Of a stretch of 64,000 nt of DNA, positions 1 through 64,000 are shown in pieces. The stretch spans positions 73,950 to 137,949 of the forward strand of contig JAUYMS010000035.1 of assembly GCA_030698625.1 (NCBI GenBank). Direction: 5' to 3'. The stretch is from Candidatus Omnitrophota bacterium (GTDB taxonomy: Bacteria > Omnitrophota > Omnitrophia > Omnitrophales > Aquincolibacteriaceae). Position numbers and translations under genes: made by a program. How positions within the stretch are numbered: position 1 is the stretch's first letter; the number at the start of each line of letters is the position of its first letter. The notes under the pieces are model-generated. The model was given only the letters and a program-made list of their open reading frames with translations, made no database searches and was not told the DNA's origin.

Positions 1-1
1 A

Positions 2-3000
2 GAATGGATGCGTTTCAAGAAAAGTTATGACCAGGGAAAACTCTTGCTTATCGATTATCTCAAACGAAGCCAAGCCTTTGTCGATACAGCGGCCTATTCG
101 AATATTTCCCTACTCCTTGAGGCCGAACACTCAGAGGATGCGGCTCTTCACGAGCGCGCCAAAGCCATGGACGGAAAAACTTTCTTTGCGGAAATAGAGG
201 CCATGGAGCGGGATCTTGCGCGCTGTTACCTTGCGACTACGCGGGACAGAAATATCTTTAATTATTACCGGGTGTTGAGTCTCCTCAAACGTCTGAGTGC
301 GATTGAAGTCAGTGCCGAGGAATATCAGGCCGTCGCTTCGAGGCTGGCACATCTGAAAACGCGTAAGCTGGCCCGATTTATCGTCGGCGAAACCGGGGAG
401 ACCATTGCGTTGTCTAAGGAGTGGGAGAAGAATATCAGAAACGCCGTAAACTTCTATGAGCTGGCAGGTCGCCGTGACGACGCAATTGAGAAGTCGCTCG
501 CGAAATACCTGCGCCAGGACGAAGAGAAAGCGGCTGTCCTCGTATTCGGAGGTTTTCATAAGGGCCGTATCATTGAGATACTCCACCGCAGGGGTTTTTC
601 CTACCACGTCGTGGTTCCGAAGATTACGGGTGTCAGTTCACGGCATCAGGAGCAATACCGGAAACTGATGAGCCGGGGATACGACCGCTTTGAGATTCCC
701 GCGCGCGTGGCGAAGGCCGCCCGGCCGGCCAGTGATATCTCCGTAGTAACCGTCGACCCCCGTCAAGAACCTGCATTTCGCGCCGAGTTGCGTGTGCTGG
801 GGTCTATCGTGAAAAGCCTGCAGCGGCGCGGACAGAAGGCCGCACCGTCTGAGATAACGCTCCAACTTAAGAGCCGATCCGAGCTCCGGTCTCCCGACAG
901 AGATTCTAGATTTAAAGGCGTCAACGAAGGGTATTCTGCGGTTGTGATGCAGGTCTCCGAACCCGTTCGCAGCCGCATACTGCAATTTGGGAAAAAGATT
1001 CCGGGTGAGGATCTCTTCTTTCAGGAGTATGAAACCGATCTCGCGCGCGTCAAAGAGCCGCACATAACATTGCAGTACCGCATCGAGACGAACGATCCCT
1101 CGGAACTCGCGAGGGTGGTTAAAAGTTTTGGCCCGATTCGCGTGCGGCTCGGGAAAACCGGAATTTTTGAACGGCCCGATGCAGGTTACGACGTGGTCTT
1201 TCTTCAGGCCGAAGGGGAGAGATTGCATGACTTACACAACCTCATCGCGAACGACCTGGATCATGACAGCCCCTTTTTAGAATTCGCTCCCCATATCACC
1301 TTGGCTTATGTGAAGAAAGGCCTCGGGGTGAAGTACGACAGTATCAGTGAGCTGGAAGGTATGACCTTTGAGATTGATACGGTGAGCTTTGTGCAGGGGA
1401 ACGGTGACCAAACGGAGATTCGCCTGGCAGAGGAGAGCCCTGAGCCGTTTGCGCGTCCGGCCGAGGAGAAAGCGTCGGCAGCGATCACCAAGGCCAGAGG
1501 AATGCAAAGGGCCGTCGGTTCGGTTCAAATGCTCGACTTTGCCATTGCCGATGAAAAAATCACCACAATGCCGATTCCTCTTCAACCCAGGTTCGGAACG
1601 CGGGCATGGTTCGAATCTGCGGCAGGTCTGGTCCGCGAACTTGCCATCGGGCTATTCGTGATTACGGTATTTACGGCCCTGAACTTTTTTGTATACCTGC
1701 CCTGGAGCGCACCCCTTGTGGCGGCATCTCCGCTCATGTTCTTTCCAACGGCAATGCTTTTCGCCGTAGTGACTACCTATTTGGGAGGCTTTCTGGCCAA
1801 ACGATTCAAAACTTATTTCTCGCTCTCTAAGTATTTCCAGCCGGATCAGACCCTGCGCGAACGGATCTGGAACAACATCCGCGAAACGGTAATTCCTGAG
1901 AAAAAATTTGTCCGCATTATTCTTCAGACCTTTCTCTTCGGGCTGCCGGTCTACGGGTTTTTTCTATTTGGCTGGTATATTCCACACATCATACCGGGCG
2001 CCGGTCTTCTGCCGGCCTTGGGCCGTGCCGCATTCGTTCAGTTGCTGCTCGCACCCTTCTTTATCGATCCCGTTAACTATGTGGTTGGCCGCATATTTTT
2101 CGAGAAGAAGAGTTTTGCCGAATCTGTCAGGCAGGCCAGGAAGAATCTGCCGACGTTTACGCTCTCGGCTATTGTCGTTTGGTTAGGACCTACGATCTTT
2201 GCCCTTTACAACCCCAATGCGATCACCACATTCGTGTGGCTTGGAATCGCGCAGCTTATTTGGACAGTGATCTCACTTCTCCTGCTGGAAAAGGAGAAGC
2301 TCAATCTGAACACCAAGGTGAAGCATTTTCTGAAGCGCCGTTTCGGTATCGTGACGGATAAGAACAGCGACGGAGTTATCGGAAGAGTCGCTTGGTTATT
2401 CGATTCATTTTATAACCTGCCGTGGTTCGGCTTGTACATTCTGATTCTCGTTTATACGTTCTATTTTTCGACTTTTATCCATTTGGCAACTGTGATTTAT
2501 CTGACCCTGCAGAACCCCATCATTATCAGTGATGGTGTCGTAATCGGAATGCTGCTCGGGGGAATCGCATTCTATCCCTTTATTTATCCCGTATACCGGC
2601 GATTGATTCGGTATGAGGAAAGAATCATGGACAGGACACCGCTTAAGGGTATTTTTCAGCGGGGAGGTCCGCCTGCCTCGATCGGTGAATTTAATCGCAT
2701 GTCGAACGAACTTCATGAGCAGGCACGGATCCGGGCCGAATTTTTTGACGTTTTTGACGGCGCTGAGGCGAGAAGCCGGCTGACTGATGCTGAAAAGGGG
2801 GATCACCTAAGGCTTTCAGAGACACAGTGGAAACAAGAGAATCGCGGCTTTTCCTATCTGGAATCAACATGGTTGTTCAACAAGTACCGTGAAATATCGG
2901 CATTCGAATCTGCCGTCAGATTCTATGAAGAGTCGCCTAACCAAGTGTTTCGAAATAGTGACTCTGTTCGTGCGGGTTATGTGCTTGCGCTTCATCAAAT

Positions 3001-6000
3001 GGGCCTGAGTCAGATTTTTAATTCCCGTACGTCTTTGAGTGGAAGGCCTTACCTGGATCGGGCGTCGAGCGCGGCGCGAACTGCCATCAACGAACGTATT
3101 GAGGATGCAATGGCGGTCCCCCTCGTAGACGGCTATACCGTTTCGGACCTCGTCAAAGAGCTGGGGCGGCCTTATGACGCATGGCGACAACCGCAGGTGC
3201 GGCTGCTGGTTGATGCGTTCAATCGGAGATTTAATGGTGAAGACCTGTTCGCGGAACCCGAATTTCGCTTCAAAGACGGCCGATTGAAGACAGGAGCTCT
3301 GTTGAAGCGAGTGGAAGAAAAGGCGGATTTCGTCGAAGAGGCGATTTCAACGATCAACAAGAGGATTGTGGAATCCGTTTATCCCGATCTTTATCTGGGC
3401 CTTGCGGCGGCACATAAGAATAAATATATACTGACAAGTCTCCTGACAACGGAATTGAAGAAGCCCAAGCGAGACAGAAAAGTCGAAATGTTGGACAGAT
3501 GGTTTCTGCTCTATGACACCTATTTCCCGGAGGGACTGTTGAAACAGCAACAATTTCGAATGGAGAAGAACAATCTGAGCCCGTTGCGGGTGGTGGCGGA
3601 GTATGAACGGAATGCGCAGTTCGCGTCAGCTCTCATTGATGAGGTCGAGGCCAATGGTCACCGGGCCCTCTACCTCGCCTACGAGATCTACATGGAAGTT
3701 TTCAAACAGGATCTTCTCAATTACCACGCGGGAATGAATGTCGTGCGCGCTTTAATTTCCTTCGGGGGACCGGCGGATTTAATTCAGGCGAAAGAATTGG
3801 CGCTGATTGTGCGTACCTCCGCCGAACACGGGGGGCCGAAATCCTTCTGGCGAAATGCAACGCTCTTGGAGATGGCTCTGGTACAGAAAGATACGCGCCG
3901 GGTAACGCAGAGTTTCTCTCGGCTTTTGGAAGTCGTTCAGAACGATTCCGCCTATGAATCATTTCGCCGTCATCTCGAGCGATGGCGGGACTTGACTGTC
4001 AGCCGAGGAGAATCACACGACGAATTGGACTGGGTGATCAAACATCTGTCTTCGGTCGCCGCGAGCCGCTATAAAAGCGAGCCGGTTGAGACGTTAAGCA
4101 CGGCGGCGTCTGAGGATGGCCGGGCCCAGGCGATGGTACAGCTTATGAGGTCCAGAGAGCGGGCACGTGAGGATTCGGTCACTGAGACGATCGACAGGCG
4201 CGTGATACGCCTCGACCAGTACCGAACGGCGAATCTTCTTCCCAACAATATTGCTCAGGGAGGATTTATTGTCGACATCTTGGGCAGTACGGCAGACTCT
4301 GATCTGATTCAGGGCATCGTGGAGTACGACGTGCCGGGTGGCGTCTCGCTGAAGGATATCAAAGATCCGGAAGAAGCGGATCAATGGATCAACCATTTTG
4401 TCGATCGTGTTTTTGGCTTGGTGCAGTGGGATGACGCGCGGCAGGCCTATGTCAGGGTCTATGAGGACCTGGATCAAGTACAGCATCGCGAACTCGATGC
4501 CGTGATGACCGGATTTCGCGAAACGGTTGCGGCGCGCGTTTCGGAGAGAGGGACGACCAACGCCCTGGCAGCCGCGGCCATGGGCTTCGGTGATGCCCGT
4601 TACGTAAATTTCACGAAGCAGCGCCTAAGCGCCGCCAAGGCTCGATACGATCTTAAACGGGATTTGAGAAAGGCTCTTGATGAATTGCTTGTGAACAAGA
4701 ATGCCGATGCCTTCCGGGAGGCGCTAGTGGAAGCCGAGTCGAACAACGGCAGGGAATTCGCGATCGCCGAGATGGTCATCAAAGCGCCTATTGCGATGGG
4801 AACGGCAGGAACGGGCAAGCGTCTTATGGTTGAGGGTTCCGAAGGACGGCATCCGTTACTCGTCCGGGAGCTCAATGAGATTGAAGAAGAACCCATCGCG
4901 ATCGAGATCGAACGAGACAAAAGCGGTGTCATTCAGGCCGTCATCCTGAGAAACGGATGGTATCGGGATTTATACCGGTTCGGCTACCAGAGAATCGAAG
5001 GGGAAGACCTGGAAAACCTGAGATCCGGCGAAGGTTTGCGCGTTCGCGATGCCGTATCTGCCTATGACGGTGATGGCAAACTTGTTCCCAGTGATGTCTA
5101 TCTGAATTTTGCGCCCTATGCCGCGGACCGCCACCAGCGCACGCTGAGCTATACGGCGGATGGCTTTTATGTCGGGGGTCATCTTGTCGACAAGCCGTCG
5201 GTGGAGTATTTCTTTGACGACGATGCGCGTGCCGCGTTCAACAGCACCATGAGACGCTATTTGCAAACCGTCGGCGAAAGACACCAAAGCTCTGGAGTTA
5301 CTGAACGCTCCGAATTGAGAGTTCAGGATGAGATTCAAGTTGTGCGGTCCGAGCTGCGCGACGGCAAGGGGATAAATGTCTTGCCCGAACTTATCGCAGT
5401 GTCGTGGCTGTTGGTCATGGGAAATCCCGTCCAATCGGCGGCAGTGCTTCTCCCCGCATTCATATTCGCGGCCGCGATTTCACGGTTGGCTTTATTCGCG
5501 GCTATCGGAATCCACGGCTTGGGACATTCGTTGAGCTCGGTGCTCACGGACGGAAAATGGACGTCTGAAAAAGTGAATTACGGGGATGTCCTCAGAGGCC
5601 TCCTGCCTTTTCAGGAAATCCCAGCGCCAAGCCGGAGCGTTCGGGAGACAACACCGCAGGCCGATGCGGGTATTGAAGGTCCGGTACGGACTCGCGTTAA
5701 GGCGGCAAGCGGGATTTTCTTCAACGCGATTGCCGTTTATCTGCTTATTGCTTTCGGTCTGCCGGCCTCGGCGATCGCATTCAGTGGCTTCAGTTTACTC
5801 GGCGCGGATCTAGCCCTTTACGCATTGGCCGCGCTGGCGTCATGGAATGTCGTCTATGCGATCACATCGCTTGCGGATGTGCGCTCTATCCTGAGCGGGA
5901 AGGCGACTGTCTTTTGCTGCGGTGTCGTCGGAGCCATCGGATATGACGAAACGGACCTAATTAAAAAGATTCAGGCAATGATGTTCTTTACCCTTCTGCG

Positions 6001-9000
6001 GGGTCAGCAGGCCTTCGGTATATCTCAATTATTCCTGTATTCGGAAAGGGCATTTAGGCGCCTTGCCGTGGAAGGCGAGGGGATTCGAGACAGCGTCAGG
6101 GTTTTAGACGCTTATCAACCTGAAGAGAGCGACCGCATTGGTCCCAAGGGGATTAAGGTGCTCAATACCAAGCGTGGAAATCTGATACGCAGATTCGTGA
6201 GACGGTGGCTATTCTGGGGCAAGATATGGGAATTCGCAAACTTTAAACCCTTAAAGGGGTGGTTCTCGTTTATCGCGCATTCGCGGTACGCTACCGTAGG
6301 TCCGACTTCTAAGCTGGAAACCCATCCTCATTCCTGGATGGACCCGCGGCGTGTTGTTCAGTGGCGTGCTCAGGGCGATAAGCTGGTGGTCTCGGAGAGA
6401 ATTTTGAGTAATCGCATCGTACACAACGGCGACTTTAACGAGTTCAAGACTCTGTTTTATAAGTTCATGGGCAAGGAGAGGACGATCCCGGAGCTCAAGG
6501 CATGGCTCGAGCGCGTACTCAACACACCCAACGCAACGACGGGCGATTCGCCGAAGATTGCCGGCTTGATGGATTTTCTAATAACGCAAGGCATGTGGTA
6601 TTCCTCGGTACGATTTGCCTACCACACGGTTATCCCTGAATCATTCAATGATGTTATGGACGGTGAAATCCCCTCCGAGGACGATTTGACCTTTTGGGCC
6701 GCGGTTTTTGAAGATGCGTTTATCGAGACGCGAGACGAACTGCTTCGGGCCGATGCCCGATCCCTGGCGGACTATGACTCAGACGCAGTGGAAGCCTTGA
6801 TTCGGACAGTTACCGAGAGGATAAATCGAGATCCGGCGGTCTCCTTTCGCTTTCTGGGTCTTCCCTATGAGAAGCGAGAAAGATTCGCGCGGGCCTCGAT
6901 CTATGCCTTTTTGGAAAATGATTCCTACCGAGCTGCGCAGACGCTGTTAACCAACGCCTCGGATAACAGCACTTTTGGCTTGGCCATTCAGTCGACCACA
7001 GATGTGGACAAAAAACGCACGGTTCTCGTGACAAAGGCTCAGCCCATGATGATCAGCCGCGATAAGTCCAACGGGAATATCTATCATGCTTCCGAAGCCG
7101 ACGCCGCGAAAGCCAAAGAGCTGATCGATCGGGACAATCTCGAACTGTTTCGCATGGACCAGACAGGCGAAGCCGTGGCGATAGGCTTGGAGCAGAAGAA
7201 TGCGTATTCGCTGGCGACGAGGGCAGAAGTGCCCCTGGCGGTCGTCGAGCGCCGATGGGTTAGCGCCGAGGATAATCCGTATGTTTCAACCCCGCCGCCG
7301 GCGGAAGCAGTGAAACGGGGAGATGTGGACCCCATGACCCGGGATGTGCTGGGTATTCCCGCGGAACGGAAACGCGTTCGCGACGCTTGGGAGGGTACGA
7401 GTCTGGATAGAAATAATTTGAATCTTGAGGCGGCTGATAATTTCGCAGAAGACATGATTAAGAAGATCGCGGAGCAGCAGGCGTTGACAGAGACGACCGG
7501 AAAGGCCTATCGCGCGGCAACGCCTGACCTCTTGGTGGTAGGCCTGGAAAAAAGCGAATGGGTCGGCGAAAATTTTGTGAACAATTTCTCAAAAATTGCG
7601 CCTTTACCTATGCGAACGATCAGTTCAAATACCTTCCTGCGGGAGATCGTCAAAACGCATCAAACGCTCGTAGGTGAAAACACGACCGTTCTTTTTATCA
7701 GCGAATCGGGTCAGTCATTCCCGACCTATCAGGCCCTCGTAAAGGCGGAAGAATTGCGCAGAAAAGGCGCTATCGCCGAAACCTTTATTCTGACCCATCA
7801 ATTCGATACCGAAATGGCGGATGCCATCGGACAGGCATTCCATCGTAGTGCCCCTTTTACCGGCCGTATCTTTACGACAGGCTCCTGGCCTAGCCATGCC
7901 GAAGCCGCATCAAGGGCGGTGGTCGCACTCGATCAAACCCTGACGCAATTATGGCTTCACATCGCATCACGCATGGTAGAAAACGACATTCCGATTAGCG
8001 GCGCGTTACAACAATCCAGGCAATTACTCAGGGATCTTAAGAAAGACAATGGAGATCTTATTGCCGGAAGTCAGGCTGTGGTGGAGTCGGAGGATCTAAA
8101 GAGCGGCGCCTTGAAAACCGCATGGGAAATCAAGGCGACGGCGTGGACAACTATCTTTATGAAAGCCGCTATTTTTAGTACCGTCTTAGTCGGTTTTCCC
8201 GCAGTGACCGCCTCGATCTTGGGAATCTTAGGTTATTCCTTTGTGCAAGCCCTCGCAATCACGGAGGGGATCGCTCTCTCGGCCGTACTGCTCCGCCTTT
8301 TCGACACGTTCCTGTACACGTTTGGCGGAGGTATTATCATCGTCGGTTTGCGTGTCCTAGGCAAATGGCGGGGGAAGTCAAAAGGACAGATTGCCTCACG
8401 CGTCGGTATGTGGACCTTGGCGATCATCAGTGCCAGGAATCACCGCTTTCTCGGCCGGTTCTTGCGTGAAGGTTTTTCGCTTTCGCCGGGACTATTTACG
8501 ATCAACCCGGAAGCGGAAGATCCCGAAACAGCACTTCATGTCCTGCAGCCTCATCGAGGATGGCTCATTTTGTATGACCTCCCGAATGGGGAACTCAGTG
8601 AGGGGATGGCCTTGGAACAGCGCGCCGTGCTCAAACTGGCGCCTTCCTTCGAGGGCAATAGGAGTTTGGGCGCAACCCCGCAGAGCACCCTCCTGACAAC
8701 CGACGAGAAGTTAGCGGCCAAGTCAGGGCGACCCACGATTGTTCCTCACCGCTCCGAACTACGGCAGGAAGACGGTGCAGATCTTCGAGCCGACTTGATC
8801 GAAGGTCTCTTTGATTCTGCGATCCGCCTGGACGCCGGATACAGTTTTCTCAGCACGGTCATCGGCGAGACCGCGACATTGAAAATCCCGCTGTGGGGCA
8901 ACCTAAGGCTCTGGTCTTGGTGGCGGAAGCGCGGCGGCAAACGAACCGATCAAGCAGCACAGCCAGTCGGCCGAGGTGAGATTGATCCTGTCACGCAGGA

Positions 9001-12000
9001 TGTTCTGAGGATTCCGTCCGAACGCGGGCGTATCCTGAACGCCTGGACGATAGACTCGGCAGTGAACACTAAGAACCTCGCCCATGCGGACCGTTTCGCG
9101 GAAGCCATGAAAACGAAGGCTAGAGAATACCGTGAATTGGAGGAGACGACAGGGAGAAGGTTTGTGCTGGAAACACCGGATCTGTTGATCATTGGCCATG
9201 ACCAGGGGTTGTGGGCCGGTGAACAGTTCGGCGATAACCTCGAAAGAATCGCGCCCATCCATATTCGAACGGTAAGTGAAAATGTTTTCCGGCAGGAGAC
9301 GTCCAAGGCAAACCAAAAACTTGTAGGCAAGAATACAACCATCCTGTTTATCGACGAATCAGAATTAACGGAGTCGACCGATGACGTTGCCATGGGCGCC
9401 GGGAATTTTATCCTGACGCACCGTTTTGACGGCGAAACGCTCGGCGGGGCACGCGTCCTGACCACGAATGCACAACCGAGCCGTGCCGATATCCCGTCGA
9501 GGACAGTCGTCGCGCTGCAACAGACATTGACGCAGTTATGGTTACATACCGCAAACGCGATGGCGGCGGACGGCAGTGCTACTATGGGTTCGCCGGAGTC
9601 ATCAGCCGAGCTCCTTGAGTTGCTATACCATAAAAATTCTGAGACGGTCGCCGCAAGCGCCGCCGCGATTAACTCGGTTGAACTTCGAGAGGATGCGAGC
9701 CGGTGGGCGTGGGAAGTGAGGACGCGCGCTACGGTAGCCATCTTCATGAAAGCATTGGTTGCCGTAACGGTGTTTGCCGGTTTTCCGGTCTTCGCGGGCC
9801 TTGCGTCGCATGGGTTCGGCGTCCCTTTCCTGACAACGCTCGCAGTCGCAGAGGGGGTTGCGCTTCTTGTCTATCTTTTTAGACTCCTGGATACGCTGTT
9901 TTACAGTTTTGGCGGCGGGGTTATTGTTCTCATCTTGCGTGTCATCGCCAAACTAAGCGGTCATTCAACCGGGCAGATCATGTCTCGCATGGGTGCAAGA
10001 ACGATCGCGATCAGCGATCCGGTCAACCATCGCTTGCTTGGAAATTTTCTCCACAAGGGAGTTTCGCGTGCGCATGCCGTATTCGGCATCAATCGAGAAA
10101 ACGCGGATCCGGATGAAGCTCAGCACGGATGGCATCCCACGACGGCATGGCATGTCCTTCTCGGTGCGCCCGACGGAAGACGGAGTGAGGCCCTGGAGCT
10201 TGAGGAAGGTGTGATTACGGAGCTTGCCGATGCGTTTAGTCAGAATGCATACTTCGGAGCCAGACCGCAGATTACGACTCTGACCACGAATCCAAATTTG
10301 GCGGAAAGCACAACGGGTACGGTCATCGTGACGCGCGACGCCGCACCGGCATCAGATGCAGAAACCGACCTTTCCGCAGACTTGAAAGAGGGGTTGTTTG
10401 ATTCTTCGCGACGATTGGATGCGGGGTTTAGTTATTTGAGTACGCTTATGCGTTCTGTGGCGACGGTGAAGCTCCCGGTTCTAGGAGAGGTGAGGTTATG
10501 GGCTTGGTGGGGAACGCAGGCCGGAACAAAGACCGTGACCACGCCTTCGCCGTTCGAAGGCCCCATTCTGGAAGCAACGCGGACCCCGAAATTAGAAGAG
10601 ATTCCGGCCGAAAAGGAAGTGGCGCCGCTTACACTGCAGGCCGGGGGAGGCACCGTAACATCGGCCAGGTTCCAAATAAGAGAAACTCCTGTCTCTTATT
10701 ATGGCATTGCGTGGAAATTCTTTACCCGGGACGTCTTCGGCCACTTAACATTTCTCGTTCTAGCGAGCATCTTTTCCCTTTCGCTTCTCATGCACCCGTG
10801 GGCCATCATTCAATATGCGATCTTCTTCGTATCAATCCTCATCTTGGATCTGTGGAGCTACTGGCACACCACCTGGAAGAAAAATCCCAATCTGGGAGGC
10901 GCCATCACATTCATCATCTCCAGCATCTTTTTTCAGGGTCTGATGTACGTGATCGACCCGAATCATATCCTGGTGACATTTATCCCGGGCCTCTATCTGC
11001 ACCGGTACATCCTCATCCCCTTCGTAGTCCCTCTTCTATTGGCCTATGTGGGCCGGTTCCTCCTAAGACAGCGGGCCGATACCCCGGGGCGGGTTAAAAA
11101 GTACGTCACCCAAGAAATTCCAAGAGGGCGCTTTATCACGAGGCGCTTTATTGGCGATGAATATCCGAAGGCGCATCCGGCGCTGTTCCCTGACGGAACG
11201 GTGAGTCCGGCCTTCGAGCGGAACACGACAGCCGCCTATAATCTATTGATGGCTGCAGGACACAGGCATGAAGGGATTCAGTTCATCTTTGAGCGTATTC
11301 TACAGGGGATAGAGGAAGCGCAAGGCTTAGAAGGGCTTCAGAAGCTGGATCTTTCGTTCGACTTGGATAAAATCTTTCTGATCTACGCCGATACGCAAAC
11401 TTTATCAGGCGAGGCCGTCGTCAAAAAATATCTGCTTGGATTTAACCCAAGCCTGGCTGCTTTACAGAAGGATGAAACGGCCATGGATGAAATTCTCGCC
11501 AAATATGAAAACCTTACCAATGAGTTTACGGGCATTTTGGATTCCTCGGCTATATTGCAGCAGCTTCACCGGTTAGCCTCCCAAAACTTGGATGCCCTCA
11601 CCAGCAAAGAGGACATCCTGGCACTTTTGGCGAACTTTCTCGGCGGGCTTCGCCCAAGCAATGTGATGCTGCTAGAGCGAAGGCTTCAACACCTTGAAGA
11701 AGTCTTAAAGATTGTGGACGAAGAGCAGCGGCATGGCCGCTCCGAGCTGCGAAGCACGACGAGGCGTGAGTTTCTGAAGCAGTTAGCGGCGACGCCGATT
11801 GCTCTTCAGATGGCCGGTTGGGAACCGGCGGCGCGAACGGTGCAACCGATGAACTGGCTCGTGAAACATCTCGGCTCCAAACTCGCGCCGGAACTAACTC
11901 GTGCTTGGAAGAGAAGCCAGGACAGGGTCAACGTTCCCACTCTGCTGACGAAGGTGCTCTCGGTATCCTTCCGGGTCTTGCGGGAGCAGAGCGGTGTCTG

Positions 12001-13234
12001 GGCGGAGATCGTCCAAGACTCCGGCGAGTGGCCTGCGATTGACGCCGCCATTCGTACCGCTCACGCCGATGCCCGGAAGAAAATCGAAGGCGGGCATAGT
12101 GACTGGTCCTCTTTCGTTAATGACTATGAGCAGACCGACGGATTCCGAGGAGTCAAACACTGGTTGGAATTTAAGCAGAGGCCGCAAGATGTACAGGCAT
12201 GGGTAGAAGACGTCTTTGTCGACCACGAAATATCGTCCGCAATATCCGGCCGACTCACTCGATGGATTCGCCGCTTCGGACCCGATGCGTACCGCATCTT
12301 TAAAGACTTGTCCAATCTGCCATCGCGGGATTTGCGGGAGTTGCATGATGCCGTGAGTGAGAGGAAAGCGATTCCCCGGTACGAGGATATTCAGAAAGCG
12401 ATCCCGAAGCTGAGGCAGTTGAGGGAGAATCAGAAAAGCCTTTGGGACGATATCCACTGGCTTGAATCTCACGCGGTGTGGCTGCGAGGACACGGTGAAG
12501 TGAATAATATCGATGTCGCATTTCCGCCCGAGTGGCTTAAGGAAATGCAAGAGAAGAGGCAGGCCGCGGAGCGTGTGAACCAGGAAATCGAGGAAATTAA
12601 GCGGAATGCATTCAAAGAACGGTCCGAGCTGAGATCAACCCTACCGCCCTTCCGGGACGCTGATGTGTCTCATGCTCTCCAGACTTTAGATGTCAGTGCG
12701 CGGGGGACTCTCACGATGCCGGTGGCGACCGTGGCCGCGCTTGTGCGTTCGGAACTGCGCGGCGGTACAGAAGCGGAAGCCGCGCGGCAGATCTTAGACG
12801 AACTTTATTTGGTGGCTTATCGTTGGAAGAAAGTTCGTATTTACTTCTACGGCAATACCGGAAACAATCACTCCCGGACAGAATACTATCTGTCACAATT
12901 GAGCCGGCTGTCGAATGTGGCTGTTACCGAAGCCGGTGTCGTCGAGACCCTCTCGCTGCGCGGGGAAGATGATCACGTCTCAGTGGATATCTCTGAGGCG
13001 GGGATACGGCCGACGAGCGGTTTGATGCCGAGCCGGCTGAAAGAGCACTTGAAGTTCGTGAAGTTACGGCAGCGGCCGGGCTTAATCCTCATGTCACTCT
13101 GGGTTACGCTGACCCAAGGCTCAGCCATCGGCCGGGGCGTCCACGAAGCAGACGGCTTCTTAGAGCCGCAGACGGCTCTGGAACAGCAATTTCAGGCCTA
13201 CCTAAATGAGCAGGTCGTTGAGTGGTCGGCGTAA
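2..13234 (+). CDS. Giant multidomain RSELR protein 1 (5' end outside window)
   Basis: The frame is open from base 2, so the ATG at 8 is internal; the first visible residues align with the middle of the N-terminal domain of the giant gene at 52618. Residues below count from that ATG. Order: C-terminal half of the TraB/Tiki-like domain (1-255, GGFH with H184); RSELR; 2H phosphoesterase (300-485, HITL at H352 and H429); about eight membrane segments (535-875) with some Mpv17/PMP22 resemblance; a long helical region; RSELR twice (1767, 1780); degenerate M50-like membrane domain (HGLGH 1836-1840); GlmS-like glutamine amidotransferase (Cys1971); two tandem SIS-plus-membrane units; another membrane block (3555-3690); RSELR followed by a Tat signal (R3919-R3920); then two more RSELR copies and an unrecognised C-terminus. 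The mix of cytosolic, membrane and exported modules is odd for one chain. Reading frame is certain; overall function is unknown. Confidence 0.9.
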   Translation, partial: EWMRFKKSYDQGKLLLIDYLKRSQAFVDTAAYSNISLLLEAEHSEDAALHERAKAMDGKTFFAEIEAMERDLARCYLATTRDRNIFNYYRVLSLLKRLSAIEVSAEEYQAVASRLAHLKTRKLARFIVGETGETIALSKEWEKNIRNAVNFYELAGRRDDAIEKSLAKYLRQDEEKAAVLVFGGFHKGRIIEILHRRGFSYHVVVPKITGVSSRHQEQYRKLMSRGYDRFEIPARVAKAARPASDISVVTVDPRQEPAFRAELRVLGSIVKSLQRRGQKAAPSEITLQLKSRSELRSPDRDSRFKGVNEGYSAVVMQVSEPVRSRILQFGKKIPGEDLFFQEYETDLARVKEPHITLQYRIETNDPSELARVVKSFGPIRVRLGKTGIFERPDAGYDVVFLQAEGERLHDLHNLIANDLDHDSPFLEFAPHITLAYVKKGLGVKYDSISELEGMTFEIDTVSFVQGNGDQTEIRLAEESPEPFARPAEEKASAAITKARGMQRAVGSVQMLDFAIADEKITTMPIPLQPRFGTRAWFESAAGLVRELAIGLFVITVFTALNFFVYLPWSAPLVAASPLMFFPTAMLFAVVTTYLGGFLAKRFKTYFSLSKYFQPDQTLRERIWNNIRETVIPEKKFVRIILQTFLFGLPVYGFFLFGWYIPHIIPGAGLLPALGRAAFVQLLLAPFFIDPVNYVVGRIFFEKKSFAESVRQARKNLPTFTLSAIVVWLGPTIFALYNPNAITTFVWLGIAQLIWTVISLLLLEKEKLNLNTKVKHFLKRRFGIVTDKNSDGVIGRVAWLFDSFYNLPWFGLYILILVYTFYFSTFIHLATVIYLTLQNPIIISDGVVIGMLLGGIAFYPFIYPVYRRLIRYEERIMDRTPLKGIFQRGGPPASIGEFNRMSNELHEQARIRAEFFDVFDGAEARSRLTDAEKGDHLRLSETQWKQENRGFSYLESTWLFNKYREISAFESAVRFYEESPNQVFRNSDSVRAGYVLALHQMGLSQIFNSRTSLSGRPYLDRASSAARTAINERIEDAMAVPLVDGYTVSDLVKELGRPYDAWRQPQVRLLVDAFNRRFNGEDLFAEPEFRFKDGRLKTGALLKRVEEKADFVEEAISTINKRIVESVYPDLYLGLAAAHKNKYILTSLLTTELKKPKRDRKVEMLDRWFLLYDTYFPEGLLKQQQFRMEKNNLSPLRVVAEYERNAQFASALIDEVEANGHRALYLAYEIYMEVFKQDLLNYHAGMNVVRALISFGGPADLIQAKELALIVRTSAEHGGPKSFWRNATLLEMALVQKDTRRVTQSFSRLLEVVQNDSAYESFRRHLERWRDLTVSRGESHDELDWVIKHLSSVAASRYKSEPVETLSTAASEDGRAQAMVQLMRSRERAREDSVTETIDRRVIRLDQYRTANLLPNNIAQGGFIVDILGSTADSDLIQGIVEYDVPGGVSLKDIKDPEEADQWINHFVDRVFGLVQWDDARQAYVRVYEDLDQVQHRELDAVMTGFRETVAARVSERGTTNALAAAAMGFGDARYVNFTKQRLSAAKARYDLKRDLRKALDELLVNKNADAFREALVEAESNNGREFAIAEMVIKAPIAMGTAGTGKRLMVEGSEGRHPLLVRELNEIEEEPIAIEIERDKSGVIQAVILRNGWYRDLYRFGYQRIEGEDLENLRSGEGLRVRDAVSAYDGDGKLVPSDVYLNFAPYAADRHQRTLSYTADGFYVGGHLVDKPSVEYFFDDDARAAFNSTMRRYLQTVGERHQSSGVTERSELRVQDEIQVVRSELRDGKGINVLPELIAVSWLLVMGNPVQSAAVLLPAFIFAAAISRLALFAAIGIHGLGHSLSSVLTDGKWTSEKVNYGDVLRGLLPFQEIPAPSRSVRETTPQADAGIEGPVRTRVKAASGIFFNAIAVYLLIAFGLPASAIAFSGFSLLGADLALYALAALASWNVVYAITSLADVRSILSGKATVFCCGVVGAIGYDETDLIKKIQAMMFFTLLRGQQAFGISQLFLYSERAFRRLAVEGEGIRDSVRVLDAYQPEESDRIGPKGIKVLNTKRGNLIRRFVRRWLFWGKIWEFANFKPLKGWFSFIAHSRYATVGPTSKLETHPHSWMDPRRVVQWRAQGDKLVVSERILSNRIVHNGDFNEFKTLFYKFMGKERTIPELKAWLERVLNTPNATTGDSPKIAGLMDFLITQGMWYSSVRFAYHTVIPESFNDVMDGEIPSEDDLTFWAAVFEDAFIETRDELLRADARSLADYDSDAVEALIRTVTERINRDPAVSFRFLGLPYEKRERFARASIYAFLENDSYRAAQTLLTNASDNSTFGLAIQSTTDVDKKRTVLVTKAQPMMISRDKSNGNIYHASEADAAKAKELIDRDNLELFRMDQTGEAVAIGLEQKNAYSLATRAEVPLAVVERRWVSAEDNPYVSTPPPAEAVKRGDVDPMTRDVLGIPAERKRVRDAWEGTSLDRNNLNLEAADNFAEDMIKKIAEQQALTETTGKAYRAATPDLLVVGLEKSEWVGENFVNNFSKIAPLPMRTISSNTFLREIVKTHQTLVGENTTVLFISESGQSFPTYQALVKAEELRRKGAIAETFILTHQFDTEMADAIGQAFHRSAPFTGRIFTTGSWPSHAEAASRAVVALDQTLTQLWLHIASRMVENDIPISGALQQSRQLLRDLKKDNGDLIAGSQAVVESEDLKSGALKTAWEIKATAWTTIFMKAAIFSTVLVGFPAVTASILGILGYSFVQALAITEGIALSAVLLRLFDTFLYTFGGGIIIVGLRVLGKWRGKSKGQIASRVGMWTLAIISARNHRFLGRFLREGFSLSPGLFTINPEAEDPETALHVLQPHRGWLILYDLPNGELSEGMALEQRAVLKLAPSFEGNRSLGATPQSTLLTTDEKLAAKSGRPTIVPHRSELRQEDGADLRADLIEGLFDSAIRLDAGYSFLSTVIGETATLKIPLWGNLRLWSWWRKRGGKRTDQAAQPVGRGEIDPVTQDVLRIPSERGRILNAWTIDSAVNTKNLAHADRFAEAMKTKAREYRELEETTGRRFVLETPDLLIIGHDQGLWAGEQFGDNLERIAPIHIRTVSENVFRQETSKANQKLVGKNTTILFIDESELTESTDDVAMGAGNFILTHRFDGETLGGARVLTTNAQPSRADIPSRTVVALQQTLTQLWLHTANAMAADGSATMGSPESSAELLELLYHKNSETVAASAAAINSVELREDASRWAWEVRTRATVAIFMKALVAVTVFAGFPVFAGLASHGFGVPFLTTLAVAEGVALLVYLFRLLDTLFYSFGGGVIVLILRVIAKLSGHSTGQIMSRMGARTIAISDPVNHRLLGNFLHKGVSRAHAVFGINRENADPDEAQHGWHPTTAWHVLLGAPDGRRSEALELEEGVITELADAFSQNAYFGARPQITTLTTNPNLAESTTGTVIVTRDAAPASDAETDLSADLKEGLFDSSRRLDAGFSYLSTLMRSVATVKLPVLGEVRLWAWWGTQAGTKTVTTPSPFEGPILEATRTPKLEEIPAEKEVAPLTLQAGGGTVTSARFQIRETPVSYYGIAWKFFTRDVFGHLTFLVLASIFSLSLLMHPWAIIQYAIFFVSILILDLWSYWHTTWKKNPNLGGAITFIISSIFFQGLMYVIDPNHILVTFIPGLYLHRYILIPFVVPLLLAYVGRFLLRQRADTPGRVKKYVTQEIPRGRFITRRFIGDEYPKAHPALFPDGTVSPAFERNTTAAYNLLMAAGHRHEGIQFIFERILQGIEEAQGLEGLQKLDLSFDLDKIFLIYADTQTLSGEAVVKKYLLGFNPSLAALQKDETAMDEILAKYENLTNEFTGILDSSAILQQLHRLASQNLDALTSKEDILALLANFLGGLRPSNVMLLERRLQHLEEVLKIVDEEQRHGRSELRSTTRREFLKQLAATPIALQMAGWEPAARTVQPMNWLVKHLGSKLAPELTRAWKRSQDRVNVPTLLTKVLSVSFRVLREQSGVWAEIVQDSGEWPAIDAAIRTAHADARKKIEGGHSDWSSFVNDYEQTDGFRGVKHWLEFKQRPQDVQAWVEDVFVDHEISSAISGRLTRWIRRFGPDAYRIFKDLSNLPSRDLRELHDAVSERKAIPRYEDIQKAIPKLRQLRENQKSLWDDIHWLESHAVWLRGHGEVNNIDVAFPPEWLKEMQEKRQAAERVNQEIEEIKRNAFKERSELRSTLPPFRDADVSHALQTLDVSARGTLTMPVATVAALVRSELRGGTEAEAARQILDELYLVAYRWKKVRIYFYGNTGNNHSRTEYYLSQLSRLSNVAVTEAGVVETLSLRGEDDHVSVDISEAGIRPTSGLMPSRLKEHLKFVKLRQRPGLILMSLWVTLTQGSAIGRGVHEADGFLEPQTALEQQFQAYLNEQVVEWSA
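905..1440 (+). other. 2H phosphoesterase (LigT-like) module in giant protein 1
   Basis: This module starts directly after the first RSELR. It carries the two HxTx signatures of the 2H phosphoesterase superfamily, HITLQ at H352 and HITLAY at H429, about 77 residues apart, as in LigT, CPDase and 2'-5' RNA ligase-like proteins. Those enzymes hydrolyse 2',3'- or 1'',2''-cyclic phosphates. The substrate cannot be read from sequence. Both catalytic His and Thr residues are present, so an active enzyme is plausible. Confidence 0.75.
5360..5905 (+). other. Degenerate M50 (site-2 protease-like) membrane module
   Basis: After the RSELR at 5345 come hydrophobic segments, then HGLGH (1836-1840) where M50 intramembrane metalloproteases have HExxH. 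The general-base Glu is Gly. A later membrane segment has an Asn pattern (FFNAIAVYLL) and a third contains NVVYAITSLADV, roughly where M50 has its N...LDG motif. It is probably a catalytically dead relative. The module ends about 25 residues before the amidotransferase Cys. Assignment rests on motif spacing only. Confidence 0.5.
5912..7318 (+). other. GlmS-type class II glutamine amidotransferase module
   Basis: The key GlmS glutaminase motifs appear in order: CGVVGAIG with nucleophile Cys1971, RGQQAFG (from 1998; GlmS RGYDSAG), HSRYATVGP...HPH (from 2091; GlmS HTRWATHG...HPH), HNGDFNE (from 2139; GlmS HNGIIEN) and a C-terminal part ending in DPMTRDVLGIP, matching the HYMQKEIYEQP joint. The family releases ammonia from glutamine and feeds it to a SIS-domain isomerase. 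In GlmS the Cys is residue 1 and its free amino group is the catalytic base. Here it is deeply internal, so activity would need cleavage just before it. There is a large insertion between the RGQQ and HSRY motifs. Confidence 0.8.
7319..8926 (+). repeat. SIS-plus-membrane unit, copy 1
   Basis: First of two tandem units offset by about 1,656 bases (552 codons). It opens with the GlmS-like joint DPMTRDVLGIP, then a SIS fold with a good phosphosugar-binding loop FISESGQS (around residues 2563-2570; GlmS has TLSQSGET) and a helix like GlmS ASTKAFTTQL. Three or four membrane segments follow, then a soluble tail. An RSELR at 8750 sits inside the tail of this copy. Confidence 0.75.
8975..10514 (+). 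repeat. SIS-plus-membrane unit, copy 2 (degenerate)
   Basis: Second tandem unit, collinear with copy 1 from DPVTQDVLRIP through the membrane segments to the Trp-rich end. The sugar-binding loop has decayed to FIDESELTES and part of the SIS domain is deleted. The position matching the RSELR in copy 1 reads TRDAAPASD, so the motif is absent here. It probably keeps a structural role only. Confidence 0.7.
11738..11850 (+). other. RSELR followed by internal Tat-type signal peptide
   Basis: RSELR (11738-11752) is followed after three residues by TRREFLK, a match to the twin-arginine consensus S/T-RR-x-F-L-K (Arg3919-Arg3920), then a moderately hydrophobic stretch (LAATPIALQMAG) as in Tat leaders. 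It lies about 3,900 residues inside the protein. Confidence 0.7.
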
Positions 13235-13274
13235 TTCCTCACCTTTTTTAAAACCTTATCCCTATATTCTACAA

Positions 13275-13286
13275 CGCCTTAAGGCG
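13275..13286. promoter_or_regulatory. 12-bp perfect palindrome upstream of HTH-receiver gene
   Basis: CGCCTTAAGGCG is a perfect loopless palindrome about 30 bases upstream of a putative -35 box. It could be an operator for the regulator encoded downstream. No T-run follows, so it is not a typical terminator. Confidence 0.35.
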
Positions 13287-13316
13287 ATCGATCTAAACGA
13301 ATCAAACAAATCAAAC

Positions 13317-13344
13317 TTGCAAAACGATGTTCTCGTGGTAGGAT
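13317..13344 (+). promoter_or_regulatory. Putative sigma-70 promoter of the HTH-receiver operon
   Basis: TTGCAA (13317-13322), a 16-base spacer and TAGGAT (13339-13344). A GAGGAGG ribosome site (13354-13360) and the ATG at 13368 follow. Confidence 0.45.
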
Positions 13345-13367
13345 TTTTTCTACGAGGAGGACCTGCC

Positions 13368-13970
13368 ATGAGCCGATACTACAGCACTTATGAAGTTGCC
13401 AAGATGTGTCATGTTACACCGGGTTCCGTCAATCGCTGGATTCGCGACGATAAGATCCCGTCTTCCCTGACGGCCGGCGGTCATCATCGTATCAGCCGGG
13501 AGGACATCATTAAGTTGCTCGAGTCATTGCGTCTGCCGATTCCGGAAGAGTTGAACTGCGGCGCCCGGGAAAGGACCCCGGCCCGATTTCTCATTGTTGA
13601 CGACGAAGAACCCGTGCGCCGTTTTCTGAGGCTTTTTTTCGAGCGGGATTACCCGGAATGCAAGGTAGATGAAGCCGGCGAAGGTTTTGCTGCGGGATGG
13701 AAAGCGAACGGGGCAAGGCCGGATCTGGTCATTCTGGATCTTATGATTCCCGGATTCAACGGATTTCGCGTGTGTGAATTTATCCGGGGACGCGAAGAGT
13801 TGAAGCATACAAAAATTCTAGCCGTAACGGGTTTTGGTGAAGAAAATCGCGAGAGGATCTTAAAACTCGGTGCGGATGAATTTCTCACCAAGCCCCTTAA
13901 TGTTGAAAGCCTTAGAGCCACGGTGAGTTCTCTCCTGGAAACAAAAGCTCATGAATCCAAAGGCGTTTAA
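13368..13970 (+). CDS. HTH (MerR/excisionase-like) plus receiver-domain regulator
   Basis: A 200-aa regulator. Residues 1-60 form a MerR/excisionase-type helix-turn-helix (STYEVAKMCHVTPGSVNRWIRDDKIP then GGHHRIS). From about residue 70 there is a CheY-like receiver with the acidic pair DDEEP, phosphoacceptor Asp in VILDLMIPG and Lys in LTKPL. DNA-binding first and receiver last is the reverse of OmpR-type regulators. The frame is open upstream to 13206, but the ATG at 13368 is preceded by GAGGAGG and starts exactly at the HTH, so it was chosen. The 3' end overlaps the next gene by 20 bases, so the two are probably co-transcribed. A likely partner is the hybrid kinase two genes down. Confidence 0.88.
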   Translation: MSRYYSTYEVAKMCHVTPGSVNRWIRDDKIPSSLTAGGHHRISREDIIKLLESLRLPIPEELNCGARERTPARFLIVDDEEPVRRFLRLFFERDYPECKVDEAGEGFAAGWKANGARPDLVILDLMIPGFNGFRVCEFIRGREELKHTKILAVTGFGEENRERILKLGADEFLTKPLNVESLRATVSSLLETKAHESKGV

Positions 13971-14598
13971 AAGTTCGTATCTGCTTGGTGCCTTGGCAGC
14001 TATGATCCCTCTTGCGGTGTCTTGTTCACCGGCATCGCCGCCCGCCGTAGAAACCCAGAAACCAGAGCTGTCCAAAGCCGTTGTCTCCGTCCTGGAACGC
14101 AAAATTCGCCTTCTCGAAGGACTTCTGAGCGAACACGTCATCATCGAGACGCTTCGTGAGTCTAATCTGCGGCATGCGGAGACGACTCAGACAGATATTC
14201 TTCTCGCCGACAAAGAGTGGCGTGCGTCAACGGAACTGAGCGACTTCGTTAAGGGGTTTATCATTAATGCATGCGCTACGCGACTTGTTCAATTTCAGGA
14301 TGCCCATGCGGGGTTTGCCGAGATATTCGTGACGAACGCCAAAGGGCTCAACGCCTGCCAGACAAATCGAACGACCGACTATTATCAGGCGGACGAGGCA
14401 TGGTGGCAGGAGACATATAATGAAGGAGCCGGACATGCTTATTACGGTGAAATCGAGTACGACGAAAGCGCGCGATCCGAAGCCATCGGGATATTTGCGC
14501 CCGTCAGGGATGTGAGTGAGCGTACCGTGATTGGGATTGCTAAGGCGGTGATCCCCGTCAGCGATATCAAAAAAGAGATCGCCGGAGAGATACCGTGA
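13951..14598 (+). CDS. Lipoprotein with Cache-like sensor domain
   Basis: 215 aa. A short basic N-terminus and hydrophobic stretch end in LAVSC, a lipobox with Cys at residue 25, followed by SPASPP; the mature protein is probably membrane-anchored and periplasmic. The body (helix, then FAEIFVTNAKGLNACQTNRTTDYYQADEAWW, then EAIGIFAPV...VIGIAKAVI) resembles the single Cache/PDC folds found outside sensor kinases. It overlaps the regulator upstream by 20 bases and the kinase downstream by 4. It may be a detached sensory subunit for that kinase. The ligand is unknown; the Cache assignment is moderate. Confidence 0.75.
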   Translation: MNPKAFKSSYLLGALAAMIPLAVSCSPASPPAVETQKPELSKAVVSVLERKIRLLEGLLSEHVIIETLRESNLRHAETTQTDILLADKEWRASTELSDFVKGFIINACATRLVQFQDAHAGFAEIFVTNAKGLNACQTNRTTDYYQADEAWWQETYNEGAGHAYYGEIEYDESARSEAIGIFAPVRDVSERTVIGIAKAVIPVSDIKKEIAGEIP

Positions 14599-17117
14599 AG
14601 AAGGGAATCTTTCGCAGTCTACGCTCTAAGCTAGTCGCCTATATCTGTTTCTTGTCCTTGCCTGTACTTTTCTCCATCGCTTTTTTTCTCTATCAAAGTG
14701 TGAGGGATTCCGGTGCTTACGCCCAGGTCCTGCAGCAGAATGCCGCGATACAATTCTCGGCCCAACAGGCATTACGGGCAGCGCAGGCCGGAGAACTGCT
14801 TCTGTACCAAGCCTTGGCGCTGGACGAGACTGAGGATATCCAGCAGCTGCACGACCTTTACGGGCAGTACCGGGGCACGATGACGACCTTCGATATTTTT
14901 ATCAAGGCCCTCTGTTGGGGCACCGACAGTGAGGGCTTCAGAAATGCTGACGGCGGTTTGACCCTGGCTCAGTGGCAGAGGCGCAGTTGGCATAAGAAGG
15001 TTCATATTCAAAAGCCTCACTTATCGATCGAAACCTTGGCCAAAGAGGGAGGGAGCCATTACCGAATGTTCGCGAGGCACGGTGAAGACGCGATACGAGC
15101 GCTTCAAACCGGCTTTTACTATGCGCTGCAGGGCAAATCCGAAGCTGCTGCCAAACAACGCGAGATAGCGCTTAAAAGCAGCGATCAGGCAAAGCAGTAT
15201 GCTGAACGCATCAATGACGTGGTTGAGTCCCTGATGAAATTCACACAGGAAGCAACTGCCGAATCGTCTCAGGCGATATCCGCAGTAAAGTCATCCCGAA
15301 CTCTGATCAGTATGATCACCGGGATTATCCTGCTCATCGGTATCCCGATTCTCAGTTGGATTTATCTGACGCGCACGCTCGTGAATCCTTTGGTGCGATT
15401 GAGCGACGGGGTTCAGAGAATAGGCCCCGGCAGCTTGGACGAAAAAATTGTTATCGAAACAGAAGACGAAATCGGAAGACTTTCGCGACACTTCAATCGT
15501 ATGATCGATAACTTGAAGCACTCGACGGTGTCACGCGAGGCCCTTATGGCCGAAATCTTGGAACGCGGAAAGGTGGAAAAATCGCTGCGCCGGAGCGAGG
15601 AAAAGATCCGTCAGATCCTTGAGTCCACGGCAGAAGCCATCTATGGTGTGGATACCGACGGCAATTGCACGTTCTGCAATCCGTCGTGTTTAAAAATGCT
15701 GGGCTATCACTCTGCCGAGCAGCTCTTAGGTAAGAATATGCACAGCTTGACGCATCACAAGAGGCCCGACGGAACCGCGTATCCCGAAGACGCGTGCCGA
15801 AGTTATGATGCCTTTAGGAAGGGGGAGAGCGTTCATGTTGAGGATGAGGTGATGTGGCGCTCCGACGGGAATTCTCTTCCCGTGGAATACTGGTCCCATC
15901 CCGTACGGCAGGGTGACGCTATTGTCGGCGCGGTCGTGGCCTTTGTGGATATCTCAGAGCGCAAAAGCATGGAACAGCGGCTGCTTCAGGCACATAAAAT
16001 GGAAGCCGTCGGGCGGCTCTCGGGTGGGCTAGCGCATGACTTCAATAATCAACTTACTGTTATTGTCGGGTACTGCGCATTTCTTTTAGAGGACACGAGC
16101 GAAGACGACCCGCGCCTTGCGGAGATTGAAGAGATCAAAAAGGCCGCAGATCGGGCCCAGAATTTAGCACGGCAGGTATTGGCCTTCAGCCGTCAGAAGG
16201 CGTTGGAATCAAGCATCTTCAGGGTGGATCATCTCATCTTTGATATGGAACTCATGCTTCGGCGCCTTATCAATGAGGACATCGAGCTGGCCATTCTGAC
16301 GGAACCGGCTTTGAAGTCCGTAAAGATGGGGCAGGGGCAGATGGAACAGGTCATCGTGAATTTAGCGGTCAATGCCCGCGATGCGATGCCCACCGGCGGA
16401 AAATTATTGATTACGACCGAAAGTGCTTTGTTTGACGAAGCCGAAGCGCAAAAAGTAGGCTTGCCGCCCGGGGAATATGTCGCGGTCACTATCCAAGATA
16501 CGGGGACCGGAATGAACGAGGAGGTTAAAGGGCATCTCTTTGAGCCTTTCTTTACCACGAAGGGGCGCGGTGAGGGTACCGGTTTGGGGTTGGCCACCTG
16601 TTACAGTATCATGCGGCAGAATAAGGGATCGATTACCGTGGAAAGTGAAGTCGGAAAAGGTGCGAAGTTTATACTCTATATTCCTGCCGCCGAAGGATCC
16701 GTTGAAGATGAACGGTCTGAGAACTATTCCGGTGAAATGCCGGCAGGAGAGGAAACCGTGCTTCTGGTCGAAGACGAGGATGCTGTGCGTAAGCTGGCCG
16801 TAAAGATTCTCAGCCAACAGGGTTACCGGGTCCTGGAAGCCGAAAACGGTGAGCGGGCACTCCGACTGTGTCAGGGCGCAAGCAAGATCGATCTGGTCGT
16901 GACCGATGTCGTCATGCCTCGAATGGGCGGGCGGGAGCTCATCGACAAACTGAAAGCAGAAAAAGTCCGCACCAAGAAGAAAGTACTCTTTATGTCGGGA
17001 TATGCTGATGATCTGGACTTGTCAGATTACTCCCGCCACATGCATGTCGGTTTTCTCCAGAAGCCCTTTACCCCCGCCTCGTTGGCCCACAAAGTCCGGG
17101 AAGTCCTTGATAAATAA
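14595..17117 (+). CDS. Membrane hybrid histidine kinase (HAMP-PAS-HisKA-HATPase-receiver)
   Basis: 840 aa starting at a GTG whose last two bases belong to the TGA of the lipoprotein gene. A first membrane helix (about 12-32) and a second (about 235-260) enclose a helical extracytoplasmic region of about 200 residues. HAMP follows (NPLVRLSDGVQRIG), then a PAS domain (about 335-455), HisKA with phosphoacceptor His481 in AHDFNNQLTVIVGY, HATPase_c (NARDAM, DTGTGM, GEGTGLGL) and a C-terminal receiver with Asp in VVTDVVMPRMGG and Lys in LQKPF. The PAS-to-receiver layout matches the HDFNN class of bacterial hybrid kinases. It probably phosphorylates itself and then the neighbouring regulator. The signal is unknown. 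Confidence 0.92.
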   Translation: MKKGIFRSLRSKLVAYICFLSLPVLFSIAFFLYQSVRDSGAYAQVLQQNAAIQFSAQQALRAAQAGELLLYQALALDETEDIQQLHDLYGQYRGTMTTFDIFIKALCWGTDSEGFRNADGGLTLAQWQRRSWHKKVHIQKPHLSIETLAKEGGSHYRMFARHGEDAIRALQTGFYYALQGKSEAAAKQREIALKSSDQAKQYAERINDVVESLMKFTQEATAESSQAISAVKSSRTLISMITGIILLIGIPILSWIYLTRTLVNPLVRLSDGVQRIGPGSLDEKIVIETEDEIGRLSRHFNRMIDNLKHSTVSREALMAEILERGKVEKSLRRSEEKIRQILESTAEAIYGVDTDGNCTFCNPSCLKMLGYHSAEQLLGKNMHSLTHHKRPDGTAYPEDACRSYDAFRKGESVHVEDEVMWRSDGNSLPVEYWSHPVRQGDAIVGAVVAFVDISERKSMEQRLLQAHKMEAVGRLSGGLAHDFNNQLTVIVGYCAFLLEDTSEDDPRLAEIEEIKKAADRAQNLARQVLAFSRQKALESSIFRVDHLIFDMELMLRRLINEDIELAILTEPALKSVKMGQGQMEQVIVNLAVNARDAMPTGGKLLITTESALFDEAEAQKVGLPPGEYVAVTIQDTGTGMNEEVKGHLFEPFFTTKGRGEGTGLGLATCYSIMRQNKGSITVESEVGKGAKFILYIPAAEGSVEDERSENYSGEMPAGEETVLLVEDEDAVRKLAVKILSQQGYRVLEAENGERALRLCQGASKIDLVVTDVVMPRMGGRELIDKLKAEKVRTKKKVLFMSGYADDLDLSDYSRHMHVGFLQKPFTPASLAHKVREVLDK

Positions 17118-17134
17118 GGGGAAATTCCCCCCTT
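17116..17134 (+). terminator. Short inverted repeat after hybrid kinase gene
   Basis: AAGGGG (17116-17121) and CCCCTT (17129-17134) flank a 7-base loop. It lies right at the kinase stop codon but has no following T-run, and its right arm overlaps the -35 box of the next gene. It is at most a weak terminator. Confidence 0.25.
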
Positions 17135-17160
17135 GCCAATTCGCTATGGATCGGTAAAAT
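17133..17160 (+). promoter_or_regulatory. Putative promoter giving a near-leaderless transcript
   Basis: TTGCCA (17133-17138), a 16-base spacer, then TAAAAT (17155-17160). The ATG of the receiver gene is at 17171, only 10 bases after the -10 box, and no Shine-Dalgarno sequence lies between. Transcription would begin at or within a few bases of the start codon. Confidence 0.5.
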
Positions 17161-17170
17161 ATAGCCCCTT

Positions 17171-17563
17171 ATGAAAAAGAAGATTCTCCTCGTCGACGAC
17201 GATACTGATATCTTGCAGATGTTGGCCCCGCTTCTCACGGAGGAGGGCTTTGACGTCGACACCGCCCAAAATGCAAGTGACTTTCACCGCAAGGCCCTGC
17301 GCTCCCGCCCGGATCTCATCATCCTAGATATCGTTTTGGGTGAGGATCAGGGGCCAAGTGTCTATGACGCGCTCCTCGCCGAAGGTTTCAACAGAGAGGT
17401 GCCCGTCATTTTTCTATCCGGCCTCGAAGAGGAACACAGTTTTGGCACCGTTTCGCCGGGCCGGCATTTTGTCCTGCATAGCAAGTTCATCAGCACAAAA
17501 GATCTCCTCAAGGATGTCTACGCACTTCTCGACTCTTCCAGGGAAGTTTCAAAAGCTCGCTGA
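17171..17563 (+). CDS. Single-domain response regulator (CheY-like)
   Basis: 130 aa, one receiver domain. Acidic cluster VDDDTD, phosphoacceptor Asp in LIILDIVLG, Ser in IFLSG and Lys in HSKF are present. There is no output domain, so it would act as a phosphotransfer shuttle or by protein contact. It follows the hybrid kinase after 53 bases and is convergent with the pilus operon, whose last gene ends 16 bases away. It may have its own leaderless promoter. Confidence 0.85.
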   Translation: MKKKILLVDDDTDILQMLAPLLTEEGFDVDTAQNASDFHRKALRSRPDLIILDIVLGEDQGPSVYDALLAEGFNREVPVIFLSGLEEEHSFGTVSPGRHFVLHSKFISTKDLLKDVYALLDSSREVSKAR

Positions 17564-17579
17564 AGCCACACCGCCGTTC

Positions 17580-17960
17580 TTAAGAACCAAACTGCTCAGT
17601 GACCGGCGGATCCTCGGCTCCCAATAGGCAAAGGGTGTCTCCGACCTCCACACAACACTTCGCAATCGTACCTACCGGAAATTCCAACACAGACTTTGCT
17701 GCGAATGCGGTCGGCCCGAAAGTATTGGGTGCCAAAGAAGGGCACACGCGCACCACAACATTCTGACTATTGAGGAAAACCGCGTCGATTGCGAAAGCCA
17801 TTCCGAAGGTGTGGATGCCCTGACAGCGCGTAATCAAGAGACCTTCTTCCTGACCAAGCGCCCGCGCACCGATGAGACCCCTCATCCGTTGGTAAAACTG
17901 GCGAGCTACCTTTACCTTTTGAGCAACTACTTTTCTTTTTGTAATGTCAAATACAACCAT
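17580..17960 (-). CDS. DUF192 family protein
   Basis: 126 aa. It matches the DUF192 pattern: an RMRGLIGARAL segment, the core GIHTFGMAFAIDAVFLNSQNVVVRV (family GMLF...MKNT..PLDIIFI) and a closing EFPVGTI. Many family members are exported, but no signal peptide is visible here. It is the last gene of the Tad operon, 2 bases after tadC. Small DUF192 proteins are often found beside Tad genes; their role is not established. Confidence 0.8.
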   Translation of the reverse strand: MVVFDITKRKVVAQKVKVARQFYQRMRGLIGARALGQEEGLLITRCQGIHTFGMAFAIDAVFLNSQNVVVRVCPSLAPNTFGPTAFAAKSVLEFPVGTIAKCCVEVGDTLCLLGAEDPPVTEQFGS

Positions 17961-17962
17961 AA

Positions 17963-18847
17963 TTAATACCCCACACTTGTGAAATGCCTGAAAATATTGA
18001 TTAGGCTTGGTCCTAGTACGACGATGAAAAGGGTTGGGAATATGAACAAGAGAAGAGGGAAAATCAGTTTTACGGGCATTTTTTGAATTAGCGCGCGTGT
18101 CTCCTCCCTCTTTTTCTTTCGCATGGCAACCGCCTGAATTTTTAATGTCCGCACCAGGCTCGTTCCGAGTTTCATGGCCTGGATAATGGTGCTGGATAGG
18201 CTTTTGACATCATCGAGCGACGTGCGTGCGGCGAGATTCTTGAGGGCCTGTTCGCGGGAGCCGCCTGCCGAAATCTCCTGATTCGTCAGAGTCAATTCAA
18301 CGCTTAACTGGGGCGAGACGCGTTTCTGCTCGGTTGCGACTCGCAGCAGACTTGTGTCCAGCGACATGCCCGCTTCGAGACATACCACCATGAGGTCGAC
18401 GGCATTGGGAAGATTCTTCTGGATCAGGCGCCGACGCTGCATGACCTTTCGAATCATCCACACCCTAAGGAGCAGCATAAAGATGAACGTGAAGAGTCCG
18501 CCGCAGATGACGATGTGAATGGGCGGAAACCCCATAAAATAAAGGAGAGCAACCAGCGTGACCGGGACAAGATAAAAGAACCTGCGCATCTTCATGGCGG
18601 CTTGAAGATCCGAAGCATGGTGTAACCCCATCGCGTTTAGCTTTTTACGCAGCCGCCGCTTGGACGGAGGATCGCTCTTTGAAGGCCTTAAGTCGGCATC
18701 GGCGTTTAGGTTGGATTTGGCAACGCCTTCGCTGAATCGTTTCAACCTGAGCGAAACGGCGCTATGGTCTTTCATCCAGAAGCCGTTCAGTGACAGAATC
18801 GAAAAAAATGCCGCACCGAAAACCATAATTGAAATTGTGAAAAGCAT
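17963..18847 (-). CDS. tadC: Tad pilus inner-membrane platform protein TadC
   Basis: 294 aa with an N-terminal membrane helix, two central membrane helices and one C-terminal helix around a T2SSF (GspF-like) domain. The domain carries LPNAVDLMVVCLEAGMSLDTSLLRVA and later LGTSLVRTLKIQA with a KKKREE cluster, typical of TadC. TadB and TadC form the platform that couples the CpaF ATPase to Flp pilin assembly. An AAGGAAGG stretch lies upstream of the ATG, with a 15-base gap after tadB. Confidence 0.9.
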   Translation of the reverse strand: MLFTISIMVFGAAFFSILSLNGFWMKDHSAVSLRLKRFSEGVAKSNLNADADLRPSKSDPPSKRRLRKKLNAMGLHHASDLQAAMKMRRFFYLVPVTLVALLYFMGFPPIHIVICGGLFTFIFMLLLRVWMIRKVMQRRRLIQKNLPNAVDLMVVCLEAGMSLDTSLLRVATEQKRVSPQLSVELTLTNQEISAGGSREQALKNLAARTSLDDVKSLSSTIIQAMKLGTSLVRTLKIQAVAMRKKKREETRALIQKMPVKLIFPLLLFIFPTLFIVVLGPSLINIFRHFTSVGY

Positions 18848-18862
18848 TGTTGTAGGCCTTCC

Positions 18863-19822
18863 TTAGATGTCGATTTTAACAATCTTACGAATCGTCAGGA
18901 ATCCAAGCATTTGTCCGAACCCTGACAGCCAAAGCAGATTCTTGCCCGCCGGGTCCTCAAAGAGAAAAAGAATGTATTCTTGGTTGATCAGAAATATGGG
19001 CACACCAACGAGAACGGGGAGAAGGCTCAGAATGATCCCCGAAAGTTTAGCTTGTCCGGTCGCCGACAATAGTTCTCTTTTGAGTTCAAAACGCTCGCGG
19101 ATTGTCCCTTCGAGACTATCGAGGAGTTCCGCCAGATTACCGCCGCTTTGGCGCTGAATGGTTACAGACGCAATAAACAAACGCAGGTCGGCTGTATCCA
19201 TTCGGTCCAGCATCTTTTTGAGCGCCTCTTCAAAGCCTTGACCGATTTCCAGTTCTGTGAGCACCCTTTGAAATTCCTGCCCGACGAGGCTGCCCGAATC
19301 TTCCACGACAGCCTCGATGGCCATTTGGATGCTGTATCCGGCACGCAGAGAGCTGGCCATGCGTCCGACCGCGTCGGGGAAGAGACGCGAAAATTCCTTC
19401 ACGCGGCTACCGCGCCTCAGCATGGCGTACGATAGCGGTGTTGCCATTGCCGCAAGAGTTACGAGCAGGGGCAATAGACCTTTCGCGCCGAAGGCCATGA
19501 AGAGGAGATAGACGGTTGCGCCTGTCACAAAGCAGATCAGCACGAGAGTCCCGGTGGAAACATTGAGACCGGCCTGCAGAATGAGAGACCGCAGTTTCTT
19601 AGCGGGTTTGATGTGATTGAGAATTCGGTCTAATAACCGAACATCACTCATCCTGTCCGTGCGGTGGATGAGCAGGGCGTGTGACGCCTGCGCTGTCGGA
19701 TAACGCAGGCGAGTAACCACACGTTGAGTCAGCGCCTCATTTTTGGCACCCGTAAATTTGATCACGAATAACCCAAAGAAAAGTGCGGTCATGAAACTGG
19801 AGAAAGTAATGAAACCAATCAT
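18863..19822 (-). CDS. tadB: Tad pilus inner-membrane platform protein TadB
   Basis: 319 aa, paralogous in fold to TadC. It has an N-terminal helix, two membrane helices near 100-135, a T2SSF domain ([18 protein letters not shown] ... [16 protein letters not shown] ... [18 protein letters not shown]) and C-terminal helices. The start ATG overlaps the stop of cpaF by 4 bases (ATGA), indicating translational coupling. Length is normal for the family. Confidence 0.92.
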
Positions 19823-21171
19823 TGTCGAAGTGCCCCTTCGAAAGTTGGCAGCCGCACATTGTCTAACAAGCCGGCCTTTTCAAGCCTATCGAGAAATTGC
19901 GGCCGGACGCCTGTAAATTTGTAGTCGCCCATAATCGTTTGTGTGCTGGAGACTCCTTTTCTTTCGAAGTTCATGATGTCCTGCATCGAAATGACATTAC
20001 CTTCCATGCCCGTAATCTCGGAAAGACTGACCATGCGCCTGACGCCGTCCGCCATGCGGCTGACTTGTATGATGACGTCGATAGCCGAGGAGATTTGACG
20101 GTTGAGGGTCCACTCGACCATATTGCTTTCCGCCATAAGTACCATCGTCGATAGACGGTGGACCGCGTCACGTGTTGAGTTTGCGTGAATCGTGGTCAGA
20201 GATCCTTCATGTCCGGTATTCATGGCTTGAAGCATGTCAAGAGCCTCGGGGCCGCGAACCTCTCCGACGAGAATGCGGTCCGGCCGCATGCGTAGGGAGT
20301 TTCTTACCAGATCTCTTTGGAGGATTTGCCCCTTCCCCTCAACATTGGCAGGTCGCGTTTCGAGACGGACGACATGAATTTGCTGCAACTGAAGTTCGGC
20401 GGCGTCCTCAATGGTGATGATACGTTCGCTGTTGGGGATGAATCCCGATAGAACATTGAGGAGTGTTGTTTTTCCCGAACCCGTCCCCCCCGATATGAGA
20501 ATGTTGAGTCTTGCCTTGACGATAAGTTCGAGCAGGGTTGCGATCTCTTGATTGATAGTTCCGAGCGAAACGAGATCCTGCGAGCGAAGCGGATCTTTGC
20601 GGAACCGGCGAATGGAGAGACTGGGGCCGTTGAGCGCCAAGGGAGCAATAACGGCGTTAACGCGGGAACCGTCCGGGAGCCGGGCATCCACCATGGGGGT
20701 GGATTCGTCGATGCGCCGGCCGACCCGAGAAACAATGCGTTCAATAATTTGTCGCAAGTGGAGATCGTCTCGGAATATGACCTCGGTTAATTCCAGCTTC
20801 CCAAAGCGCTCCACAAACGTTTGTGCGGGGCTATTGACCAGGATGTCGCTTATTGTCGGGTCCGCAAGCAACGGTTCCAACGGTCCGAGACCGAAGGTTT
20901 CATCACAAACCTCGCGAATGAGTTTTTTTTCTTCGGCCTGATTCAGGGGAATCTTGCTTTCCGCCAGGAGATTTACCAGGATTAGCTGGATTTCTTCACG
21001 GGCCTTGTCGCGATCAAGTTTGAAGAGGTTGCCGAGGTCGATGTGGCGGATGAGATCCTGGTGCATCTTGGCTTTGAGATCCTGGTAGTGATTTTCTCGT
21101 ACAGCCACGGGATCCTTCGGGTTGACCTCCGGTTCGACGGTTTCCTTTTGGAGTCTTTTAATGAGTGCCAT
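19819..21171 (-). CDS. cpaF: Tad pilus assembly ATPase CpaF/TadA
   Basis: 450 aa secretion ATPase that powers Flp pilus assembly from the cytoplasmic face. It shows the CpaF N-terminal domain ([21 protein letters not shown]), Walker [14 protein letters not shown], Walker B/Asp box around [16 protein letters not shown] and the His box LTTIHANS. The N-terminal 80 residues are charged and helical. The start codon lies inside the 3' end of cpaE (14-base overlap). Confidence 0.95.
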
Positions 21172-22321
21172 GAGGTGACTCCGTGCTATGCGGCCGGAAA
21201 AGGCCGGAAACGAAGGCTTCGAGCGATTTCACGAGCTTTGAGTTTTTATTAAGTTCCGCAAGCGGGATTCCCTGATTGGCAGATTCTAAGGCAAGCTGTG
21301 TGTCATTCTCGAGCCTGTGCGCGACCGGATATTGCAGGCTTTGTTCGAGGACGTCGGTGTCTATTTCACCTTTCATGTGCCAGCGGTTGAGTACCAGCTT
21401 GACCTTCTCGTGAGGGTACTCAAGCTTTCTAAACATCTTGAGCGCGGCCCGGGTATTGCTCAGACTGGGAAGATCAGGGGTCGTTAGCAATACCACCAAG
21501 TCTGAGGCATCCAGGCATGCGAGAGCCGTTGCCGACATTTCGTGTCCGACATCGAGCAAGGTATATTGAAAGGCGTCTTTAAATACGTCGAGCATATTGG
21601 CTGCTACAAGATCTGAAATGAGTTCTGCTTCCTCGGGTTCTTTGGGACAGGGTAGGACCGAAACGCCGGAGCTGTGGGCTTGTAGGGAGTTCTGCAGGAG
21701 CTTGTGATCAATGCGCTTGAGATCTTTGGTGAGATTGAGCAGGGTGTACTGGGGGATAACGTCCAACATTTCGGCAACGTTGCCGTGTTGGAGGACGAAA
21801 TCGGCCAGGAGCACCTGTCCCGAACCCTTCTTTGCCAGAGCAACGGCGGTGTTGACGGCAACCATGGTGGAGCCGACACCTCCTTTGGAGGAGAAAAAGC
21901 TTACAATCCGATGTATGTCGTGCGGCTGACCGGGCTGACGTTGACGATTCCATTGTTCCACGCGTTTCATGAAATGGTCCACGTCAGCCCGGTCGAGGGG
22001 CTGCTTGAGAAAATCCCGCGTGCCGAGCCGCATATACTCAACCGCTTCTTCGGTGGCAAGACCGCTCGAGCTCAGAACCCAATAACTATCGGGGTACCGC
22101 CCGCTAAGCGTGTGAAGAATATTACGTGCCTCGGCCTTGCAACGCTCCGAGTTGCAGATGACTACCCGCGAGCATTCTTGATCGAGTGCTTTCTGCACAT
22201 CGGAGTAGCACGCCTTTTGAATCTTAAGACCTTCGTGGATGCCTTGAAGCCCCCGAAATAGGGTGTCCTCATCGCCCTCCACGACTAGAATTGAATTTTG
22301 ATTATTGTGATTAGGGGTCAT
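21158..22321 (-). CDS. cpaE: Tad pilus localisation ATPase CpaE/TadZ
   Basis: 387 aa. The N-terminal 120 residues form a pseudo-receiver fold (VVEGDED ... [11 protein letters not shown]) without a clear phosphoacceptor Asp. Next comes a MinD/ParA-type ATPase with deviant Walker [16 protein letters not shown], switch region [15 protein letters not shown] and LLDVGHEMS. In other bacteria CpaE/TadZ sets the polar site of the Tad machine. Start and stop are coupled to neighbours: TAATG with cpaB and a 14-base overlap with cpaF. It directly follows cpaB, where many loci have a secretin gene. Confidence 0.92.
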
Positions 22322-22971
22322 TATTTGCTTCTCCCATTCCTGATAAGAAGCTCTATGATGCCCTCATTGCGCGCATTGAGGATCGGATCAGCCTCGTGCG
22401 GAGGTACAAGTAACATCACTTCCATGGTCTTCGGCAGCCGGTCGCCGCGCGTGTCACCGAATTGATGATCGACCGACAATACCTGAACCGATGTGGCAAT
22501 GAGGCGTGTATCGGAAACATTTCCTCCGACAATGGAAAGCACATCGACGATGCTACCTTTCTCCATGAACCTGGCCAGCGCTTCGGATCTAGGCACCGAT
22601 ACGACCACGGCCCGCATGTTTTCCGGGATGAGGGCGGAGAGGCTTTCGCCGTCCTTCAGGAGTTTTGCGCGGGTCAGGGGTTCCTCGGCAATCATATTTG
22701 AACGTAAGATGGAGCCGACGAGTTCGCGGGGGCTGTGAAAATAATCACTACCTGCAATAGGGTTGGGCCATTCCTGAACCGTAAGATCCGTCAGTGTGAG
22801 TTTGATGCCGACCGAAAGATTATGCCGAGCTACGACAACGGGTACGGTTCGGGGCGTGCTGGCAATCGAGACACTCTCTTGCCCGTGCAGAAAATTATAG
22901 ATGCCGACACTTGCGAAAATCGCGAACATGAAGGCCATTAATAAGGGAACGTATTTCTTCCAGAGGCTCAT
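22321..22971 (-). CDS. cpaB: Flp pilus assembly protein CpaB (SAF domain)
   Basis: 216 aa. It has an N-terminal signal anchor (VPLLMAFMFAIFASVGIYNFL), then a SAF domain (VVVARHNLSVGIKLTLTDLTVQEWP ... VGSILRSNMIAEEPLTRAKL) and the CpaB/RcpC C-terminal region (MRAVVVSVPRSEALARFMEKGSIVDVLSI ... VQVLSVD). It is a periplasmic assembly factor of Tad systems. The start is one base after the cpaA stop (TAAGATG). Confidence 0.92.
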   Translation of the reverse strand: MSLWKKYVPLLMAFMFAIFASVGIYNFLHGQESVSIASTPRTVPVVVARHNLSVGIKLTLTDLTVQEWPNPIAGSDYFHSPRELVGSILRSNMIAEEPLTRAKLLKDGESLSALIPENMRAVVVSVPRSEALARFMEKGSIVDVLSIVGGNVSDTRLIATSVQVLSVDHQFGDTRGDRLPKTMEVMLLVPPHEADPILNARNEGIIELLIRNGRSK

Positions 22972-22972
22972 C

Positions 22973-23482
22973 TTAGAGTCCTCCCAAAACGCATAGCGAT
23001 AAATAACCGCATAGCATTGTTATCGCGTACGGAATTCTTAACGGTTCCGAGGTGAAAGGAACTTCTGTTTCCGAGGGCATGCGGTGATAAGTCAGGAAAT
23101 AGAACATCCGGTACTTTAAGCCCTCCCAGGTCATCCGCCATGCCTTGCTTCTTGTGATCTCCACGGCAGAAAGCACACCGCCCATCACGGCGCTGGCCAG
23201 AAAGACATGGAGCAAAATGATAGGGCCGACAAAGGCCCCGATTGCGGCAAGAAGCTTAACGTCACCGCCCCCCATGCCGCCTAAGGCGAATGGGATATAA
23301 AGAAGTGCAATGCCGAGTGCGAATCCTGCAAGGCTTGCCATGAACCCGTCGCTTCCTGCTGTGACTGTTTGGAATAGGATGCCTGCTAATGCCATAGGCA
23401 ACGTGAGGAGATTAGGTACCTTCCGGTAGCGGTGATCGATGGCGCTGGCGATTCCGAGTGTTGCAATTAATGCGAAGTTCAT
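22973..23482 (-). CDS. cpaA: Prepilin peptidase CpaA/TadV (A24A)
   Basis: 169 aa, polytopic. It carries both catalytic Asp sites of A24 aspartic peptidases: ASAIDHRYRKVPN and the GxGD motif in GMGGGDVKLLAAIGA. The N-methyltransferase domain of larger PilD enzymes is absent, as usual for Tad peptidases. It should cleave the Flp prepilin encoded just upstream. The ribosome site AAGGAG sits 8 bases before the ATG, and a strong hairpin separates it from flp. Confidence 0.93.
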   Translation of the reverse strand: MNFALIATLGIASAIDHRYRKVPNLLTLPMALAGILFQTVTAGSDGFMASLAGFALGIALLYIPFALGGMGGGDVKLLAAIGAFVGPIILLHVFLASAVMGGVLSAVEITRSKAWRMTWEGLKYRMFYFLTYHRMPSETEVPFTSEPLRIPYAITMLCGYLSLCVLGGL

Positions 23483-23499
23483 GACTATTTCTCCTTTTC

Positions 23500-23542
23500 T
23501 GAGGAGTTCGCCCGGAAGGTTCTCTGCCGGGCGAACTCCTCA
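23500..23542 (-). terminator. 16-bp hairpin between flp and cpaA
   Basis: TGAGGAGTTCGCCCGG (23500-23515) and its exact reverse complement (23527-23542) flank an 11-base loop. On the transcribed minus strand it starts 12 bases past the flp stop. No T-run follows, so rather than a full terminator it is probably an attenuator or a 3' stabiliser that keeps pilin mRNA above the downstream assembly genes. Confidence 0.7.
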
Positions 23543-23554
23543 AACCTCCCTTAC

Positions 23555-23737
23555 TTACACTACCGGCGGCGTGCTTCCGGCGAGCTGACTGTCGACGGCT
23601 TGAAAAAACCCCGCAATACGCGGTCCCAAAGCAACCAGAACGGCGATAACCGCAATGGAAATCAAGGCAATCAATAGTCCGTACTCGACCATTGTCTGCC
23701 CGCTTTCATCGTGAAAAAGTTTCATTATGTTTTTCAT
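23555..23737 (-). CDS. flp: Flp major pilin precursor
   Basis: 60 aa from the ATG at 23737, which has a perfect AGGAGGT ribosome site 7 bases upstream; an in-frame GTG at 23746 lies inside that site and was rejected. It has a short leader, the type IVb processing site G/QTMVEYGLL with Glu at position 5 of the mature form, then one hydrophobic helix (LLIALISIAVIAVLVAL). This is the pilus subunit, matured by the CpaA peptidase downstream. Confidence 0.93.
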   Translation of the reverse strand: MKNIMKLFHDESGQTMVEYGLLIALISIAVIAVLVALGPRIAGFFQAVDSQLAGSTPPVV

Positions 23738-23778
23738 CTGAGGCACCTCCTTTTCTTAAGATTAGTACTGCCTGCTGA

Positions 23779-24765
23779 TTACGCGACTAAGCGCGGTTTT
23801 GCTAAACTGTTATTCGGCGGTGCATTCGGGTCTGTGACCAGCACTGACGAAGCGTAGTAGACGATCTCCGCTTTGATATAGCGCGCGGCGGGATTGCCGT
23901 TCAGCTTTACGTCTCGAATACGCACACCCAAAATAGAGATAACGTTAAAAATGGCATTGTCACCTTCGTAGACGACGCTTTGATGGACCGGCAGGAATAC
24001 AATCTCGTTTAAGATGATGTGGAATGAATTTAACAAGGAATTGCCTGTGATGCCGGGACTCCCCGGGACGGGTACCGAGCCGCCCGGGGGGATGGTAAAG
24101 TCGGAGTCATAGCCTTCCTCGATATACTGACGCAGCTCCGGGACGTCGTTTGAGCCATAGTCCAGGTCCAGAAACCCAAAATTCCCCGGTGCGTCGTCGC
24201 GCGGATGAATGTCGATGACAGAGCCCAGATCATATTCTCCGTCGAGATCCTGATCGACGACGAAGTTGATCACGGAATAGGGGATAAGCCGGTTCTTTCC
24301 CTTTACGCCGACGATATGATTGTCGAGGGCCGCGCGTGCTACGGCACGGACATTGGAGTAGCCCTGTCCCAAGATTTGCCCGAAGAACAAGGGGAGTGCG
24401 CCGGACGGCGAATTCTCATCGCGGCGCGCCATGACCCAGGTGCTGTTAATCGGACTCTCGCCTGCATAAAATGTGGAAGTCAAATAATCATAATGGCCTA
24501 GCACAACGCCGCTGTCTTCAATGAGAATCTGGGAACCGGCCACATAGTGAGATTGCCCAAAATCAAGCGCCTTGTCGCGGGCGACCTCTGTGCCTTGCGG
24601 AATTCCCATCACGGAAGCAAGGGCCGCCGCATCCGCAGTGTTCTGAAGCTGAGATTTGGTGACGTAGATATGTCCCAGGTCGGTGACCAATGCGGAAAAA
24701 CTTAGAAAGACGAGAAGGGCCGCACCGGCGCTCACAAAGACATAGCCTTTTTCGTTAAGCTTCAC
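23779..24765 (-). CDS. TadG-like pilus-associated protein
   Basis: 328 aa from a GTG inside the 3' end of tadE (11-base overlap). The N-terminus NEKGYVFVSAGAALLVFLSFSALVTDLGHIYVTKSQLQNTADAAALA is the TadE/TadG pseudopilin-like helix typical of TadG, followed by a periplasmic region of about 270 residues. There is an acidic DQDLDGEYDLG segment that could bind calcium. It is shorter than TadG proteins with a vWA domain, and no MIDAS motif is visible. It probably anchors or regulates the pilus. Confidence 0.82.
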   Translation of the reverse strand: MKLNEKGYVFVSAGAALLVFLSFSALVTDLGHIYVTKSQLQNTADAAALASVMGIPQGTEVARDKALDFGQSHYVAGSQILIEDSGVVLGHYDYLTSTFYAGESPINSTWVMARRDENSPSGALPLFFGQILGQGYSNVRAVARAALDNHIVGVKGKNRLIPYSVINFVVDQDLDGEYDLGSVIDIHPRDDAPGNFGFLDLDYGSNDVPELRQYIEEGYDSDFTIPPGGSVPVPGSPGITGNSLLNSFHIILNEIVFLPVHQSVVYEGDNAIFNVISILGVRIRDVKLNGNPAARYIKAEIVYYASSVLVTDPNAPPNNSLAKPRLVA

Positions 24766-25186
24766 GGCGCATCACCACCCTCGAATTCAGATCCAAATGA
24801 TTGTTCATTCCGGGAATCCAAACGGCAAGGCCCGAAGTGTAATCGTAATTGATAGAAACCTGTACGGCTTCAGATCCGTTGATGTCTTCAAAAATAGGTG
24901 TGACGGTGACCATCGAAAGATTCACGCCTGTTCGGGTCAGGTAATCGGACGCCACGTCTCCGGCAACGGTGAGTGCTTCGGTGTCATCCATGTAAACGGC
25001 GCCTTGCCGTGCCCCTTCGCGAGCGGCATTGGTAAGGGCCTGTTGAATCATGAGTACGCGGCCGAATTCCAGGATACCGAGGAGGAGAACAAAAATGATG
25101 GGTAACATGAGGGCGGCCTCCAAGACCACCGAGCCCCTTTCCGACTTTTTCGCTTTCACTGCCTCTGTTTTCGTTTTTGTTTTCAT
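24755..25186 (-). CDS. tadE: TadE-like pseudopilin
   Basis: 143 aa from the ATG at 25186, which has AGAGGA about 9 bases upstream. The frame runs upstream to 25600, but that part lacks family features and overlaps a divergent gene. The sequence ERGSVVLEAALMLPIIFVLLLGILEFGRVLMIQQALTNAAREGAR is the classic TadE signature: a charged leader, Glu in the hydrophobic helix and the AAREGAR motif. It is the first gene of the minus-strand Tad operon. Confidence 0.9.
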   Translation of the reverse strand: MKTKTKTEAVKAKKSERGSVVLEAALMLPIIFVLLLGILEFGRVLMIQQALTNAAREGARQGAVYMDDTEALTVAGDVASDYLTRTGVNLSMVTVTPIFEDINGSEAVQVSINYDYTSGLAVWIPGMNNHLDLNSRVVMRREA

Positions 25187-25279
25187 GTCACTTTGTCCTC
25201 TAATAGACAACGTAATTGACGAGGGCAGGTCCCTCAAGCGGATGGGGGTGACTTTCTCAGAATGGACAGATCGTCTGAT

Positions 25280-25308
25280 TTGACAAGACGCTCTGAAAGT
25301 GCTACTTT
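25280..25308 (+). promoter_or_regulatory. Sigma-70 promoter of XRE-cupin gene
   Basis: TTGACA (25280-25285), an ideal 17-base spacer, then TACTTT (25303-25308). The ATG at 25395 would give a leader of about 80 bases. Confidence 0.6.
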
Positions 25309-25310
25309 CA
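25294..25310. promoter_or_regulatory. Operator-like inverted repeat over the -10 box
   Basis: TGAAAGT-gct-ACTTTCA, a perfect 7-bp inverted repeat, covers the -10 box of the XRE-cupin promoter. This is the expected place for an autorepressor site. Confidence 0.5.
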
Positions 25311-25394
25311 AGTAAGGAAAGCGGAAAGGCTGGGTTGGTACATGCGATTTGCCGAAATGAAACTTTGTTCTGCCATACCCCGGAGGTGGAGTCG

Positions 25395-26036
25395 ATGTAC
25401 GAGGAGATAGGCAAGAAGCTAAGAGAGAAAAATAATGAGGAAGTACCCAAGGGAGAGGCCCCGGATTTTGCCAAGGCCATAAAGCGTTTAAGGCAGGACG
25501 GCGGGCTGTCTTTGGAAAAGCTCTCGGAGCAGACGGCCATCAATAAGCAAACCCTCCACAGTATTGAAAACCGGTCTATTCGTAATCCGTCATTCCCCAA
25601 CCTGGAGAAGATTGCAACGGCCGTCGGCGTCTCGGTGAACGATCTGCTGCTTATGGCACGGGCCGAGTTCCGCGGGAACCTCTTTAAGACGACGGCTGCA
25701 CAGAGGTGGACCGTTTCCTTTGAAGGCGATAAGGGGTTTTCTGTGCATTCCTATTCACCGCCTGGCGCCAGCCAGCGTGATTTTTTCATCGGCGTCATCA
25801 CCATCAAAGGAGGAAAAAAGCTCAAGCATTGGCAGTTTACAGCCCATGCGAAGGCCTGTATCCAACCTTGGGAAGGTGACATTCTCTTTACGTATCATGG
25901 TATGAACTGGAGGAGAGAGGAGCGTGTTAGTGCCAATGAGACGTTGTACTACGATGCCTTTATCCCACACACCTTTGAGAATCTCTCTGAGAAGTCGAAC
26001 CGGGTTCTGCTAGTAACCTATCCGTCTATATTCTGA
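25395..26036 (+). CDS. XRE-family HTH regulator with cupin domain
   Basis: 213 aa. An XRE-type HTH (FAKAIKRLRQDGGLSLEKLSEQTAINKQTLHSIENRS...PNLEKIATAVGVSVNDLL, about 25-90) is followed by a cupin-like beta-barrel (about 105-213) with WQFTAHAKACIQPWEGDILFTYHG and FIPHTFENLS, the layout of small-molecule-sensing XRE-cupin repressors. The ATG at 25395 has GGAGGTGGA upstream and was preferred over an in-frame ATG at 25299. It is divergent from tadE with 208 bases between, so it may control the pilus operon as well as itself. The effector is unknown. Its 3' end overlaps the convergent gene by 19 bases. Confidence 0.87.
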   Translation: MYEEIGKKLREKNNEEVPKGEAPDFAKAIKRLRQDGGLSLEKLSEQTAINKQTLHSIENRSIRNPSFPNLEKIATAVGVSVNDLLLMARAEFRGNLFKTTAAQRWTVSFEGDKGFSVHSYSPPGASQRDFFIGVITIKGGKKLKHWQFTAHAKACIQPWEGDILFTYHGMNWRREERVSANETLYYDAFIPHTFENLSEKSNRVLLVTYPSIF

Positions 26037-26833
26037 TCTACAGGAGGCGTGTGCAGTGCAAGGTGGTATTTCTCACACGCATCAAGCACGCATTTTTCAA
26101 GAACTTCAAGATCCATAGGTTTAGGCACAATCGGGTAACCGCGCCGCTTGAGTTCATTAATTCGTTCACCCAAAGCAGCGGTCACGATAACCACGAATTT
26201 CGGTTTTGGGGGATTTTCACTGGCCTCTAGAATCTTGGCCACTTCGGTGCCTTTGAGTATCGGCATGGTCAAGTCCAAGATCGCCAGGTTACAGATCTTT
26301 TCTTTGAAAGTATCGACCGCCTCCTGGCCGTCGGCGGCCAGATGGACTTCAATGCCCAGAGGCTTAAAGAGATCCGCCAAAATTTCGCTTACGCCGGATT
26401 CGTCATCAGCAACAAGCATGCGGGCATATTCCGGCTTGGTCTCCTTTTGAACCGTCGGGAGCAGCGCTTTGACGACTTTACTTAGTTGCGACGAATTGAT
26501 AGGCTTGGCAAGTGTCTCATCGGGCTTTGCCGCCCGCAAGATGTCAGGCGACGTGTCCTCCGGAATAATGCCGACTACGGAAAGCTTAGGATGACTCGTA
26601 CGAATTTGAACCAGAGTATCAGTGTACGCTTGGATTGACGGGCTTACGTCGCATATGAGCAAAACGGGCTCGAATGCATTTGCCTTGGCCATCGTCTCCA
26701 TGGGGGATGCGGCTAGCGCCACTTCGAACGATCCAAGAAGCGGGACAAAGTTAAGGAGGTATGCGGTGACCTCCGGGTCCAGGCTGGCGACCAGTATTTT
26801 TTTGACATCTTTCATGGGTGCCTCAGCGACCAT
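26018..26833 (-). CDS. Double receiver-domain protein
   Basis: 271 aa with two receiver folds. The first (about 10-125) is degenerate: its acidic pocket is ASLDPE and the Asp site is LLICDVSP. The second (about 135-255) is complete: VADDES, phosphoacceptor Asp in LAILDLTMP, Thr in VIVTAALG and Lys in VPKPM. There is no output domain. The start may be the ATG at 26833 or an internal ATG at 26815 with GAGG 5 bases upstream. It is divergent from the large signalling operon at 27078. Confidence 0.83.
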   Translation of the reverse strand: MVAEAPMKDVKKILVASLDPEVTAYLLNFVPLLGSFEVALAASPMETMAKANAFEPVLLICDVSPSIQAYTDTLVQIRTSHPKLSVVGIIPEDTSPDILRAAKPDETLAKPINSSQLSKVVKALLPTVQKETKPEYARMLVADDESGVSEILADLFKPLGIEVHLAADGQEAVDTFKEKICNLAILDLTMPILKGTEVAKILEASENPPKPKFVVIVTAALGERINELKRRGYPIVPKPMDLEVLEKCVLDACEKYHLALHTPPVDQNIDG

Positions 26834-26858
26834 ATAAAAACCTTACATGTCAGATAAG

Positions 26859-26947
26859 TATCAATATATAGCATATTTATCTAATAAGATGCTAGCATAC
26901 ATGGTAAAAACTGTCAAATTTATCAATACTATCATTTCTATCATCTC
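26859..26947. repeat. TATCA 9-bp repeats and ATGCTAGCAT palindrome
   Basis: In the AT-rich 244-base gap between divergent regulators are TATCAATAT (26859-26867), the perfect palindrome ATGCTAGCAT (26889-26898), and three back-to-back 9-mers TATCAATAC, TATCATTTC, TATCATCTC (26921-26947). The pattern suggests binding sites for a transcription factor that acts on one or both genes. Confidence 0.45.
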
Positions 26948-27077
26948 GGATTATAGAAAATGCCCAACTCGTTGAAAGCGCACTCCGGGAGCTCAAATGG
27001 TCCGTCCGCTCAGGTGGGTCAAAATAAGGCGTTATTACGTCGATACTAATAAGCATAACTAGCCGAAAGTTGATCTA

Positions 27078-29012
27078 ATGCCATCAGCCCCAATACGCCT
27101 TCTTATGTTAGAAGATGACAAAGGGATTTCTACTGTCATCGGGAATATCTTTTTCCAGAAGCTCGAACCCCCCTTTATAGTCGAACTCAAAGAGACCCTC
27201 AAGGAGGCTCTGGAATCCATGAGTAAGATTACTCCAGATGTTATCCTCATGGACCTGGGTCTTCCGGACAGCCAGGGGTTAAATACCTTTCACCGTGTGC
27301 ATGATCACTCACCGGGCGTCCCCATCGTCGTTATGACCGCAAATCACGATGAGGCCTATACGATGGAAGCTATTCGCAAAGGGGCTCAAGACTACCTTGT
27401 GAAAGGGACCTTTGACGCCAAGATCTTGCCGAGGGTCCTAAGTTTTGCGATTGAACGGAAACGCAGCGAACGGGAACTACGGTCTGCCGAGGAAAAGTAC
27501 CGCACCATCTTTGAAAACTCCGCGGTCGCCATTATCGTGGCCAATTCCGTAGAACGCATCGTGTCCTGGAACAAGTTTACGGAAGCCCTCCTCGGGATGC
27601 AGGCCGAGGACCTTCACATGAAGCCCGTCAGTTCCCTTTATCCGGAAGAGGAATGGAAGAAGATCCGCTCCTATGATATCCGCAGGAAGGGCAAGCCTCA
27701 CCAGATTGAGTCGCAGATGATCCGCAAAAATGGTTCCGTCTTCGACGTCGAAGTCGGCATTACGGTTTTAAAGGATCCGGACGGCAATATCACGGGGTCC
27801 ATCGGTATTACCAAGGATATTACCGAACGTAAGATGGCCGAGCGAGCCATTCGCTCTGCCGAGGCAAGATACCGGACCATTTTTGAAAACTCAGCTGTCG
27901 GGATTACGGTGACGGATGCCGATGAGCGTATTATCTCGTGGAACAAGTTTACCGAGAACCTTCTTGGGATGACCCATGAAGACCTGTATCTCAAACCCGT
28001 CTCCTCGCTTTATCCTCCGGAGGAGTGGCAACGCATGCGGGCCGCGAATATCCGGCATAAAGGTGTCCAAGATCATTTTGAGACCCGGATCCTCAATAAG
28101 CAAGACGAGAAGGTGGACATCGATATATCGATCAGCGTTTTAAAGGATAATGAAGGGCAGGTCACGGGTTCGATCGGCATCATTCGCGACATCACTGAGC
28201 GCCGGCAACTCGAAGCAGAGAAAGATCAAAAGCAGAAAGAGCTGCAGGACGCCTATAACAAATTGGGACAAGCGACGCAGATGTTAGTACAGACTGAAAA
28301 GATGAGTGCCGTGGGTATGCTTGCGGCGGGTACGGCGCATGAGCTCAATAATCCTATGATGGGAATCGTGAACTATATCGAATACTGCCGCAAACACACC
28401 GCGGAGGACGACCGGCGGTATCCTGTCCTTCAGGATGCCGAGCGCGAAGTAAAACGATGCATCAAGATTATCAAAGACCTCCTGGCCCTGGCGCATACGG
28501 ATAGCGATGATCAGGCCGGTTTTGAACAGGAGACCTGCGACGAAATCATGGATCGTGTCATCAGGCTGACGAGTTTTCGCGTACAGCAGGAGTCGGTGAC
28601 TTTGGAGGACAAACGTAAGAGGGATACGCGGAAAATATGGATGAAGTCCGATGATGTTGAACAGGTGCTGTTAAATCTCACGGTCAATGCGCTTGATGCG
28701 ATGCGCGGGGCTGAGCACAAAGAGCTTTCGGTCGATGTGCGCCAAGAAGGGGATTGGGTCGAAACGATAATCGAAGACAGCGGCTGCGGTATCCCCGAAA
28801 ATTCTTTGTCCAAGATTTTCAACCCTTTCTATACAACCAAGCCTGAGGGGGAGGGAACCGGATTGGGTCTGTCGGTATCGCAGAGTATTATCCGTAATAT
28901 GGGCGGTCGCATCGAGTGTGAGAGCGAGCCGGGCAAAGGCACTGTCTTTCGAGTATACTTACCCCTAGGGGCAGAAAGGAGCAAAAGTGAGCAAACAAAT
29001 CCTGGTGATTGA
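27078..29012 (+). CDS. Receiver-PAS-PAS histidine kinase (soluble)
   Basis: 644 aa, no membrane segments. It has an N-terminal receiver (LEDDKG, Asp in ILMDLGLPD, Lys in LVKGTF), two PAS domains that are near repeats of each other (each starts YRTIFENSAV, contains SWNKFTE..LGM and ends with GSIGI..DITER), a coiled coil, HisKA with His421 in TAHELNNPMMGIVNY, and HATPase_c (NALDAM, DSGCGIP, GEGTGLGLS). A close paralogue lies at 33354. It is the first gene of a nine-gene plus-strand cluster and overlaps the next receiver gene by 26 bases. The input signal is unknown. Confidence 0.92.
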   Translation: MPSAPIRLLMLEDDKGISTVIGNIFFQKLEPPFIVELKETLKEALESMSKITPDVILMDLGLPDSQGLNTFHRVHDHSPGVPIVVMTANHDEAYTMEAIRKGAQDYLVKGTFDAKILPRVLSFAIERKRSERELRSAEEKYRTIFENSAVAIIVANSVERIVSWNKFTEALLGMQAEDLHMKPVSSLYPEEEWKKIRSYDIRRKGKPHQIESQMIRKNGSVFDVEVGITVLKDPDGNITGSIGITKDITERKMAERAIRSAEARYRTIFENSAVGITVTDADERIISWNKFTENLLGMTHEDLYLKPVSSLYPPEEWQRMRAANIRHKGVQDHFETRILNKQDEKVDIDISISVLKDNEGQVTGSIGIIRDITERRQLEAEKDQKQKELQDAYNKLGQATQMLVQTEKMSAVGMLAAGTAHELNNPMMGIVNYIEYCRKHTAEDDRRYPVLQDAEREVKRCIKIIKDLLALAHTDSDDQAGFEQETCDEIMDRVIRLTSFRVQQESVTLEDKRKRDTRKIWMKSDDVEQVLLNLTVNALDAMRGAEHKELSVDVRQEGDWVETIIEDSGCGIPENSLSKIFNPFYTTKPEGEGTGLGLSVSQSIIRNMGGRIECESEPGKGTVFRVYLPLGAERSKSEQTNPGD

Positions 29013-29370
29013 TGACGAAGAAGCGGTACGTAAGGCATTTTTGCTGGCACTCGAAGATAGCGGTTATGAAATAACCACCGTCGACGCCGGCCGGAAGGGG
29101 ATTGAGGCAGTCAAGAACGGACACTTTGATCTAATTTTTCTAGACCTGCGCATGCCCGGATTCAACGGAGTGCAGACACTTAGAGGTATTCGTGAGGTCA
29201 ATCGCGACGTGCCGGTTTATATCGTGACGGCGTTTCACAAAGATTTTATGGTCGAACTTAAGAGTGCGAGTGAAGAAGGGATTCAGTTTGAACTGGCGGA
29301 AAAGCCGGTGGCCAGCGACCAGATCGTCGGTATCGCCAAAGGCGTTTTCGGAGAGATTGTCGAATCCTAA
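28987..29370 (+). CDS. Single-domain response regulator
   Basis: 127 aa from a GTG preceded by AAAGGAG. It is a complete receiver: VIDDEEAV, Asp in LIFLDLRMPGFNG, Thr in IVTAFH and Lys in AEKPV. It begins inside the 3' end of the kinase gene, so it is probably that kinase's partner. No output domain is present. The KaiB-family gene follows 20 bases later. Confidence 0.88.
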   Translation: MSKQILVIDDEEAVRKAFLLALEDSGYEITTVDAGRKGIEAVKNGHFDLIFLDLRMPGFNGVQTLRGIREVNRDVPVYIVTAFHKDFMVELKSASEEGIQFELAEKPVASDQIVGIAKGVFGEIVES

Positions 29371-29390
29371 TTAAGTAAAGGGGCAATGTG

Positions 29391-29738
29391 ATGGGATTAT
29401 TCGGTGGTCCCAAGAAGCCTTTTGTGTTCCGTTACTATGTCAGTGTGGAAACGGAACATACCAACCAGGTTGTCGGGTGTCTGAAAATGGTACTGGACGA
29501 GTCTATCTGCGGGCAATACGACCTGGAGGTCGTCAGTCTCCTGTTTAAGGTTAAGATTGCCAAGACCGACGGGATTACGCGTACCCCTGCGTTAGCATGC
29601 ATTCACCCGCCCCCGATGCGGAGATTCTACGGCTATTTCGGTTCCGACCTCGCTAAGATCAGAGCGGCATTTAAGGATATGCTGGCCGGAAAGGAAAAAG
29701 GCAACAGCGCGGATGGCGTAAAGGATATCCCGGCCTAA
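29391..29738 (+). CDS. kaiB: KaiB-family protein
   Basis: 115 aa. The segment FVFRYYVSVETEHTNQVVGCLKMVLDESICGQYDLEVVSLLFKVKIAKTDGITRTPALACIHPPPMRRFYGYFG follows KaiB strand by strand: a beta strand, helix, YDLEVV strand, the helix before ATP-like TPAL, then PPPxRRxxG (KaiB PPPVRKIIG). KaiB proteins are thioredoxin-like, fold-switching partners of KaiC, and KaiB-like domains also sit on SasA-type kinases. No kaiA or kaiC is visible here, so a kinase partner is more likely. The ATG at 29391 follows AAAGGGG; a GTG one codon earlier is possible. The stop overlaps the next start (TAATG). Confidence 0.8.
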   Translation: MGLFGGPKKPFVFRYYVSVETEHTNQVVGCLKMVLDESICGQYDLEVVSLLFKVKIAKTDGITRTPALACIHPPPMRRFYGYFGSDLAKIRAAFKDMLAGKEKGNSADGVKDIPA

Positions 29739-30385
29739 TGAGCAAAGTCGTGCTTTCGTTTTTCGTGGGGGCATTGACGGTGACACTGTCTGCGGGGGCC
29801 CTTTACGCGCAGACTATTATTGAAGGTACGGTGGAATTGCCTCAGCGGAAGTATCTGGCTGTGCCGCAGGACCGTTACCAAGACAAGACTCAAAAACCCA
29901 TCGAAGAACCCGATGAGCTGACTGCCGCCGTTTTTTTAGAAGGCGACTTTCCTCCGCCTGTATCGGTTCCGGTCGTAGAACTCCGACAACAAGGCTATCA
30001 GTTCCGTCCCGGGCTTCTCGTGATCCAAACCGGAACAACGGTTGTCTTCCCCAACCTCGATGATGATTACCATAATATTCTTTCCTATTCGATGACGAAG
30101 CGGTTTGATTTAGGGCGGTACCGGAAAGACGAACCGGCTCCGCGCATGACCTTTGATAACCCGGGCCTTGTTAAAACCTACTGTGAGATCCACGAACACA
30201 TGCAGGGCACGATTCTGGTCGTCGATACCCCGCATTTTACCCGTACGGATGCCGAAGGCCGGTACCGGTTGGACGGGATTCCCCCGGGCAATTATGTCCT
30301 GAAAGCATGGGTGCGAAATAAGAAGGTCTGGGAAAAGGCAGTCATAATAACCGCTGGCGAAAGCTACGAGGTTAATTTTCCGTAA
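29738..30385 (+). CDS. Exported cupredoxin with Ig-like carrier domain
   Basis: 215 aa. A Sec signal peptide (cleavage near LYA/Q, residue 25) is followed by a plastocyanin/azurin-like fold. Type 1 copper ligands are all visible: His112 in DDYHNILS and Cys149, His152, Met155 in YCEIHEHMQG. The end (DAEGRYRLDGIPPGNYVLKAWVRNKKVWEKAVIITAG) is a carboxypeptidase regulatory-like beta sandwich. It is a periplasmic copper protein that may carry electrons or sense redox state or copper. It is coupled by TAATG junctions to kaiB upstream and the cyclase downstream. Confidence 0.87.
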   Translation: MSKVVLSFFVGALTVTLSAGALYAQTIIEGTVELPQRKYLAVPQDRYQDKTQKPIEEPDELTAAVFLEGDFPPPVSVPVVELRQQGYQFRPGLLVIQTGTTVVFPNLDDDYHNILSYSMTKRFDLGRYRKDEPAPRMTFDNPGLVKTYCEIHEHMQGTILVVDTPHFTRTDAEGRYRLDGIPPGNYVLKAWVRNKKVWEKAVIITAGESYEVNFP

Positions 30386-32121
30386 TGAGTTTTCGGATTA
30401 AATTAATATTGTCCATGATGCTGGTGGTTTTTGGAATCACGAGTACCGTCCTCTATGTGACCCACAATAGAATTCGCGCTACCTATGAAGGATTGATTCA
30501 CGACATGTTTGGCTCGCAGGTGGAGATCTTTCGTGAAAAGCAGGAGTCTCGCCTGAAGCATGTGAAAGACGAGTGTAAAAAACTGGCGCGTTCCATACGC
30601 CTGTATGCCGCTCTCGAGGAGGGCGATGAGGAGTTGATTTATCAGACGGCAGGCGATGAATTGCGCACGGCCACAGGCGAGTATGTTTTTTACCGGCTGA
30701 TTACCGCAGACGGAGAAGTCGTCAAAGGATGGGATGAGAAGGCCGGAATGAATGCGCCGGTGCCGGCCCGGCAGCTCGAAGAGCAACTTGGCCGCGCAGG
30801 GTTGCGCGCGATCGCGGCTTCGGCGCGGCAACAACTGGGCTATATGGCTATGGGTGAGAGCGCGGGAGAATCCGTTCTCTATGAGGTCATCTATACCCCC
30901 ATCGCCGGTTTTGCCGAGGATGACCGGATCGGGGGCCTCGCGATGGGTTTTCCCGTTTCGCAGTTTGGAAGTTCCGGAGGCGGCAGCCACGGCCAGATCT
31001 TGGGCGGAATTCTATTGGGCGGCCGGCTGTATTCGAGCACTATCCCGTCGATACTCAGAGATCCTGCCGTCCGCCAATTGACGGCCGAAAGCGAGAAATC
31101 CGCGATAGCCGTTCAGAATTACAAGGTTCGTATCGGGAAAACCCAATTCCGTGCGGATTACAGGCCGCTCAATCTTGAATCGCAGTTTCAGGTCGCATTC
31201 CAGGTGGGGCTTTACTCGCTCGAAAATATGAAGCGCGAGCAGGAAGCCATGACCGGGCAAATCCTCTTTCTCGGAAGTGTGGCGATGCTGGCTGCCTTGA
31301 TATTGAGTTTGCTTTTGGCGCATGGCTTGTCCGGCCCGGTGCTTGCCTTGCTGAGCGGTACGAAGGAGATTCAGCGGGGTAACCTGGACGTCGAAGTCCC
31401 GGTGCGAAGCCGTGATGAGATCGGTCAATTGACGGGATCCTTCAACGACATGGCCAAGGGGCTTGCGCTCAAGGAAAAGTATCGCAATATGCTCAATCTG
31501 GTTACGGATAAGGAAGTTGCCGAGCAGCTCATGAGCGGTTCGATCGAATTGGGCGGTGAGACAAGAGAGGCCAGTATCCTATTTTGCGATATTCGAAATT
31601 TTACTCAATATACGCGAGGCATGGACCCGCGCGAAGTCGTGAGCTTCCTCAATGAACATATGACGGCACTGACGAACGTGGTCTACCAATATCATGGTGT
31701 GGTTGATAAATTCGTCGGCGACCTCATTATGGCCGTCTTTGGAGCCCCGAAAGCGCGGGGAGAAGATGTTCATAACGCGGTTTCCTGCGGCTGGCAGATG
31801 ATCAAGGAACGGGACCGATTGAATAAGACTACGAAAAAAAAAATCGAGGTCGGAATCGGAATTGCAACCGGAACGGTCCTCGCGGGCTGCATGGGTTCTC
31901 GGGACCGTCTCAATTACACCGTCCTCGGGGAACGCGTCAATCTCGCCTCACGCTTATCCGACAAAGCGGGCGCACAGGAAATTCTCCTGGATCAACAGAC
32001 GCGGGATCGCTTAAGGGATGTGGCTTCGACGGAGCTTGTTCCGGGCTTGGACCTCAAAGGGTTTTCCGAACCTGTGGACGCGTACCGGCTTTTGAATATC
32101 AACTTTTTGGCCAGGACATGA
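30385..32121 (+). CDS. Membrane class III adenylate/guanylate cyclase
   Basis: 578 aa. An N-terminal membrane helix (6-28), a periplasmic domain of about 260 residues that looks Cache-like, a second helix (about 292-315), HAMP (SGPVLALLSGTKEIQRGNLDVEVPVRSRDEIGQL) and a C-terminal cyclase catalytic domain. Metal-binding Asp402 (ILFCDIRNFT) and Asp446 (VDKFVGDLIMAVFG) are present, as is the NYTVLGERVNLASRL segment. The layout suggests cAMP made in response to a periplasmic signal, perhaps linked to the cupredoxin upstream. ATP versus GTP specificity was not resolved. The ATG overlaps the previous TAA by one base. Confidence 0.92.
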   Translation: MSFRIKLILSMMLVVFGITSTVLYVTHNRIRATYEGLIHDMFGSQVEIFREKQESRLKHVKDECKKLARSIRLYAALEEGDEELIYQTAGDELRTATGEYVFYRLITADGEVVKGWDEKAGMNAPVPARQLEEQLGRAGLRAIAASARQQLGYMAMGESAGESVLYEVIYTPIAGFAEDDRIGGLAMGFPVSQFGSSGGGSHGQILGGILLGGRLYSSTIPSILRDPAVRQLTAESEKSAIAVQNYKVRIGKTQFRADYRPLNLESQFQVAFQVGLYSLENMKREQEAMTGQILFLGSVAMLAALILSLLLAHGLSGPVLALLSGTKEIQRGNLDVEVPVRSRDEIGQLTGSFNDMAKGLALKEKYRNMLNLVTDKEVAEQLMSGSIELGGETREASILFCDIRNFTQYTRGMDPREVVSFLNEHMTALTNVVYQYHGVVDKFVGDLIMAVFGAPKARGEDVHNAVSCGWQMIKERDRLNKTTKKKIEVGIGIATGTVLAGCMGSRDRLNYTVLGERVNLASRLSDKAGAQEILLDQQTRDRLRDVASTELVPGLDLKGFSEPVDAYRLLNINFLART

Positions 32122-33350
32122 ATAAGCTAACACGATATTTTATGCTGGGCTTGTGGTTGATGCTTCCGAGTCATTCGGCATGCGCATCCGTCGAATCCTG
32201 GATGGAGAAGCTCGACGAATCTTTATCGGTTCAAAGCCCGGGCGGCTTTTTTCGGGCCGATCTCAGCGGGGCCTTTGATTTTGAAGTCTACGGGGTGGAG
32301 GGGCAGGCCCCGGGTTTGATCTTCGGCGACGAGAGTTTCGTTAACCCGCGCCTTGCTTTGTTTCTCGACACCCGGCTCGGCGATCATCTTTACGGTTTTC
32401 TCCAAGCGCGAATTGACCGCGGGATTGATCCGCGTGTGAAAAAGCAGGACGCCCGCCTGGACGAATACGTCCTGGGGTATCGTCCTCTGGAAGACGGGCG
32501 TTTGAAACTTCAGGTCGGAAAGTTCGCGACCGTGATGGGCAATTGGGTCCGGCGCCATATGTCGTGGGACAATCCGTTTGTGACAGAGCCCGTGCCCTAC
32601 AATAACTTTACCGTCATCAATGATCAACGCGTGCTGGGCGGACCGGCGGCTCTGCTCTCGTTGCGTCAGATTCCCGATAACAAACGAAAATGGCTGCCCG
32701 TTTTATGGGGACCCGTTTATACGACGGGAGCGTCGGTGTCCGGACGCCTGGCGAAATTTGACTATGCCTTTGCGATCAAGAATGCATCGCCGTCTTCCCG
32801 GCCGGCAGTCTGGAGGGCCAGTCAGAGGACTTGGCAGGATCCGACCTACAGCGGCCGCTTGGGCTTTCGGCCCAATGAATTATGGGACATGGGTCTTTCG
32901 GCGAGTTATGGACCGTATCTCCTGGAGGGTGCCCGAGCCACCCTTTCTCCCAATACGGAGCTTGATGATTATCCGCAATGGGTTTTAGCTCAGGATGTCA
33001 GTTTTTCGCGGCACCGCCTGGAGGTATGGGCGGAGGTTTTCTTGAGCCGCTTTGACGTGCCCAATGTCGGTCATGCCGACACCCTGGCCTATTATCTTGA
33101 GGCCAAGTACAAGCTCCCGCAGGGATTTTTCCTTGCCGCACGCTGGAATCAGCAGTTATTCGGGAAGGTTCAGGACGGGGCGGGGGGCGAGAAGGCCTGG
33201 GACCGCAACATGTTTCGTACCGATTTTTCACTGGGCTATCGCATTACGCGCCATCTTCAGGCAAAATTGCAGTATAGCTTCAGCCACCAGAAAGGTGAGC
33301 GTCAGCAGGGTCAGAACTTGGGCGTCGCCCAGATCACCGCGAGGTTTTAA
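32118..33350 (+). CDS. Outer-membrane porin-like beta-barrel
   Basis: 410 aa with a signal peptide (cleavage near CAS, residue 24). The body is built of alternating amphipathic strands rich in Tyr, Trp, Gly and Arg, with barrel-like segments such as RLKLQVGKFATVMGNWVRRH and LQAKLQYSFSHQ, ending in Phe (ITARF), a typical outer-membrane barrel C-terminus. It resembles phosphate-selective OprO/OprP-like or general porins, but the substrate is not readable. It overlaps the cyclase by 4 bases (ATGA), so it is co-translated with signalling genes, which is unusual. Confidence 0.8.
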   Translation: MNKLTRYFMLGLWLMLPSHSACASVESWMEKLDESLSVQSPGGFFRADLSGAFDFEVYGVEGQAPGLIFGDESFVNPRLALFLDTRLGDHLYGFLQARIDRGIDPRVKKQDARLDEYVLGYRPLEDGRLKLQVGKFATVMGNWVRRHMSWDNPFVTEPVPYNNFTVINDQRVLGGPAALLSLRQIPDNKRKWLPVLWGPVYTTGASVSGRLAKFDYAFAIKNASPSSRPAVWRASQRTWQDPTYSGRLGFRPNELWDMGLSASYGPYLLEGARATLSPNTELDDYPQWVLAQDVSFSRHRLEVWAEVFLSRFDVPNVGHADTLAYYLEAKYKLPQGFFLAARWNQQLFGKVQDGAGGEKAWDRNMFRTDFSLGYRITRHLQAKLQYSFSHQKGERQQGQNLGVAQITARF

Positions 33351-33353
33351 TCT

Positions 33354-35294
33354 ATGGCCGCACCGAAACCCATCAATCTTTTACTCGTGGAAGACAACGA
33401 GCACCTGGCCGATATCCTCGCGACTATATTTGTCCAGCATCGCACACCGCGCTTTCACATGAAGCGGGTCAAGCGTTTGGATAGTGCGCTCGACAGTCTC
33501 CGGCAGACGTTGCCTGACGTCGTGTTGCTCGATCTGGGGTTGCCGGACAGCGACGGCCTCGAAACGTTTACGAAAGTGCACGATCGTGTGCCTGCCATGC
33601 CCATCGTGGTTATGACGGCCGACGACGATGAGCGGCTCACCGTAGAGGCGGTTCGCAAGGGGGCGCAGGATTATTTGGTCAAGGGAACCTTTGACGGCAA
33701 GGACTTGCCGCGTATTTTGGGATTCGCGATTGAACGAAAACGGGCGCAACGCGAGTTGCAGTCGGCCGAAGAAAGGTACCGTACGGTTTTTGAAAACTCG
33801 GCCGTGGCGATATTTGTGGCCGACGCCAAAGAAAGAGTCGTTTCCTGGAACAGGGTTGTCGAAGAACTGCTCGGAATGCGCGACGCGGATTTGCGTTTGA
33901 AGCCGGTCAAATCTCTTTATCCGGAAGAGGAGTGGAAGAAGATTCGGTCTTATGAAATTCGACGCAAGGGAGAGCCGAGGCATATCGAATCTAAAATGAT
34001 TCGAAGCGACGGTTCCATTATTGATGTCGAGGTGTCCATCACGGTTTTGAAAGACGCGGAAGGGAATATTACCGGTTCTATCGGCATCACGAAGAATATC
34101 ACTGAACGCAAGAAGGCGGAGCTCGCTTTAAAACTTGCCGAAGAACGCTATCGCACCATCTTTGAAAACTCAGCCGTAGCCATTACGGTAACTAATGCCG
34201 AAGAAGAAATTATTTCCTGGAATCACTTTGCTGAAAACCTACTGGGCATGAATCGCGAGGACCTCTATAGGAAGCCCGTGAGCTCTCTGTATCCCGCCGA
34301 AGAGTGGAAAATGATTCGTGCCATGAATGTGCGCCAGAAGGGGATCGAACACAACCTGGAAACAAAGGTCATTCGCAAAGACGGCGGGATCATCGACATC
34401 AGCATCTCAATCAGTATCCTTCGCGACGAACAGGGGACCATTACGGGGTCCATCGGCATTATCAAGGACATTACTAAAGCTAAGCGGGCCGAGGAGAAAC
34501 TCAAAAAAGTCAACGAGGAGCTGGTCAAAAACCAGGCGCGCCTGATCCAGGCCGTTCTCGATGTTGAAAAGACCCATAAGGAACTCAAAGACACTCAGGC
34601 GCAACTCATTCAGGCGGAAAAACTGGAATCCGTGGGCCGGTTGGCGGCCGGGATCGCTCATGAAGTCAAAAATCCTCTGGGAATTCTCCTGCAGGGTATT
34701 GATTTTGTCACAAGCGAAATGGGCGAAGGGAATGCGGAGATCCAAGCGGTCCTAGCAGACATGAACGAAGCCGTCGATCGCGCGAGCCTGATCATCAACG
34801 GACTCCTGGATTTCTCGACGGTCTCCAAGCTCCAGATCGAACCCGGAAACTTGAACAAGGTTTTGGACTCCTCTTTGCTTCTCGTTAAGAGTCTGCTCGT
34901 CGGGCAGCATGTGGAAGTGATTCGTGAATATCAAGAGGATCTTCCCGATGTGAGGCTGGACCACAACTGGATCGAGCAGGTGTTTGTGAACCTATTGACC
35001 AATGCAATGCATGCGATGAATGAAGGCGGCAAGGTGTACATCAAGACCCGCTATACTGAGGATAATATGGGCCAGAGAACCGTCGAAGCTCAGATTCGAG
35101 ACACGGGGAAGGGTATCCCCGATAATATTCAGGACAAGATTTTCGACCCGTTCTTTACGACGCGGCGGGGTGTCGGGGGCACGGGGTTGGGACTATCCGT
35201 CGTACGTAACATTGTCGATATGCACGGCGGTCAGATTGAACTACGAAACCACGAGGAAGGCGGGGCGTGTGCTGTCCTCACCTTTGAACTGTAA
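33354..35294 (+). CDS. Receiver-PAS-PAS histidine kinase, paralogue of 27078 gene
   Basis: 646 aa with the same order as the kinase at 27078: receiver (LVEDNE, Asp in VVLLDLGLPDSDG, Lys in LVKGTF), two mutually similar PAS domains (YRTVFENSAV and YRTIFENSAV), a coiled coil with repeated KxQAxLIQA heptads, HisKA with His436 in IAHEVKNPLGILLQG, and HATPase_c (NAMHAM, DTGKGIP, GTGLGLS). The phosphoacceptor box differs (HEVKN versus HELNN), so partner specificity has probably diverged. It starts 3 bases after the porin stop and is followed by two tandem receiver genes. Confidence 0.92.
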   Translation: MAAPKPINLLLVEDNEHLADILATIFVQHRTPRFHMKRVKRLDSALDSLRQTLPDVVLLDLGLPDSDGLETFTKVHDRVPAMPIVVMTADDDERLTVEAVRKGAQDYLVKGTFDGKDLPRILGFAIERKRAQRELQSAEERYRTVFENSAVAIFVADAKERVVSWNRVVEELLGMRDADLRLKPVKSLYPEEEWKKIRSYEIRRKGEPRHIESKMIRSDGSIIDVEVSITVLKDAEGNITGSIGITKNITERKKAELALKLAEERYRTIFENSAVAITVTNAEEEIISWNHFAENLLGMNREDLYRKPVSSLYPAEEWKMIRAMNVRQKGIEHNLETKVIRKDGGIIDISISISILRDEQGTITGSIGIIKDITKAKRAEEKLKKVNEELVKNQARLIQAVLDVEKTHKELKDTQAQLIQAEKLESVGRLAAGIAHEVKNPLGILLQGIDFVTSEMGEGNAEIQAVLADMNEAVDRASLIINGLLDFSTVSKLQIEPGNLNKVLDSSLLLVKSLLVGQHVEVIREYQEDLPDVRLDHNWIEQVFVNLLTNAMHAMNEGGKVYIKTRYTEDNMGQRTVEAQIRDTGKGIPDNIQDKIFDPFFTTRRGVGGTGLGLSVVRNIVDMHGGQIELRNHEEGGACAVLTFEL

Positions 35295-35307
35295 AGAGAG
35301 TGCTGCG

Positions 35308-35724
35308 ATGACAGAGATTCCAGAAGGCGATAAAAAAAGGAAGATTCTTATTGTTGATGACGAAGAACAATTCGGACTCATGGTCAAGAAAAACCTCGAA
35401 AGAGCGGGAAATTTCGACGTGCGCGTGGAAACGCAGGGCAGCAAAGGGCTCGCCGCCGCACGGGAGTTCAGTCCGGATCTTATCCTTCTTGACATGCTCA
35501 TGCCTGATTTAAGCGGGCCCGAAGTTGCCCGCCTTCTCTGGAAAGACCCTCTTCTTAAAGAAGTTCCCATTCTTTTTCTAACCGCGGTGGTCCGCAAGGG
35601 AGAGACTGAGACGTTCACCGAGATTCCGGGATCCAAGGAACCTTTCCATGCCAAGCCCTGCCTGGCCAAACCCGTGCGGACCGCAGAACTGATCAGCGCT
35701 ATCGAAAAGGTTATCGCAGAGTGA
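35308..35724 (+). CDS. Single-domain response regulator
   Basis: 138 aa from the ATG at 35308, the first start that begins just before the receiver; the frame continues upstream to 35020 inside the kinase gene, with no homology. Receiver features: IVDDEEQ, Asp in LILLDMLMPD, Thr in LFLTAVV and Lys in LAKPV. It is a tandem paralogue of the next gene, which it overlaps by 4 bases. There is no output domain. Confidence 0.86.
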   Translation: MTEIPEGDKKRKILIVDDEEQFGLMVKKNLERAGNFDVRVETQGSKGLAAAREFSPDLILLDMLMPDLSGPEVARLLWKDPLLKEVPILFLTAVVRKGETETFTEIPGSKEPFHAKPCLAKPVRTAELISAIEKVIAE

Positions 35725-36284
35725 AGAAAATCCTCATCATCGACGACGAAGAAAAATTCGGCCTGATGGTGAAACGGAATCTGGAACGAACCGGTCACTA
35801 TGAGGTTCGTGTTGAAACCCACGGGGCTGAAGGGCTGGAGGCCGCCCGGGATTATCGCCCCAACATCGTCTTGCTGGACATGATGATTCCGGACCTTCGG
35901 GGACCCGAAGTTGCCTGGCAATTACGTACGGATAAACGGCTGCGGCGGACGCCGATCATTTTTCTCACGGCCGTTGTCGGAAGGAAACAGACTCACACGT
36001 TTGCGGGTCTCGTGGGTGGGGGATGGCCTTTTAGAGCCCGTCCCTGCGTGGCGAAGCCGGTGCGGACGAGGGACCTAATCGATGCTATCGAACAGAACCT
36101 CTGGCGCAAACGCGTATTTATGCTCAAACCCATCTGCGCTACGTGTCATCGTAAGGTCGAGTCGGTCAATGACGCCTGGGTCGAATTTCCCGAGCCGCTT
36201 CCCTCGGAAGACAGCGAAATTTTAGAGAAAGGCGTCCTGAATCATTTCGATTGTCATTACGCCGACGATTTACGAATTTCCTAG
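35721..36284 (+). CDS. Response regulator with C-terminal Cys/His cluster
   Basis: 187 aa from a GTG overlapping the upstream TGA. Residues 1-125 are a receiver nearly parallel to the previous protein (IIDDEEK, Asp in IVLLDMMIPD, VAKPV). The last 55 residues hold ICATCHRKV, then a Trp, then HFDCH, a spacing like the small Cys-rich tails (C-x2-C ... H-x3-C) found on some receiver proteins; zinc binding is likely. The CATCH string matches a haem c motif, but the protein has no signal peptide. It is the last gene of the signalling cluster. Confidence 0.85.
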   Translation: MKKILIIDDEEKFGLMVKRNLERTGHYEVRVETHGAEGLEAARDYRPNIVLLDMMIPDLRGPEVAWQLRTDKRLRRTPIIFLTAVVGRKQTHTFAGLVGGGWPFRARPCVAKPVRTRDLIDAIEQNLWRKRVFMLKPICATCHRKVESVNDAWVEFPEPLPSEDSEILEKGVLNHFDCHYADDLRIS

Positions 36285-36347
36285 CCTAGATATTACTCCT
36301 CCCTATTAGTCCGTGTTAGCGATTGCTAGGTCCCCTTTGCCCCAAAT

Positions 36348-36376
36348 TTGAATATCCCCGGATCACCGGGTACCCT
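36348..36376 (+). promoter_or_regulatory. Possible promoter and palindrome before giant gene 2
   Basis: TTGAAT (36348-36353), a 17-base spacer and a weak TACCCT (36371-36376). The spacer contains the inverted repeat CCCGG-ATCA-CCGGG (36357-36370), which could be an operator or a short hairpin ending the previous operon. Confidence 0.3.
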
Positions 36377-36418
36377 TAATTAAATCTTTTTTTCCGGAAT
36401 CGGAGGCTCATTTCGTAC

Positions 36419-39400
36419 ATGCGGACTATGGCTAAGCCCTATCTCTATCGTGCGATCGCCGTACTCGTTGCGACGACGTTTTTAGTGTCGGATCTTACGC
36501 TGCCCGCGTACGCGCAGGAGACGATCGGGGCGCCTTCTTTGGAGACAATCCCCGCCGATCTTTCATCCATTGACGTCCCTGTCGATTTAGGCACGGTTGA
36601 AGATTCCTTTCAGGGGAATACCGGTAAAGTTGTTGTGCTCATACAGGATGCCCACTCGATTCCCGATGCGCAGCGAAGTGTCCGGGAACTTATTAACCAT
36701 TTTCAATCACGGTACGGCGTTTCGTTGGTCGCTGTCGAAGGCGCTGCCTCCCGGCTCGATGCCCAATTATTTAAGAGTTTCCCCGACCAGCAGTTGCTCA
36801 AGGAAGTCATTTCCGAATACCACGCTGAAGGAGAAATTGCCGCAGGTACAGAAGCGGCGCTGTTTAACGAAACAGCGGCTGTTTATCACGGAATCGAAGA
36901 CTGGGATCTCTACGAAGAGGGACTTGCGCATTACCTCCGCACGACCGAACTGCAGGCTCAAATTACCGCAAGTCTTGAAACCCGCCGCGAGGTTCTGGAA
37001 GCAGAAAAGGAAAAAGTTTATTCCGAAGAGCTCCTCGGCATCGACCGGATTCTGCAGGGATTTTACGCCAATGACAGCGACTTGCTCGAACTCGTGCAAG
37101 CGCTGGCGCACTACCTGAAACCCGATTCCGATACGGAAGTGGCCCTTCTTTTGGCAAACAGTGAACGCGATCCCGACGGTGCGGTTTCCCTTGAGGATGA
37201 AGTCGAAGACATGGCCTGGCGTATCAAGACGGAATTGGCCGCGCTTGACGCAGCCGGGGACCTCAAGGCCCTCAACCGGAAAAGCCAAACCTTCTTTACC
37301 TCAGAAATCAATGCCGAACAGATGGCCCTTTTTCTCGATGAGATGTCGGCCAAGCACGGGCTGAGTTTTAAAGCCTCGCCGGTGATGCGCCGGCTCATGC
37401 AACGGCATCGCCGCCTGCGCGATCTTAGCGGAAGCCGCTTTTTCGAAGAGCTCAATCGATACATCGGGGATGTCAAAGAATCCGTATTTCGCACGGATGC
37501 CGAACGCGGCTTGGACGGCGAATTCGAAAATTTGAGGTTACTTTTCAAGCTCTCGAAGCTTGAAGTGAGTTTTGATGAGTGGCAGAAGTTGGGTGCGAAT
37601 GATGCCGTTCCTCAGGAACTAAAATCCCTTTTTGAATCGCACCGCGCTTTTTACGAAAACTCCGAGTCTCGTGACGATGCCTTTCTCGGCAATCTCACGA
37701 AGCTCATGAAACACCACGATGCGGCCGTCCTCGTGGCCGGCGGTTTCCATACCGACGGCCTGACCCAAAGATTCCGCCGGCACAATATCTCTTACTTGCT
37801 CCTCGCTCCGCGTATTCCTTCGATTCCGGAAAAATCAAGATACCAAGAGCAAATGCAGGGAGAGGTCAGCTGGAAGGATTATTTCAGGGCCGAGGACGGC
37901 CGTATCAATCTTTACGAGGCCTTCGCACGGGCAACCCGTGACCGACTGTTGGAGCGAACCACGGCAGGTTCTCGCGCAGAAACCCTCAAGCTCTGGCGCG
38001 ATGAAATCATCCGTGATTTGGCCGCGCGCGGTGAGGTTGAGAGAGCGGGCGAACATACGCGGCTGTTGGACGAAGTCAATGAGGCACAGGCAGCCGGGAA
38101 TGAGTGGCAAGAGAAGTGGATGGCCAATATCAACGGTTTTTTCAAAGGCCTGGAGCGCTTGCAGATCAACGGCGAAATGAATCAGGCCAATGTGCTAAAG
38201 CTCCTGCAGCCGGCGAACATGATAGCGGCCCGCACCGGCCCGGCCCAGTTGAGTTTGGGCAATCCGGGCCTTGCGATTTTTGCCGCGCCGCTTACCGCGA
38301 TCGATCGATCCGAGTTAAGAAATGAAGATGGGATGCCGGAGCCGATGCAAAGAGTCCTCGCGGACGCGGCAGGCAAGATAAACCGGACTGCCGCCATCGA
38401 CGACGAAGTGCTGAAGAAATACAGCAGGTCGCGTGAGGGTATGCGCATGAGCATTTTCAGGCAGGCGCTGGCGGATCTCGTGACTGCGGGTTACTTCGAG
38501 GGTACGGAGTTTCCTTTTCTTCTCTCCGGCCTCGTCAATAATACCCAAAAGGAATTCCAATTTTTTTCCAAACGGATTCGGGACAGTGCATCCCTGCGGG
38601 AAGTTATGACCCGGCTCTGGCAAATACACCGCAAATACAGTCGTTTTGTCGATGACGTGAACGAACGCATTCTGGCTCAGGCCCCGATCGGAGAAGATGG
38701 AAAAGTTCTGGGGCTTGTGATGCAGGTCATCGAGGAGCAAAATGACGAACAAACGAACCCGCTCTATTCCCGGCCCGACGGATTCATCATTCTCAACCTG
38801 GCGGCTCTCATCGACAGCGCGCGTGATGTGTACGGAAACGAATCCGTCGCCCACGAGGCCGGGCACGGCATGGCCCATTTGATCGATAATGTACCGTCAA
38901 ACCTTCCGGAGCACTTGGAGCTCGCAGCCAATTGGGCTGCGGCGCAATTCGCGGGAGTCGAGGCGATGGCCGCTTATGCGAACCAGGTCTTGGACGCGCA
39001 CATTCGTTCGAGCGGCGCAGATCGCGTTTATCCCTATTTTGCTACGCCGATTCTGGTCTTTGCCGAAGAGGCAGGCATTCGGCTGGAACGAGAGGATGTG
39101 GCCAGGAAGAATGCGGACAAGAGCCGTATCGAGGCCTACCGTCAATACTACCGGAGCCTCGCGTGGAAAGCGAGCCGTTCGGGTTCCGAGCGCTCCGAAC
39201 TTAGGGCCGGTACGAGCTTTTGGAAGTCAAAACGTTTATGGGTCAGCGCTGTCTCAGCCGGACTTTTGGCATTTGCACTATGGAGGTCAATACCGCCGGG
39301 AGAGGCGCCGCAGCTTGAAGCTCCTCAGGCAGAACCCCGCCAAGAGCAGGTCGTTGCAGAAGACCCGCCGGTCTCCGTAGCGCCGGCAGTGGAACCCGCT

Positions 39401-42400
39401 CCGCAGGAAGCAACCAAAGAGGAACCCGTTGTTGAACTCCCTGCGCCCGTCGCGGTGGTCCCGGCCGAAGAAGCTCCGGCGCCCGGCGAATTGACCGATG
39501 ATGAAAAGAGGGTCATCGAAATCGCGCGCCGCCACGGAATTGAAATTACTCCCGAAGAATATCGTGAAATGATTCAAATTCTAAAGGCGAGCCAATCGCG
39601 TGACATCGATTACCGCGTTAGCCACGAAGCGGCATTGCCTGCGGCACAGCACTTGATTCCCGGGGCGGCTCAGATATTTGGTGAAGGCGAAGGATTGTCC
39701 CTTACGGGGGATGAGGCGTTAAGCGCCGAGGATTGGGTGGCGAAAGCCATTGTGCCCTGGATGATGATTTATGGCGTGGACTACCACGAAGATTCCTGGC
39801 AGCAACGGGAGTTTATGGATTCTCTGCGCTATGCCCAGCCGATTACTCAAAAGGCACTCACCGATATGGTCAATGCGGGCCAGATCACTAAAGATGACGA
39901 GCTTCCGGATCTTTGGCGCGGGCTCGGCTTTTTGAATGTGCTCGACGACGATGAATGGGTTGTGCTAGACAATGAGTGGAGTAAGGTCCCGCGAGTGAAA
40001 TTCAAGAGCTATATGGGTTTTCTCATGATGACGGCTCTTTTGGAATACCAGCATCGCGTGGTTGAGCAATGGGGATACCCCGAGCTCTTTCCGCGCGGCC
40101 CCGAACACTGGTATCTGCCGCAGAATTTTTATAGCGAACTAGTCTTTTCGTTGAATAATGAAAACTTCGACCTCATGAAAGCGCGGATATTCGAGCGCAG
40201 GATCTCGGAACAATTCACCCGTATCTATTTCATGAATATGCATCGCGATATATGGCACGACCTCTATGTGCCCGCTGAAATCAGGCTGCGGGGTCAGTTG
40301 CGGGAAGCTTACCCTCACCTCGCCCTCCGGATGGCCGGCGACCCGGAGAGCCAATGGCGTGTTAACTCGCTGTCGGACAAAGAGGTCTCCCGTTCTATTT
40401 TCTTTCAGGTCTTATCCGAGCGTTCATTTTGGCCGGAAGGTGCAACCACGATTCGTGAAGTCATTGAGAGTGATATCTTTCAGCGGACTATCGACCGTCT
40501 CCTAACCCTGCGCAGCGAAGGTCTCATCGCCGATTACTATGCTCCGGGCAATCCGCCCGAGATGCGCCAGATACTGGCGAATCTTCAGGCGGGCCGATAC
40601 GCCGTCCTTGTGGAGTCCGGCCTGACAGGGAAAATCAGGGATATGGATAGAATTGAGGCTGACTACATTCTCGGAATCGATTTTGCGAACACCTTGCCGC
40701 TTGATGCTATTCGCCTCCGGGCGACAGCCGAGAGAAACAATAGTATTACCGAACCTGATGATTATGATGTTCGTCAGCGGCTGTTACGTGATCTTGCCGT
40801 GGAGACGGCCTTTGGCCTGGATTTCGGCGCGCACTACACGGGCGCGCGTGAGATGGCGGAAAACGAATTCGATATGGAAGCCCTCCGGGCTCTTTATGAC
40901 CAGCGGACCGACATCGAGCCCGAACTCGAGATGTTCTGGGGCCGCGACCTCAACCGCAACGGCCGTCATGATTCCGGGGTAATCAACGGCAGTAACGGGG
41001 CGCGCAGGCGCCTCGAAATTCCCATGAAGTATTGGGAACTGATCCTCATTCTTTCTTCTGTTCCTGAGGGAGAAGACCTGAATCTCCGTCCGGATATTCA
41101 ACGGCATGTCCGCGAACTCTTTTCGGCTATGACGCATCACCCGATGTGGGAACAGGAATTCAACTTTGATGATGAACGGACCGGTTCGGTTCAGGTCGGT
41201 GCCGTCATCGGAACGACGACAAACCTTTTAATTGACGGGTGGGAAGACCCCGCGGCGAGACTGCAGGCGCTCGCGACGATCTTCCGGGATCCGGCGACGC
41301 ATCCCGTGGTTGATAGCGTAGGTGATCCGGTGATGGTGGACGGTCAGGCGGTTGAGCGTACTCAGCGTGAGACGATCATACGCTATGGCGTGAGAATGCA
41401 TCACATGTGGCTCAATGAAGCCCGGCCCTCAGAGGCCCAGATGCAGGAAATTATTGCGAGTTTCGAGACAGACCCCCTGGCGATTCGAAAGTACGGCCCC
41501 GAAGTCATCGCTATGGCCGAACACTTTGCCAAGTCGACAACGGACTGGGAAACGACTCAGAGAGATCAGGAAAGAGTGACCGTTCGCCTGGAGTCCGGAG
41601 TGCAGGCGCGTTCGGAACTTAGGTCAATGGAAGAGATCTATGCCCGGACTTTGGAGGAATACGCCGCGGGCATTTACAAACTTGAAGACCGTATCTTTGA
41701 ATTGCGCGCCGACGAGGGAGTGGTCGACAGCGGAATTTCAGACCTGATTAATCTGCACATGGGACCGGATGTATTTCGGGATCCGTTAAAGCTCTTGATT
41801 CTGGATCACGCCCTGTGGCGTTTAGCCGAACCCGGCGCAATTCGCCCTGAAGTGATTATGCAGGCCATTACCATGAACGACAGCCCTGCTGACCAGTTGA
41901 AAAGGGCATTGCTCATCGATGTGCTCGGAAGATTTATGGGATTGAATCCCAAATATGACGGTTTTTTCAAAGGGGTGCCCGACATGATGCCGGAAAATGA
42001 GCCGGCTATGGCAGCCGCTCGGCGAGCCATTGAAAGGCAGGGAGGAGAGAAATTGATCGGAGAGCCGCCGAGCCGTAAAGATGACGAAGATTTTATGAAG
42101 GCGATCGCGGCACAGCATGTACCGATTCTGCCGAGAGCGACTCTCGAAAACGCACTCCTGCCCGTAACGGGCCCTGAAATCCTGGGCTTCATCTTTATAA
42201 ACGGGAATGGACAGGATAAAGAGGTCGAGCTTGAAGGCGTTAAGATCTCGACGAAATCCCTGCAAATGAGTAATCCGAGAACTGAGCATATGTTTCAGGT
42301 GCTGCGCCGCAGCGTCGCCGACAGCTCCAAGAACGGAGTGCCCGAGAGTTTTGAGAAGTCGGCACAGGTGCAGGCAATATTTGCGAGGCCCACCACCGAA

Positions 42401-45400
42401 GGGGCAGAAGCTACCCGAAGCTATCTACTGGGTTTTCGCGACAAAGACAATGTCATTTTATTTACGCAGCCCGATGATTTTCATGTTTCGCGTGATCAGC
42501 TGAGTGAAATCCTGGAGCAGAAAATCGAGGACGGACCCATTTCCCTCATCGCTCCGGTAAATTTTGAGAATGGCGCCGAATACAGTTTGACCTATCTTGT
42601 GAGTGAGGCTCGGCAGGACGGTGCGCGCGTACAAGGCGGTGTCGGATGGGTGGCCCCCCTTGCCGCATGGAAGAGCGAGGGGACGTTTCCGGCTTACGGG
42701 GATCTTAAGGCCCTGAAGACCCGATTAAAGGAATACCCTTGGAGTACCGATATTGGTGCCGTCATTATTGTGGATGATGAAATACAGATCGTAAAACGGC
42801 AGTTTCACCGATTGTCTTTGTTTCCCGTGCCGAGCGAACCCTCGCAGGAAGACGGCTGGAAACGTACGCGAATAGCGGTTTTAAACCGGCTTCGCCGCTG
42901 GGATGAACGGAGGCAGGTCCGCTTCTACAATCTCTACCGTGTTCCCTTTAAGTACAATGTGGGCGATCTGGAGCATGAACCCGGGACGGCCTTGGTTCTG
43001 GTGCCGGAGTGGAAAAGCCCGAAAGACGGCGTGTTGCGAAAAAAGACGCCGCCCAAACCGGCTCCGAATGATCTTAAACCGAAAGACGAAGATCCGGAGG
43101 TTGTCGCCGTTGGCACGCGAGGTGAGACATACAGCTCGGCGTGGGGTGATGGTGATGCGAGCACGCCCTGGAAACAGAAGAAGCGCTCGGAGCTACGAGT
43201 ACCGGATGACTTTGACGAGCTAGATCCCTGGCGGGATGAGCCCGAAGGGCCGCGGTATGAACCGCGTGACAAAGGAGCCGGATTATGGCTCGCATTGGGC
43301 GTGCCGTTTGTTTTCCTTGGGACTTTGGCAGCTTCACGGCTCGGGTTTGAACAGAGATTTGGATGGTCGGTTGGTATCGCTGCAGCGATCAGTCTTCTAT
43401 ACTGGGCCTTCGTCTCACTGATTTTTGAAAACGAAGCGCAGGGAAGGCGTCCGCTCTATGATGGTATCAGGATTACCGACGATCATATGGCTCTTGAAGA
43501 GGTGACCGAATTGCCGCGGATGGAATTTTACCTGTCGGTGATTCAGTCTCAGCGGCCGGTCGGTGTCGTGATCGCGAGCGAACTGCAGATGCGCGAAATC
43601 CGGACCGATCACGTTTTGGGAATTTGGATCGACGGTACTTTGGTTTACGAACCCGGTCTCGACGGGGAGCTCAATCTCGTAACAAGTACTGCGCCCGATT
43701 TGGACCGGGAACGCATCGCGATGGATTGGGCGGCGCGTCATCGCCCGGCGAATACACAAGTTTCCATTACATACCAGAGACCACCGATCCAAAGCTCCCG
43801 GCAGAGGTCCGAGTTGCGCCTGACGAGGCGGAGTTTCTTTCCTGCTGCCGCTGCGGGTGCGGCTGCATTTTATGCGACGGTCACCGGAGCTTCCGCACAG
43901 GAAGCTAAATCACGAAATCCATTGCTTCAAGATCCCGATCTCCGCGAAATCTATACGAATACCTACAAAAGCCTGGTTGAGCTCCGCGCCCCGAACGGGA
44001 TGCCTTACAACCAAACCCCGCGCGCGATCAAGCCTCTGGAAGGCTGGTTTAAATCGGCCGACGTCGGGTTTATGTGGATGGCCGATATTATTGCCGCAAT
44101 AAATCACAAGGACCATCCCATTGTGGGCCACTCCTCGCCCGAAGCCGTCAAGGAGCGAATCCGGAAATCCATTAAACAATACAGGCAGTTGGTGAGGGAC
44201 CACGGCCTTAAGATCAAGCACCCTAAGACGAATGCAGAAATTAACTCCGGAATTATTCCCGAAGTGATCGAAAATAAGCAGGGCGAGCTCTATACCTTGA
44301 AACAGGAAATCCCCGGGCAGGATGAGATTGCACAGGCAGACCGCGAAAAAGGCTATGTTTATGCGGCCTATGACATGATGATTCTGACGGAGCGCTTAAT
44401 GCGTCTGGCCGAGATCTTTAAGGTGGGAGCCAATATCGTGCCCGAGTTGGAGGACGGCGAGATCGCGCGCATTGCCGCTGAGTTGGTTGCCGGTACGAAC
44501 TACGGCGCCTTCCTCGACGGCAATGACAATTTCCACTCTCAGGTATTTGTTCCGCAGGACGGCACACGGAAGGGGCAGCATATCCGCAGTAAATGGAAGA
44601 TCGATAACAAACACACCGAAGCCAAGATGATGTTGCCTCTGATCAGGATGGGAATGATTGCTCAACCGGGTCAGGATTTGGGCAACCGCATCGCCGAGGG
44701 GAATCGTATCTGGGAAAAGATGTTCTTCCGCTGGGAGCCGCGCCGGGTCGGCGATGAGACGCTCTATATATTAGAAGGCGACGGAGAACGAAGTGCCTTC
44801 ACCGAGTATTTCGGCAATCTCTTCTACGATGAAGCTGAGGATTCTCCCCATACGGAGGGCCTTAGCCACGGAAATTATTATCGCATTGCTGAGCATGCCG
44901 GTCGGGCGCGCGGGCATGAAGTTTTCACGACGGCACCCGGCATCGGGGCCGATCGCAAATACCATCAGATGGGCCTAAATGCTTTCACCTCCATTGTGGT
45001 AGTTGGCCCTGCCTTAGCACTCACTACGGGCAGCCAGGCGGCAATCAACAACTTTAAGAAGTTGTTTGCTCTCGGGAAGCAATGGGGCTCTTATGTGGCC
45101 GGTTGGGGGTTCGCCGATGCCGTTGATCCCACGACAGGTGTGGCGGTTGATCCCAAACGCCTATTGATGAACCAGGCCTTGATCCTGGAGTCATTGAATT
45201 ACCCGATTCTGCGTGAACTGGAAAAGCGCATGCCGTGGTATCAGGATGTGGCGCGTATGCGCCGTCAGTTGGATCACGATAACCCGCTGCCGGAGCGCGA
45301 ACCCGTCTTTCGCGTCAATGTGCCGTCCCGGTATTATCCGCGTTATGAACGTGCGCGGGGATTCCCGCGCGCCTCGGTCAACCGCTTATCGCGTGTCGTC

Positions 45401-48400
45401 ATCAGCCGCGTACAGGACGAAATTGATGCGCCTTTCAACTCTACGAATAAAGAGCATGTCCTTGCCCTGATGAAGTATTTCCACATGACCGTGGCCAATG
45501 TCTTTTCACCGGCTGTGGAGGCAACCGACGACGGTCTCCTTAATTACTGGGCAGGGCTTAAAAAATCACCGGCGGAACTCGTCGAACATTTTTTCTGGTG
45601 GTGGCAGGTCCGAGAGCTCGCTAACCATTATGGTGTGAAACTCGCGGAAATCGGCGATATCGGTTATTGGAATACACGTGCGATCGAAGCCCAATCCCTG
45701 AAGTTTGCTATCGATGAGTTCAAGCAAAAAGGGACACGGAATCGCTCGGAACTTCGGCAGGTTGTTGCCGCTGAAGAGCCTGAGTTTATTGAATTTGGCG
45801 ACGCTGATTCTTTGGTGGCCGACATCATTTTTAAGAGGGAAGAGCCGGTGCCCGGCGAAGAGACTCAAGTCATCAACCTTTTCATATTATCGGATTCGCA
45901 AATGCAGATCGGGAAGGAGGGGATCGTCGGTGCAAAGAGCAAAGACGGAACGGTTACACTCAAATACCGCGTGCAATACCGGAGCCAGCCGCGAGGAGCC
46001 TGGGACACAGGGGGTGAAATCGGTCTTGTTTTCTCAACTACAGACGGAACCTTAAGCGGCATTGATCCTCTGGATTTTCATGAACACAAACGGGGATTTG
46101 AGGGGGTTTCGGATGCCCTTGAGCTGTGGCTGAAGAGTCAATTCGATCAGAAACTGAATCGTGACAACGCGGCCCTGTTTCCGCGTCAGGTAGAGACTGT
46201 TGCCCTGGTTGCGGAGGAGAAACCTGCGGACCCCCTGGCCGGCACCATCTCTCTGGCACTCGAAAATATTGCGCGTTCTGATTTTAACGGTGTTGCGGAA
46301 GCTTTAAGCAAAGTCCCTGCCGTTGCGGCACAGGCACGCGAAGGCAATGGCGATACGAACGCGGCGATCAACCACGCTTATGAAGTCATTCTTAATGCCA
46401 TCGATCAGTTTCGAATGACTCATGATGTTTCACGCCTTATCGAGATCGCTTTCGACATCGAATCCAATGTCCCTTATAAGACCATTAATTTTGAATCTGT
46501 CAAACAGCTGCGCTTAAAAATTGACGGTCGGGCGAGATGGTTAGCGGAATCCGATGCGGATGACCTGGCGGAATACGTTCGCTTTCTCATAGCCCTCGAT
46601 ACGAGGGATAAGGAAGGCCCCCGGAAACAGCCCCTACAGATTTCCGCGCGGCCTGCGTTAATTGCTGCGGAGCGTTATGTGGCGCAGCGCATTCCGGGCG
46701 CCGCACAACCGCTGGCCGATTATGTGGAGCAACTTATCGAACAGCGCGTTCACCGCGGGCCTTATCGCAATGCCCTTCTTTTTGACCTTATTGGAATCTA
46801 CTTCGGCATGGCGGGAAAATATCCGTATGTCGGCCAGGAGGCATTAGGCGAGGCGGCGCTCATTAAGGGCCTTTCGCTTATCAAAGACAATGGACTGAGT
46901 GAAGAGGCTCGGCCACGCGCTAATCAGGCATTTAATGCCTATTTCAGGACGATCATTCAGCACAAGTTAAAAATACGCGATCAAGCGGGCGCGGTTAATG
47001 TTGCACTTCGGGCTGCTGTACTGCAGAAAGCCCACAGCGACCTCATCAGCGAAAGACAGGTTGAGAATGCACAACGCCTCGTGGAACAGCGCCCAGAGCA
47101 ACCCAGGCATGAACCGCGCGAGCAAAGGCCGGAACCGCCGGCTCAGGCCAGGCCGGAGGAGCCGCGTGAAAAAGCAGCAGCAAAAAGTACGGCTCAGACA
47201 GCCCCTCAGGTGGCGACCCGCATCAAGAAGCGTTTGGAACGGGCGATTGCTCAAGGAAAGATCGATTCACGGGCCGAGCTTGAGAAACTCTTAAAAGCAG
47301 AATCCGAAACGGCTAAGCGTGACCATAGCGTCGACTTTGATCTCGGAGACAAGGATCTCGTGAAGTTGCACCGTTTTACCGAAAAGGTCATCAAAGGTAA
47401 GAATGGATTAGTGGAGTTAATTCAAGCCCAGCGTGCGAGGTTCAAAAGCGCAGAGCCTGCGGCGGAAGCCGAAAAGACCGACGGTAACAAGAAGCGTAAA
47501 GAAAGAAAAAGTAAGAGGCCAAGCAAGGCCAGGGACGAAACAGCGGTTGCGTCGGCTGCCGAGAGTTCGAGCAAGGCCTCCGGCGCTTGGGAGAAGCATA
47601 TTACCGCATTAAAAAATGCGTTGAGGGATGAGCGCGCCGACCTGGTCCGCCAAGCCCTGCTTATGCTCGTTCCGAAATGGCGCAAACGGAAATACAAATT
47701 TGGCAACCGCGAACATCAAAGTCTTATGGAACAAGCGGTTGCCAAATACGGCAACCCGGAGGATAAGGAACCTGAAGATCCGCGCATTAAACGCTCTGAA
47801 CTGCGGGTTGGCGATCCTCGAGAGCTGCTGGCGAATCTGCTTCAGCATCAGCTTGGGACGGTTATCGGAGCGATGACAGAGGCGGTTGGAAATTTGACCG
47901 ACGATGCGGGTGAACCGGATAAGAATCTCGAAGCCGTGCTCCGGCTAACAGCTATTTTAGACCAATTCATGGCGGCTTTTGGTCCGGAAAAGCGGGGGTC
48001 GTTTTTCAGGGCCACTCACCCTCAGGGTCCCTTCCTCGCAACGCCGCATACGATCGCGTTTGGTGAAGAATATGCCCGGCTCAGCCAGGCGGATCCGGAA
48101 GGTAAAATCCTGACGGCCGATGAAGTGGCGGAACTCGATAGGAGCGCAAACTTTTCGCTGATTCATGACTCGTTTGTGCCTCTGCTGCCGCCGCTTGAAA
48201 AGTTTGTCGAGAAACTACGCCTCAAGCTGTCGACGACGCCTGCCGGTATCGACCCGGAAGATATTATTCAATTGCAGCGTGCGGTTAAGAACCTACAGCT
48301 CAGCGCTGAAGCTTTAATTGCCGATTTAGACACAGCAGCAGCGGCAGGCAGCGAAATCGCAGTCGCTCGCGAGCCGATTCTCATCGGCGTCGACGGCGAT

Positions 48401-50455
48401 CCGCGTCAGTTGATCGCAGACCTTCTCAAGCACAGTCTCAACAGTAAGCTGGGGACGGTTACGATGCAGGTCGACTTGCTGGCCGAAGACGTGGAGTTTC
48501 CCGACTCGCCGCGCAAAGACGCGACACGCTTGGAAACCATGCAGGGGGCACTCGCTGAAGCCGCGCGTTTCCTGAAGGCCTTCTTCCCCGGAGCGGGCAT
48601 CCCGATCTTTCAAGCTGATTACCAAGGAGCTCCCATTATTGTGACCGCTGAAACAGATTCCTATACGACAGAATACGCGGAATTAGCTGCACGGGGGGAT
48701 GAACAGCGCATCCTCTCTCCCGGCAGGGTGGCTCAGTTGGCACGGGTGGCGGAATTTACTTATATCTTCGGACGGCTCATGCCTTCCGTTCTGGAAGTCG
48801 AAACTTACTTTGAAATTCTCCTCATACGGTTGGAAACTGCCGGGGAGTTGTCTGCGTCTGAGGTTCAAGCGGTTGTTCTGGAAGCCCAAGAACTTCAGGG
48901 AATCATGCAAGAGGTTGTGCGACGGTTGAGGCAGCAAGGTGCCGAAGCGGTTCCTGTTGAAGGCGATGTTATGGATGAATCGCAGGCGGACCGGTCCGAG
49001 CTTAGAGCCGTAGATTATCAGGGTAAGGATCCGAAGGAACTGGCGGCTAATTTATTGGACTATCAAGTCGAAAAATATATCCACGAGATGCGGGAAAAGG
49101 GAGATCGCTACGATGCTTCGGACCTCGAAGCCGAAGACTATCTCAAACAGCTTTTTGAGAATGCGAATCAAGCCCTGGTTTTCCTGTCGGCCTTTGATTC
49201 GACAGGCCGGGGTCCTTTCTTTATGACGACGCACGAGGACCAGCCCTTTTTGGTGACCCCTAAGACCGCCGGGTTCGAGGCCGAAGGGCGGCGAGTAGCT
49301 TATTCGGTAGGAGAAGAGAAGAAGAGATTACTGACAGCGGGCGAGATGGCAGATCTGGATAGGCAAGTCGGGTTTGATTCCGTTCGCATAGAAATCGATA
49401 AGCCGTTCACGGAGCTTACAACTTATATCCGGCAGTTGCGGGACAAATTTTCCGGCACTCGGACGCTGGCGCCTGAAGACAGGCAAGAAATTGAAGCAAG
49501 ACTTGAGCACATCAAGACCGCATTGCAAAAGGTCACGGGAAAACTTAGGAGCGCTGAGCGCTCGGAACTGCGCAGTGCGGCGGCGGGCATTGCATTGCTC
49601 CTAAGGCCGCGCGAATTGGGTCAACGTCTGGCGGCGGTGGCGTTGCAACCCGAAGAGATCGCGGCATTGTCGCGGCGTTATGCCGAATCGATTGGTGTCG
49701 CCGCATTGGCGGAAGTCGTCTATGAATCAGCGCGGAGCCTCTCGGCGGTCGTTCGCAATCAAGATCCTGCAGATGACGATCTTGCGGTCCGGCAGCGCAA
49801 TCAGGAGACCATCCTTACCGTAGTGGCGGATATCGCGCGTGAGCTTTACGCCGAGACGGTTGCGGAACAAAATACGCTTATTTCCGAAATCCATTATGGA
49901 GCTCCGCTCGCGATTGCTATTGACGAAGATGGCGCGGTGATCGGATTCCCGGTTAAAGTACCCGCCGGTACTCTGGCGCGCTCGCTCGGCAGATTCTCTG
50001 AATCCCTTTTACAGAAGGTTCACTATGTTACGTACTATCAGGTGCCGGACATCTTGAGGCAGGTGGGTGTGGCCACCAAGCGGGTCGCTCCCGGCGGCAG
50101 AATTAAAGGGGAAGTCAGTTTAATCGGAGATGCCGCCGTGTCGAGTCCGTCTGTTTGGCAGATGACGGTCGCCGATGATGTGCGGGCCGAAGATATTGAT
50201 CCTTTCACAGCCGAGCTCCTGCTGGATATGATGGTGCTCGTCGGTGCTCTCGTGCACTACGGGCCGAAAGGCGAACAGATCCGTACTGCGGCTGATCCCG
50301 TCAAAGAACTCCTCGAACTCTACCCGGGCCTCAAGCCCATTCTCAATCAACGGGATATCGCGTACCAAGAGATCAACGGAAAGCCCTCCATCGCATTTGC
50401 GGTGCAAGCACTGCAGGACAAACTGGCCGACAAGGCCTTCGCCGTTTCCGCATAA
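36419..50455 (+). CDS. Giant multidomain RSELR protein 2 (4,678 aa)
   Basis: Start ATG at 36419 with GGAGG 12 bases upstream; a Sec signal peptide ends AYA/Q at residue 32. Order: TraB/Tiki-like domain (70-490; IQDAH His79, VEGA Glu107, GGFH His444); RSELR 630; zincin module with HEAGH 812-816; RSELR 925, then a membrane anchor (940-955) and a Pro/Glu-rich linker; a large unrecognised domain (1010-1730); RSELR 1731 and an unrecognised domain; RSELR 2256 with two membrane helices; RSELR 2463 followed by a Tat signal peptide and a glycosidase-like domain (2490-3105); RSELR 3109, then helical and Arg/Pro/Glu-rich sequence; RSELR 3792, 4192 and 4381 bracketing three related helical repeats; a final unrecognised domain. 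Much looks extracytoplasmic. The single open frame is clear; the role is unknown. Confidence 0.92.
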   Translation: MRTMAKPYLYRAIAVLVATTFLVSDLTLPAYAQETIGAPSLETIPADLSSIDVPVDLGTVEDSFQGNTGKVVVLIQDAHSIPDAQRSVRELINHFQSRYGVSLVAVEGAASRLDAQLFKSFPDQQLLKEVISEYHAEGEIAAGTEAALFNETAAVYHGIEDWDLYEEGLAHYLRTTELQAQITASLETRREVLEAEKEKVYSEELLGIDRILQGFYANDSDLLELVQALAHYLKPDSDTEVALLLANSERDPDGAVSLEDEVEDMAWRIKTELAALDAAGDLKALNRKSQTFFTSEINAEQMALFLDEMSAKHGLSFKASPVMRRLMQRHRRLRDLSGSRFFEELNRYIGDVKESVFRTDAERGLDGEFENLRLLFKLSKLEVSFDEWQKLGANDAVPQELKSLFESHRAFYENSESRDDAFLGNLTKLMKHHDAAVLVAGGFHTDGLTQRFRRHNISYLLLAPRIPSIPEKSRYQEQMQGEVSWKDYFRAEDGRINLYEAFARATRDRLLERTTAGSRAETLKLWRDEIIRDLAARGEVERAGEHTRLLDEVNEAQAAGNEWQEKWMANINGFFKGLERLQINGEMNQANVLKLLQPANMIAARTGPAQLSLGNPGLAIFAAPLTAIDRSELRNEDGMPEPMQRVLADAAGKINRTAAIDDEVLKKYSRSREGMRMSIFRQALADLVTAGYFEGTEFPFLLSGLVNNTQKEFQFFSKRIRDSASLREVMTRLWQIHRKYSRFVDDVNERILAQAPIGEDGKVLGLVMQVIEEQNDEQTNPLYSRPDGFIILNLAALIDSARDVYGNESVAHEAGHGMAHLIDNVPSNLPEHLELAANWAAAQFAGVEAMAAYANQVLDAHIRSSGADRVYPYFATPILVFAEEAGIRLEREDVARKNADKSRIEAYRQYYRSLAWKASRSGSERSELRAGTSFWKSKRLWVSAVSAGLLAFALWRSIPPGEAPQLEAPQAEPRQEQVVAEDPPVSVAPAVEPAPQEATKEEPVVELPAPVAVVPAEEAPAPGELTDDEKRVIEIARRHGIEITPEEYREMIQILKASQSRDIDYRVSHEAALPAAQHLIPGAAQIFGEGEGLSLTGDEALSAEDWVAKAIVPWMMIYGVDYHEDSWQQREFMDSLRYAQPITQKALTDMVNAGQITKDDELPDLWRGLGFLNVLDDDEWVVLDNEWSKVPRVKFKSYMGFLMMTALLEYQHRVVEQWGYPELFPRGPEHWYLPQNFYSELVFSLNNENFDLMKARIFERRISEQFTRIYFMNMHRDIWHDLYVPAEIRLRGQLREAYPHLALRMAGDPESQWRVNSLSDKEVSRSIFFQVLSERSFWPEGATTIREVIESDIFQRTIDRLLTLRSEGLIADYYAPGNPPEMRQILANLQAGRYAVLVESGLTGKIRDMDRIEADYILGIDFANTLPLDAIRLRATAERNNSITEPDDYDVRQRLLRDLAVETAFGLDFGAHYTGAREMAENEFDMEALRALYDQRTDIEPELEMFWGRDLNRNGRHDSGVINGSNGARRRLEIPMKYWELILILSSVPEGEDLNLRPDIQRHVRELFSAMTHHPMWEQEFNFDDERTGSVQVGAVIGTTTNLLIDGWEDPAARLQALATIFRDPATHPVVDSVGDPVMVDGQAVERTQRETIIRYGVRMHHMWLNEARPSEAQMQEIIASFETDPLAIRKYGPEVIAMAEHFAKSTTDWETTQRDQERVTVRLESGVQARSELRSMEEIYARTLEEYAAGIYKLEDRIFELRADEGVVDSGISDLINLHMGPDVFRDPLKLLILDHALWRLAEPGAIRPEVIMQAITMNDSPADQLKRALLIDVLGRFMGLNPKYDGFFKGVPDMMPENEPAMAAARRAIERQGGEKLIGEPPSRKDDEDFMKAIAAQHVPILPRATLENALLPVTGPEILGFIFINGNGQDKEVELEGVKISTKSLQMSNPRTEHMFQVLRRSVADSSKNGVPESFEKSAQVQAIFARPTTEGAEATRSYLLGFRDKDNVILFTQPDDFHVSRDQLSEILEQKIEDGPISLIAPVNFENGAEYSLTYLVSEARQDGARVQGGVGWVAPLAAWKSEGTFPAYGDLKALKTRLKEYPWSTDIGAVIIVDDEIQIVKRQFHRLSLFPVPSEPSQEDGWKRTRIAVLNRLRRWDERRQVRFYNLYRVPFKYNVGDLEHEPGTALVLVPEWKSPKDGVLRKKTPPKPAPNDLKPKDEDPEVVAVGTRGETYSSAWGDGDASTPWKQKKRSELRVPDDFDELDPWRDEPEGPRYEPRDKGAGLWLALGVPFVFLGTLAASRLGFEQRFGWSVGIAAAISLLYWAFVSLIFENEAQGRRPLYDGIRITDDHMALEEVTELPRMEFYLSVIQSQRPVGVVIASELQMREIRTDHVLGIWIDGTLVYEPGLDGELNLVTSTAPDLDRERIAMDWAARHRPANTQVSITYQRPPIQSSRQRSELRLTRRSFFPAAAAGAAAFYATVTGASAQEAKSRNPLLQDPDLREIYTNTYKSLVELRAPNGMPYNQTPRAIKPLEGWFKSADVGFMWMADIIAAINHKDHPIVGHSSPEAVKERIRKSIKQYRQLVRDHGLKIKHPKTNAEINSGIIPEVIENKQGELYTLKQEIPGQDEIAQADREKGYVYAAYDMMILTERLMRLAEIFKVGANIVPELEDGEIARIAAELVAGTNYGAFLDGNDNFHSQVFVPQDGTRKGQHIRSKWKIDNKHTEAKMMLPLIRMGMIAQPGQDLGNRIAEGNRIWEKMFFRWEPRRVGDETLYILEGDGERSAFTEYFGNLFYDEAEDSPHTEGLSHGNYYRIAEHAGRARGHEVFTTAPGIGADRKYHQMGLNAFTSIVVVGPALALTTGSQAAINNFKKLFALGKQWGSYVAGWGFADAVDPTTGVAVDPKRLLMNQALILESLNYPILRELEKRMPWYQDVARMRRQLDHDNPLPEREPVFRVNVPSRYYPRYERARGFPRASVNRLSRVVISRVQDEIDAPFNSTNKEHVLALMKYFHMTVANVFSPAVEATDDGLLNYWAGLKKSPAELVEHFFWWWQVRELANHYGVKLAEIGDIGYWNTRAIEAQSLKFAIDEFKQKGTRNRSELRQVVAAEEPEFIEFGDADSLVADIIFKREEPVPGEETQVINLFILSDSQMQIGKEGIVGAKSKDGTVTLKYRVQYRSQPRGAWDTGGEIGLVFSTTDGTLSGIDPLDFHEHKRGFEGVSDALELWLKSQFDQKLNRDNAALFPRQVETVALVAEEKPADPLAGTISLALENIARSDFNGVAEALSKVPAVAAQAREGNGDTNAAINHAYEVILNAIDQFRMTHDVSRLIEIAFDIESNVPYKTINFESVKQLRLKIDGRARWLAESDADDLAEYVRFLIALDTRDKEGPRKQPLQISARPALIAAERYVAQRIPGAAQPLADYVEQLIEQRVHRGPYRNALLFDLIGIYFGMAGKYPYVGQEALGEAALIKGLSLIKDNGLSEEARPRANQAFNAYFRTIIQHKLKIRDQAGAVNVALRAAVLQKAHSDLISERQVENAQRLVEQRPEQPRHEPREQRPEPPAQARPEEPREKAAAKSTAQTAPQVATRIKKRLERAIAQGKIDSRAELEKLLKAESETAKRDHSVDFDLGDKDLVKLHRFTEKVIKGKNGLVELIQAQRARFKSAEPAAEAEKTDGNKKRKERKSKRPSKARDETAVASAAESSSKASGAWEKHITALKNALRDERADLVRQALLMLVPKWRKRKYKFGNREHQSLMEQAVAKYGNPEDKEPEDPRIKRSELRVGDPRELLANLLQHQLGTVIGAMTEAVGNLTDDAGEPDKNLEAVLRLTAILDQFMAAFGPEKRGSFFRATHPQGPFLATPHTIAFGEEYARLSQADPEGKILTADEVAELDRSANFSLIHDSFVPLLPPLEKFVEKLRLKLSTTPAGIDPEDIIQLQRAVKNLQLSAEALIADLDTAAAAGSEIAVAREPILIGVDGDPRQLIADLLKHSLNSKLGTVTMQVDLLAEDVEFPDSPRKDATRLETMQGALAEAARFLKAFFPGAGIPIFQADYQGAPIIVTAETDSYTTEYAELAARGDEQRILSPGRVAQLARVAEFTYIFGRLMPSVLEVETYFEILLIRLETAGELSASEVQAVVLEAQELQGIMQEVVRRLRQQGAEAVPVEGDVMDESQADRSELRAVDYQGKDPKELAANLLDYQVEKYIHEMREKGDRYDASDLEAEDYLKQLFENANQALVFLSAFDSTGRGPFFMTTHEDQPFLVTPKTAGFEAEGRRVAYSVGEEKKRLLTAGEMADLDRQVGFDSVRIEIDKPFTELTTYIRQLRDKFSGTRTLAPEDRQEIEARLEHIKTALQKVTGKLRSAERSELRSAAAGIALLLRPRELGQRLAAVALQPEEIAALSRRYAESIGVAALAEVVYESARSLSAVVRNQDPADDDLAVRQRNQETILTVVADIARELYAETVAEQNTLISEIHYGAPLAIAIDEDGAVIGFPVKVPAGTLARSLGRFSESLLQKVHYVTYYQVPDILRQVGVATKRVAPGGRIKGEVSLIGDAAVSSPSVWQMTVADDVRAEDIDPFTAELLLDMMVLVGALVHYGPKGEQIRTAADPVKELLELYPGLKPILNQRDIAYQEINGKPSIAFAVQALQDKLADKAFAVSA
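38321..39190 (+). other. Zincin-like metalloprotease module (HEAGH)
   Basis: It lies between two RSELR copies. SVAHEAGHGMAHLID contains HExxH at residues 812-816, with two His and the catalytic Glu. A candidate third ligand is a Glu in the downstream FAEEAG helix. The module is about 290 residues and would be secreted if the N-terminal signal acts. The family is unassigned, so zinc peptidase activity is inferred from the motif only. Confidence 0.6.
43805..43898 (+). other. RSELR followed by internal Tat signal peptide
   Basis: RSELR (43805-43819) and then LTRRSFF (Arg2470-Arg2471), an alanine-rich hydrophobic core (PAAAAGAAAFYATVTG) and an AxA cleavage site ASA/Q. All three parts of a Tat leader are present, 2,470 residues from the N-terminus. 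Confidence 0.85.
43899..45742 (+). other. Alpha/alpha-barrel glycosidase-like module
   Basis: The roughly 610-residue domain after the Tat leader shows GWFKSADVGFMWMADIIAAI near its start and GHEVFTTAPGIG...YHQMGLNAFTSIVVVGPALAL later. These resemble DUF3131/GH144-like glucan hydrolases (S..dIG...l..laA, then an S..vv.P segment). Assignment is tentative. If right, it would act on cell-envelope or external glucans after Tat export. Confidence 0.4.
47807..49558 (+). repeat. Three tandem helical repeats (about 190 residues each)
   Basis: Repeats begin DPRELLANLL (about 47810), DPRQLIADLL (about 48395) and DPKELAANLL (about 49025). Each contains a middle segment like GPFLATPxTxxF...EYA and then ILTADEVAELDR. 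RSELR precedes the first and third and follows the third, but none separates the first from the second. The fold was not recognised; the amphipathic start is faintly like kinase dimerisation helices. Confidence 0.7.
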
Positions 50456-50491
50456 TTGCCATATTCTTCAGGTTCGGCTATTCTTAGGGGC

Positions 50492-51433
50492 ATGACACTG
50501 CTCACGATCGGCTTTACGCTGGGCCTAATCCTCTTTTACCTGAAATTCTATACGGCTCGTAAGGTTACAGAAGCCGAGCGTAAATACCCGCCGTTAGGGA
50601 AATTTGTTACGGTCGACGGCATACGCCTGCACTATGTTTCGAAAGGTGAGGGGAGGCCGGTCGTTTTCATCCACGGAAGCTTTGGGTCGGCCTATGATTT
50701 TACGCTGTCGATTCTTGACCGTGCAGCTGAAAAGTACCGGGCGATTGCCTTTGACCGGCCGGGGCACGGGTACAGTCAACGGCCGTCGCATATGAGCATG
50801 TCGCTCTTTGATCACGCACGCTACATTCGCGGCGCGGTGAAGGCCTTGGGGCTCGAACCACCGATTCTCGTGGGGCATTCCATCGGCGGTGCCGTGGCGC
50901 TGGCTTATGCCTTGGATTATGCCGAGGATGCGGCAGGTGTCGTTCTTTTAAGCGGTTATGTGACGCCGTTCAAGGGCCCGTGTAATCCCATTCACAGTAT
51001 CCCTGCGATTCCGCTGATCGGGAAGGTTTATCTCGCCGCACTCGTGCGCCCCCTCGGCAACCGGATCAAGCAGGCGATCGCAAAAAAGGTTTTTTCACCT
51101 TACGAACCGCCGCAGGCTTATATCGATGCGGCCGCGGCATTAGCGATGAGGCCCCTCCATTTTGCCGCCAATGCCGAGGACATTCGCAACCTCTGCGATG
51201 GCCTGAGAATCATTAATACCTCGTACGGCAGAATAGATCTCCCGCTTACGATCCTTACCGGAGATGCAGATCTTATCGCGCCGCGAGCGAATCATGCCGA
51301 TAAAATAATGGCGGCCGTACCCCAGGCTCGGGTCACAGTACTTCCGGGGACAGGCCATCAGCCGGCCTTTACTCACCCGGATCAGGTATTAAAGGCGATT
51401 GATCACATGGCTCAGTTGAGTCAAACCGGATAA
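50492..51433 (+). CDS. Membrane-anchored alpha/beta hydrolase
   Basis: 313 aa from the ATG at 50492; the frame also contains a TTG at 50456, but that start has no support. An N-terminal membrane helix (LLTIGFTLGLILFYLKF) precedes an alpha/beta hydrolase fold: oxyanion-hole HGSFGS, nucleophile elbow GHSIGG, acid Asp in LTGDADLIAP and His in GTGHQPAF. The substrate is not predictable. It begins 36 bases after giant gene 2 ends, with AGGGG very close to the ATG, and may be read through from the giant gene. Confidence 0.87.
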   Translation: MTLLTIGFTLGLILFYLKFYTARKVTEAERKYPPLGKFVTVDGIRLHYVSKGEGRPVVFIHGSFGSAYDFTLSILDRAAEKYRAIAFDRPGHGYSQRPSHMSMSLFDHARYIRGAVKALGLEPPILVGHSIGGAVALAYALDYAEDAAGVVLLSGYVTPFKGPCNPIHSIPAIPLIGKVYLAALVRPLGNRIKQAIAKKVFSPYEPPQAYIDAAAALAMRPLHFAANAEDIRNLCDGLRIINTSYGRIDLPLTILTGDADLIAPRANHADKIMAAVPQARVTVLPGTGHQPAFTHPDQVLKAIDHMAQLSQTG

Positions 51434-51446
51434 AATCGGGTATAAT
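51416..51446 (+). promoter_or_regulatory. Putative glpX promoter, near-leaderless
   Basis: TTGAGT (51416-51421), a long 19-base spacer and a consensus TATAAT (51441-51446). The glpX ATG is 10 bases downstream at 51456 with no ribosome site between, the same geometry as at 17171. Confidence 0.5.
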
Positions 51447-51455
51447 TTCGTAAGT

Positions 51456-52388
51456 ATGGAAAAACCTACAATCAAGAGTACCCTGGATCTTCTTCGAGCC
51501 ACTGAAACAGCGGCTATCGCCGCTTCCAAATGGGTGGGTACCGGCGATAAATTATCTGCCGATAAGGCCGCGACCGACGCCATGCGTGACCGCCTCAACC
51601 AGATCAACTTTTGCTGCGAAATCAAGATTGGGGAAGGCAAGAAAGACGAGAGCTACGGCCTGTTTTCCGGGGAGACCGTCGGCAAACTTTGCAACGTGAA
51701 AGACGTAAGACACTTTGATTTGGCGATTGATCCCATCGACGGGACGCGGCCCACAGTCACTTCCGGGCCCGAAGCCTTAAGCGTTCTCGCCATAGCCGAG
51801 CAGGATGCCCTCTTTACCACGGAAGCCTACTACATGCACAAGATAGCCTATGGCCCCGATATCGCGAGCAAAGTGGATCTTTGTCTGACCGATCCTATCG
51901 AGAGAAATATTGAACTCATCTCTGCCGTCACGGGTAAAGACCTCAGTAAAATTATGGTTTGTATTCTGGATCGGCCGAGGCACGAAGAAATTATCAAGAA
52001 GCTTCGCGGCATGAAGGTGCGTATCAAACTCATTCAGGATTGCGACGTTTCCGGTGCGATTGCGACCTGTCTTCCCGACAGCGGCATCGACCTGCTGTAC
52101 GGCATCGGAGGATCCCCGGAGGGCGTCATTTCCGCTTGCGCCATGAAGTGTCTTAGAGGTGCCTTCAAGGGTCAGCTTGTCCGCGAGGACGGAAGTATCG
52201 ATGTGTCTAAGACCTATTCGATTGATGACCTGGTCAAAGGGCCTTGCGCCTTTGCTGCGACCGGCATTACCAACGGCAGCTTGCTTAAAGGCGTGCGCTT
52301 CACCAGCCGGGGACCCGTGACCCACAGTATGCTTATGCGCTCCGAAAGCGGCACCGTCCGCTTTATCACCACCCACCACGGCAATTAA
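51456..52388 (+). CDS. glpX: Class II fructose-1,6-bisphosphatase GlpX
   Basis: 310 aa, close to the usual 320-336. It removes the 1-phosphate from fructose 1,6-bisphosphate in gluconeogenesis, in the cytoplasm. Visible family features: the N-terminal TLDLLRATETAAIAASKWVGTGDK..ADKAA, IGEGKKDES, the metal site DLAIDPIDGTRPT, LDRPRHEEII, and YGIGGSPEGVISACAMKCLRG. It has its own likely promoter and a hairpin after the stop, so it is probably a single-gene unit; it is the only clear central-metabolism gene in the window. Confidence 0.95.
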   Translation: MEKPTIKSTLDLLRATETAAIAASKWVGTGDKLSADKAATDAMRDRLNQINFCCEIKIGEGKKDESYGLFSGETVGKLCNVKDVRHFDLAIDPIDGTRPTVTSGPEALSVLAIAEQDALFTTEAYYMHKIAYGPDIASKVDLCLTDPIERNIELISAVTGKDLSKIMVCILDRPRHEEIIKKLRGMKVRIKLIQDCDVSGAIATCLPDSGIDLLYGIGGSPEGVISACAMKCLRGAFKGQLVREDGSIDVSKTYSIDDLVKGPCAFAATGITNGSLLKGVRFTSRGPVTHSMLMRSESGTVRFITTHHGN

Positions 52389-52400
52389 AAACGATACAAT

Positions 52401-52418
52401 TCTTGCCGCAGGGCAAGA
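52401..52418 (+). terminator. Hairpin after glpX
   Basis: TCTTGCC-gcag-GGCAAGA, a perfect 7-bp stem with a 4-base loop 13 bases past the glpX stop. Only ATTT follows, so termination may be partial. The remaining 200 bases up to 52617 hold no gene I can support. Confidence 0.45.
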
Positions 52419-52617
52419 TTTGGCGCGGTGGTCTTTCCGTCAAAAATGTAAAAAATTCCCCTATAGTTTTTTGTAGCATTCCTTATCATTTCCCTCCATT
52501 AGCCACTGCCTCTGGCGCCTGATTTGCATGTCTAAAAGATGTCGGGCATTCTTTATAAACTCTTTGCTTATCATCGTTTAACGCAAAATACAAAGTTTCA
52601 CATTATAGGAAAAGTCT

Positions 52618-55600
52618 ATGCGAAAAAAATCCGCAATGGGAGAACTCTATATCTGGCGCAAGTTTGTGGCAACGTGTGTCACGGTATGTTTTATCTTTCT
52701 CGACGTTTCCGCTTACGCACCGGCCGTTTATGCCTCGCCGGTTCTTTCCACAGCCTCTTCGGCCTATCAGATTCCTTCCGAGTTTGGTGTCATCGAAGAT
52801 TCCTTTACGGGCACAAACGGGAAAACGGTGATTTACATTCAGGATGCGCATGACTCGCTTGAGGCACAGCAGAATATAGCGGCGATGATCGATCACCTGG
52901 TGGAGAAGCACAATGTCAGGACCGTCTTCGAAGAGGGTTATGAAGGGCCGGTTCCGACTGACGACTTCTTCGGCATTGTCGATGACACCGAGGTGCGCGA
53001 AAAGGTGGCCTTTTATCTTCTTGATGAACTCCGCATCGGGGGCGCCGAGTATGCCCACATCAACCGCCGGCAGGATTTTAAACTGATCGGTGCCGACAGT
53101 ATTCAACTGCACCTGGAAAACGTCAATTGGTACCATGAGACGGCCAAGCTCCAGGAAGAGACCGCCGAAGAGTTGGAAGCCATTCACAAGAAAATCAAAA
53201 ACCTGGCCCACCGCAGTTTCCCAAAGCGCCTCAAGACCTGGATGAAGTTTAAAGAACGCTATGACGACGGTAAGCTGGATCTCGCTGATTACCTCATGCG
53301 GACCCGGGCCCTACTCCCCGGATATAGCTATTCCCAGATTGATCTCTTGCTCGCGACCACTCGCGGTAAGGATCCCAAGTTATTGGAACGCGCCGGTGCG
53401 ATTGAGGCGCGAAGCCTCTTTCGCGAGATTGAAAACATGGAAGGGGATCTCTCAGACGCCTATCTTCAAGATGACCGGGATCAGAGGATCTTTGAGTACC
53501 ATCGCCTGCTCCAGCTTTTTAGCCGGCTCAACCGGATTGAAGTAACTCCCGTTGAGTATGCGGTCATACAAGAGTCGCTCAAAAAAATCAACACCCAGCA
53601 GTTTGCCGATTTTATCGTTAGCCATACAAACAAATCGGTCGTGCTTTCCAAGCGTTGGGAAAAAGCCATGGAAAATGCGCGCCGTTTCTACACCATTGCC
53701 GGTGAGCGTGACCAAGCCATAGCTGCCCGCCTCGGAGAGTTCCTCAAGCAACCCGATGAAAATGTTGCGGTTCTCGTCTTCGGTGGTTTTCACAAAGATG
53801 CCATCAAAGAGATCCTTCGCAAAGAGGGCACGTCCTACCACATCGTGGCCCCTAAAATTTCCCGCCTCCAAGATAAACACAGAGAGCAGTATAAGCAATT
53901 GATGTCGGCGGGTTACCAGCCGATCCGTACTTCGTCGGGATTGAATACGGCCGCGCGAGTTCTCGGCGATATGTTAAAAGCCACGCGCAATCAGCAACAG
54001 GCCGAGGTCTTGAGGTCCGAACTTCGAACCATTGCGGACGTGGTTGCAACGATCAATGCCAAAAAATCAGCCGGCCTCTTCCCGTCCTCGCCGTTGCTTT
54101 TCAATCGCGAGATCGGAAAACAACTGCGCGGCGGCGGGGATCGCTCGGAGTTAAGAACCGCAAGCCAATACAACCGCCGGAGCCTGGGGGTCTACGAAGG
54201 GGCTGAGGCTTGGGACAACCTTCTGAAAAAGTTTGTTGATTATGTGAAGCCTAATGAACTCACCGGCTTTGTGCTCATGACGCGGGCAGACTATGAGAGC
54301 AAACGCAAGGACGATGACGTGCAGCCCGCCGAGTTCGTCTCGCTGACGGGTGGCCGAGAGGCCTTTTTTACCGCCTATCAGGGCGGCTTAAAGCAGGAAC
54401 TGGCAGAGGAAGTGCCGGCGCTGCTTAACCCGAATACCCGCTATGAACTTATTCGTGTTTCTCCCAAAAAGGGCGTTGATGCGGACGAGGCGATGAATCC
54501 CTTTCTGGTCATCATCTACGAAGCGGCAGAGCAGCCGGATCGTTCGGAATTGCGTATGGAAACCGCTCGGCCGGGCGATAACCGGGAAAACGGAAACGGA
54601 GAAAAGAACGGAGACGGCGTGAGGGGTGCTTTTCGCCGCATCATGCGAATCACGGCAACACTGGTGCCGGGCCAGGGTATCGGAAAACGTGTGATCGTTG
54701 CGGTGGCGATTGTGGTGTCGAATATCGGAATCGATGTACCCGTTAATCTGCTTTTGAAGCCCGCTATCGTTCTCGGCGTAACCGGCCTATTCGCATTTTT
54801 CGGCGGAAGCCTCATGGCGATCGTTGGTGCCGTTACGGGTGTCCTCTTGACTCTCGTAATCGGCGGAGTCGTACGCACGGTTTATTACCTCGCACTGAAA
54901 GCGGCATTTTTCAGCATTAGCCTTGTCGTGAACAGTGCGATACGGATGCTCAATCTCAGCCCGAGATTCGATCTCCCGCGCTTTGACTGGCTGGATCACC
55001 GTATGATCCGCTTCGACGGAACGACGATGCGCGCTACGTTCATTCCTTATGGGGCCGGAAATTTTTCACCGATACTTTTTCTCGACAAAAAACTCAAGTT
55101 GCAGTCGCTGCATTATTTTGCGGACGTGTACGATACCTCGAGGCGGATCGAGGACACTGTCGCCCGCTTCTCGGGTGCGACACCGAGCGCCGCCGAACAG
55201 GTGCGAAAGAATTCGGTCTCCATTGCCGCGGCTCTTTACGCGACGCAGCTGGAATTAGAGACGTATGATTATCACCGTTTCAAGATCCGGGGATTGCACG
55301 GCTATAAGAAAAAACAGTTGCGCCGCTGGATTAGCCGTATTCGGGAGTCTAAGACATGGTGGGGCTGGGTGCAGTCCTTTTTTGCGTTGCGCTGGCTGAA
55401 AGCTTTTATATTTGAAAAGATTGTCGGCATCAAGCTGCTTGGCCCCAATGTCGGCTCACGGCCGATTCTCCTGCTCGACACGGCCGAACGCTTCGGTGAA
55501 GTCGTCTCGGACCTGAAGAGTGCCGCAGAACGGGGCAAGGTGGAGGTGGCGTCCTTGGCGCGGGTTTACCAGTTTGATGTGACCGAATTCGGAAAAGTCG

Positions 55601-58600
55601 CCGCAGAGCGCGCGCTCGAGGGGACGGCGCTCGCGCCGGAAGAGATCCGCACACGGTTCATCAAGCCGCTGATTAGCGAGGAAGAGATTGCGGAGCTTGG
55701 CGGTCCCGAGCGCTCTGAGCTCCGGGCGATTTCGGACGATGAAGAGATTGGCAATACCTACCGTGCGAAGTTGAAGGAAACACCGTACTTCCCGGTGATG
55801 CCGCGCGGTAAAGGTGCCAGATTCGCTGAAGTGGATGACGATGTAAGGCGGCTTATGCCGCTCAAGAACGAAATCGGAAGACATTTTTTTGCGCTCATGC
55901 TCATGTTTCCGGCGCCGAATCCGGACACGCTGGAATGGGTTTGGTATGACAATGTCATTCCGGAAGACGGTCAGGCATACACCTTTTCGAATGTGCTGGA
56001 ATACCATCGCCTGGCCCGGGTCGGTGAAGACCCAGAACAGCACCTCGAAGAATATGACTTTGTCTTCGCCATCCAGTTCGGCCATCTGAAGATCATGGTG
56101 ATGAATCCCATGACGGGACAAGCGTTGGATTCGGTGGATGCGCGCGAACTTGCGGCTAAGACTCCGCAAGGTGAAGAGTTTCTCGAATGGTACTCGCAGA
56201 TCCGGCGCCCGAAACTACTCCGCGATATTCTCTCACCTCCCAGGAGGCGCTATCGGTCCCGTGGGGATGATCGCTCTGAGCTTAGAGCGCTTCAGGAGGA
56301 TTTCATTGAACAGGTGATCAAGCCGGTTTCGAGATTAATCCCCGATGATGTGACGGTGCAGTCCGTAACGGGAGACGGAGGGGAGCAGGTGCTTACACTC
56401 CGGCACCAGATGGAATACCGCGGCGAGACAATCACCTTTGACTACCGGATTGAATTTGACGGCGATGACGTGGCGGCGCCGTCAAGGCCCTCGCTATTTG
56501 ACACCAATGTGATTCGCGTTCCCGCCGATGGGTGGGACGAGGATATCGTCACGGATGCACAGAACGCTTGGCGGAGGATGACGATTGCCGACCCGCGGCT
56601 TTATCCGCGTTGGAATCGAGATGTTTTTGAGTTGGAGAAGTATCAAAAAGAAGCGGTCTCGAAAACCTTGGATTCCCTGTTGGAGAGAGGGCAGGCACTG
56701 ACGGTTATGGCAACGGCGACGGGTAAGACCGTTGTGGGTTTTGAAACGATGAACCGCTTTTTGGCCGAGCGGCGCGCAGCCGCAGCGGGGGATGAGCGGG
56801 GAGCCGTTCTCTTCATCGTCGACAATGTGCGCATTCTCAAAGAAGCCGAAGAGAAACTTCATGACATGTTCGATAAAAAGGATGCCGACGGTAGCGTGAT
56901 CGAACAGAAGTTTACGAGCAGTCAGGTTTTTGAGGGGCATGAAGACTACTCGGGGGACGTTATTTTTGCGACCACGTCATCGCTTATGTCGGGGCGGTTG
57001 GAAAGTATCATGGCGAGTCGTAAGATCTCGCTGGCGATCTTCGACGAAGTCCATCATATGCCTGCGATGGAAAGCCGCACGCTTCATGACAAGCTCAGAA
57101 CACAGAGCCTCAACACCGGCTGGAATACGGTCTATCTCGGATTAACCGCAACTGAAATTCGTCCCGATCGTCTCAGCGTGCTTTCCTTTTTCGGGCGGCG
57201 TATCGCCTATGAGTACTCCATCATTGACGCCTGGGAGGAGGGTTACCTCGCTCCCATTACCCGAGTCACGGCCGATGACGATATCCTGCAGAGTATCGGG
57301 AGAACACCGGAAGACATCGGCCAAGTCGCCAGGAATTCACCGGAGGCACAGGCCTATCTTGCGATGCGCTATGATAAGCAACGCTTCGCATACTTGAAGC
57401 AGGTCTATGACGCGGTCACCAAGGATCAGTTGAATTCACAGACCCTCGTTATCGCACCCAACATCGAGAAGGCCCAGGAGTTGGCGGAATATTTCCAGGC
57501 AAAAGAAATCGATGCCGTGGCGCTTACGTCGGACGAGCAAATGAGCGACGATGAGCTGTTTGAATTTCAATACCTGGGATGGAAAAACGGGGAGTGGCCG
57601 GACGCCGTGCCGGTGCGTATCGGTAAGAAACCGACAAAGGCGGTCCCCGAAGCGGTTGTAGGAGTCCGCATTTTTCAAGAAGGTGTCGACGTCCCGGCCA
57701 TCCGCAACCTGATTCTCTGGGCAGATACCGATTCCGCGCTGCGTTTTACTCAGTGGTTAGGCCGGGGACTTCGCCCTGATCGTTTCAAGACTCATTTGAC
57801 GGTTGTGGATACCGTGGGGCTTTTCCGTAAGGCAAGCTTAATGCCCTATCTCGGCGGCTTGGCACGCGGACAGGCCCTGAAAAACAGAAAAAGAAAGAAA
57901 AAAGAAAAAGGCGAGAGAACTTCGGCGCCGCTTGACACAGAGATTATCGATGCCGTCGAGCTCGAGGGCCTGGTCATCCCGGGCGTTGATCTCGGGGCCG
58001 ACATCGATAAGACGGTCATGGACTACTTTTCTCAGGTCGGCGAACAGCTGGCAATGCGCTACCTCAGCTATGACCAGGTCCCGGAAAATGAATACTCGGG
58101 ATTGGACAAGTTTATTGCCAGGCGTGCCGGCTTCAGATCCGTGGAGGATTTGAAGCAGTTTCTGCGCGCAAAGGCAACGGGAATCAATACCAGCCGTGAG
58201 CGGCTTCGACCGGCATTTTTTAACGGAGCAACGTACCGCGAAGAAGACGGACCGGAGATCCGGCTGTCACCTTCGACGTTTATCATCTTTCAGCGGATCG
58301 GAAAACTCTTCCAGGAAGTCGTGCCTGAAACGGAGAGCGAACATCTCTACAAGATCTTTCCCGAGTTTAATCCCAAGAAATCCCGCATGATCTCAGACCG
58401 TGCGCGCAATATCGGAGTCGTGCGCACTCACATCTTCAACCGCAGCATTCAACGTATGAGCCAGGCACTCGTCGAAGAAGTCCTGGAGTCGGGAGCGGCG
58501 AGAGAAGACTTGGAGACGGAGATCTATCTCATCGGAGAAAGAGGCCTGCTTGAGGGGAATGAAATCGGTTCACTGGGGCTGCTCGCGGCTGAGCGCGGCG

Positions 58601-61600
58601 GGAGCTCCTATGCCTCAAAACGGGCACAGGATCTTGCGATCGGGGCCTATCTGCTGCATCCGCAACTTGCAGGGATCCTCGCCGAAAGTGACTTTGACCG
58701 TGCCCCTGACGATTTCCTGACTTACATCATTGCGCGGGGAGCCGCACAAGGGGAAGCGGGGAAGAAATCCTTTTATACTCAACTTCAGACAAAAATAACA
58801 CTCTACCACGAGGCCGCGACTTCCGGAGATGCGGATAATGCTCTGAGCATGACCGCAGATCTGAACGCATTAACGACACAGCCCGCAAATAGCGCTTTTC
58901 TCGATCCTCAGAAACTTTCGAATGCTCGAGTCGCCGGCCTTCAGGCACTATCGGGGCTGATTGATGAGGCGATTACGGCCCTCGGGCCGAATGCGAGTCC
59001 GGCTCACGGCGTCAGCAGGCAAAATTTCAACGCTCTCTTGGAGACCGCACGAGTTCGCTGGCGTGTGCAACCTGCTGGTATCCCGGGCATTACCGTGCTC
59101 TTTGAGAGGGTGTCTCAGATTGATGCCTTTCGCATGAGCATAGAGTCTCGTGACTCAGGCGGGCCGGCGGTTTCGAAGCACCCGCCGCTTCACGTTCTGA
59201 TCCGCAAAGACATTATGGGCCGGCCGCATATTTTAATTCCGAATGCGGCAACGGACCGTGCCGTGACTCAAACTGTGGGGGACGGCAGTACGAGCGATGT
59301 GGAGACCGTTCATCAGGTCTTGGATGATGAGCGCCGCAAGGCTCTCGAAGTAGCGGTGATCGGTGCCCTGGAACCCCTGCGTGATATTTTTGGGACGGAT
59401 TTGGTGACGGTGATTCCCACAGACAGGCCGAATCATGCGCTCTTCTCCAACATGTTCGACGGCATTCTCGCAATGGAAGAAACTCAAAGCTGGGATGTTC
59501 TCGGCCAGGTCGACAGAATGGTCCCTGTCGGAGACGGGCGCTTCAAGATCGATTTTTCACTCGACGGTCTCCGCCGCAGCCGCTTGAGTTTTCTGACGCC
59601 TTCGGACATGTCGGACATGCAGAAGGTGTACGCCCAGAGAAGAGAGGATTACAAGAATAAACTGGCATTTATTTATCTGGCACTTTATAGGGACCGGGCC
59701 TCCTTGGCAGCTCGCCGTGCCCGTATCATCGAGAAACTGGACACGGTTAAAGCCCCGGAAGGAGCGGAACCGCAGCTCAGGATGCTTAGGGATCGAGTTG
59801 CCGGACACGGGACCATGCCGATTATTCATAACCGCGTCTTGACCGGGATGCGAAGGCTCTACGACATCCTCGACAGCGAACGACCGGAAGCACCGTTTAC
59901 GGCGGATCAGATTAAGTTCGCGGCGCTTTATCAGGAAATCGGTATTGCTGATGAGCGCTGGGCGGGTGAGGATGTTTATGTATTTAACACCGTCCTCAAT
60001 ATGTTGAAGGCCTACCACCAACTCTGGGAACTATCCAAGCAGGCCGGCCTGACGATCGAACGGGATTTGAGCGATGACCTGCGGCGCTTTATTACGGATG
60101 CACTAGAAAGTTATGACAGGACAGGCACGCTACCGCGGGCGACAGCCGATGACGCCACCTTCCTCGAAATGTCGATTAATAGCGCTATCAAACAGATGCA
60201 GAGGGATGCCGCGGAGCCGGTGCCCGGCGAAGATTACGTTTTTAAACACGCGGTGGTCAGGGCCTTTGTTGACAAAGTCATTGGACCCGTCTCCGGGAAG
60301 ATACCTGCCGATATTGAAGTGCGGGAAGAAACCAATGCCGCCGGAGAGGCCGTGCTCGTGATTAAACACGGCATGCAGTATCGCGGCCAAGAGATAACCT
60401 TTGATTACCGCATCGAGTTTTCCGACTCGCCGCTGGACGAAATCGAAACACCGATGCTGCCGTCGCTGTTTGAGACCAATGTGATGAGAATCGATGCCTG
60501 GGATCTTGACGGAGAGATCGAAGGTCACGGGGCTGAGTGGATTCGGGATGCCCAGAATGCTTGGCGCCGCATCACGATCGCCGATCCCGAGCTTTATCCG
60601 CGTTGGAATCGAACGGAATTTGAATTAGAGGAATACCAGATCGAGGCTGTCCGGAAGACGCTGGAGTCGCTCTTGGACCGGGGCCAGGCGCTTACCGTTA
60701 TGGCGACGGCTACCGGAAAAACCGAGGTGGCCTTCAATACCCTGCACGAGTTTCTGGAAGCTAGGGTTGAGCAGGGAGAGCAGGATGAAGATCCGGGCGT
60801 GGTTCTGTTTGTCGTTGATAACGTGCGAATCCTCAAAGAGGCCGAAGGGAAACTGAAGAAACGCACGTTCGGTGAAAGCGGCAGCAAATACAGGACGAGC
60901 CATATCTACGAAGGTAACGAAGACTACAGCGGTGACGTTATCTTTGTGACATCGTCCTCACTCATGTCGGGCCGGCTCGAAACGATCATGGAGAAGAGAA
61001 AGATCGCCCTTACGATTTTCGACGAAGTGCACCATGTGCCTGCCGAAGAGAACAAAACCATTTACACGAATATTCGAAAAAGGAGCCGCGAGCTTGATTG
61101 GAATTCTGCTTTTCTGGGGCTGACGGCTACCGAAGTGCGCCCCGACCGTAAAAGTGTTCTTTCCTTTTTCGGACGGCGGGTTGCCTATAGCTACCCGATC
61201 GAGCGGGCCTGGCGCGAAGGGTATCTCGTGCCGACACAGCTTGTCTTTGCCGATAAGGATATCAACCCCGAAGGCATCCGTCCCATCCTGAGAAATTCTG
61301 CTCTGGCGCAGGAGTATCTGGAGAAAAGGTATCAGACCAAGGGTGAGCACAGCCGCTTGCCCTACCTGCTCAAAACCTACCGTGAAGTCACCAAGGGCAT
61401 GCCGAATCATCAGACACTCCTGATTGCCCCCACGATCAAAAAGGCCCAGGAACTGGCGGCGTATTTCGAAACGCACGGGGAGAGTGCCGTGGCCCTGACC
61501 TCGGAAGAGAAGATGACCGACGATGAAAAGTTTGAGTTTCAATACCTCGGATGGAAAGACGGAAAGTGGCCGGAAGGGGTTCCTGTACGTATCGGTAACA

Positions 61601-64000
61601 AGCCCATCCCCGAACTTGCGGCCGGTGTTCGAATTTTTCAGGAGGGTGTCGACGTTCCCGCAATTCGCGTCCTGATGCTTTGGGCCGATACGGAATCTGC
61701 CCTGAGGTTTACGCAATGGCTGGGCCGCGGTCTTCGTCCCGATCCGTTTAAGACGCGACTGGTAGCGGTGGATATGGTCGGCCTTTTCGGAAAAGTCCAC
61801 CTCCTGCATTATCTCGGCGGCATGATGCGCGAAAACCTGGAAGAGACCAAGAAAAAGAAGAAGAGAAAAAGGCGAGCCAAGGGTGAAGAGGATGACTGGG
61901 AGGATGCGTCCGAAGAGCGGAGCAGTGCCGTCCTGACCCCGGAGGAGGTTGATGATGCAATGCTCCCCGGAATAGATATCGGCGGCGACATGGGGGATGT
62001 CCTGAGGAACTTTTTCTCGCAGATCGCCGAGCAGATGGCGCTTCGATATGGAAATTACAACGAGATCGTAAGGCTCGCGCCAAATGAATTACCCACCCTT
62101 GACGAATTTATCGCCAAGAGAGCAGGATTTACCAGCGTAAAAGCATTACGAGAATATCTGCTCGAACAAGCAGTCATGCTCGCCGACGGAGACAGTAATG
62201 CGGCAGGCCAGACGCGCCAGCGTCTCTTACCGGCTTTCTACAACGGAGCGAGTTACACGGAAGATGACGGCTCCGAGATTCCGCGAGTCCCGTCCACGAT
62301 GATCGTTTATCACCGCCTCAATGCCCTTTTTACCGACGTATTCAATGGGTTTACCGAGCGCCATTTAAATGAAATCTTCCCGGAATTTGATCCTGAAAAG
62401 GGAAAACTCATGACGAACCGGGCGCGAAATTTAAAGGCGCTTCGCCGGCATGTCTTTAACGGCGATTACGAGGAAACAACTCGTATGTTAGTTGAAGAGG
62501 TGCTTGAGGCGGACCAGGTCTTGCACGATACGGAAACGGAAATCTTTCTCATCGGGGAGCGCGATTTATTAGACGCCAAAGAAACCGACGCGTTGAGTTT
62601 GCGAGACGCGGAAAATATCGCATTGCGGTCGTTTGAAGGAAGACGGGCTCAAGATTTTTCGATACGGGCGTATCTGGCCCACCCCCGTTTGGAAGGAAGA
62701 CTCCGAGAAGAAGACTTCGTGTTGGAACCCGAAGCATTCATGACGCTGCTTACCTCACAGGGACTGACCCAAGGGAAGGCCGGCGAGGTGGGCTTCTTCA
62801 GGGTATTTCGTAAGGAGGTAGACAAGTATCTGGAACTCGCGGAAGCGCGTGCCGGCCAAGTCCGTGATCAGACCCTCGGGGAAGTTGCGGTGAATCTCAA
62901 TAGGATGATGACGGTGTCTGAGAATTTTTATTTTTTTGATGCGGCTGATTTAACTCAGCGCCGGATCGAACAAATCATGGAAGTCTCCGGCCTTATCAAT
63001 ATGGCCCAAGCCGAAATGGAAGTCGGCGAGATCAGCGAAGAGCACCGCGCGGTCAGGGAGAATCTCGACAACCTCATGACCCATGCCCGCCTGCGCTGGA
63101 GTGTTGCCGCGTCCGGCATCCCCGGTGTTCAGATAACGGTCGAGAGAACAAAGGACCCCAATCAGTTTAATATCAACGTGACCTCAGAAGAGCCGGAAGA
63201 CGATGCCTTCCTCATTAATGCGGAACTGCCGGTGCTGATACGGCCCGACCACCTGAATCGTTTGCATGCCTATGTTGTAGATGCAGAGATGACGAATCTG
63301 GAAGTTTTTCACGCCGCCCTCGACGACCGGGAACAGGAAGAATTGGAAAACGCAGTCATCGAAGTCTTGGGATCCATTCGGGAAATCTATGGTGAAGATC
63401 TGGTGTTCGTGATTCCCCGCGATCGTCAGGACTCGGATTTATTTTCGGGCCTGTTTGGCGGTATCTTGGGACTGGAGGGTACGAAGGACTGGAATGTGCT
63501 GGGGCAGGTCGAAGAGATTGCTCCCAAACAGGGCGGGCACTTCTATCTGTCCTTCTCGCTTGACGGAATTAGTCAGAGTCGATTGCACTTTCTCGACCAT
63601 GCGGTAGTGCGCCAATTGAGACGATCGTATTCGACTCAGAAATGGGTCCCCGGCCAGCATAAAGGATTAGTGGTCAGCACGCTCGGCGGCGCGAAGAATA
63701 AGCAGGCCTTTGTTTACATCAATCTCTACGAGTACTGGACACGCTGGCGTCCGAAATGGGAAAAGCTCAGTCCGCGCATAGCGGCTTATGAGCCCTCAGC
63801 CGACATGGAGCGCGTTTACGAATATCTTACAAAAAATCTCGACGGACTGATCCGCGACGACGTCAGAGGCATGGCGCCGATGGAATCACTACAGGCAATC
63901 GTTTATGCCATGGATGATGAAGATCCGAGTCAAGCGCTTACCGACGAACAGATAAAGATCATCGCCCTGCTGCGGGCTGCCGGGAGCTTATCCAGGGAGG
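52618..64000 (+). CDS. Giant multidomain RSELR protein 3 (3' end outside window)
   Basis: Open from the ATG at 52618 to the right edge without a stop (3,794 codons). AGGA lies 7 bases before the ATG. A Sec signal peptide ends VYA/S at residue 39. The TraB/Tiki-like domain (68-460; IQDAH His78, GGFH His392) is the best match to the one cut off in giant protein 1. RSELR copies are at 466, 509, 642, 1032 and 1219. Membrane helices fall at about 680-780. After the last RSELR come two tandem 1,330-residue units, each with a superfamily 2 helicase core: MATATGKT (1365; 2696), DEVHH (1476; 2802), QWLGRGLRP (1712; 3033). A helicase downstream of a signal peptide and membrane helices is topologically puzzling unless the chain is cut. 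Confidence 0.9.
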   Translation, partial: MRKKSAMGELYIWRKFVATCVTVCFIFLDVSAYAPAVYASPVLSTASSAYQIPSEFGVIEDSFTGTNGKTVIYIQDAHDSLEAQQNIAAMIDHLVEKHNVRTVFEEGYEGPVPTDDFFGIVDDTEVREKVAFYLLDELRIGGAEYAHINRRQDFKLIGADSIQLHLENVNWYHETAKLQEETAEELEAIHKKIKNLAHRSFPKRLKTWMKFKERYDDGKLDLADYLMRTRALLPGYSYSQIDLLLATTRGKDPKLLERAGAIEARSLFREIENMEGDLSDAYLQDDRDQRIFEYHRLLQLFSRLNRIEVTPVEYAVIQESLKKINTQQFADFIVSHTNKSVVLSKRWEKAMENARRFYTIAGERDQAIAARLGEFLKQPDENVAVLVFGGFHKDAIKEILRKEGTSYHIVAPKISRLQDKHREQYKQLMSAGYQPIRTSSGLNTAARVLGDMLKATRNQQQAEVLRSELRTIADVVATINAKKSAGLFPSSPLLFNREIGKQLRGGGDRSELRTASQYNRRSLGVYEGAEAWDNLLKKFVDYVKPNELTGFVLMTRADYESKRKDDDVQPAEFVSLTGGREAFFTAYQGGLKQELAEEVPALLNPNTRYELIRVSPKKGVDADEAMNPFLVIIYEAAEQPDRSELRMETARPGDNRENGNGEKNGDGVRGAFRRIMRITATLVPGQGIGKRVIVAVAIVVSNIGIDVPVNLLLKPAIVLGVTGLFAFFGGSLMAIVGAVTGVLLTLVIGGVVRTVYYLALKAAFFSISLVVNSAIRMLNLSPRFDLPRFDWLDHRMIRFDGTTMRATFIPYGAGNFSPILFLDKKLKLQSLHYFADVYDTSRRIEDTVARFSGATPSAAEQVRKNSVSIAAALYATQLELETYDYHRFKIRGLHGYKKKQLRRWISRIRESKTWWGWVQSFFALRWLKAFIFEKIVGIKLLGPNVGSRPILLLDTAERFGEVVSDLKSAAERGKVEVASLARVYQFDVTEFGKVAAERALEGTALAPEEIRTRFIKPLISEEEIAELGGPERSELRAISDDEEIGNTYRAKLKETPYFPVMPRGKGARFAEVDDDVRRLMPLKNEIGRHFFALMLMFPAPNPDTLEWVWYDNVIPEDGQAYTFSNVLEYHRLARVGEDPEQHLEEYDFVFAIQFGHLKIMVMNPMTGQALDSVDARELAAKTPQGEEFLEWYSQIRRPKLLRDILSPPRRRYRSRGDDRSELRALQEDFIEQVIKPVSRLIPDDVTVQSVTGDGGEQVLTLRHQMEYRGETITFDYRIEFDGDDVAAPSRPSLFDTNVIRVPADGWDEDIVTDAQNAWRRMTIADPRLYPRWNRDVFELEKYQKEAVSKTLDSLLERGQALTVMATATGKTVVGFETMNRFLAERRAAAAGDERGAVLFIVDNVRILKEAEEKLHDMFDKKDADGSVIEQKFTSSQVFEGHEDYSGDVIFATTSSLMSGRLESIMASRKISLAIFDEVHHMPAMESRTLHDKLRTQSLNTGWNTVYLGLTATEIRPDRLSVLSFFGRRIAYEYSIIDAWEEGYLAPITRVTADDDILQSIGRTPEDIGQVARNSPEAQAYLAMRYDKQRFAYLKQVYDAVTKDQLNSQTLVIAPNIEKAQELAEYFQAKEIDAVALTSDEQMSDDELFEFQYLGWKNGEWPDAVPVRIGKKPTKAVPEAVVGVRIFQEGVDVPAIRNLILWADTDSALRFTQWLGRGLRPDRFKTHLTVVDTVGLFRKASLMPYLGGLARGQALKNRKRKKKEKGERTSAPLDTEIIDAVELEGLVIPGVDLGADIDKTVMDYFSQVGEQLAMRYLSYDQVPENEYSGLDKFIARRAGFRSVEDLKQFLRAKATGINTSRERLRPAFFNGATYREEDGPEIRLSPSTFIIFQRIGKLFQEVVPETESEHLYKIFPEFNPKKSRMISDRARNIGVVRTHIFNRSIQRMSQALVEEVLESGAAREDLETEIYLIGERGLLEGNEIGSLGLLAAERGGSSYASKRAQDLAIGAYLLHPQLAGILAESDFDRAPDDFLTYIIARGAAQGEAGKKSFYTQLQTKITLYHEAATSGDADNALSMTADLNALTTQPANSAFLDPQKLSNARVAGLQALSGLIDEAITALGPNASPAHGVSRQNFNALLETARVRWRVQPAGIPGITVLFERVSQIDAFRMSIESRDSGGPAVSKHPPLHVLIRKDIMGRPHILIPNAATDRAVTQTVGDGSTSDVETVHQVLDDERRKALEVAVIGALEPLRDIFGTDLVTVIPTDRPNHALFSNMFDGILAMEETQSWDVLGQVDRMVPVGDGRFKIDFSLDGLRRSRLSFLTPSDMSDMQKVYAQRREDYKNKLAFIYLALYRDRASLAARRARIIEKLDTVKAPEGAEPQLRMLRDRVAGHGTMPIIHNRVLTGMRRLYDILDSERPEAPFTADQIKFAALYQEIGIADERWAGEDVYVFNTVLNMLKAYHQLWELSKQAGLTIERDLSDDLRRFITDALESYDRTGTLPRATADDATFLEMSINSAIKQMQRDAAEPVPGEDYVFKHAVVRAFVDKVIGPVSGKIPADIEVREETNAAGEAVLVIKHGMQYRGQEITFDYRIEFSDSPLDEIETPMLPSLFETNVMRIDAWDLDGEIEGHGAEWIRDAQNAWRRITIADPELYPRWNRTEFELEEYQIEAVRKTLESLLDRGQALTVMATATGKTEVAFNTLHEFLEARVEQGEQDEDPGVVLFVVDNVRILKEAEGKLKKRTFGESGSKYRTSHIYEGNEDYSGDVIFVTSSSLMSGRLETIMEKRKIALTIFDEVHHVPAEENKTIYTNIRKRSRELDWNSAFLGLTATEVRPDRKSVLSFFGRRVAYSYPIERAWREGYLVPTQLVFADKDINPEGIRPILRNSALAQEYLEKRYQTKGEHSRLPYLLKTYREVTKGMPNHQTLLIAPTIKKAQELAAYFETHGESAVALTSEEKMTDDEKFEFQYLGWKDGKWPEGVPVRIGNKPIPELAAGVRIFQEGVDVPAIRVLMLWADTESALRFTQWLGRGLRPDPFKTRLVAVDMVGLFGKVHLLHYLGGMMRENLEETKKKKKRKRRAKGEEDDWEDASEERSSAVLTPEEVDDAMLPGIDIGGDMGDVLRNFFSQIAEQMALRYGNYNEIVRLAPNELPTLDEFIAKRAGFTSVKALREYLLEQAVMLADGDSNAAGQTRQRLLPAFYNGASYTEDDGSEIPRVPSTMIVYHRLNALFTDVFNGFTERHLNEIFPEFDPEKGKLMTNRARNLKALRRHVFNGDYEETTRMLVEEVLEADQVLHDTETEIFLIGERDLLDAKETDALSLRDAENIALRSFEGRRAQDFSIRAYLAHPRLEGRLREEDFVLEPEAFMTLLTSQGLTQGKAGEVGFFRVFRKEVDKYLELAEARAGQVRDQTLGEVAVNLNRMMTVSENFYFFDAADLTQRRIEQIMEVSGLINMAQAEMEVGEISEEHRAVRENLDNLMTHARLRWSVAASGIPGVQITVERTKDPNQFNINVTSEEPEDDAFLINAELPVLIRPDHLNRLHAYVVDAEMTNLEVFHAALDDREQEELENAVIEVLGSIREIYGEDLVFVIPRDRQDSDLFSGLFGGILGLEGTKDWNVLGQVEEIAPKQGGHFYLSFSLDGISQSRLHFLDHAVVRQLRRSYSTQKWVPGQHKGLVVSTLGGAKNKQAFVYINLYEYWTRWRPKWEKLSPRIAAYEPSADMERVYEYLTKNLDGLIRDDVRGMAPMESLQAIVYAMDDEDPSQALTDEQIKIIALLRAAGSLSRE
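54013..56286 (+). repeat. Five RSELR pentapeptide motifs in giant protein 3
   Basis: Exact RSELR is encoded at 54013-54027, 54142-54156, 54541-54555, 55711-55725 and 56272-56286. None was seen in the 7.7 kb of helicase repeats that follow, so the motif separates the front modules only. Confidence 0.9.
56287..60237 (+). repeat. SF2 helicase unit, copy 1
   Basis: The unit starts after the last RSELR with a small beta domain (MEYRGETITFDYRIEF). The helicase core has Walker A ATATGKT (56710-56730), motif II DEVHH (57043-57057), motif III LTAT and motif VI QWLGRGLRP (57751-57777) with GVRIFQEGVDVP before it, as in SSL2/XPB- and RadD-like enzymes. A Lys/Arg run (KNRKRKKKEK) and a helical accessory region follow. 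Catalytic residues appear intact. Confidence 0.8.
60238..64000 (+). repeat. SF2 helicase unit, copy 2 (cut by window edge)
   Basis: Offset from copy 1 by 3,993 bases at the shared YPRWNR segment and by about 4,040 near the end. It has the same order: MQYRGQEITFDYRIEF, ATATGKT (60703-60723), DEVHH (61021-61035), QWLGRGLRP (61714-61740), then a longer basic run (KKKKKRKRR). Both ATPase cores look intact. Short nucleotide blocks are identical between copies, but overall divergence is substantial, so the duplication is not recent. Confidence 0.8.

Follow-up and report, generated by a model that had tools for sequence, protein, structure and literature searches.

The stretch of DNA analysed here (termed the window; 64,000 nucleotides from an Omnitrophota genome with a size of 3.5 Mb) encodes what is probably a membrane-tethered, GlmS-like class II amidotransferase that is made as one unit of a polyprotein. 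Its Cys nucleophile would be freed by a cut before residue 1971, most likely made by the enzyme itself, while release of the unit at RSELR motifs would be a separate step. Class II amidotransferases work through an N-terminal Cys, whose free amino group they use, and in Ntn amidotransferases this free N-terminal Cys is thought to be necessary and is exposed by removal of Met or of a short propeptide. The initial annotation had described a GlmS-like glutaminase with an internal Cys at residue 1971, and this description stands: the frame is open, the motifs are found at the positions that it gave and the Cys is residue ~2180 in native numbering. Beyond that account, the internal Cys is, by sequence comparison, common to a whole family present in several Omnitrophota families, and the unit appears also to have an upstream M50-like membrane module, downstream SIS parts and an RSELR-joined polyprotein setting.

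The forward-strand frame 2–13234 runs without any interruption. Translation of the native protein most likely begins at an ATG located 620 nt ahead of the window. This ATG is preceded by a Shine-Dalgarno-like AAGGGG sequence and followed by a Sec-type signal peptide-like sequence, MRRHTRAGRVYLVNKAISLCVAICLAVTQTEAYA; the native protein, counted from and including this likely start, has 4,617 residues, of which the catalytic Cys is approximately the 2180th. Residue numbers such as 1971 are counted from the first in-window ATG (nt 8). The ORF and its glutaminase features are as follows.

8–13234, + strand: in-window part of the giant ORF; open frame of 4621 codons, with the likely start codon outside the window (620 nt upstream)
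5918–7318, + strand: GlmS-type class II (Ntn) glutaminase domain; a helical insertion follows the Asp123 motif
5918–5923, + strand: Cys1971-Gly1972, the catalytic nucleophile, with the predicted cleavage point before Cys; 20/20 homologues
6278–6301, + strand: HSRYATVG, the GlmS Arg73 motif; H.R invariant
6422–6442, + strand: HNGDFNE, the GlmS Asn98-Gly99 oxyanion hole; QNGD in one homologue
6539–6565, + strand: TGDSPKIAG, whose Asp is the GlmS Asp123 equivalent; Asp invariant

The four motifs reported earlier as well kept begin at residues 1971 (CGVVGAIG, nt 5918), 1998 (RGQQAFG, nt 5999), 2091 (HSRYATVG, nt 6278) and 2139 (HNGDFNE, nt 6422). The domain has the set of residues that marks class II (Ntn, MEROPS C44) enzymes: a Cys-Gly nucleophile, equivalents of GlmS Arg73, Asn98 and Gly99 (the Arg, Asn and Gly oxyanion residues that the initial annotation had singled out for comparison with GlmS and PurF) and, in addition, the equivalent of Asp123. 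Comparison of family profiles with the PDB gave GlmS and GFAT as the best matches (E 4.5e-6 and 1.2e-5) and PurF as the next, with no match beyond glutaminase and SIS proteins; in the 1XFF profile alignment, Cys1971 of the window stands opposite Cys1. Because the PDB matches are restricted to these proteins, and because the motifs recur in ~20 homologues at 18–28% identity, the motif match is judged not to be due to chance. Pfam does not recognize the glutaminase in the window and is likewise uninformative for the M50-like and N-terminal parts, and AlphaFold gave a pLDDT of 38 both for the mature unit alone and for the glutaminase together with one homologue. Two Cys residues are adjacent in the window (FCCG), as had been pointed out; the second, 1971, is the predicted catalytic residue, because the first is replaced by other residues in homologues.

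Searches with protein sequences and profiles turned up relatives in 8/117, 16/384, 11/32 and 2/27 genomes, in sets that overlap. The ~20 homologues come from several Omnitrophota families, and the host ORFs of all of them are ~1,060–5,330 aa long. The context of the Cys is readable in 20 cases, window included (L016 and L042 are nearly identical, and the Cys assignment in L017 is less secure), and in every one Cys-Gly occupies an internal position. At ~20% identity, the invariant columns of the family alignments are mostly the equivalents of C1, G2, H71, R73, H97, N98, G99 and D123. Six homologues left out of the alignments (L056–L060 and L062) still have the motif, and one homologue outside the alignments has Gln in place of H97 (QNGD for HNGD). 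In a remote member (L048) the H.R and HNG motifs are both lost and that part has no matching Cys-Gly, a joint loss as would be expected if the catalytic residues work as a set. It is quite improbable that the domain is an inactive structural relative of glutaminases whose internal Cys is never exposed. Such a relative would fit the strong overall divergence of the sequence and the presence of an ordinary GlmS in the same organism, so that glucosamine supply needs no activity here, but no positions of the family are better conserved than the catalytic residues, also when homologues outside the profile are considered, and a catalytic set kept this strictly speaks against a dead enzyme.

Cys1971 follows a TGC codon, and in-frame ATG, GTG and TTG codons are found no closer upstream than 167, 13 and 31 codons; an internal start at the Cys was rejected on these distances. 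Met was found at P1 in none of the 20 contexts. Among ordinary relatives in the same genome, the GlmS (a separate 621-codon frame) and an Asn-synthetase-like protein start with Met-Cys, while residues precede the Cys of the CGVFG motif in a PurF-like protein. Internal translation initiation, giving a separate, shorter protein with the Cys near its N-terminus, can be considered highly improbable: the GTG and TTG codons could serve it, but no clear ribosome-binding sequence is visible by eye ahead of either, and since the Cys has no adjoining start codon in the window and no preceding Met in homologues, such a start would still need propeptide removal. An active enzyme would thus need a cut before Cys1971, because no start codon adjoins this residue and class II enzymes use a free N-terminal Cys. 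The initial annotation had left two outcomes for the internal Cys, cleavage directly before it or loss of activity. Cleavage, as a predicted event, is favoured by the invariant Cys-Gly in ~20 homologues, the retention of the other glutaminase residues and the lack of a start codon adjoining the Cys; what speaks against loss of activity is the invariance of the C1, R73, N98, G99 and D123 equivalents at ~20% identity.

The glutaminase is flanked by membrane and SIS parts, whose membrane topology is predicted from sequence only.

5387–5905, + strand: M50-like transmembrane module, with HGLGH at 5513–5527 in which the metalloprotease Glu is missing; M50 likeness by motif only
7526–8150, + strand: first SIS domain (FISESGQS at 7694–7717)
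8153–8359, + strand: transmembrane hairpin that separates the two SIS-like parts, seen in the sequence and at a similar place in the family alignment
8399–8740, + strand: putative second SIS-like part, strongly diverged, proposed from the family alignment
8765–11737, + strand: stretch after the unit up to the next RSELR, within which lies a paralogous SIS-TM-SIS segment with no glutaminase, 45% identical to the first

Peptidase M50 is recognized by HExxH in a transmembrane helix, and the window has HGLGH instead. The HExxH-like motif is intact in two homologues (HEWTH and HEWVH), lacks the Glu or the first His in several others (HGFGH, HGSGH, NEWGH and NEIGH), and three members (L016, L042 and L019) have no recognisable M50-like module. 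The module has no Pfam match, and its profile has no match in the PDB. Members L042, L019 and L046 of family f31 have internal signal-peptide-like segments (e.g. SGAQA/ATF) and then a LysM/FimV-like stretch upstream of the glutaminase. The glutaminase-then-SIS order is that of GlmS: against the canonical GlmS profile, the glutaminase end and SIS1 align (probability 94%, E 1.3e-7). Pfam matches SIS in 1/12 family members, and SIS2 of the window is too diverged to align with the GlmS isomerase residues (Glu488, His504 and Lys603; SIS2 and C-tail). Features specific to the family are the variable HExxH-like upstream module, the helical insertion after the Asp123 motif and the transmembrane hairpin between the SIS parts. 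By the curated cut-off of TIGR01135 the predicted unit does not pass as a GlmS; a search of the genome (E 1e-5) gave seven matches, among which the standalone GlmS at C38 is present and the window locus is absent.

The short peptide RSELR borders the unit and recurs along the giant ORF.

875–889, + strand: RSELR junction motif, upstream of a 2′-5′ RNA ligase domain (Pfam PF13563, residues 340–467)
5306–5320, + strand: RSELR, first of the pair bounding the unit upstream
5345–5359, + strand: RSELR, second copy of that pair, bordering the glutaminase unit upstream
8750–8764, + strand: RSELR, downstream border of the glutaminase unit
11738–11785, + strand: RSELR, then a Tat-like signal (TTRREFLKQL) 3 aa on

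Giant ORFs of the genome, with 78,725 aa in all, contain exact RSELR 128 times, against 0.24 copies expected and 3 for the best anagram, and have no conservative variant of it. The ORFs counted are 8–13234, 36419–50455 and 52618–63999 of the window, together with those on contigs C2, C4, C7, C9, C11, C13 and C50 of the same genome (G000). The window has 21 copies, all within its three giant ORFs, and the genome has 334 matches to the RSELR coding pattern versus 26 to the reversed control. The motif lies inside none of 20 Pfam domain spans (6.35 expected); a UDP-glucose dehydrogenase domain begins 5 residues past one copy, and another copy directly follows the end of a PPDK_N domain. Tat-like signals begin 2–8 residues after RSELR, mid-ORF, in four of five cases (including 11738–11785 and 43805–43860 of the window; L065 and L067). 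With a short motif at unit borders that is absent inside domains, these ORFs have the mark of polyproteins, and RSELR looks like their junction or cleavage signal. Since cytoplasmic and exported units are mixed in one chain, the chain would have to be cut. A DNA-level repeat was rejected as the source of the motif: the 128 copies comprise 109 distinct 15-mers, which argues for constraint on the peptide. The RSELR serine is encoded by TCN in 125/128 copies, although AGY makes up 40% of serine codons there (L065–L081 and the window), and this bias suggests a shared ancestral DNA sequence for the copies.

Related genera have the motif as RSE[V/L/M/A/T]R. Genomes G001, G004 and G008 have almost purely V at the fourth position and G000, G011 and G015 have L, as expected for a coevolving reading factor; in genus g8 the giant ORFs (G025 and G026; L088–L097) have V, L, M, A or T there, and those of the window's genome always L. 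Enrichment of the motif was confined to the window's order among the genomes tested. Other genomes of the glutaminase family have RSE[LV]R upstream of the unit in four cases and RSE[LVM]R downstream. One 10,304-codon frame of the window's genome (L071–L072, contig C13) encodes an enolase with its C-terminal Pfam domain before the N-terminal one, as well as a NagB-like domain, a PIG-L deacetylase and a 2-hydroxyacid dehydrogenase. In the literature searched, no paper links RSELR or polyproteins to Omnitrophota.

The residues around the Cys bear on how the bond would be cut. Twelve kinds of residue occupy P1 in the 20 contexts (A in 5, R in 4, G in 2, and C, F, L, N, Q, Y, E, K and S in one each); P4 is Gly in 13/20 and P2 is Phe or Tyr in 11/20, giving a consensus of G-x-[FY]-x/C-G, where the slash marks the point before the Cys. 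Because P1′-P2′ (Cys-Gly) is invariant while P1 is free, self-processing is preferred over a site-specific protease, and a lipobox or signal-peptidase site before the Cys was rejected on the variation of P1. That the cut is real but made in trans, by a cellular protease such as the M50-like module, a signal peptidase or an enzyme that reads RSELR, is unlikely. The M50-like module does lie directly upstream in most homologues, twice with an intact HExxH, but it is improbable as a universal protease because its motif is broken in many members, the window among them, and the module is missing in some. Some P1 contexts do resemble signal-peptidase sites or lipoboxes (AIA, LAA and ELA), but P1 is mostly R, K, E, N, Q, Y, F, C, S or L and matches no known signal peptidase. 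RSELR itself was rejected as the Cys-exposing cut, since in none of the cases measured was it closer than 185 aa. Because of this distance, and because the internal Cys is found in families without RSELR too, the step that exposes the Cys is probably a second event, separate from the RSELR step and older.

Under self-processing, the precursor would carry the M50-like transmembrane module ahead of the catalytic Cys. The bond before Cys1971 would then be cut, most likely by the glutaminase domain itself in the manner of PurF, leaving an N-terminal Cys nucleophile; the downstream SIS-TM-SIS part would keep the enzyme at the membrane, and the flanking RSELR motifs would be the site of a separate step that releases the whole unit from its neighbours. 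Cleavage, self-processing, membrane tethering and amidotransferase activity are what we infer for this protein. For class II amidotransferases, autocatalytic removal of the residues preceding the Cys has been described (PMC9140057). A broader proposal, which we put forward tentatively as something close to an even call, is that this order of Omnitrophota may express many genes as cellular polyproteins, whose units (common enzymes, exported proteins and membrane proteins) are linked by RSE-x-R and freed by one dedicated protease, and that in one of them a glutaminase may free its own nucleophile from a membrane module by a cut before an internal Cys.

A whole family in which many hundreds to thousands of residues of a larger protein precede the nucleophile would extend the N-terminal Cys rule of Ntn amidotransferases, and the family offers a direct test case for Ntn self-processing beside a membrane module. 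The RSELR context provides a testable explanation of the giant ORFs of Omnitrophota, which may be bacterial polyproteins and not single giant proteins.

The unit shares with GlmS and GFAT (glutamine:fructose-6-phosphate amidotransferase, EC 2.6.1.16) the glutaminase-SIS order, the Cys1, Arg73, Asn98, Gly99 and Asp123 equivalents and the SxSG phosphosugar motif. It differs in its internal Cys, its upstream membrane module, the helical insertion in the glutaminase, the hairpin between the SIS parts, its very low identity and its place inside a polyprotein, and the GlmS isomerase residues are not recognised in it. As in PurF (amidophosphoribosyltransferase) and GltB, class II enzymes with propeptides, residues before the Cys would need to be removed, and the RGQ-A-G motif resembles that of PurF. 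The propeptides of these known enzymes are ~10–40 residues long, whereas ~2,180 residues, including a membrane module, precede the Cys here; the acceptor domain is SIS in the window and a phosphoribosyltransferase in PurF. The giant ORFs of Omnitrophota described in passages of PMC10066038, where they are read in terms of adhesion and predation, are likewise very long, with transmembrane helices and few recognised domains; the ORFs studied here look instead like strings of enzymes between exact RSELR copies, a motif that the passages on giant ORFs in that paper do not mention. Unlike viral polyproteins, the putative polyproteins described here belong to a cellular bacterial genome, have >100 sites and mix cytoplasmic and Tat-signal units; as in the viral ones, a single frame carries numerous functional units, and a short motif recurs at the borders.

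Follow-up and report, generated by a model that had tools for sequence, protein, structure and literature searches.

What does a short, recurring word do inside proteins of several thousand residues, and why does a twin-arginine leader directly follow it, far from any N-terminus? The window analysed here, a 64,000-nucleotide stretch within contig C50 of a 3.52 Mb Omnitrophota genome (G000, 95% complete), raises both questions. It contains all or part of three giant ORFs, of a kind that measures 4,000 to 10,000 residues in this genome, each punctuated by the pentapeptide RSELR (Table 1). The statistics given below are based on whole-genome pattern counts and on fetched stretches totalling 589 kb of G000. 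The N-terminal segment (the head) of giant 1 begins upstream of the window, which leaves out its signal peptide and its first half. The region between giants 1 and 2 (13206-36284) contains many genes for PAS, histidine kinase and response regulator proteins, together with an adenylate/guanylate cyclase gene.

Table 1. Positions of giant ORFs, heads, RSELR words and leaders in the window
Feature	Position	Strand	Remark
Giant ORF 1	8..13234	+	4408 aa inside the window; frame extends ~210 residues upstream of it
Giant 1 head, C-terminal part	1..874	+	contains GGFH
RSELR ending the head of giant 1	875..889	+	
RSELR in giant 1	5306..5320	+	
RSELR in giant 1	5345..5359	+	
RSELR in giant 1	8750..8764	+	
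RSELR preceding the Tat-type leader of giant 1	11738..11752	+	
Tat-type leader STTRREFLKQLAATPIALQMAG...	11753..11850	+	weakly hydrophobic; probable fossil N-terminus
Segment between two RSELR	11753..12619	+	289 aa; predicted product
RSELR in giant 1	12620..12634	+	
RSELR in giant 1	12746..12760	+	
Giant ORF 2	36419..50455	+	4678 aa, nine RSELR
RSELR in giant 2 (starts)	38306, 39191, 41609, 43184, 43805, 45743, 47792, 48992, 49559		
Giant 2 head	36419..38305	+	signal peptide and Tiki/ChaN-type domain; H79, E107, R418, GGFH444
RSELR and clearer Tat-type leader LTRRSFFPAAAAGAAAFYATVTGASA in giant 2	43805..43897	+	
Giant ORF 3	52636..64000	+	leaves the window; ~9100 aa in all
RSELR in giant 3 (starts inside the window)	54013, 54142, 54541, 55711, 56272		
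Giant 3 head	52636..54012	+	weak match to ChaN/Tiki (PF04187)

Twin-arginine leaders behind RSELR

The RSELR at 11738 is in the frame of giant ORF 1 and is directly followed by STTRREFLKQLAATPIALQMAGWEPAARTV. The original prediction had placed TRREFLK three residues behind this RSELR and a hydrophobic stretch behind TRREFLK. Both elements are present, with two corrections: TRREFLK starts two residues on, it being the RR pair that starts three residues past RSELR, and the hydrophobic stretch is weak, with a best 15-residue Kyte-Doolittle mean of 0.97. No clear AxA cleavage site was detected in this leader. A much better leader follows the RSELR at 43805; here RSELR-LTRRSFFPAAAAGAAAFYATVTGASA has a good hydrophobic core and runs into ...GASA.

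It had also been claimed that the combination of RSELR and a Tat leader exceeds chance, and the count proposed to check this bears it out. In the RSELR-bearing giant ORFs fetched from G000 (139,062 residues, 192 RSELR) the strict twin-arginine pattern [ST]RR.F[LFIVM] occurs six times, and all six copies lie 1-13 residues after RSELR, while positions up to 15 residues after RSELR make up 2.2% of the total (binomial p 1.2e-10). With a looser pattern, six out of ten matches follow RSELR. In relatives two strict motifs were found, neither of them after a punctuation motif. Hydrophobic segments in general are also commoner behind the word: one lies within 30 residues in 12 of 158 cases, compared to 2.9% at random positions, a 2.6-fold excess. 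At a stricter threshold none was found in the 60 residues before RSELR. Most segments that follow RSELR are without any signal peptide.

These associations would be expected if, as the original prediction proposed, the giants were cut at RSELR in the cytoplasm and the products were targeted by their own new N-termini, Tat leaders included. We regard that model as improbable, since, besides the lack of a signal sequence on most segments, TatC (PF00902) was not found in G000 and no free-standing Tat leader was found in the 589 kb. TatC is present in 32 of the 47 genomes of the order; its absence from G000 falls short of proof because the genome is incomplete and some of its bases are masked. Masking affects, for example, ~5000 bases at positions 1-5000 of contig C7. 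It is thus improbable that an internal Tat signal still works here, the leader at 11753 included. Judged by sequence, the Tat-type leaders are probably fossils of the starts of captured proteins: proteins formerly exported by Tat would, once captured, have kept remnant N-termini as twin-arginine leaders behind the motif. Read as old N-termini, they support the view that RSELR is a junction placed before a former N-terminus. The N-terminus interpretation is supported as regards RSELR standing where a protein unit begins; a present role of the leader as an export signal finds no support. Methionine, a possible trace of old start codons, is not enriched after RSELR.

A strict word between protein units

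An unbiased DNA pattern scan of the whole genome gave 218 matches to RSELR against 14 in the reversed control. Composition statistics were obtained from 17 giant ORFs (106,572 residues), which contain 158 copies where 0.3 are expected. Permuted orders of the same letters occur 0.5 times on average, and each single-substitution variant is found 0-2 times, which equals background. Outside the giants RSELR was present in one short ORF only, among the 884 ORFs in the stretches examined. Copies are separated by 11 to 2783 residues and the segments have a median length of 507. The flanks of the word are polar; the residue that follows it is S, A or T in 58% of the cases, and acidic residues come next.

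At the DNA level the word is anything but uniform: the 158 copies are encoded by 131 distinct 15-mers, and outside the five codons their surroundings show hardly any resemblance. This indicates that selection acts on RSELR at the protein level. It also argues against RSELR being a functionless DNA scar left by repeated gene fusion or by a mobile element, as do the absence of decayed copies with one substitution and the fact that spelling changes in concert between genomes. One feature would fit such a scar: the serine codon is TCN in 153 of the 158 copies, while AGY accounts for 40% of the serine codons elsewhere in the same genes. This bias suggests that the copies descend from one another, or that they pass through alanine (GCN), which relatives use at this position. 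On balance we consider a DNA scar very improbable.

Comparison of relatives showed that the core of the device is R-x-E-x-R, mostly in the form R-[SA]-E-x-R. The spelling is RSEVR in G004, RSEMR in G017, RSEVR/RSELR in G013, RSE[TVI]R in G006, RAELR/RSELR/RSEMR in G037, RSELR/RAELR in G031 and RSELR/RSEQR in G011. In G043 it is R-[NP]-E-x-R, R.E.R being present 19 times against 0.8 expected. Motif counts clearly exceed the control in families f1, f6, f8 and, for some members, f3; little or no such excess is found in families f2, f4, f5 and f7 or in other classes.

Blocks of homology between giants contain five motifs inside them where 21.4 are expected, and none of 2000 circular shifts gave a value as low; for at least two of these five, the partner has RSEVR or KSELR at the equivalent place. 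No Pfam domain was cut by the motif among the domains detected in the scanned giants. In four genomes a dehydroquinate-synthase-like (DHQS-like) cassette is bounded at both ends by the genome's own spelling (RSELR/RSELR in G000, RSEMR/RSEMR in G017, RSEVR/RSEVR in G001 and RSELR/RAEMR in G037), while its neighbours differ. The 394 aa between the two motifs constitute a complete enzyme, with the cyclase 4p53 as best PDB match; free-standing homologues, found in most relatives, are mostly 350-420 aa long. It is for this one family that units were shown to be complete as separate proteins elsewhere. A tandem pair of DHQS-like copies is present in a single motif-bounded segment of G001, with no motif separating them.

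Taken together, it is most likely, judging from sequence, that RSELR punctuates an exported polyprotein. Two properties of the units count against this reading. Some intervals between motifs are just 11-48 residues long, and units resembling enolase, helicase, AAA and methyltransferase proteins occur in the giants; enzymes of a cytoplasmic type would be odd outside the cell. For the segment that starts with the leader at 11753 we found no homologue in public genomes and no Pfam or PDB match. Around 5870-5990 of the window giant 1 has a membrane segment that includes HGLGH; behind it comes CCGVVGAIGYDETDL, similar to the N-terminal nucleophile start known from glutamine amidotransferases of class II. 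Downstream of its first RSELR this giant has a single pair of cysteines, located in the same place. In a giant of contig C13 (residues 4497-5000) two RSELR enclose an enolase C-terminal domain and, after it, part of an enolase N-terminal domain, an order that would reflect either a circular permutation or two partial copies.

The head domain and probable export of the chain

Nearly all giants start with a segment that is conserved by homology from giant to giant and between genomes. Its N-terminus is a Sec-type signal peptide, as judged by eye, and H79, E107, R418 and GGFH444 are invariant in 28 heads. Nine of these 28 match PF04187 (ChaN, Tiki superfamily), the best at 2.6e-5 and none above the curated cut-off; each of the other families matches one head out of the 28, and a profile search of the PDB revealed no homologue of the head.

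Past the first RSELR the giants are almost devoid of cysteine (22 in 96,014 residues, or 0.02%, compared to 0.96% in 83 other ORFs). All 22 cysteines have another one no more than 10 residues away, where random placement would give 0.1. Most long ORFs of relatives that bear the motif or are led by a head are cysteine-poor as well. Segments resembling transmembrane helices amount to 0.7 per 1000 aa in the giants and 4.9 in other ORFs. Since cysteines are nearly absent, and paired where present, and a signal peptide stands at the N-terminus, the giants look as if they are exported as one chain. We therefore infer that they leave the cytoplasm whole. The cysteine-free composition typical of exported proteins is common to all units, which is a further argument against cutting in the cytoplasm.

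Sampling of 145 Omnitrophota genomes revealed head-led ORFs in 84, so that the head must be older or wider than the motif. That the head family reaches far beyond the motif also counts against the polyprotein reading. In G039, for example, a head-led ORF of 16,199 residues contains one cysteine and no R-x-E-x-R punctuation, and the motif was absent from that genome under every spelling tried. Uncut giants are thus viable, and R-x-E-x-R could be a docking or anchoring word for a partner protein on giants exported uncut, each of them a multi-enzyme coat or scaffold. An extracellular coat role has been proposed for other Omnitrophota (PMC10066038). Yet the motif is placed at the borders of units and before fossil N-termini, and it is a short, linear word with polar flanks and a small residue next to it, all of which fits a cut site better than a docking site; the 11-48 residues between some copies also count against docking. 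We consider this alternative unlikely, although less so than cytoplasmic cutting.

Our preferred reading, which we hold to be probable with moderate confidence, is that the giants are exported polyproteins in which a signal peptide and a Tiki/ChaN-type head lead the units and R-[SA]-E-x-R is the protease site between them. The whole chain would be exported by way of the Sec-type signal peptide of the head, and cutting at R-x-E-x-R would take place outside the cytoplasm. Cleavage after the last arginine of the motif is the most likely position, because of the small residue and the acidic residues that follow it.

Candidate proteases and comparison with known systems

The cutter would be an endopeptidase acting in trans or in cis, possibly the Tiki-type head itself. 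The head is a candidate because endopeptidases are among its known relatives (PMC6254334); its candidacy is weakened by the fact that heads also lead motif-free giants such as that of G039. Several established protease families were considered and rejected. Clostripain (C11) and gingipain (C25) had no match in the order, the C25 search having been run without a positive control. Caspases (C14) are present in just 3 of the 47 genomes, and trypsin-like S1 proteases are missing from the motif-rich genomes G011, G013 and G037. G000 has two caspase-like (PF00656) genes, on contigs C41 and C34, and elsewhere in the order two genomes contain the family.

More tentatively, and with somewhat less than even confidence, we propose that this bacterial lineage may carry much of what it exports as dozens of giant polyproteins, each with one signal peptide and cut at the five-residue word, and that the spelling of this word co-evolves with the protease, possibly the Tiki-type head. 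By marking the borders of the units, the strict punctuation word resolves giants that were unreadable into series of proteins of normal size, open to annotation, expression and testing, and it gives a view of export by uncultured, probably host-associated bacteria. Should cleavage be confirmed, a cellular organism would be using polyproteins as a strategy on the scale of its genome, and the natural variation in the spelling of the cut site should help to reveal the protease.

Giant ORFs of Omnitrophota have been described before, with a function called poorly understood (PMC10066038; PMC11573180), among them one for a 39,678-aa protein of 'Ca. Velamenicoccus archaeovorus' (PMC10066038). They resemble the present ones in phylum, in exceeding 20 kb, in having few annotated domains and in their unclear function. 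PMC10066038 treats adhesion, coat or predation, and the words polyprotein, protease and cleavage are missing from it; the R-x-E-x-R punctuation reported here was detected in some families of a single order. Within open-licence papers, preprints apart, we found neither a description of RSELR as a motif, the matches being three papers on alginate lyases, nor a polyprotein reading of Omnitrophota giants.

Features of the head that recall the Tiki/TraB/ChaN/erythromycin-esterase superfamily are a late GxxH and a His-Glu spacing of 28 (H79, E107), which is also that of Bcr135 (H85, E113) and RRSP (H3902, E3930) in PMC6254334. It differs in having Asp (Asp77) in place of the first Glu of the catalytic 2His/2Glu set, two residues ahead of H79, and in the ~300 residues that separate its conserved parts; its activity is a prediction from sequence.

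Viral polyproteins are processed by a dedicated protease at a short, strict cut word between separate units, and this word drifts with lineage. The giants likewise join separate units in a row, and the word between these is again short, strict and spelled according to lineage. They differ in being cellular, exported and encoded by dozens of ORFs per genome, with cutting that is predicted. The light-harvesting polyproteins of dinoflagellates and Euglena are cellular and have short linker words between their units. Those units are copies of one protein, however, whereas the units of the Omnitrophota giants are unrelated enzymes. MARTX toxins, which are autoprocessing and multi-effector, are large exported bacterial proteins from which several enzyme units are released by proteolysis (PMC6254334). 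Unlike MARTX, the system described here comprises many different giants per genome and one strict, probable cut word common to them.

Follow-up and report, generated by a model that had tools for sequence, protein, structure and literature searches.

Three giant open reading frames in a 64,000-nucleotide stretch of an Omnitrophota genome (the window, meaning here the whole stretch that was analysed) begin with one homologous N-terminal domain and are partitioned by the recurrent pentapeptide RSELR. Together with its variants in other species (RSExR), this sequence marks the native ends of the modules that make up such giants. From modelled structures and motif order, the domain very probably belongs to the Tiki/ChaN/erythromycin-esterase fold superfamily as a divergent member, and we tentatively read the giants as polyproteins in which this built-in Tiki-fold domain would be a protease that cuts at RSExR.

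The source genome comprises 3.52 Mb in 50 contigs and encodes about 40 domain-bearing ORFs, the largest of 14,273 aa. Three of these giants lie wholly or partly in the window:

2..13234, + strand: giant protein P0003, an open frame that begins before the window
36419..50455, + strand: giant protein P0001, an open frame of 4678 aa with the N-terminal domain and nine RSELR
36419..36514, + strand: Sec-signal-like N-terminus of P0001 (MRTMAKPYLYRAIAVLVATTFLVSDLTLPAYA), assigned from its sequence and from a similar hydrophobic segment on sister ORFs
52618..63999, + strand: giant protein P0002, which runs past the window end and is a 9109-aa open frame in the genome

The open frame of P0003 continues upstream on the parent contig (G000:C50:73369 onward), where the protein starts just outside the window. 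Where domain-bearing ORFs of this genome contain their start, nearly all of them open with a Sec-signal-like hydrophobic segment. Ordinary genes lie close around the giants. Right at the P0001 stop begins an alpha/beta hydrolase ORF, with a GlpX-type fructose-1,6-bisphosphatase behind it (window 50453-52388), and a Tad/Flp pilus cluster (T2SSE, two T2SSF, ParA-like, RcpC/CpaB and TadE/G) occupies window positions 17963-25600 between P0003 and P0001. Also between the giants, the regions 13206-17117 and 26018-36284 encode many response regulators, PAS histidine kinases and adenylate/guanylate cyclase, and the first gene of the 13206-17117 group overlaps the end of P0003. Elsewhere in the genome, a 721-aa domain protein that carries no RSELR (G000:C7:10180-12342) adjoins a giant on the opposite strand; it could act in trans.

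Sequence comparison identified the N-terminal domain in P0001, P0002 and P0003, with the following positions and motifs:

36554..37876, + strand: N-terminal Tiki/ChaN-like domain of P0001 (residues 46-486), from family alignments, an AlphaFold model (pLDDT 90.1) and structure matches
36644-36655, + strand: QDAH of P0001, part of IQDAH (residues 75-79)
36647..36655, + strand: D77-A-H79 of P0001, predicted first active-site motif (H in 89/90 copies, D in 79/90)
36737..36742, + strand: E107-G108 of P0001, second motif (91/91)
36890..36898, + strand: G158-x-E160 of P0001 (G 93/93; E 86/93, D 7/93)
37649..37672, + strand: F411-Y412 ... R418 of P0001 (94/94, 93/94 and 94/94)
37739..37750, + strand: G441-G442-F443-H444 of P0001, last motif (GG[FYW]H in 94/94 profile matches)
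52729..53907, + strand: N-terminal domain of P0002, from an AlphaFold model (pLDDT 88.1) and structure matches
52840-52851, + strand: QDAH of P0002 (DAH 52843-52851)
52933-52935, + strand: E106 of P0002
53707-53709, + strand: R364 of P0002
53782-53793, + strand: GGFH of P0002
2..724, + strand: C-terminal half of the P0003 N-terminal domain, from a profile match to residues 4-241 (GGFH 548-559)

In a similarity search the P0002 copy was retrieved with an E value of 1.1e-16 and dozens of further copies with E values down to 1e-127; the resemblance among copies exceeds chance by far. In a set of 49 copies H79, E107, G108, G158, F411, Y412, R418, GGFH 441-444, P464 and Y475 were invariant. The counts listed above extend this to 94 non-redundant copies; the alignments behind them were anchored on GG[FYW]H, and this last motif was therefore counted separately, in the profile matches that extend to the C-terminal part of the domain. 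The domain was found in 122 of 237 sampled Omnitrophota genomes, and one copy occurred in an Elusimicrobia genome. A preceding sequence-only reading of this DNA had proposed that one domain is shared by all three giants, lies at 36640-37890 in P0001 and may define their family. Homology is confirmed for all three copies, of which only that of P0003 enters the window partway, the proposed bounds lie near the refined ones, and the domain heads not only these giants but some 40 ORFs of the genome. The His and Glu residues singled out by that reading are indeed conserved in orthologues, and its description of a GxxH-like motif suits the second His (GGFH) and has to be given up for the first, which belongs to D-A-H.

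AlphaFold gave models of high mean pLDDT (values above) for the P0001 domain and for the P0002 domain, which is 25% identical to it; the alignments behind the two models share most sequences, so that the models are not fully independent. A Foldseek search of the PDB with the P0001 model gave no significant match (best E 0.12). When the Foldseek candidates were aligned with VIA-align, the top five were HopBA1 (Z 9.3), EreC (8.8), ChaN (8.6), BcR135 (8.3) and EreC again (8.3), and the best unrelated chain after these scored 7.5. For the P0002 model, EreC (8.6 and 8.5), ChaN (8.2), BcR135 (7.5, 7.3 and 7.2) and HopBA1 (7.4) accounted for seven of the top eight; rank 1 was a Tetrahymena complex IV subunit (Z 8.7), which is not known to be a relative. 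The Z values of the superfamily matches thus stand only moderately, or just, above the unrelated background. The core common to this superfamily is a parallel beta-sheet with helices on its flanks, to which both models conform as judged by these matches, and the match to the Tiki superfamily that the sequence-only reading had anticipated was obtained with both.

Profile-to-sequence searches pointed in the same direction at lower strength. Among 384 Omnitrophota genomes the Pfam ChaN profile had eight matches, seven of them to this domain, with E values down to 7.7e-6. The best ChaN score on the domain (PF04187, 25.8 bits) lies below the curated cut-off of 27.7 bits, which is why the domain is not filed under that family; TraB_PrgY_gumN (PF01963) reached 22 bits on another copy (E 1.7e-4; cut-off 26.8 bits), and Erythro_esteras (PF05139) matched three of 26 members without significance (best E 0.051). 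Hence the suggested kinship to TraB and ChaN stands insofar as both profiles reach the domain, with scores under their curated cut-offs. In a viral library, a member of the TraB family came out best (E 0.09). Single domain copies searched against Pfam and NCBIfam yielded no confident family, and the family profile returned from the PDB sequences only coiled-coil noise, caused by the helical insert.

In the P0001 model H79, E107 and H444 lie where the predicted strands 26-32, 58-61 and 390-396 end, so that two His and one Glu occupy strand ends, like H3902, E3930 and H4030 of RRSP. RRSP is a Tiki-family endopeptidase with a 2His/2Glu set at E-x-H, E and H, and is metal-independent (PMC6254334); the sequence-only reading had described Tiki members as metal-dependent proteases. 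The motif order of the domain matches the RRSP set, with Asp in place of the first Glu: the counterpart of RRSP E3900 is Asp in 79 of 90 copies and otherwise Asn, Thr, Glu or Ser.

Could the domain lie outside the Tiki superfamily, resembling it only as any parallel beta-sheet with an inserted helical part would, and with His/Glu motifs that arose by coincidence? The Foldseek search without a significant PDB match would agree with this, as would Z values of about 8-9, near an aligner background in which an unrelated chain reaches 8.7. Nevertheless, out of all folds this one superfamily came up with two divergent models, the ChaN and TraB profiles of Pfam picked out the domain independently, and the conserved residues lie at core-strand ends in the expected order; we consider a generic fold very unlikely. 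We read the domain as a new family in the Tiki/ChaN/erythromycin-esterase superfamily, with the predicted active-site set D-x-H / E / Y...R / GGFH. This superfamily also holds esterases and haem-binding proteins, and fold membership would suit a protease, an esterase or a haem binder.

The separators of the three giants are located as follows:

38306..38320, + strand: first RSELR of P0001; further sites at 39191, 41609, 43184, 43805, 45743, 47792, 48992 and 49559
54013..54027, + strand: first RSELR of P0002; further sites within the window at 54142, 54541, 55711 and 56272
875..889, + strand: first RSELR of P0003; further sites at 5306, 5345, 8750, 11738, 12620 and 12746

These 21 sites in the window are encoded by many different synonymous codons; RSELR is therefore kept at the protein level, and a DNA repeat is ruled out. 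Counts for the whole genome were taken from sampled giant stretches and sampled control stretches. The former contained 285 RSELR in domain-bearing ORFs and two in other frames, and 400 kb of control DNA, including three long domain-less ORFs, contained none. Enrichment of about 100- to 700-fold over composition was measured for RSEVR, RSEMR, RSELR, RSEAR and RSETR in 33 giants from other species. RSExR was enriched genome-wide in 31 of 122 domain-positive and in 0 of 115 domain-negative genomes, as scored by matching the DNA to CGN-type RSE[VMLIF]R and requiring both a minimum of 25 matches and a threefold excess over the reversed-pattern control. These thresholds were set after the tables had been seen, and the genomes are related and do not represent 31 independent events. 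Twenty-four of the 31 belong to the family of the window's genome and the rest to four other families.

Domain-bearing giants of several genomes (G037, G007, G147, G196, G185, G080, G042 and the Elusimicrobia locus L099) are free of RSExR. Since RSExR is missing from domain-bearing giants of at least eight other genomes, the domain is not dedicated to it: either its role is wider than one site, or the site drifts with lineage. In other lineages the site is perhaps another sequence, such as G-x-SLG or ESAMSPE. A 7997-aa domain-bearing giant of another family (L206, G024) has G-[AGRS]-SLG about two dozen times in place of RSExR, perhaps as an alternative separator. A PGI-carrying ORF of at least 7463 aa (L215, G063) repeats ESAMSPEA; its N-terminus lies past the contig end, where a domain would not be visible.

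The residues around 283 sites of the window's genome show a graded and asymmetric preference. Position -2 is enriched fourfold in Pro and position -1 favours Asp and Gln; Ala, Ser or Thr directly follows RSELR at 165 of the 283 sites (58%; background about 21%), Asp or Glu comes next, and the preference fades by the fifth residue. Judged from sequence, a protease site cut after the last Arg would give such a profile, and a flexible acidic linker could be the source of part of it.

Of the homologous segments shared between giants, 46% start at a site (9.7% expected, s.d. 5.3) and 27% end at one (8.2% expected, s.d. 4.6), and few sites fall inside them. Stand-alone PGI extends from -268 to +282 around its GGRxS motif, and the sites flanking PGI in giants lie at -277/+278 (G076), -283/+285 (G048) and -296/+318 (G064); they are no more than about 10 residues away from the native ends in two genera, and about 40 in another. 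With 11,858 aa, the giant of G048 carries 31 sites in addition to the N-terminal domain, and its PGI is the only one found in this 96% complete genome. Most genomes of the window's family have PGI as a separate ORF of the transaldolase-PGI type (about 960 aa), and two giants of other families contain PGI without RSExR. In the window's genome, the native start of a UDP-glucose dehydrogenase is at module residue 4 and its native end about five residues before the next RSELR; its C-terminal half is duplicated, and stand-alone copies exist too. An RpiA module is complete (profile 6-217 of 218) and a NagB-like module nearly so, and most modules have no recognisable family. Single ORFs can thus contain several complete proteins, as shown by PGI, RpiA and UDP-glucose dehydrogenase, each of which lies whole between sites, and the same site recurs at protein boundaries.

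Several giants of the window's genome (for example on contigs C35, C43, C9, C41 and C7) have in common a homologous C-terminal module of about 300 aa that starts at RSELR. Some modules have a Tat-like signal right behind the site, for example behind RSELR at window positions 43805-43819 (LTRRSFFPAAAAGAAAFYATVTGASAQ, P0001 2463) and 11738-11752 (STTRREFLKQLAATPIALQ, P0003 3913), which is what exported proteins that were once separate should show. Overall, hydrophobic segments after sites are only slightly enriched (10.4% versus 6.9%), and the counts gave no support for modules that keep their start Met behind the site (11% versus 12.7% expected). In the 11858-aa ORF of G048 (L199-L200) some linkers resemble translated intergenic repeats (VIPAKAGIQLDPHLRGDD), which suggests that the giants grew by fusion of neighbouring genes. 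A zinc peptidase module (HExxH) was considered as a general cutter and ruled out, the motif being found in only 11 of 64 giants; P0001 has HEAGH about 200 residues past its first RSELR.

In the mechanism that we propose, the domain would follow a Sec-like signal at the head of a giant modular protein, in which complete proteins and unknown modules are joined by RSExR. The first site lies 61-280 residues past GGFH in most giants, and the first cut would for this reason free the domain itself; later cuts would free the modules, in cis or in trans. We think that RSExR is probably cleaved, and the indirect evidence that RSELR is cut is now much stronger than in the sequence-only reading, which had assigned the cutting to this domain; the domain also occurs in lineages free of RSExR. 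If cleavage does take place, we would give even weight to the built-in domain, the only module common to all giants, as the likely processing protease, cutting after the last Arg of RSExR and before a small residue. PGI, RpiA and UDP-glucose dehydrogenase normally reside in the cytosol, and a conflict exists between a domain whose sequence looks exported and modules some of which look cytosolic: either the enzymes act outside, or processing precedes the completion of export, or the N-terminus is not a working signal.

This conflict would be eased if the polyproteins were cut at RSExR by a separate Arg-directed protease and the domain served as an esterase, a haem or metal binder, an envelope anchor or the like, a reading that also accords with the RSExR-free lineages and with the presence of haem-binding ChaN and macrolide esterases in the superfamily. 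We hold it to be rather unlikely, given that no other module is common to all giants and that RSExR enrichment was seen only in domain-positive genomes. It is still less likely, in our view, that RSExR is a conserved linker, a docking epitope or a gene-fusion scar within giants that stay intact as secreted multi-domain proteins. The five exact residues are kept despite varying codons, for which a scar would give no cause as it would not be conserved; flanking preferences around the sites are graded; and complete enzymes and internal signal-like segments right behind sites would make little sense in an uncut chain. On the other side, linkers resembling former intergenic repeats fit recent gene fusion, and published work interprets the giants of Omnitrophota as surface or adhesion proteins that stay intact (PMC10066038; PMC12057145).

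Giant ORFs of Omnitrophota are already on record, read in the extracts available as adhesion or predation proteins (PMC10066038; PMC11573180; PMC12057145); these extracts make no mention of an N-terminal domain, RSExR, intact enzyme modules or polyproteins. The giants of Seymour et al. 2023 (PMC10066038) are of the same phylum and of the same kind, very long ORFs with few annotated domains. The open literature yielded no paper joining polyproteins and Omnitrophota; it did not cover the West-Roberts et al. giant-gene preprint, which may overlap.

Among known systems, the haem-binding uptake family ChaN (PF04187, Tiki superfamily) provides the nearest Pfam profile and shares with the domain the predicted core fold, the predicted export and the motif order (an x-x-H behind strand 1, an E behind strand 2 and a GGxH close to the end), whereas the domain scores below the curated cut-off, has a helical insert of about 270 residues and heads proteins of several thousand residues. 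EreC and BcR135 (PF05139) are among the best structural matches of both models and have a similar His/Glu active-site layout; unlike the domain, Ere enzymes are small stand-alone proteins that act on macrolides, and sequence similarity to them is not significant. TIKI/TraB/PrgY proteases and RRSP are peptide-cutting members of the superfamily with the 2His/2Glu set (PMC6254334); the domain differs from RRSP in having D-x-H in place of E-x-H, and the substrate of the candidate protease would be its own chain. Viral polyproteins and auto-processed proteins of the MARTX type likewise consist of a long chain of modules with a recurring cut-site-like sequence and a built-in candidate protease. The giants differ from these in belonging to a cellular bacterial genome with about 40 such ORFs, in having ordinary metabolic enzymes as modules and in the fold of the candidate protease, and their cleavage is inferred.

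Giant ORFs have been on record in Omnitrophota for some years, but neither a domain common to them nor a workable idea of their nature was available. With an enzyme-like head domain in common and a conserved separator, they become a polyprotein system that can be put to the test. Taken to its full extent, the polyprotein reading would mean that these bacteria make many of their proteins, metabolic enzymes included, as dozens of self-processing giants, each with its own Tiki-fold protease and with a site that drifts between species; we regard this as possible, if doubtful. If true, it would to our knowledge be the first case of large-scale polyprotein processing in a cellular bacterium, it would bring in a new family of proteases whose site is a simple run of five residues, and it would explain of what use proteins of 5,000-20,000 residues are to the organism.

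Follow-up and report, generated by a model that had tools for sequence, protein, structure and literature searches.

A Tat leader can act only where it forms a free N-terminus that faces the cytoplasm. What, then, could such a leader do deep inside a protein chain? Here we analyzed a 64,000-nucleotide stretch of the genome of an uncultured Omnitrophota bacterium (the stretch is called the window and the genome G000) in which a Tat-type leader, at 43820-43897, begins at residue 2468 of a giant ORF, directly behind the pentapeptide RSELR. Five other leaders in this genome lie behind RSELR, and six in relatives lie behind R[SA]ExR.

Giant ORFs and RSELR junctions in the window

The window holds 21 RSELR, every one within its three giant ORFs, and the features considered below are the following (a slash marks the expected cut of a leader).

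2..13234, + strand: giant ORF 1, running off the left edge of the window, with seven RSELR junctions within it
11738..11830, + strand: second RSELR plus Tat-type leader of the window, RSELR-STTRREFLKQLAATPIALQMAG..., in giant ORF 1
36419..50455, + strand: giant ORF 2, a proposed polyprotein of 4,678 aa in a single open frame with nine RSELR junctions
36419..36514, + strand: Sec signal peptide that starts the whole giant ORF 2 chain, MRTMAKPYLYRAIAVLVATTFLVSDLTLPAYA/Q, read from the translation
36509..38305, + strand: head domain of giant ORF 2 (IQDAH / EG / GGFH), Tiki/EreA/ChaN-like by weak evidence
38306..38320, + strand: RSELR junction 1 of giant ORF 2, behind the head domain
39191..39205, + strand: RSELR junction 2 of giant ORF 2, then a hydrophobic anchor-like segment
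41609..41623, + strand: RSELR junction 3 of giant ORF 2
43184..43198, + strand: RSELR junction 4 of giant ORF 2
43805..43819, + strand: RSELR junction 5 of giant ORF 2 (residues 2463-2467), preceding the Tat-type leader
43820..43897, + strand: Tat-type leader of giant ORF 2, LTRRSFFPAAAAGAAAFYATVTGASA, cut expected before Q (Q from 43898)
43916..45304, + strand: beta-1,2-glucanase-like (alpha/alpha)6 domain, module residues 38-500, from alignment, AF2 and Foldseek
45743..45757, + strand: RSELR junction 6 of giant ORF 2, at the end of the glucanase-like module
47792..47806, + strand: RSELR junction 7 of giant ORF 2
48992..49006, + strand: RSELR junction 8 of giant ORF 2
49559..49573, + strand: RSELR junction 9 of giant ORF 2
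52618..63999, + strand: giant ORF 3, continuing past the window, with the same type of head, RSELR junctions and helicase modules

Giant ORF 3 measures 9,109 aa from stop to stop on the contig; at 56272-63999 it carries two tandem ResIII/DEAD helicase modules, the second without an RSELR of its own. At 1028-1408 of giant ORF 1, a 2'-5' RNA ligase-like domain (PF13563, E=1.4e-11) stands directly behind an RSELR. A Tad/Flp pilus locus that includes a prepilin peptidase (17963-25600, - strand) lies between giant ORFs 1 and 2, and a TTG-started alpha/beta hydrolase ORF (50456-51433) begins one base past the stop of giant ORF 2.

Tat-type leaders directly behind RSELR

The residues after junction 5 read LTRRSFFPAAAAGAAAFYATVTGASAQ, with a twin-arginine motif, an Ala-rich uncharged core and A-x-A before Q, and the segment 43820-43897 agrees with the Tat consensus as TRRSFF, AAAAGAAAFYATVTG and ASA/Q. 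The initial annotation had reported a complete Tat signal peptide of this build directly behind an internal RSELR, and we confirm it, also when the segment is taken on its own and compared with the Tat leader rules as a regular expression. The leader had been placed four to five residues after RSELR; it begins closer, with the T as the second residue and the RR from the third.

Tat-type leaders in giant ORFs were scored by an ad hoc pattern, here called strict, of [STND]RR.[FL][LIFVMA] together with a hydrophobic stretch free of charged residues. Its terms were set on cases already known from this genome, and the relatives provide the independent check: of the six leaders that it identified there behind the junction, five were new and one (G010) had been seen earlier. 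The giants of G000 have six strict leaders within 25 aa after RSELR compared with one elsewhere in 230,101 positions (p=5e-9), and the giant ORFs of relatives have six after R[SA]ExR compared with one elsewhere (p=3e-9). A looser Tat pattern still gave six after RSELR and eight elsewhere (p=2e-6). Examples in this genome are RSELR-MDDDSRLTRRDFLKVVSLGA and RSELR-AMSRRGFLERVMKTAVLASL, along with the leader at 11738 of the window, and relatives contribute RSELR-VTRRNFMKNVFTQGLALYGF (G011) and RSEMR-AGAEGKMNRRAFLRWGGAASLGLMSLPGTTFAAW (G022). Hydrophobic segments after RSELR numbered 22, against a mean of 9.7 and a maximum of 20 at random positions over 200 draws. We conclude that the position of the Tat-type leader behind RSELR is not due to chance. 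Since a Tat leader needs a free N-terminus in the cytoplasm, and since such leaders are repeatedly placed behind the junction in several lineages, we suggest that the junction is opened inside the cell.

RSELR is maintained as a peptide

RSELR was counted in 1.2 Mb of G000, about a third of the genome and biased towards RSELR-rich contigs. In this sample, 37 ORFs of at least 1,500 aa (237,344 residues) hold 292 exact copies, and the shorter ORFs, 447 in total, hold 4, confined to two ORFs. Other orderings of the same letters occur in the giant ORFs at a mean of 1.03 copies, and single-residue variants at no more than 4 copies each. Across the genome a codon-degenerate RSELR pattern gave 334 matches, compared with 26 for the reversed pattern. 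The 292 sites are encoded by 211 distinct 15-mers, indicating that selection acts on the peptide and ruling out a DNA- or RNA-level element as the basis of RSELR. Sequence conservation drops away beyond the five residues; the residue at +1 is A, S or T at 178 of 296 sites, and acidic residues follow. The serine codon of RSELR is TCN at 98% of sites compared with a 60% background, and the first Arg is CGC at 57%. Because TCN and AGY serine codons cannot be interconverted by one silent change, the TCN bias fits one ancestral site followed by strict selection on the residue, and the Ser and Arg codon usage suggests that the RSELR junctions of G000 descend from one ancestral copy.

A signal that acts at the peptide level and separates modules could also work on the ribosome, through 2A-like skipping of the nascent peptide or through an internal translation start, and no protease would then be needed. 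The Leu codon at junction 5 is TTG, a possible start, behind AGAGG. Across the genome sample, however, TTG accounts for just 74 of the 292 Leu codons (CTG for 88), and Met within the first 8 residues after RSELR is found at 33 sites with 37 expected, which rules out internal translation starts at or after RSELR. The 2A mechanism needs a longer conserved peptide ending in NPGP, whereas the conservation of RSELR falls off outside its five residues. We consider a ribosomal mechanism very improbable.

In related genomes the junction takes the form R[SA]E[L/V/I/M/A/T]R, and each genome has its own preferences. RSELR dominates in G000, G011, G015, G031 and G035, and RSE[VIM]R in G001, G004, G012, G017, G022 and others, while RAEVR, RSEAR and RSETR occur in G028, G033 and G007; in other classes and the remainder of the phylum, RSExR is near background. 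A fourth residue that varies by lineage in an otherwise largely fixed motif is what would be expected of a cognate recogniser that co-evolves with its site.

RSELR lies at the start of independent modules

Pfam scans of unsplit stretches of the giant ORFs identified mostly ordinary enzymes and domains, among them enolase, transaldolase, glucosamine-6-phosphate isomerase, UDP-glucose dehydrogenase, RmlD and PfkB, as well as methyltransferases, HD and receiver domains, a Fic domain and ResIII helicases. The median module length is 517 aa. None of 73 RSELR sites fell inside a Pfam domain, compared with 8.5 expected by circular shifts (P=1e-4). The domains can begin very close to the motif: UDPG_MGDP_dh_N begins at residue 3425 behind an RSELR at 3416-3420, with 4 residues between, and RmlD at residue 4655 behind an RSELR at 4648-4652, with 2 residues between. 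The giants have several independent modules per ORF and a conserved peptide at the module boundaries, two of the features expected of a polyprotein. There is good support for RSELR as the mark of an independent module's N-terminus: the peptide is exactly conserved over free codons, it interrupts no domain, Tat leaders cluster behind it, homologues at 35-41% identity keep the arrangement, and the leader falls outside the conserved fold. The enolase, at residues 306-822 of the giant ORF L086:903-15872 (+), is permuted, its C-terminal barrel standing before the N-terminal domain.

The glucanase-like module and its homologues

The module behind the leader of junction 5 was modeled with AF2; pLDDT stayed under 50 over residues 1-36, and most of 37-500 was predicted confidently. 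The RR segment therefore lies outside the conserved fold and is not part of a folded domain, consistent with the reading of it as a leader. The best Foldseek match of the model is the beta-1,2-glucanase 8xuj (E=1.9e-11, TM 0.71 by target length), and the beta-1,2-glucanases 5gzh and 5gzk and related glucoamylase-like structures were matched as well; 16 of 17 PDB matches with E<=0.001 are putative glucoamylases, beta-1,2-glucanases or cyclic beta-1,2-glucan synthases. By Foldseek of the AF2 model, the module has the (alpha/alpha)6 fold of the GH144/GH162-like clan, at 10-15% identity to the beta-1,2-glucanase-type PDB structures. It has no Pfam match and no PDB sequence match and is not assigned to GH144 or GH162 by sequence. 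On this modeling, we consider that the module would fold like a beta-1,2-glucanase, with the activity as a prediction.

An order-wide genome search identified homologues of the module with confidence in five other genomes (G038, G033, G015, G016 and G010) and two marginal ones, and a GTDB scan of 84,980 genomes returned only five loci, all of them Omnitrophota. As a check, the annotation had proposed a look for standalone homologues of the glycosidase-like domain that start with this leader; none was found among the 84,980 genomes, the loci examined lying in long ORFs or at contig edges. Identity between the homologous domains is 35-41%, and at this distance a leader-like segment is kept behind the junction (RSELR-LERRKLLTLALSG, RSEMR-SLRKSILYVLAAGGLLISSTVGFAAD, RSEAR-KNRRQFLGIFTAG), and it is Tat-, Sec- or anchor-like. 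RSELR is followed by LERRKLLTLALSGFGVMAW in the G015 homologue, RSEMR by a Sec-type leader ending in GFAAD in that of G016, and RSEAR by a Tat-type leader in that of G010; a second copy of the module in G038 has MTRRVFISRMRDVAGFFATAAILG. The G033 homologue has no leader directly before the domain. G038 (L061, L163) also carries giant ORFs that lack RSExR and repeat other short words (RVQGY, ATGYR), with three adjacent matches to the module.

These homologues bear on the view that the junctions are scars of gene fusion, in which stop codons were lost, RSELR is a tolerated linker, the chain stays uncut and the Tat leader is a functionless fossil. Such an origin would explain why the modules resemble whole genes, and some of them keep a Met right after RSELR; it would also agree with TatC going undetected in G000 and with no protease being known. 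A passive linker, however, would not keep all five letters at 292 sites with hardly any single-residue variants, the residues after RSELR show no excess of Met, and the leaders persist behind the junction in homologues of 35-41% identity and in other lineages. We regard fusion scars as unlikely. The initial annotation had offered RSELR as either a former or a proteolytically exposed N-terminus: the module start stands, and the relic is weakened by leaders that persist in divergent homologues.

The head domain of the giants

All RSELR giants of at least 1,500 aa in the sample start with a leader, which in the intact ones resembles the MRTMAKPYLYRAIAVLVATTFLVSDLTLPAYA/Q of giant ORF 2, and a head of the IQDAH/EG/GGFH type, except those at the edge of a contig or of the fetched sequence. 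Heads lie at 36509-38305 and 52705-54012 of the window and at L034:13420-14823, and 54 of the 58 Omnitrophota genomes searched have 1-34 copies, including genomes without RSExR. An alignment of 25 heads, with 18-32% identity to the first row, has H49, E77, G128, R388 and G411-H414 invariant. The catalytic His/Glu/His set of the Tiki/EreA/ChaN proteins corresponds to H49, E77 and H414 in 25 of 25 heads, and D is found at position 47 in 20 of 25. In an AF2 model of the head (pLDDT 84.7), the invariant residues are found at strand C-termini or in adjoining helices. Pfam matches of the heads are weak, to ChaN for three members and to erythromycin esterase for two; PF04187 matched weakly in six genomes, in at least two places inside heads, the best at 9.9e-6 and below the cut-off. 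Of the natural proteins compared by Foldseek, EreC and Bcr135 ranked highest, at a non-significant E=0.15. In G005:C88 (L144-L146), a 23,964-aa open frame starts with a head, and the 19,935-aa part of it that was read has at most one RSExR.

It can be proposed from the head that the whole chain passes through Sec and that the secreted, Tiki-like head cuts RSELR outside the cytoplasm, the internal leaders being anchors or stop-transfer segments and not Tat signals. The intact RSELR giants do start with a Sec leader, behind which comes a head in which H49, E77 and H414 are invariant, and the weak ChaN and erythromycin-esterase matches point the same way. The Tiki-family endopeptidase VvRRSP uses E3900, H3902, E3930 and H4030, and the His-to-Glu spacing of 28 in the head is that of VvRRSP (PMC6254334). 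Against this, the leaders fit the Tat consensus [ST]RRxF specifically, which a plain anchor does not need, and many modules look like cytosolic enzymes that use cofactors. Some genomes in which RSExR is not enriched, for example G005 and G039, have heads too, and the structural match to EreC and Bcr135 is not significant. We find cutting by a secreted head quite unlikely. By analogy, we speculate that the head may be a candidate processing protease; a secreted head would fit poorly with cytoplasmic cutting unless it acts before export.

Proteases and Tat machinery

Two further protease types were considered as the cutter and rejected: a clostripain-type C11 protease is absent from all 58 genomes, and a caspase-type C14 protease is present in only 3 of 58 and is not co-distributed. 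The genes adjoining the giants in the window, comprising the Tad pilus locus with its prepilin peptidase, sensor kinases, a hydrolase and FBPase, include no evident processing protease. TatA was found in G000 (C41:48917-49066, E=1.8e-19), and TatC was not detected in this assembly, which is 95% complete. Both TatA and TatC were found in relatives with the same arrangement, for example G004, G010, G011 and G033, and several relatives are without both.

A model for processing at RSELR

We propose that G000 encodes a genome-wide set of giant polyproteins joined by RSELR as a processing junction. A sequence-specific protease would cut at or next to RSELR in the cytoplasm, probably during or soon after synthesis, and the released module would have an N-terminus of its own and behave like any ordinary protein. 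The majority of modules would remain cytoplasmic enzymes, and the minority in which a Tat, Sec or membrane-anchor leader comes straight after the junction would be targeted separately; the leader at 43820-43897 would direct the beta-1,2-glucanase-like domain, in folded form, to the Tat pathway. We infer cleavage, its compartment, the protease and export from the features of the encoded chains, and on this footing RSELR is probably an intracellular processing junction of polyproteins whose leader-bearing modules are targeted separately. The presence of typical cytosolic enzymes among the modules (enolase, transaldolase, PfkB, UDP-glucose dehydrogenase, RmlD) favors the polyprotein reading. Arguments against cytoplasmic processing are that the giant's Sec signal peptide could export the whole chain, with the internal Tat leaders useless unless cut first, and that G000 has no detected TatC, the module no standalone homologue and the G033 homologue no leader. 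A broader statement is that this lineage expresses a large share of its enzymes as chromosomal polyproteins. A dedicated protease, perhaps the Tiki-like head of each chain, would cut them in the cytoplasm at one pentapeptide particular to the genome, and the modules would be sorted by their own Tat, Sec or anchor signals; we give this about an even chance of being correct.

If the giants are polyproteins, they would be strings of ordinary enzymes, much of their oddity would be gone and they should be annotated module by module after splitting at R[SA]ExR. Large-scale gene expression in the viral style would also be unusual for a cellular genome. The idea can be tested directly through the internal Tat leaders, which would be meaningless unless the junction were opened in the cell.

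Comparison with known systems

The giant ORFs of Omnitrophota are among the longest bacterial genes. They have been published, with coat, adhesion or polysaccharide-degrading giant proteins proposed (Seymour et al. 2023, PMC10066038), and their roles were described as poorly understood (PMC10066038). A text search of PMC10066038 found no mention of polyprotein or cleavage. The giants described here resemble those of Seymour et al. (PMC10066038) in phylum, in very long ORFs with few annotated domains and in some transmembrane helices; in contrast to the published reading, the fixed junction peptide, the internal leaders and the shared head argue for processed polyproteins.

The leader at 43820-43897 is like Tat signal peptides in its [ST]RRxF[LF] motif, its moderately hydrophobic Ala-rich core and the A-x-A before the expected cut, and differs from the usual ones in lying about 2,470 residues into a chain, directly behind RSELR, where it would require prior cleavage. 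The module behind it shares the (alpha/alpha)6 fold with GH144 and GH162 endo-beta-1,2-glucanases and with the domains of cyclic beta-1,2-glucan synthase, and is unlike GH144 and GH162 in its low identity and lack of a sequence match, with an activity that is predicted. The head shares with Tiki/EreA/ChaN proteins, including VvRRSP, an H ... E(+28) ... GGFH pattern located at strand ends; it departs from them in Pfam matches below cut-off, a non-significant Foldseek result, a large helical insertion and an activity that is putative.

Our search of the literature on RSELR, Omnitrophica polyproteins and bacterial polyproteins, which covered few subscription journals, returned nothing relevant, and in particular no description of a bacterium whose genome encodes dozens of enzyme polyproteins with a single junction peptide in common. 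Viral polyproteins and, in a different form, the bacterial MARTX toxins, which are autoprocessed multi-effector proteins, carry many functional modules per chain, separated at specific peptide sites. The giants likewise hold many modules in one chain with a specific peptide between them, at which we propose cleavage. The giants of the window are not of the MARTX type, having no Pfam match to MARTX (RTX) repeats, the inositol-phosphate-dependent MARTX cysteine protease or a viral-type protease. Unlike MARTX toxins and viral polyproteins, the giants consist largely of ordinary enzymes and use one junction in common across dozens of chains, and the full polyprotein reading would potentially be a new kind of system.
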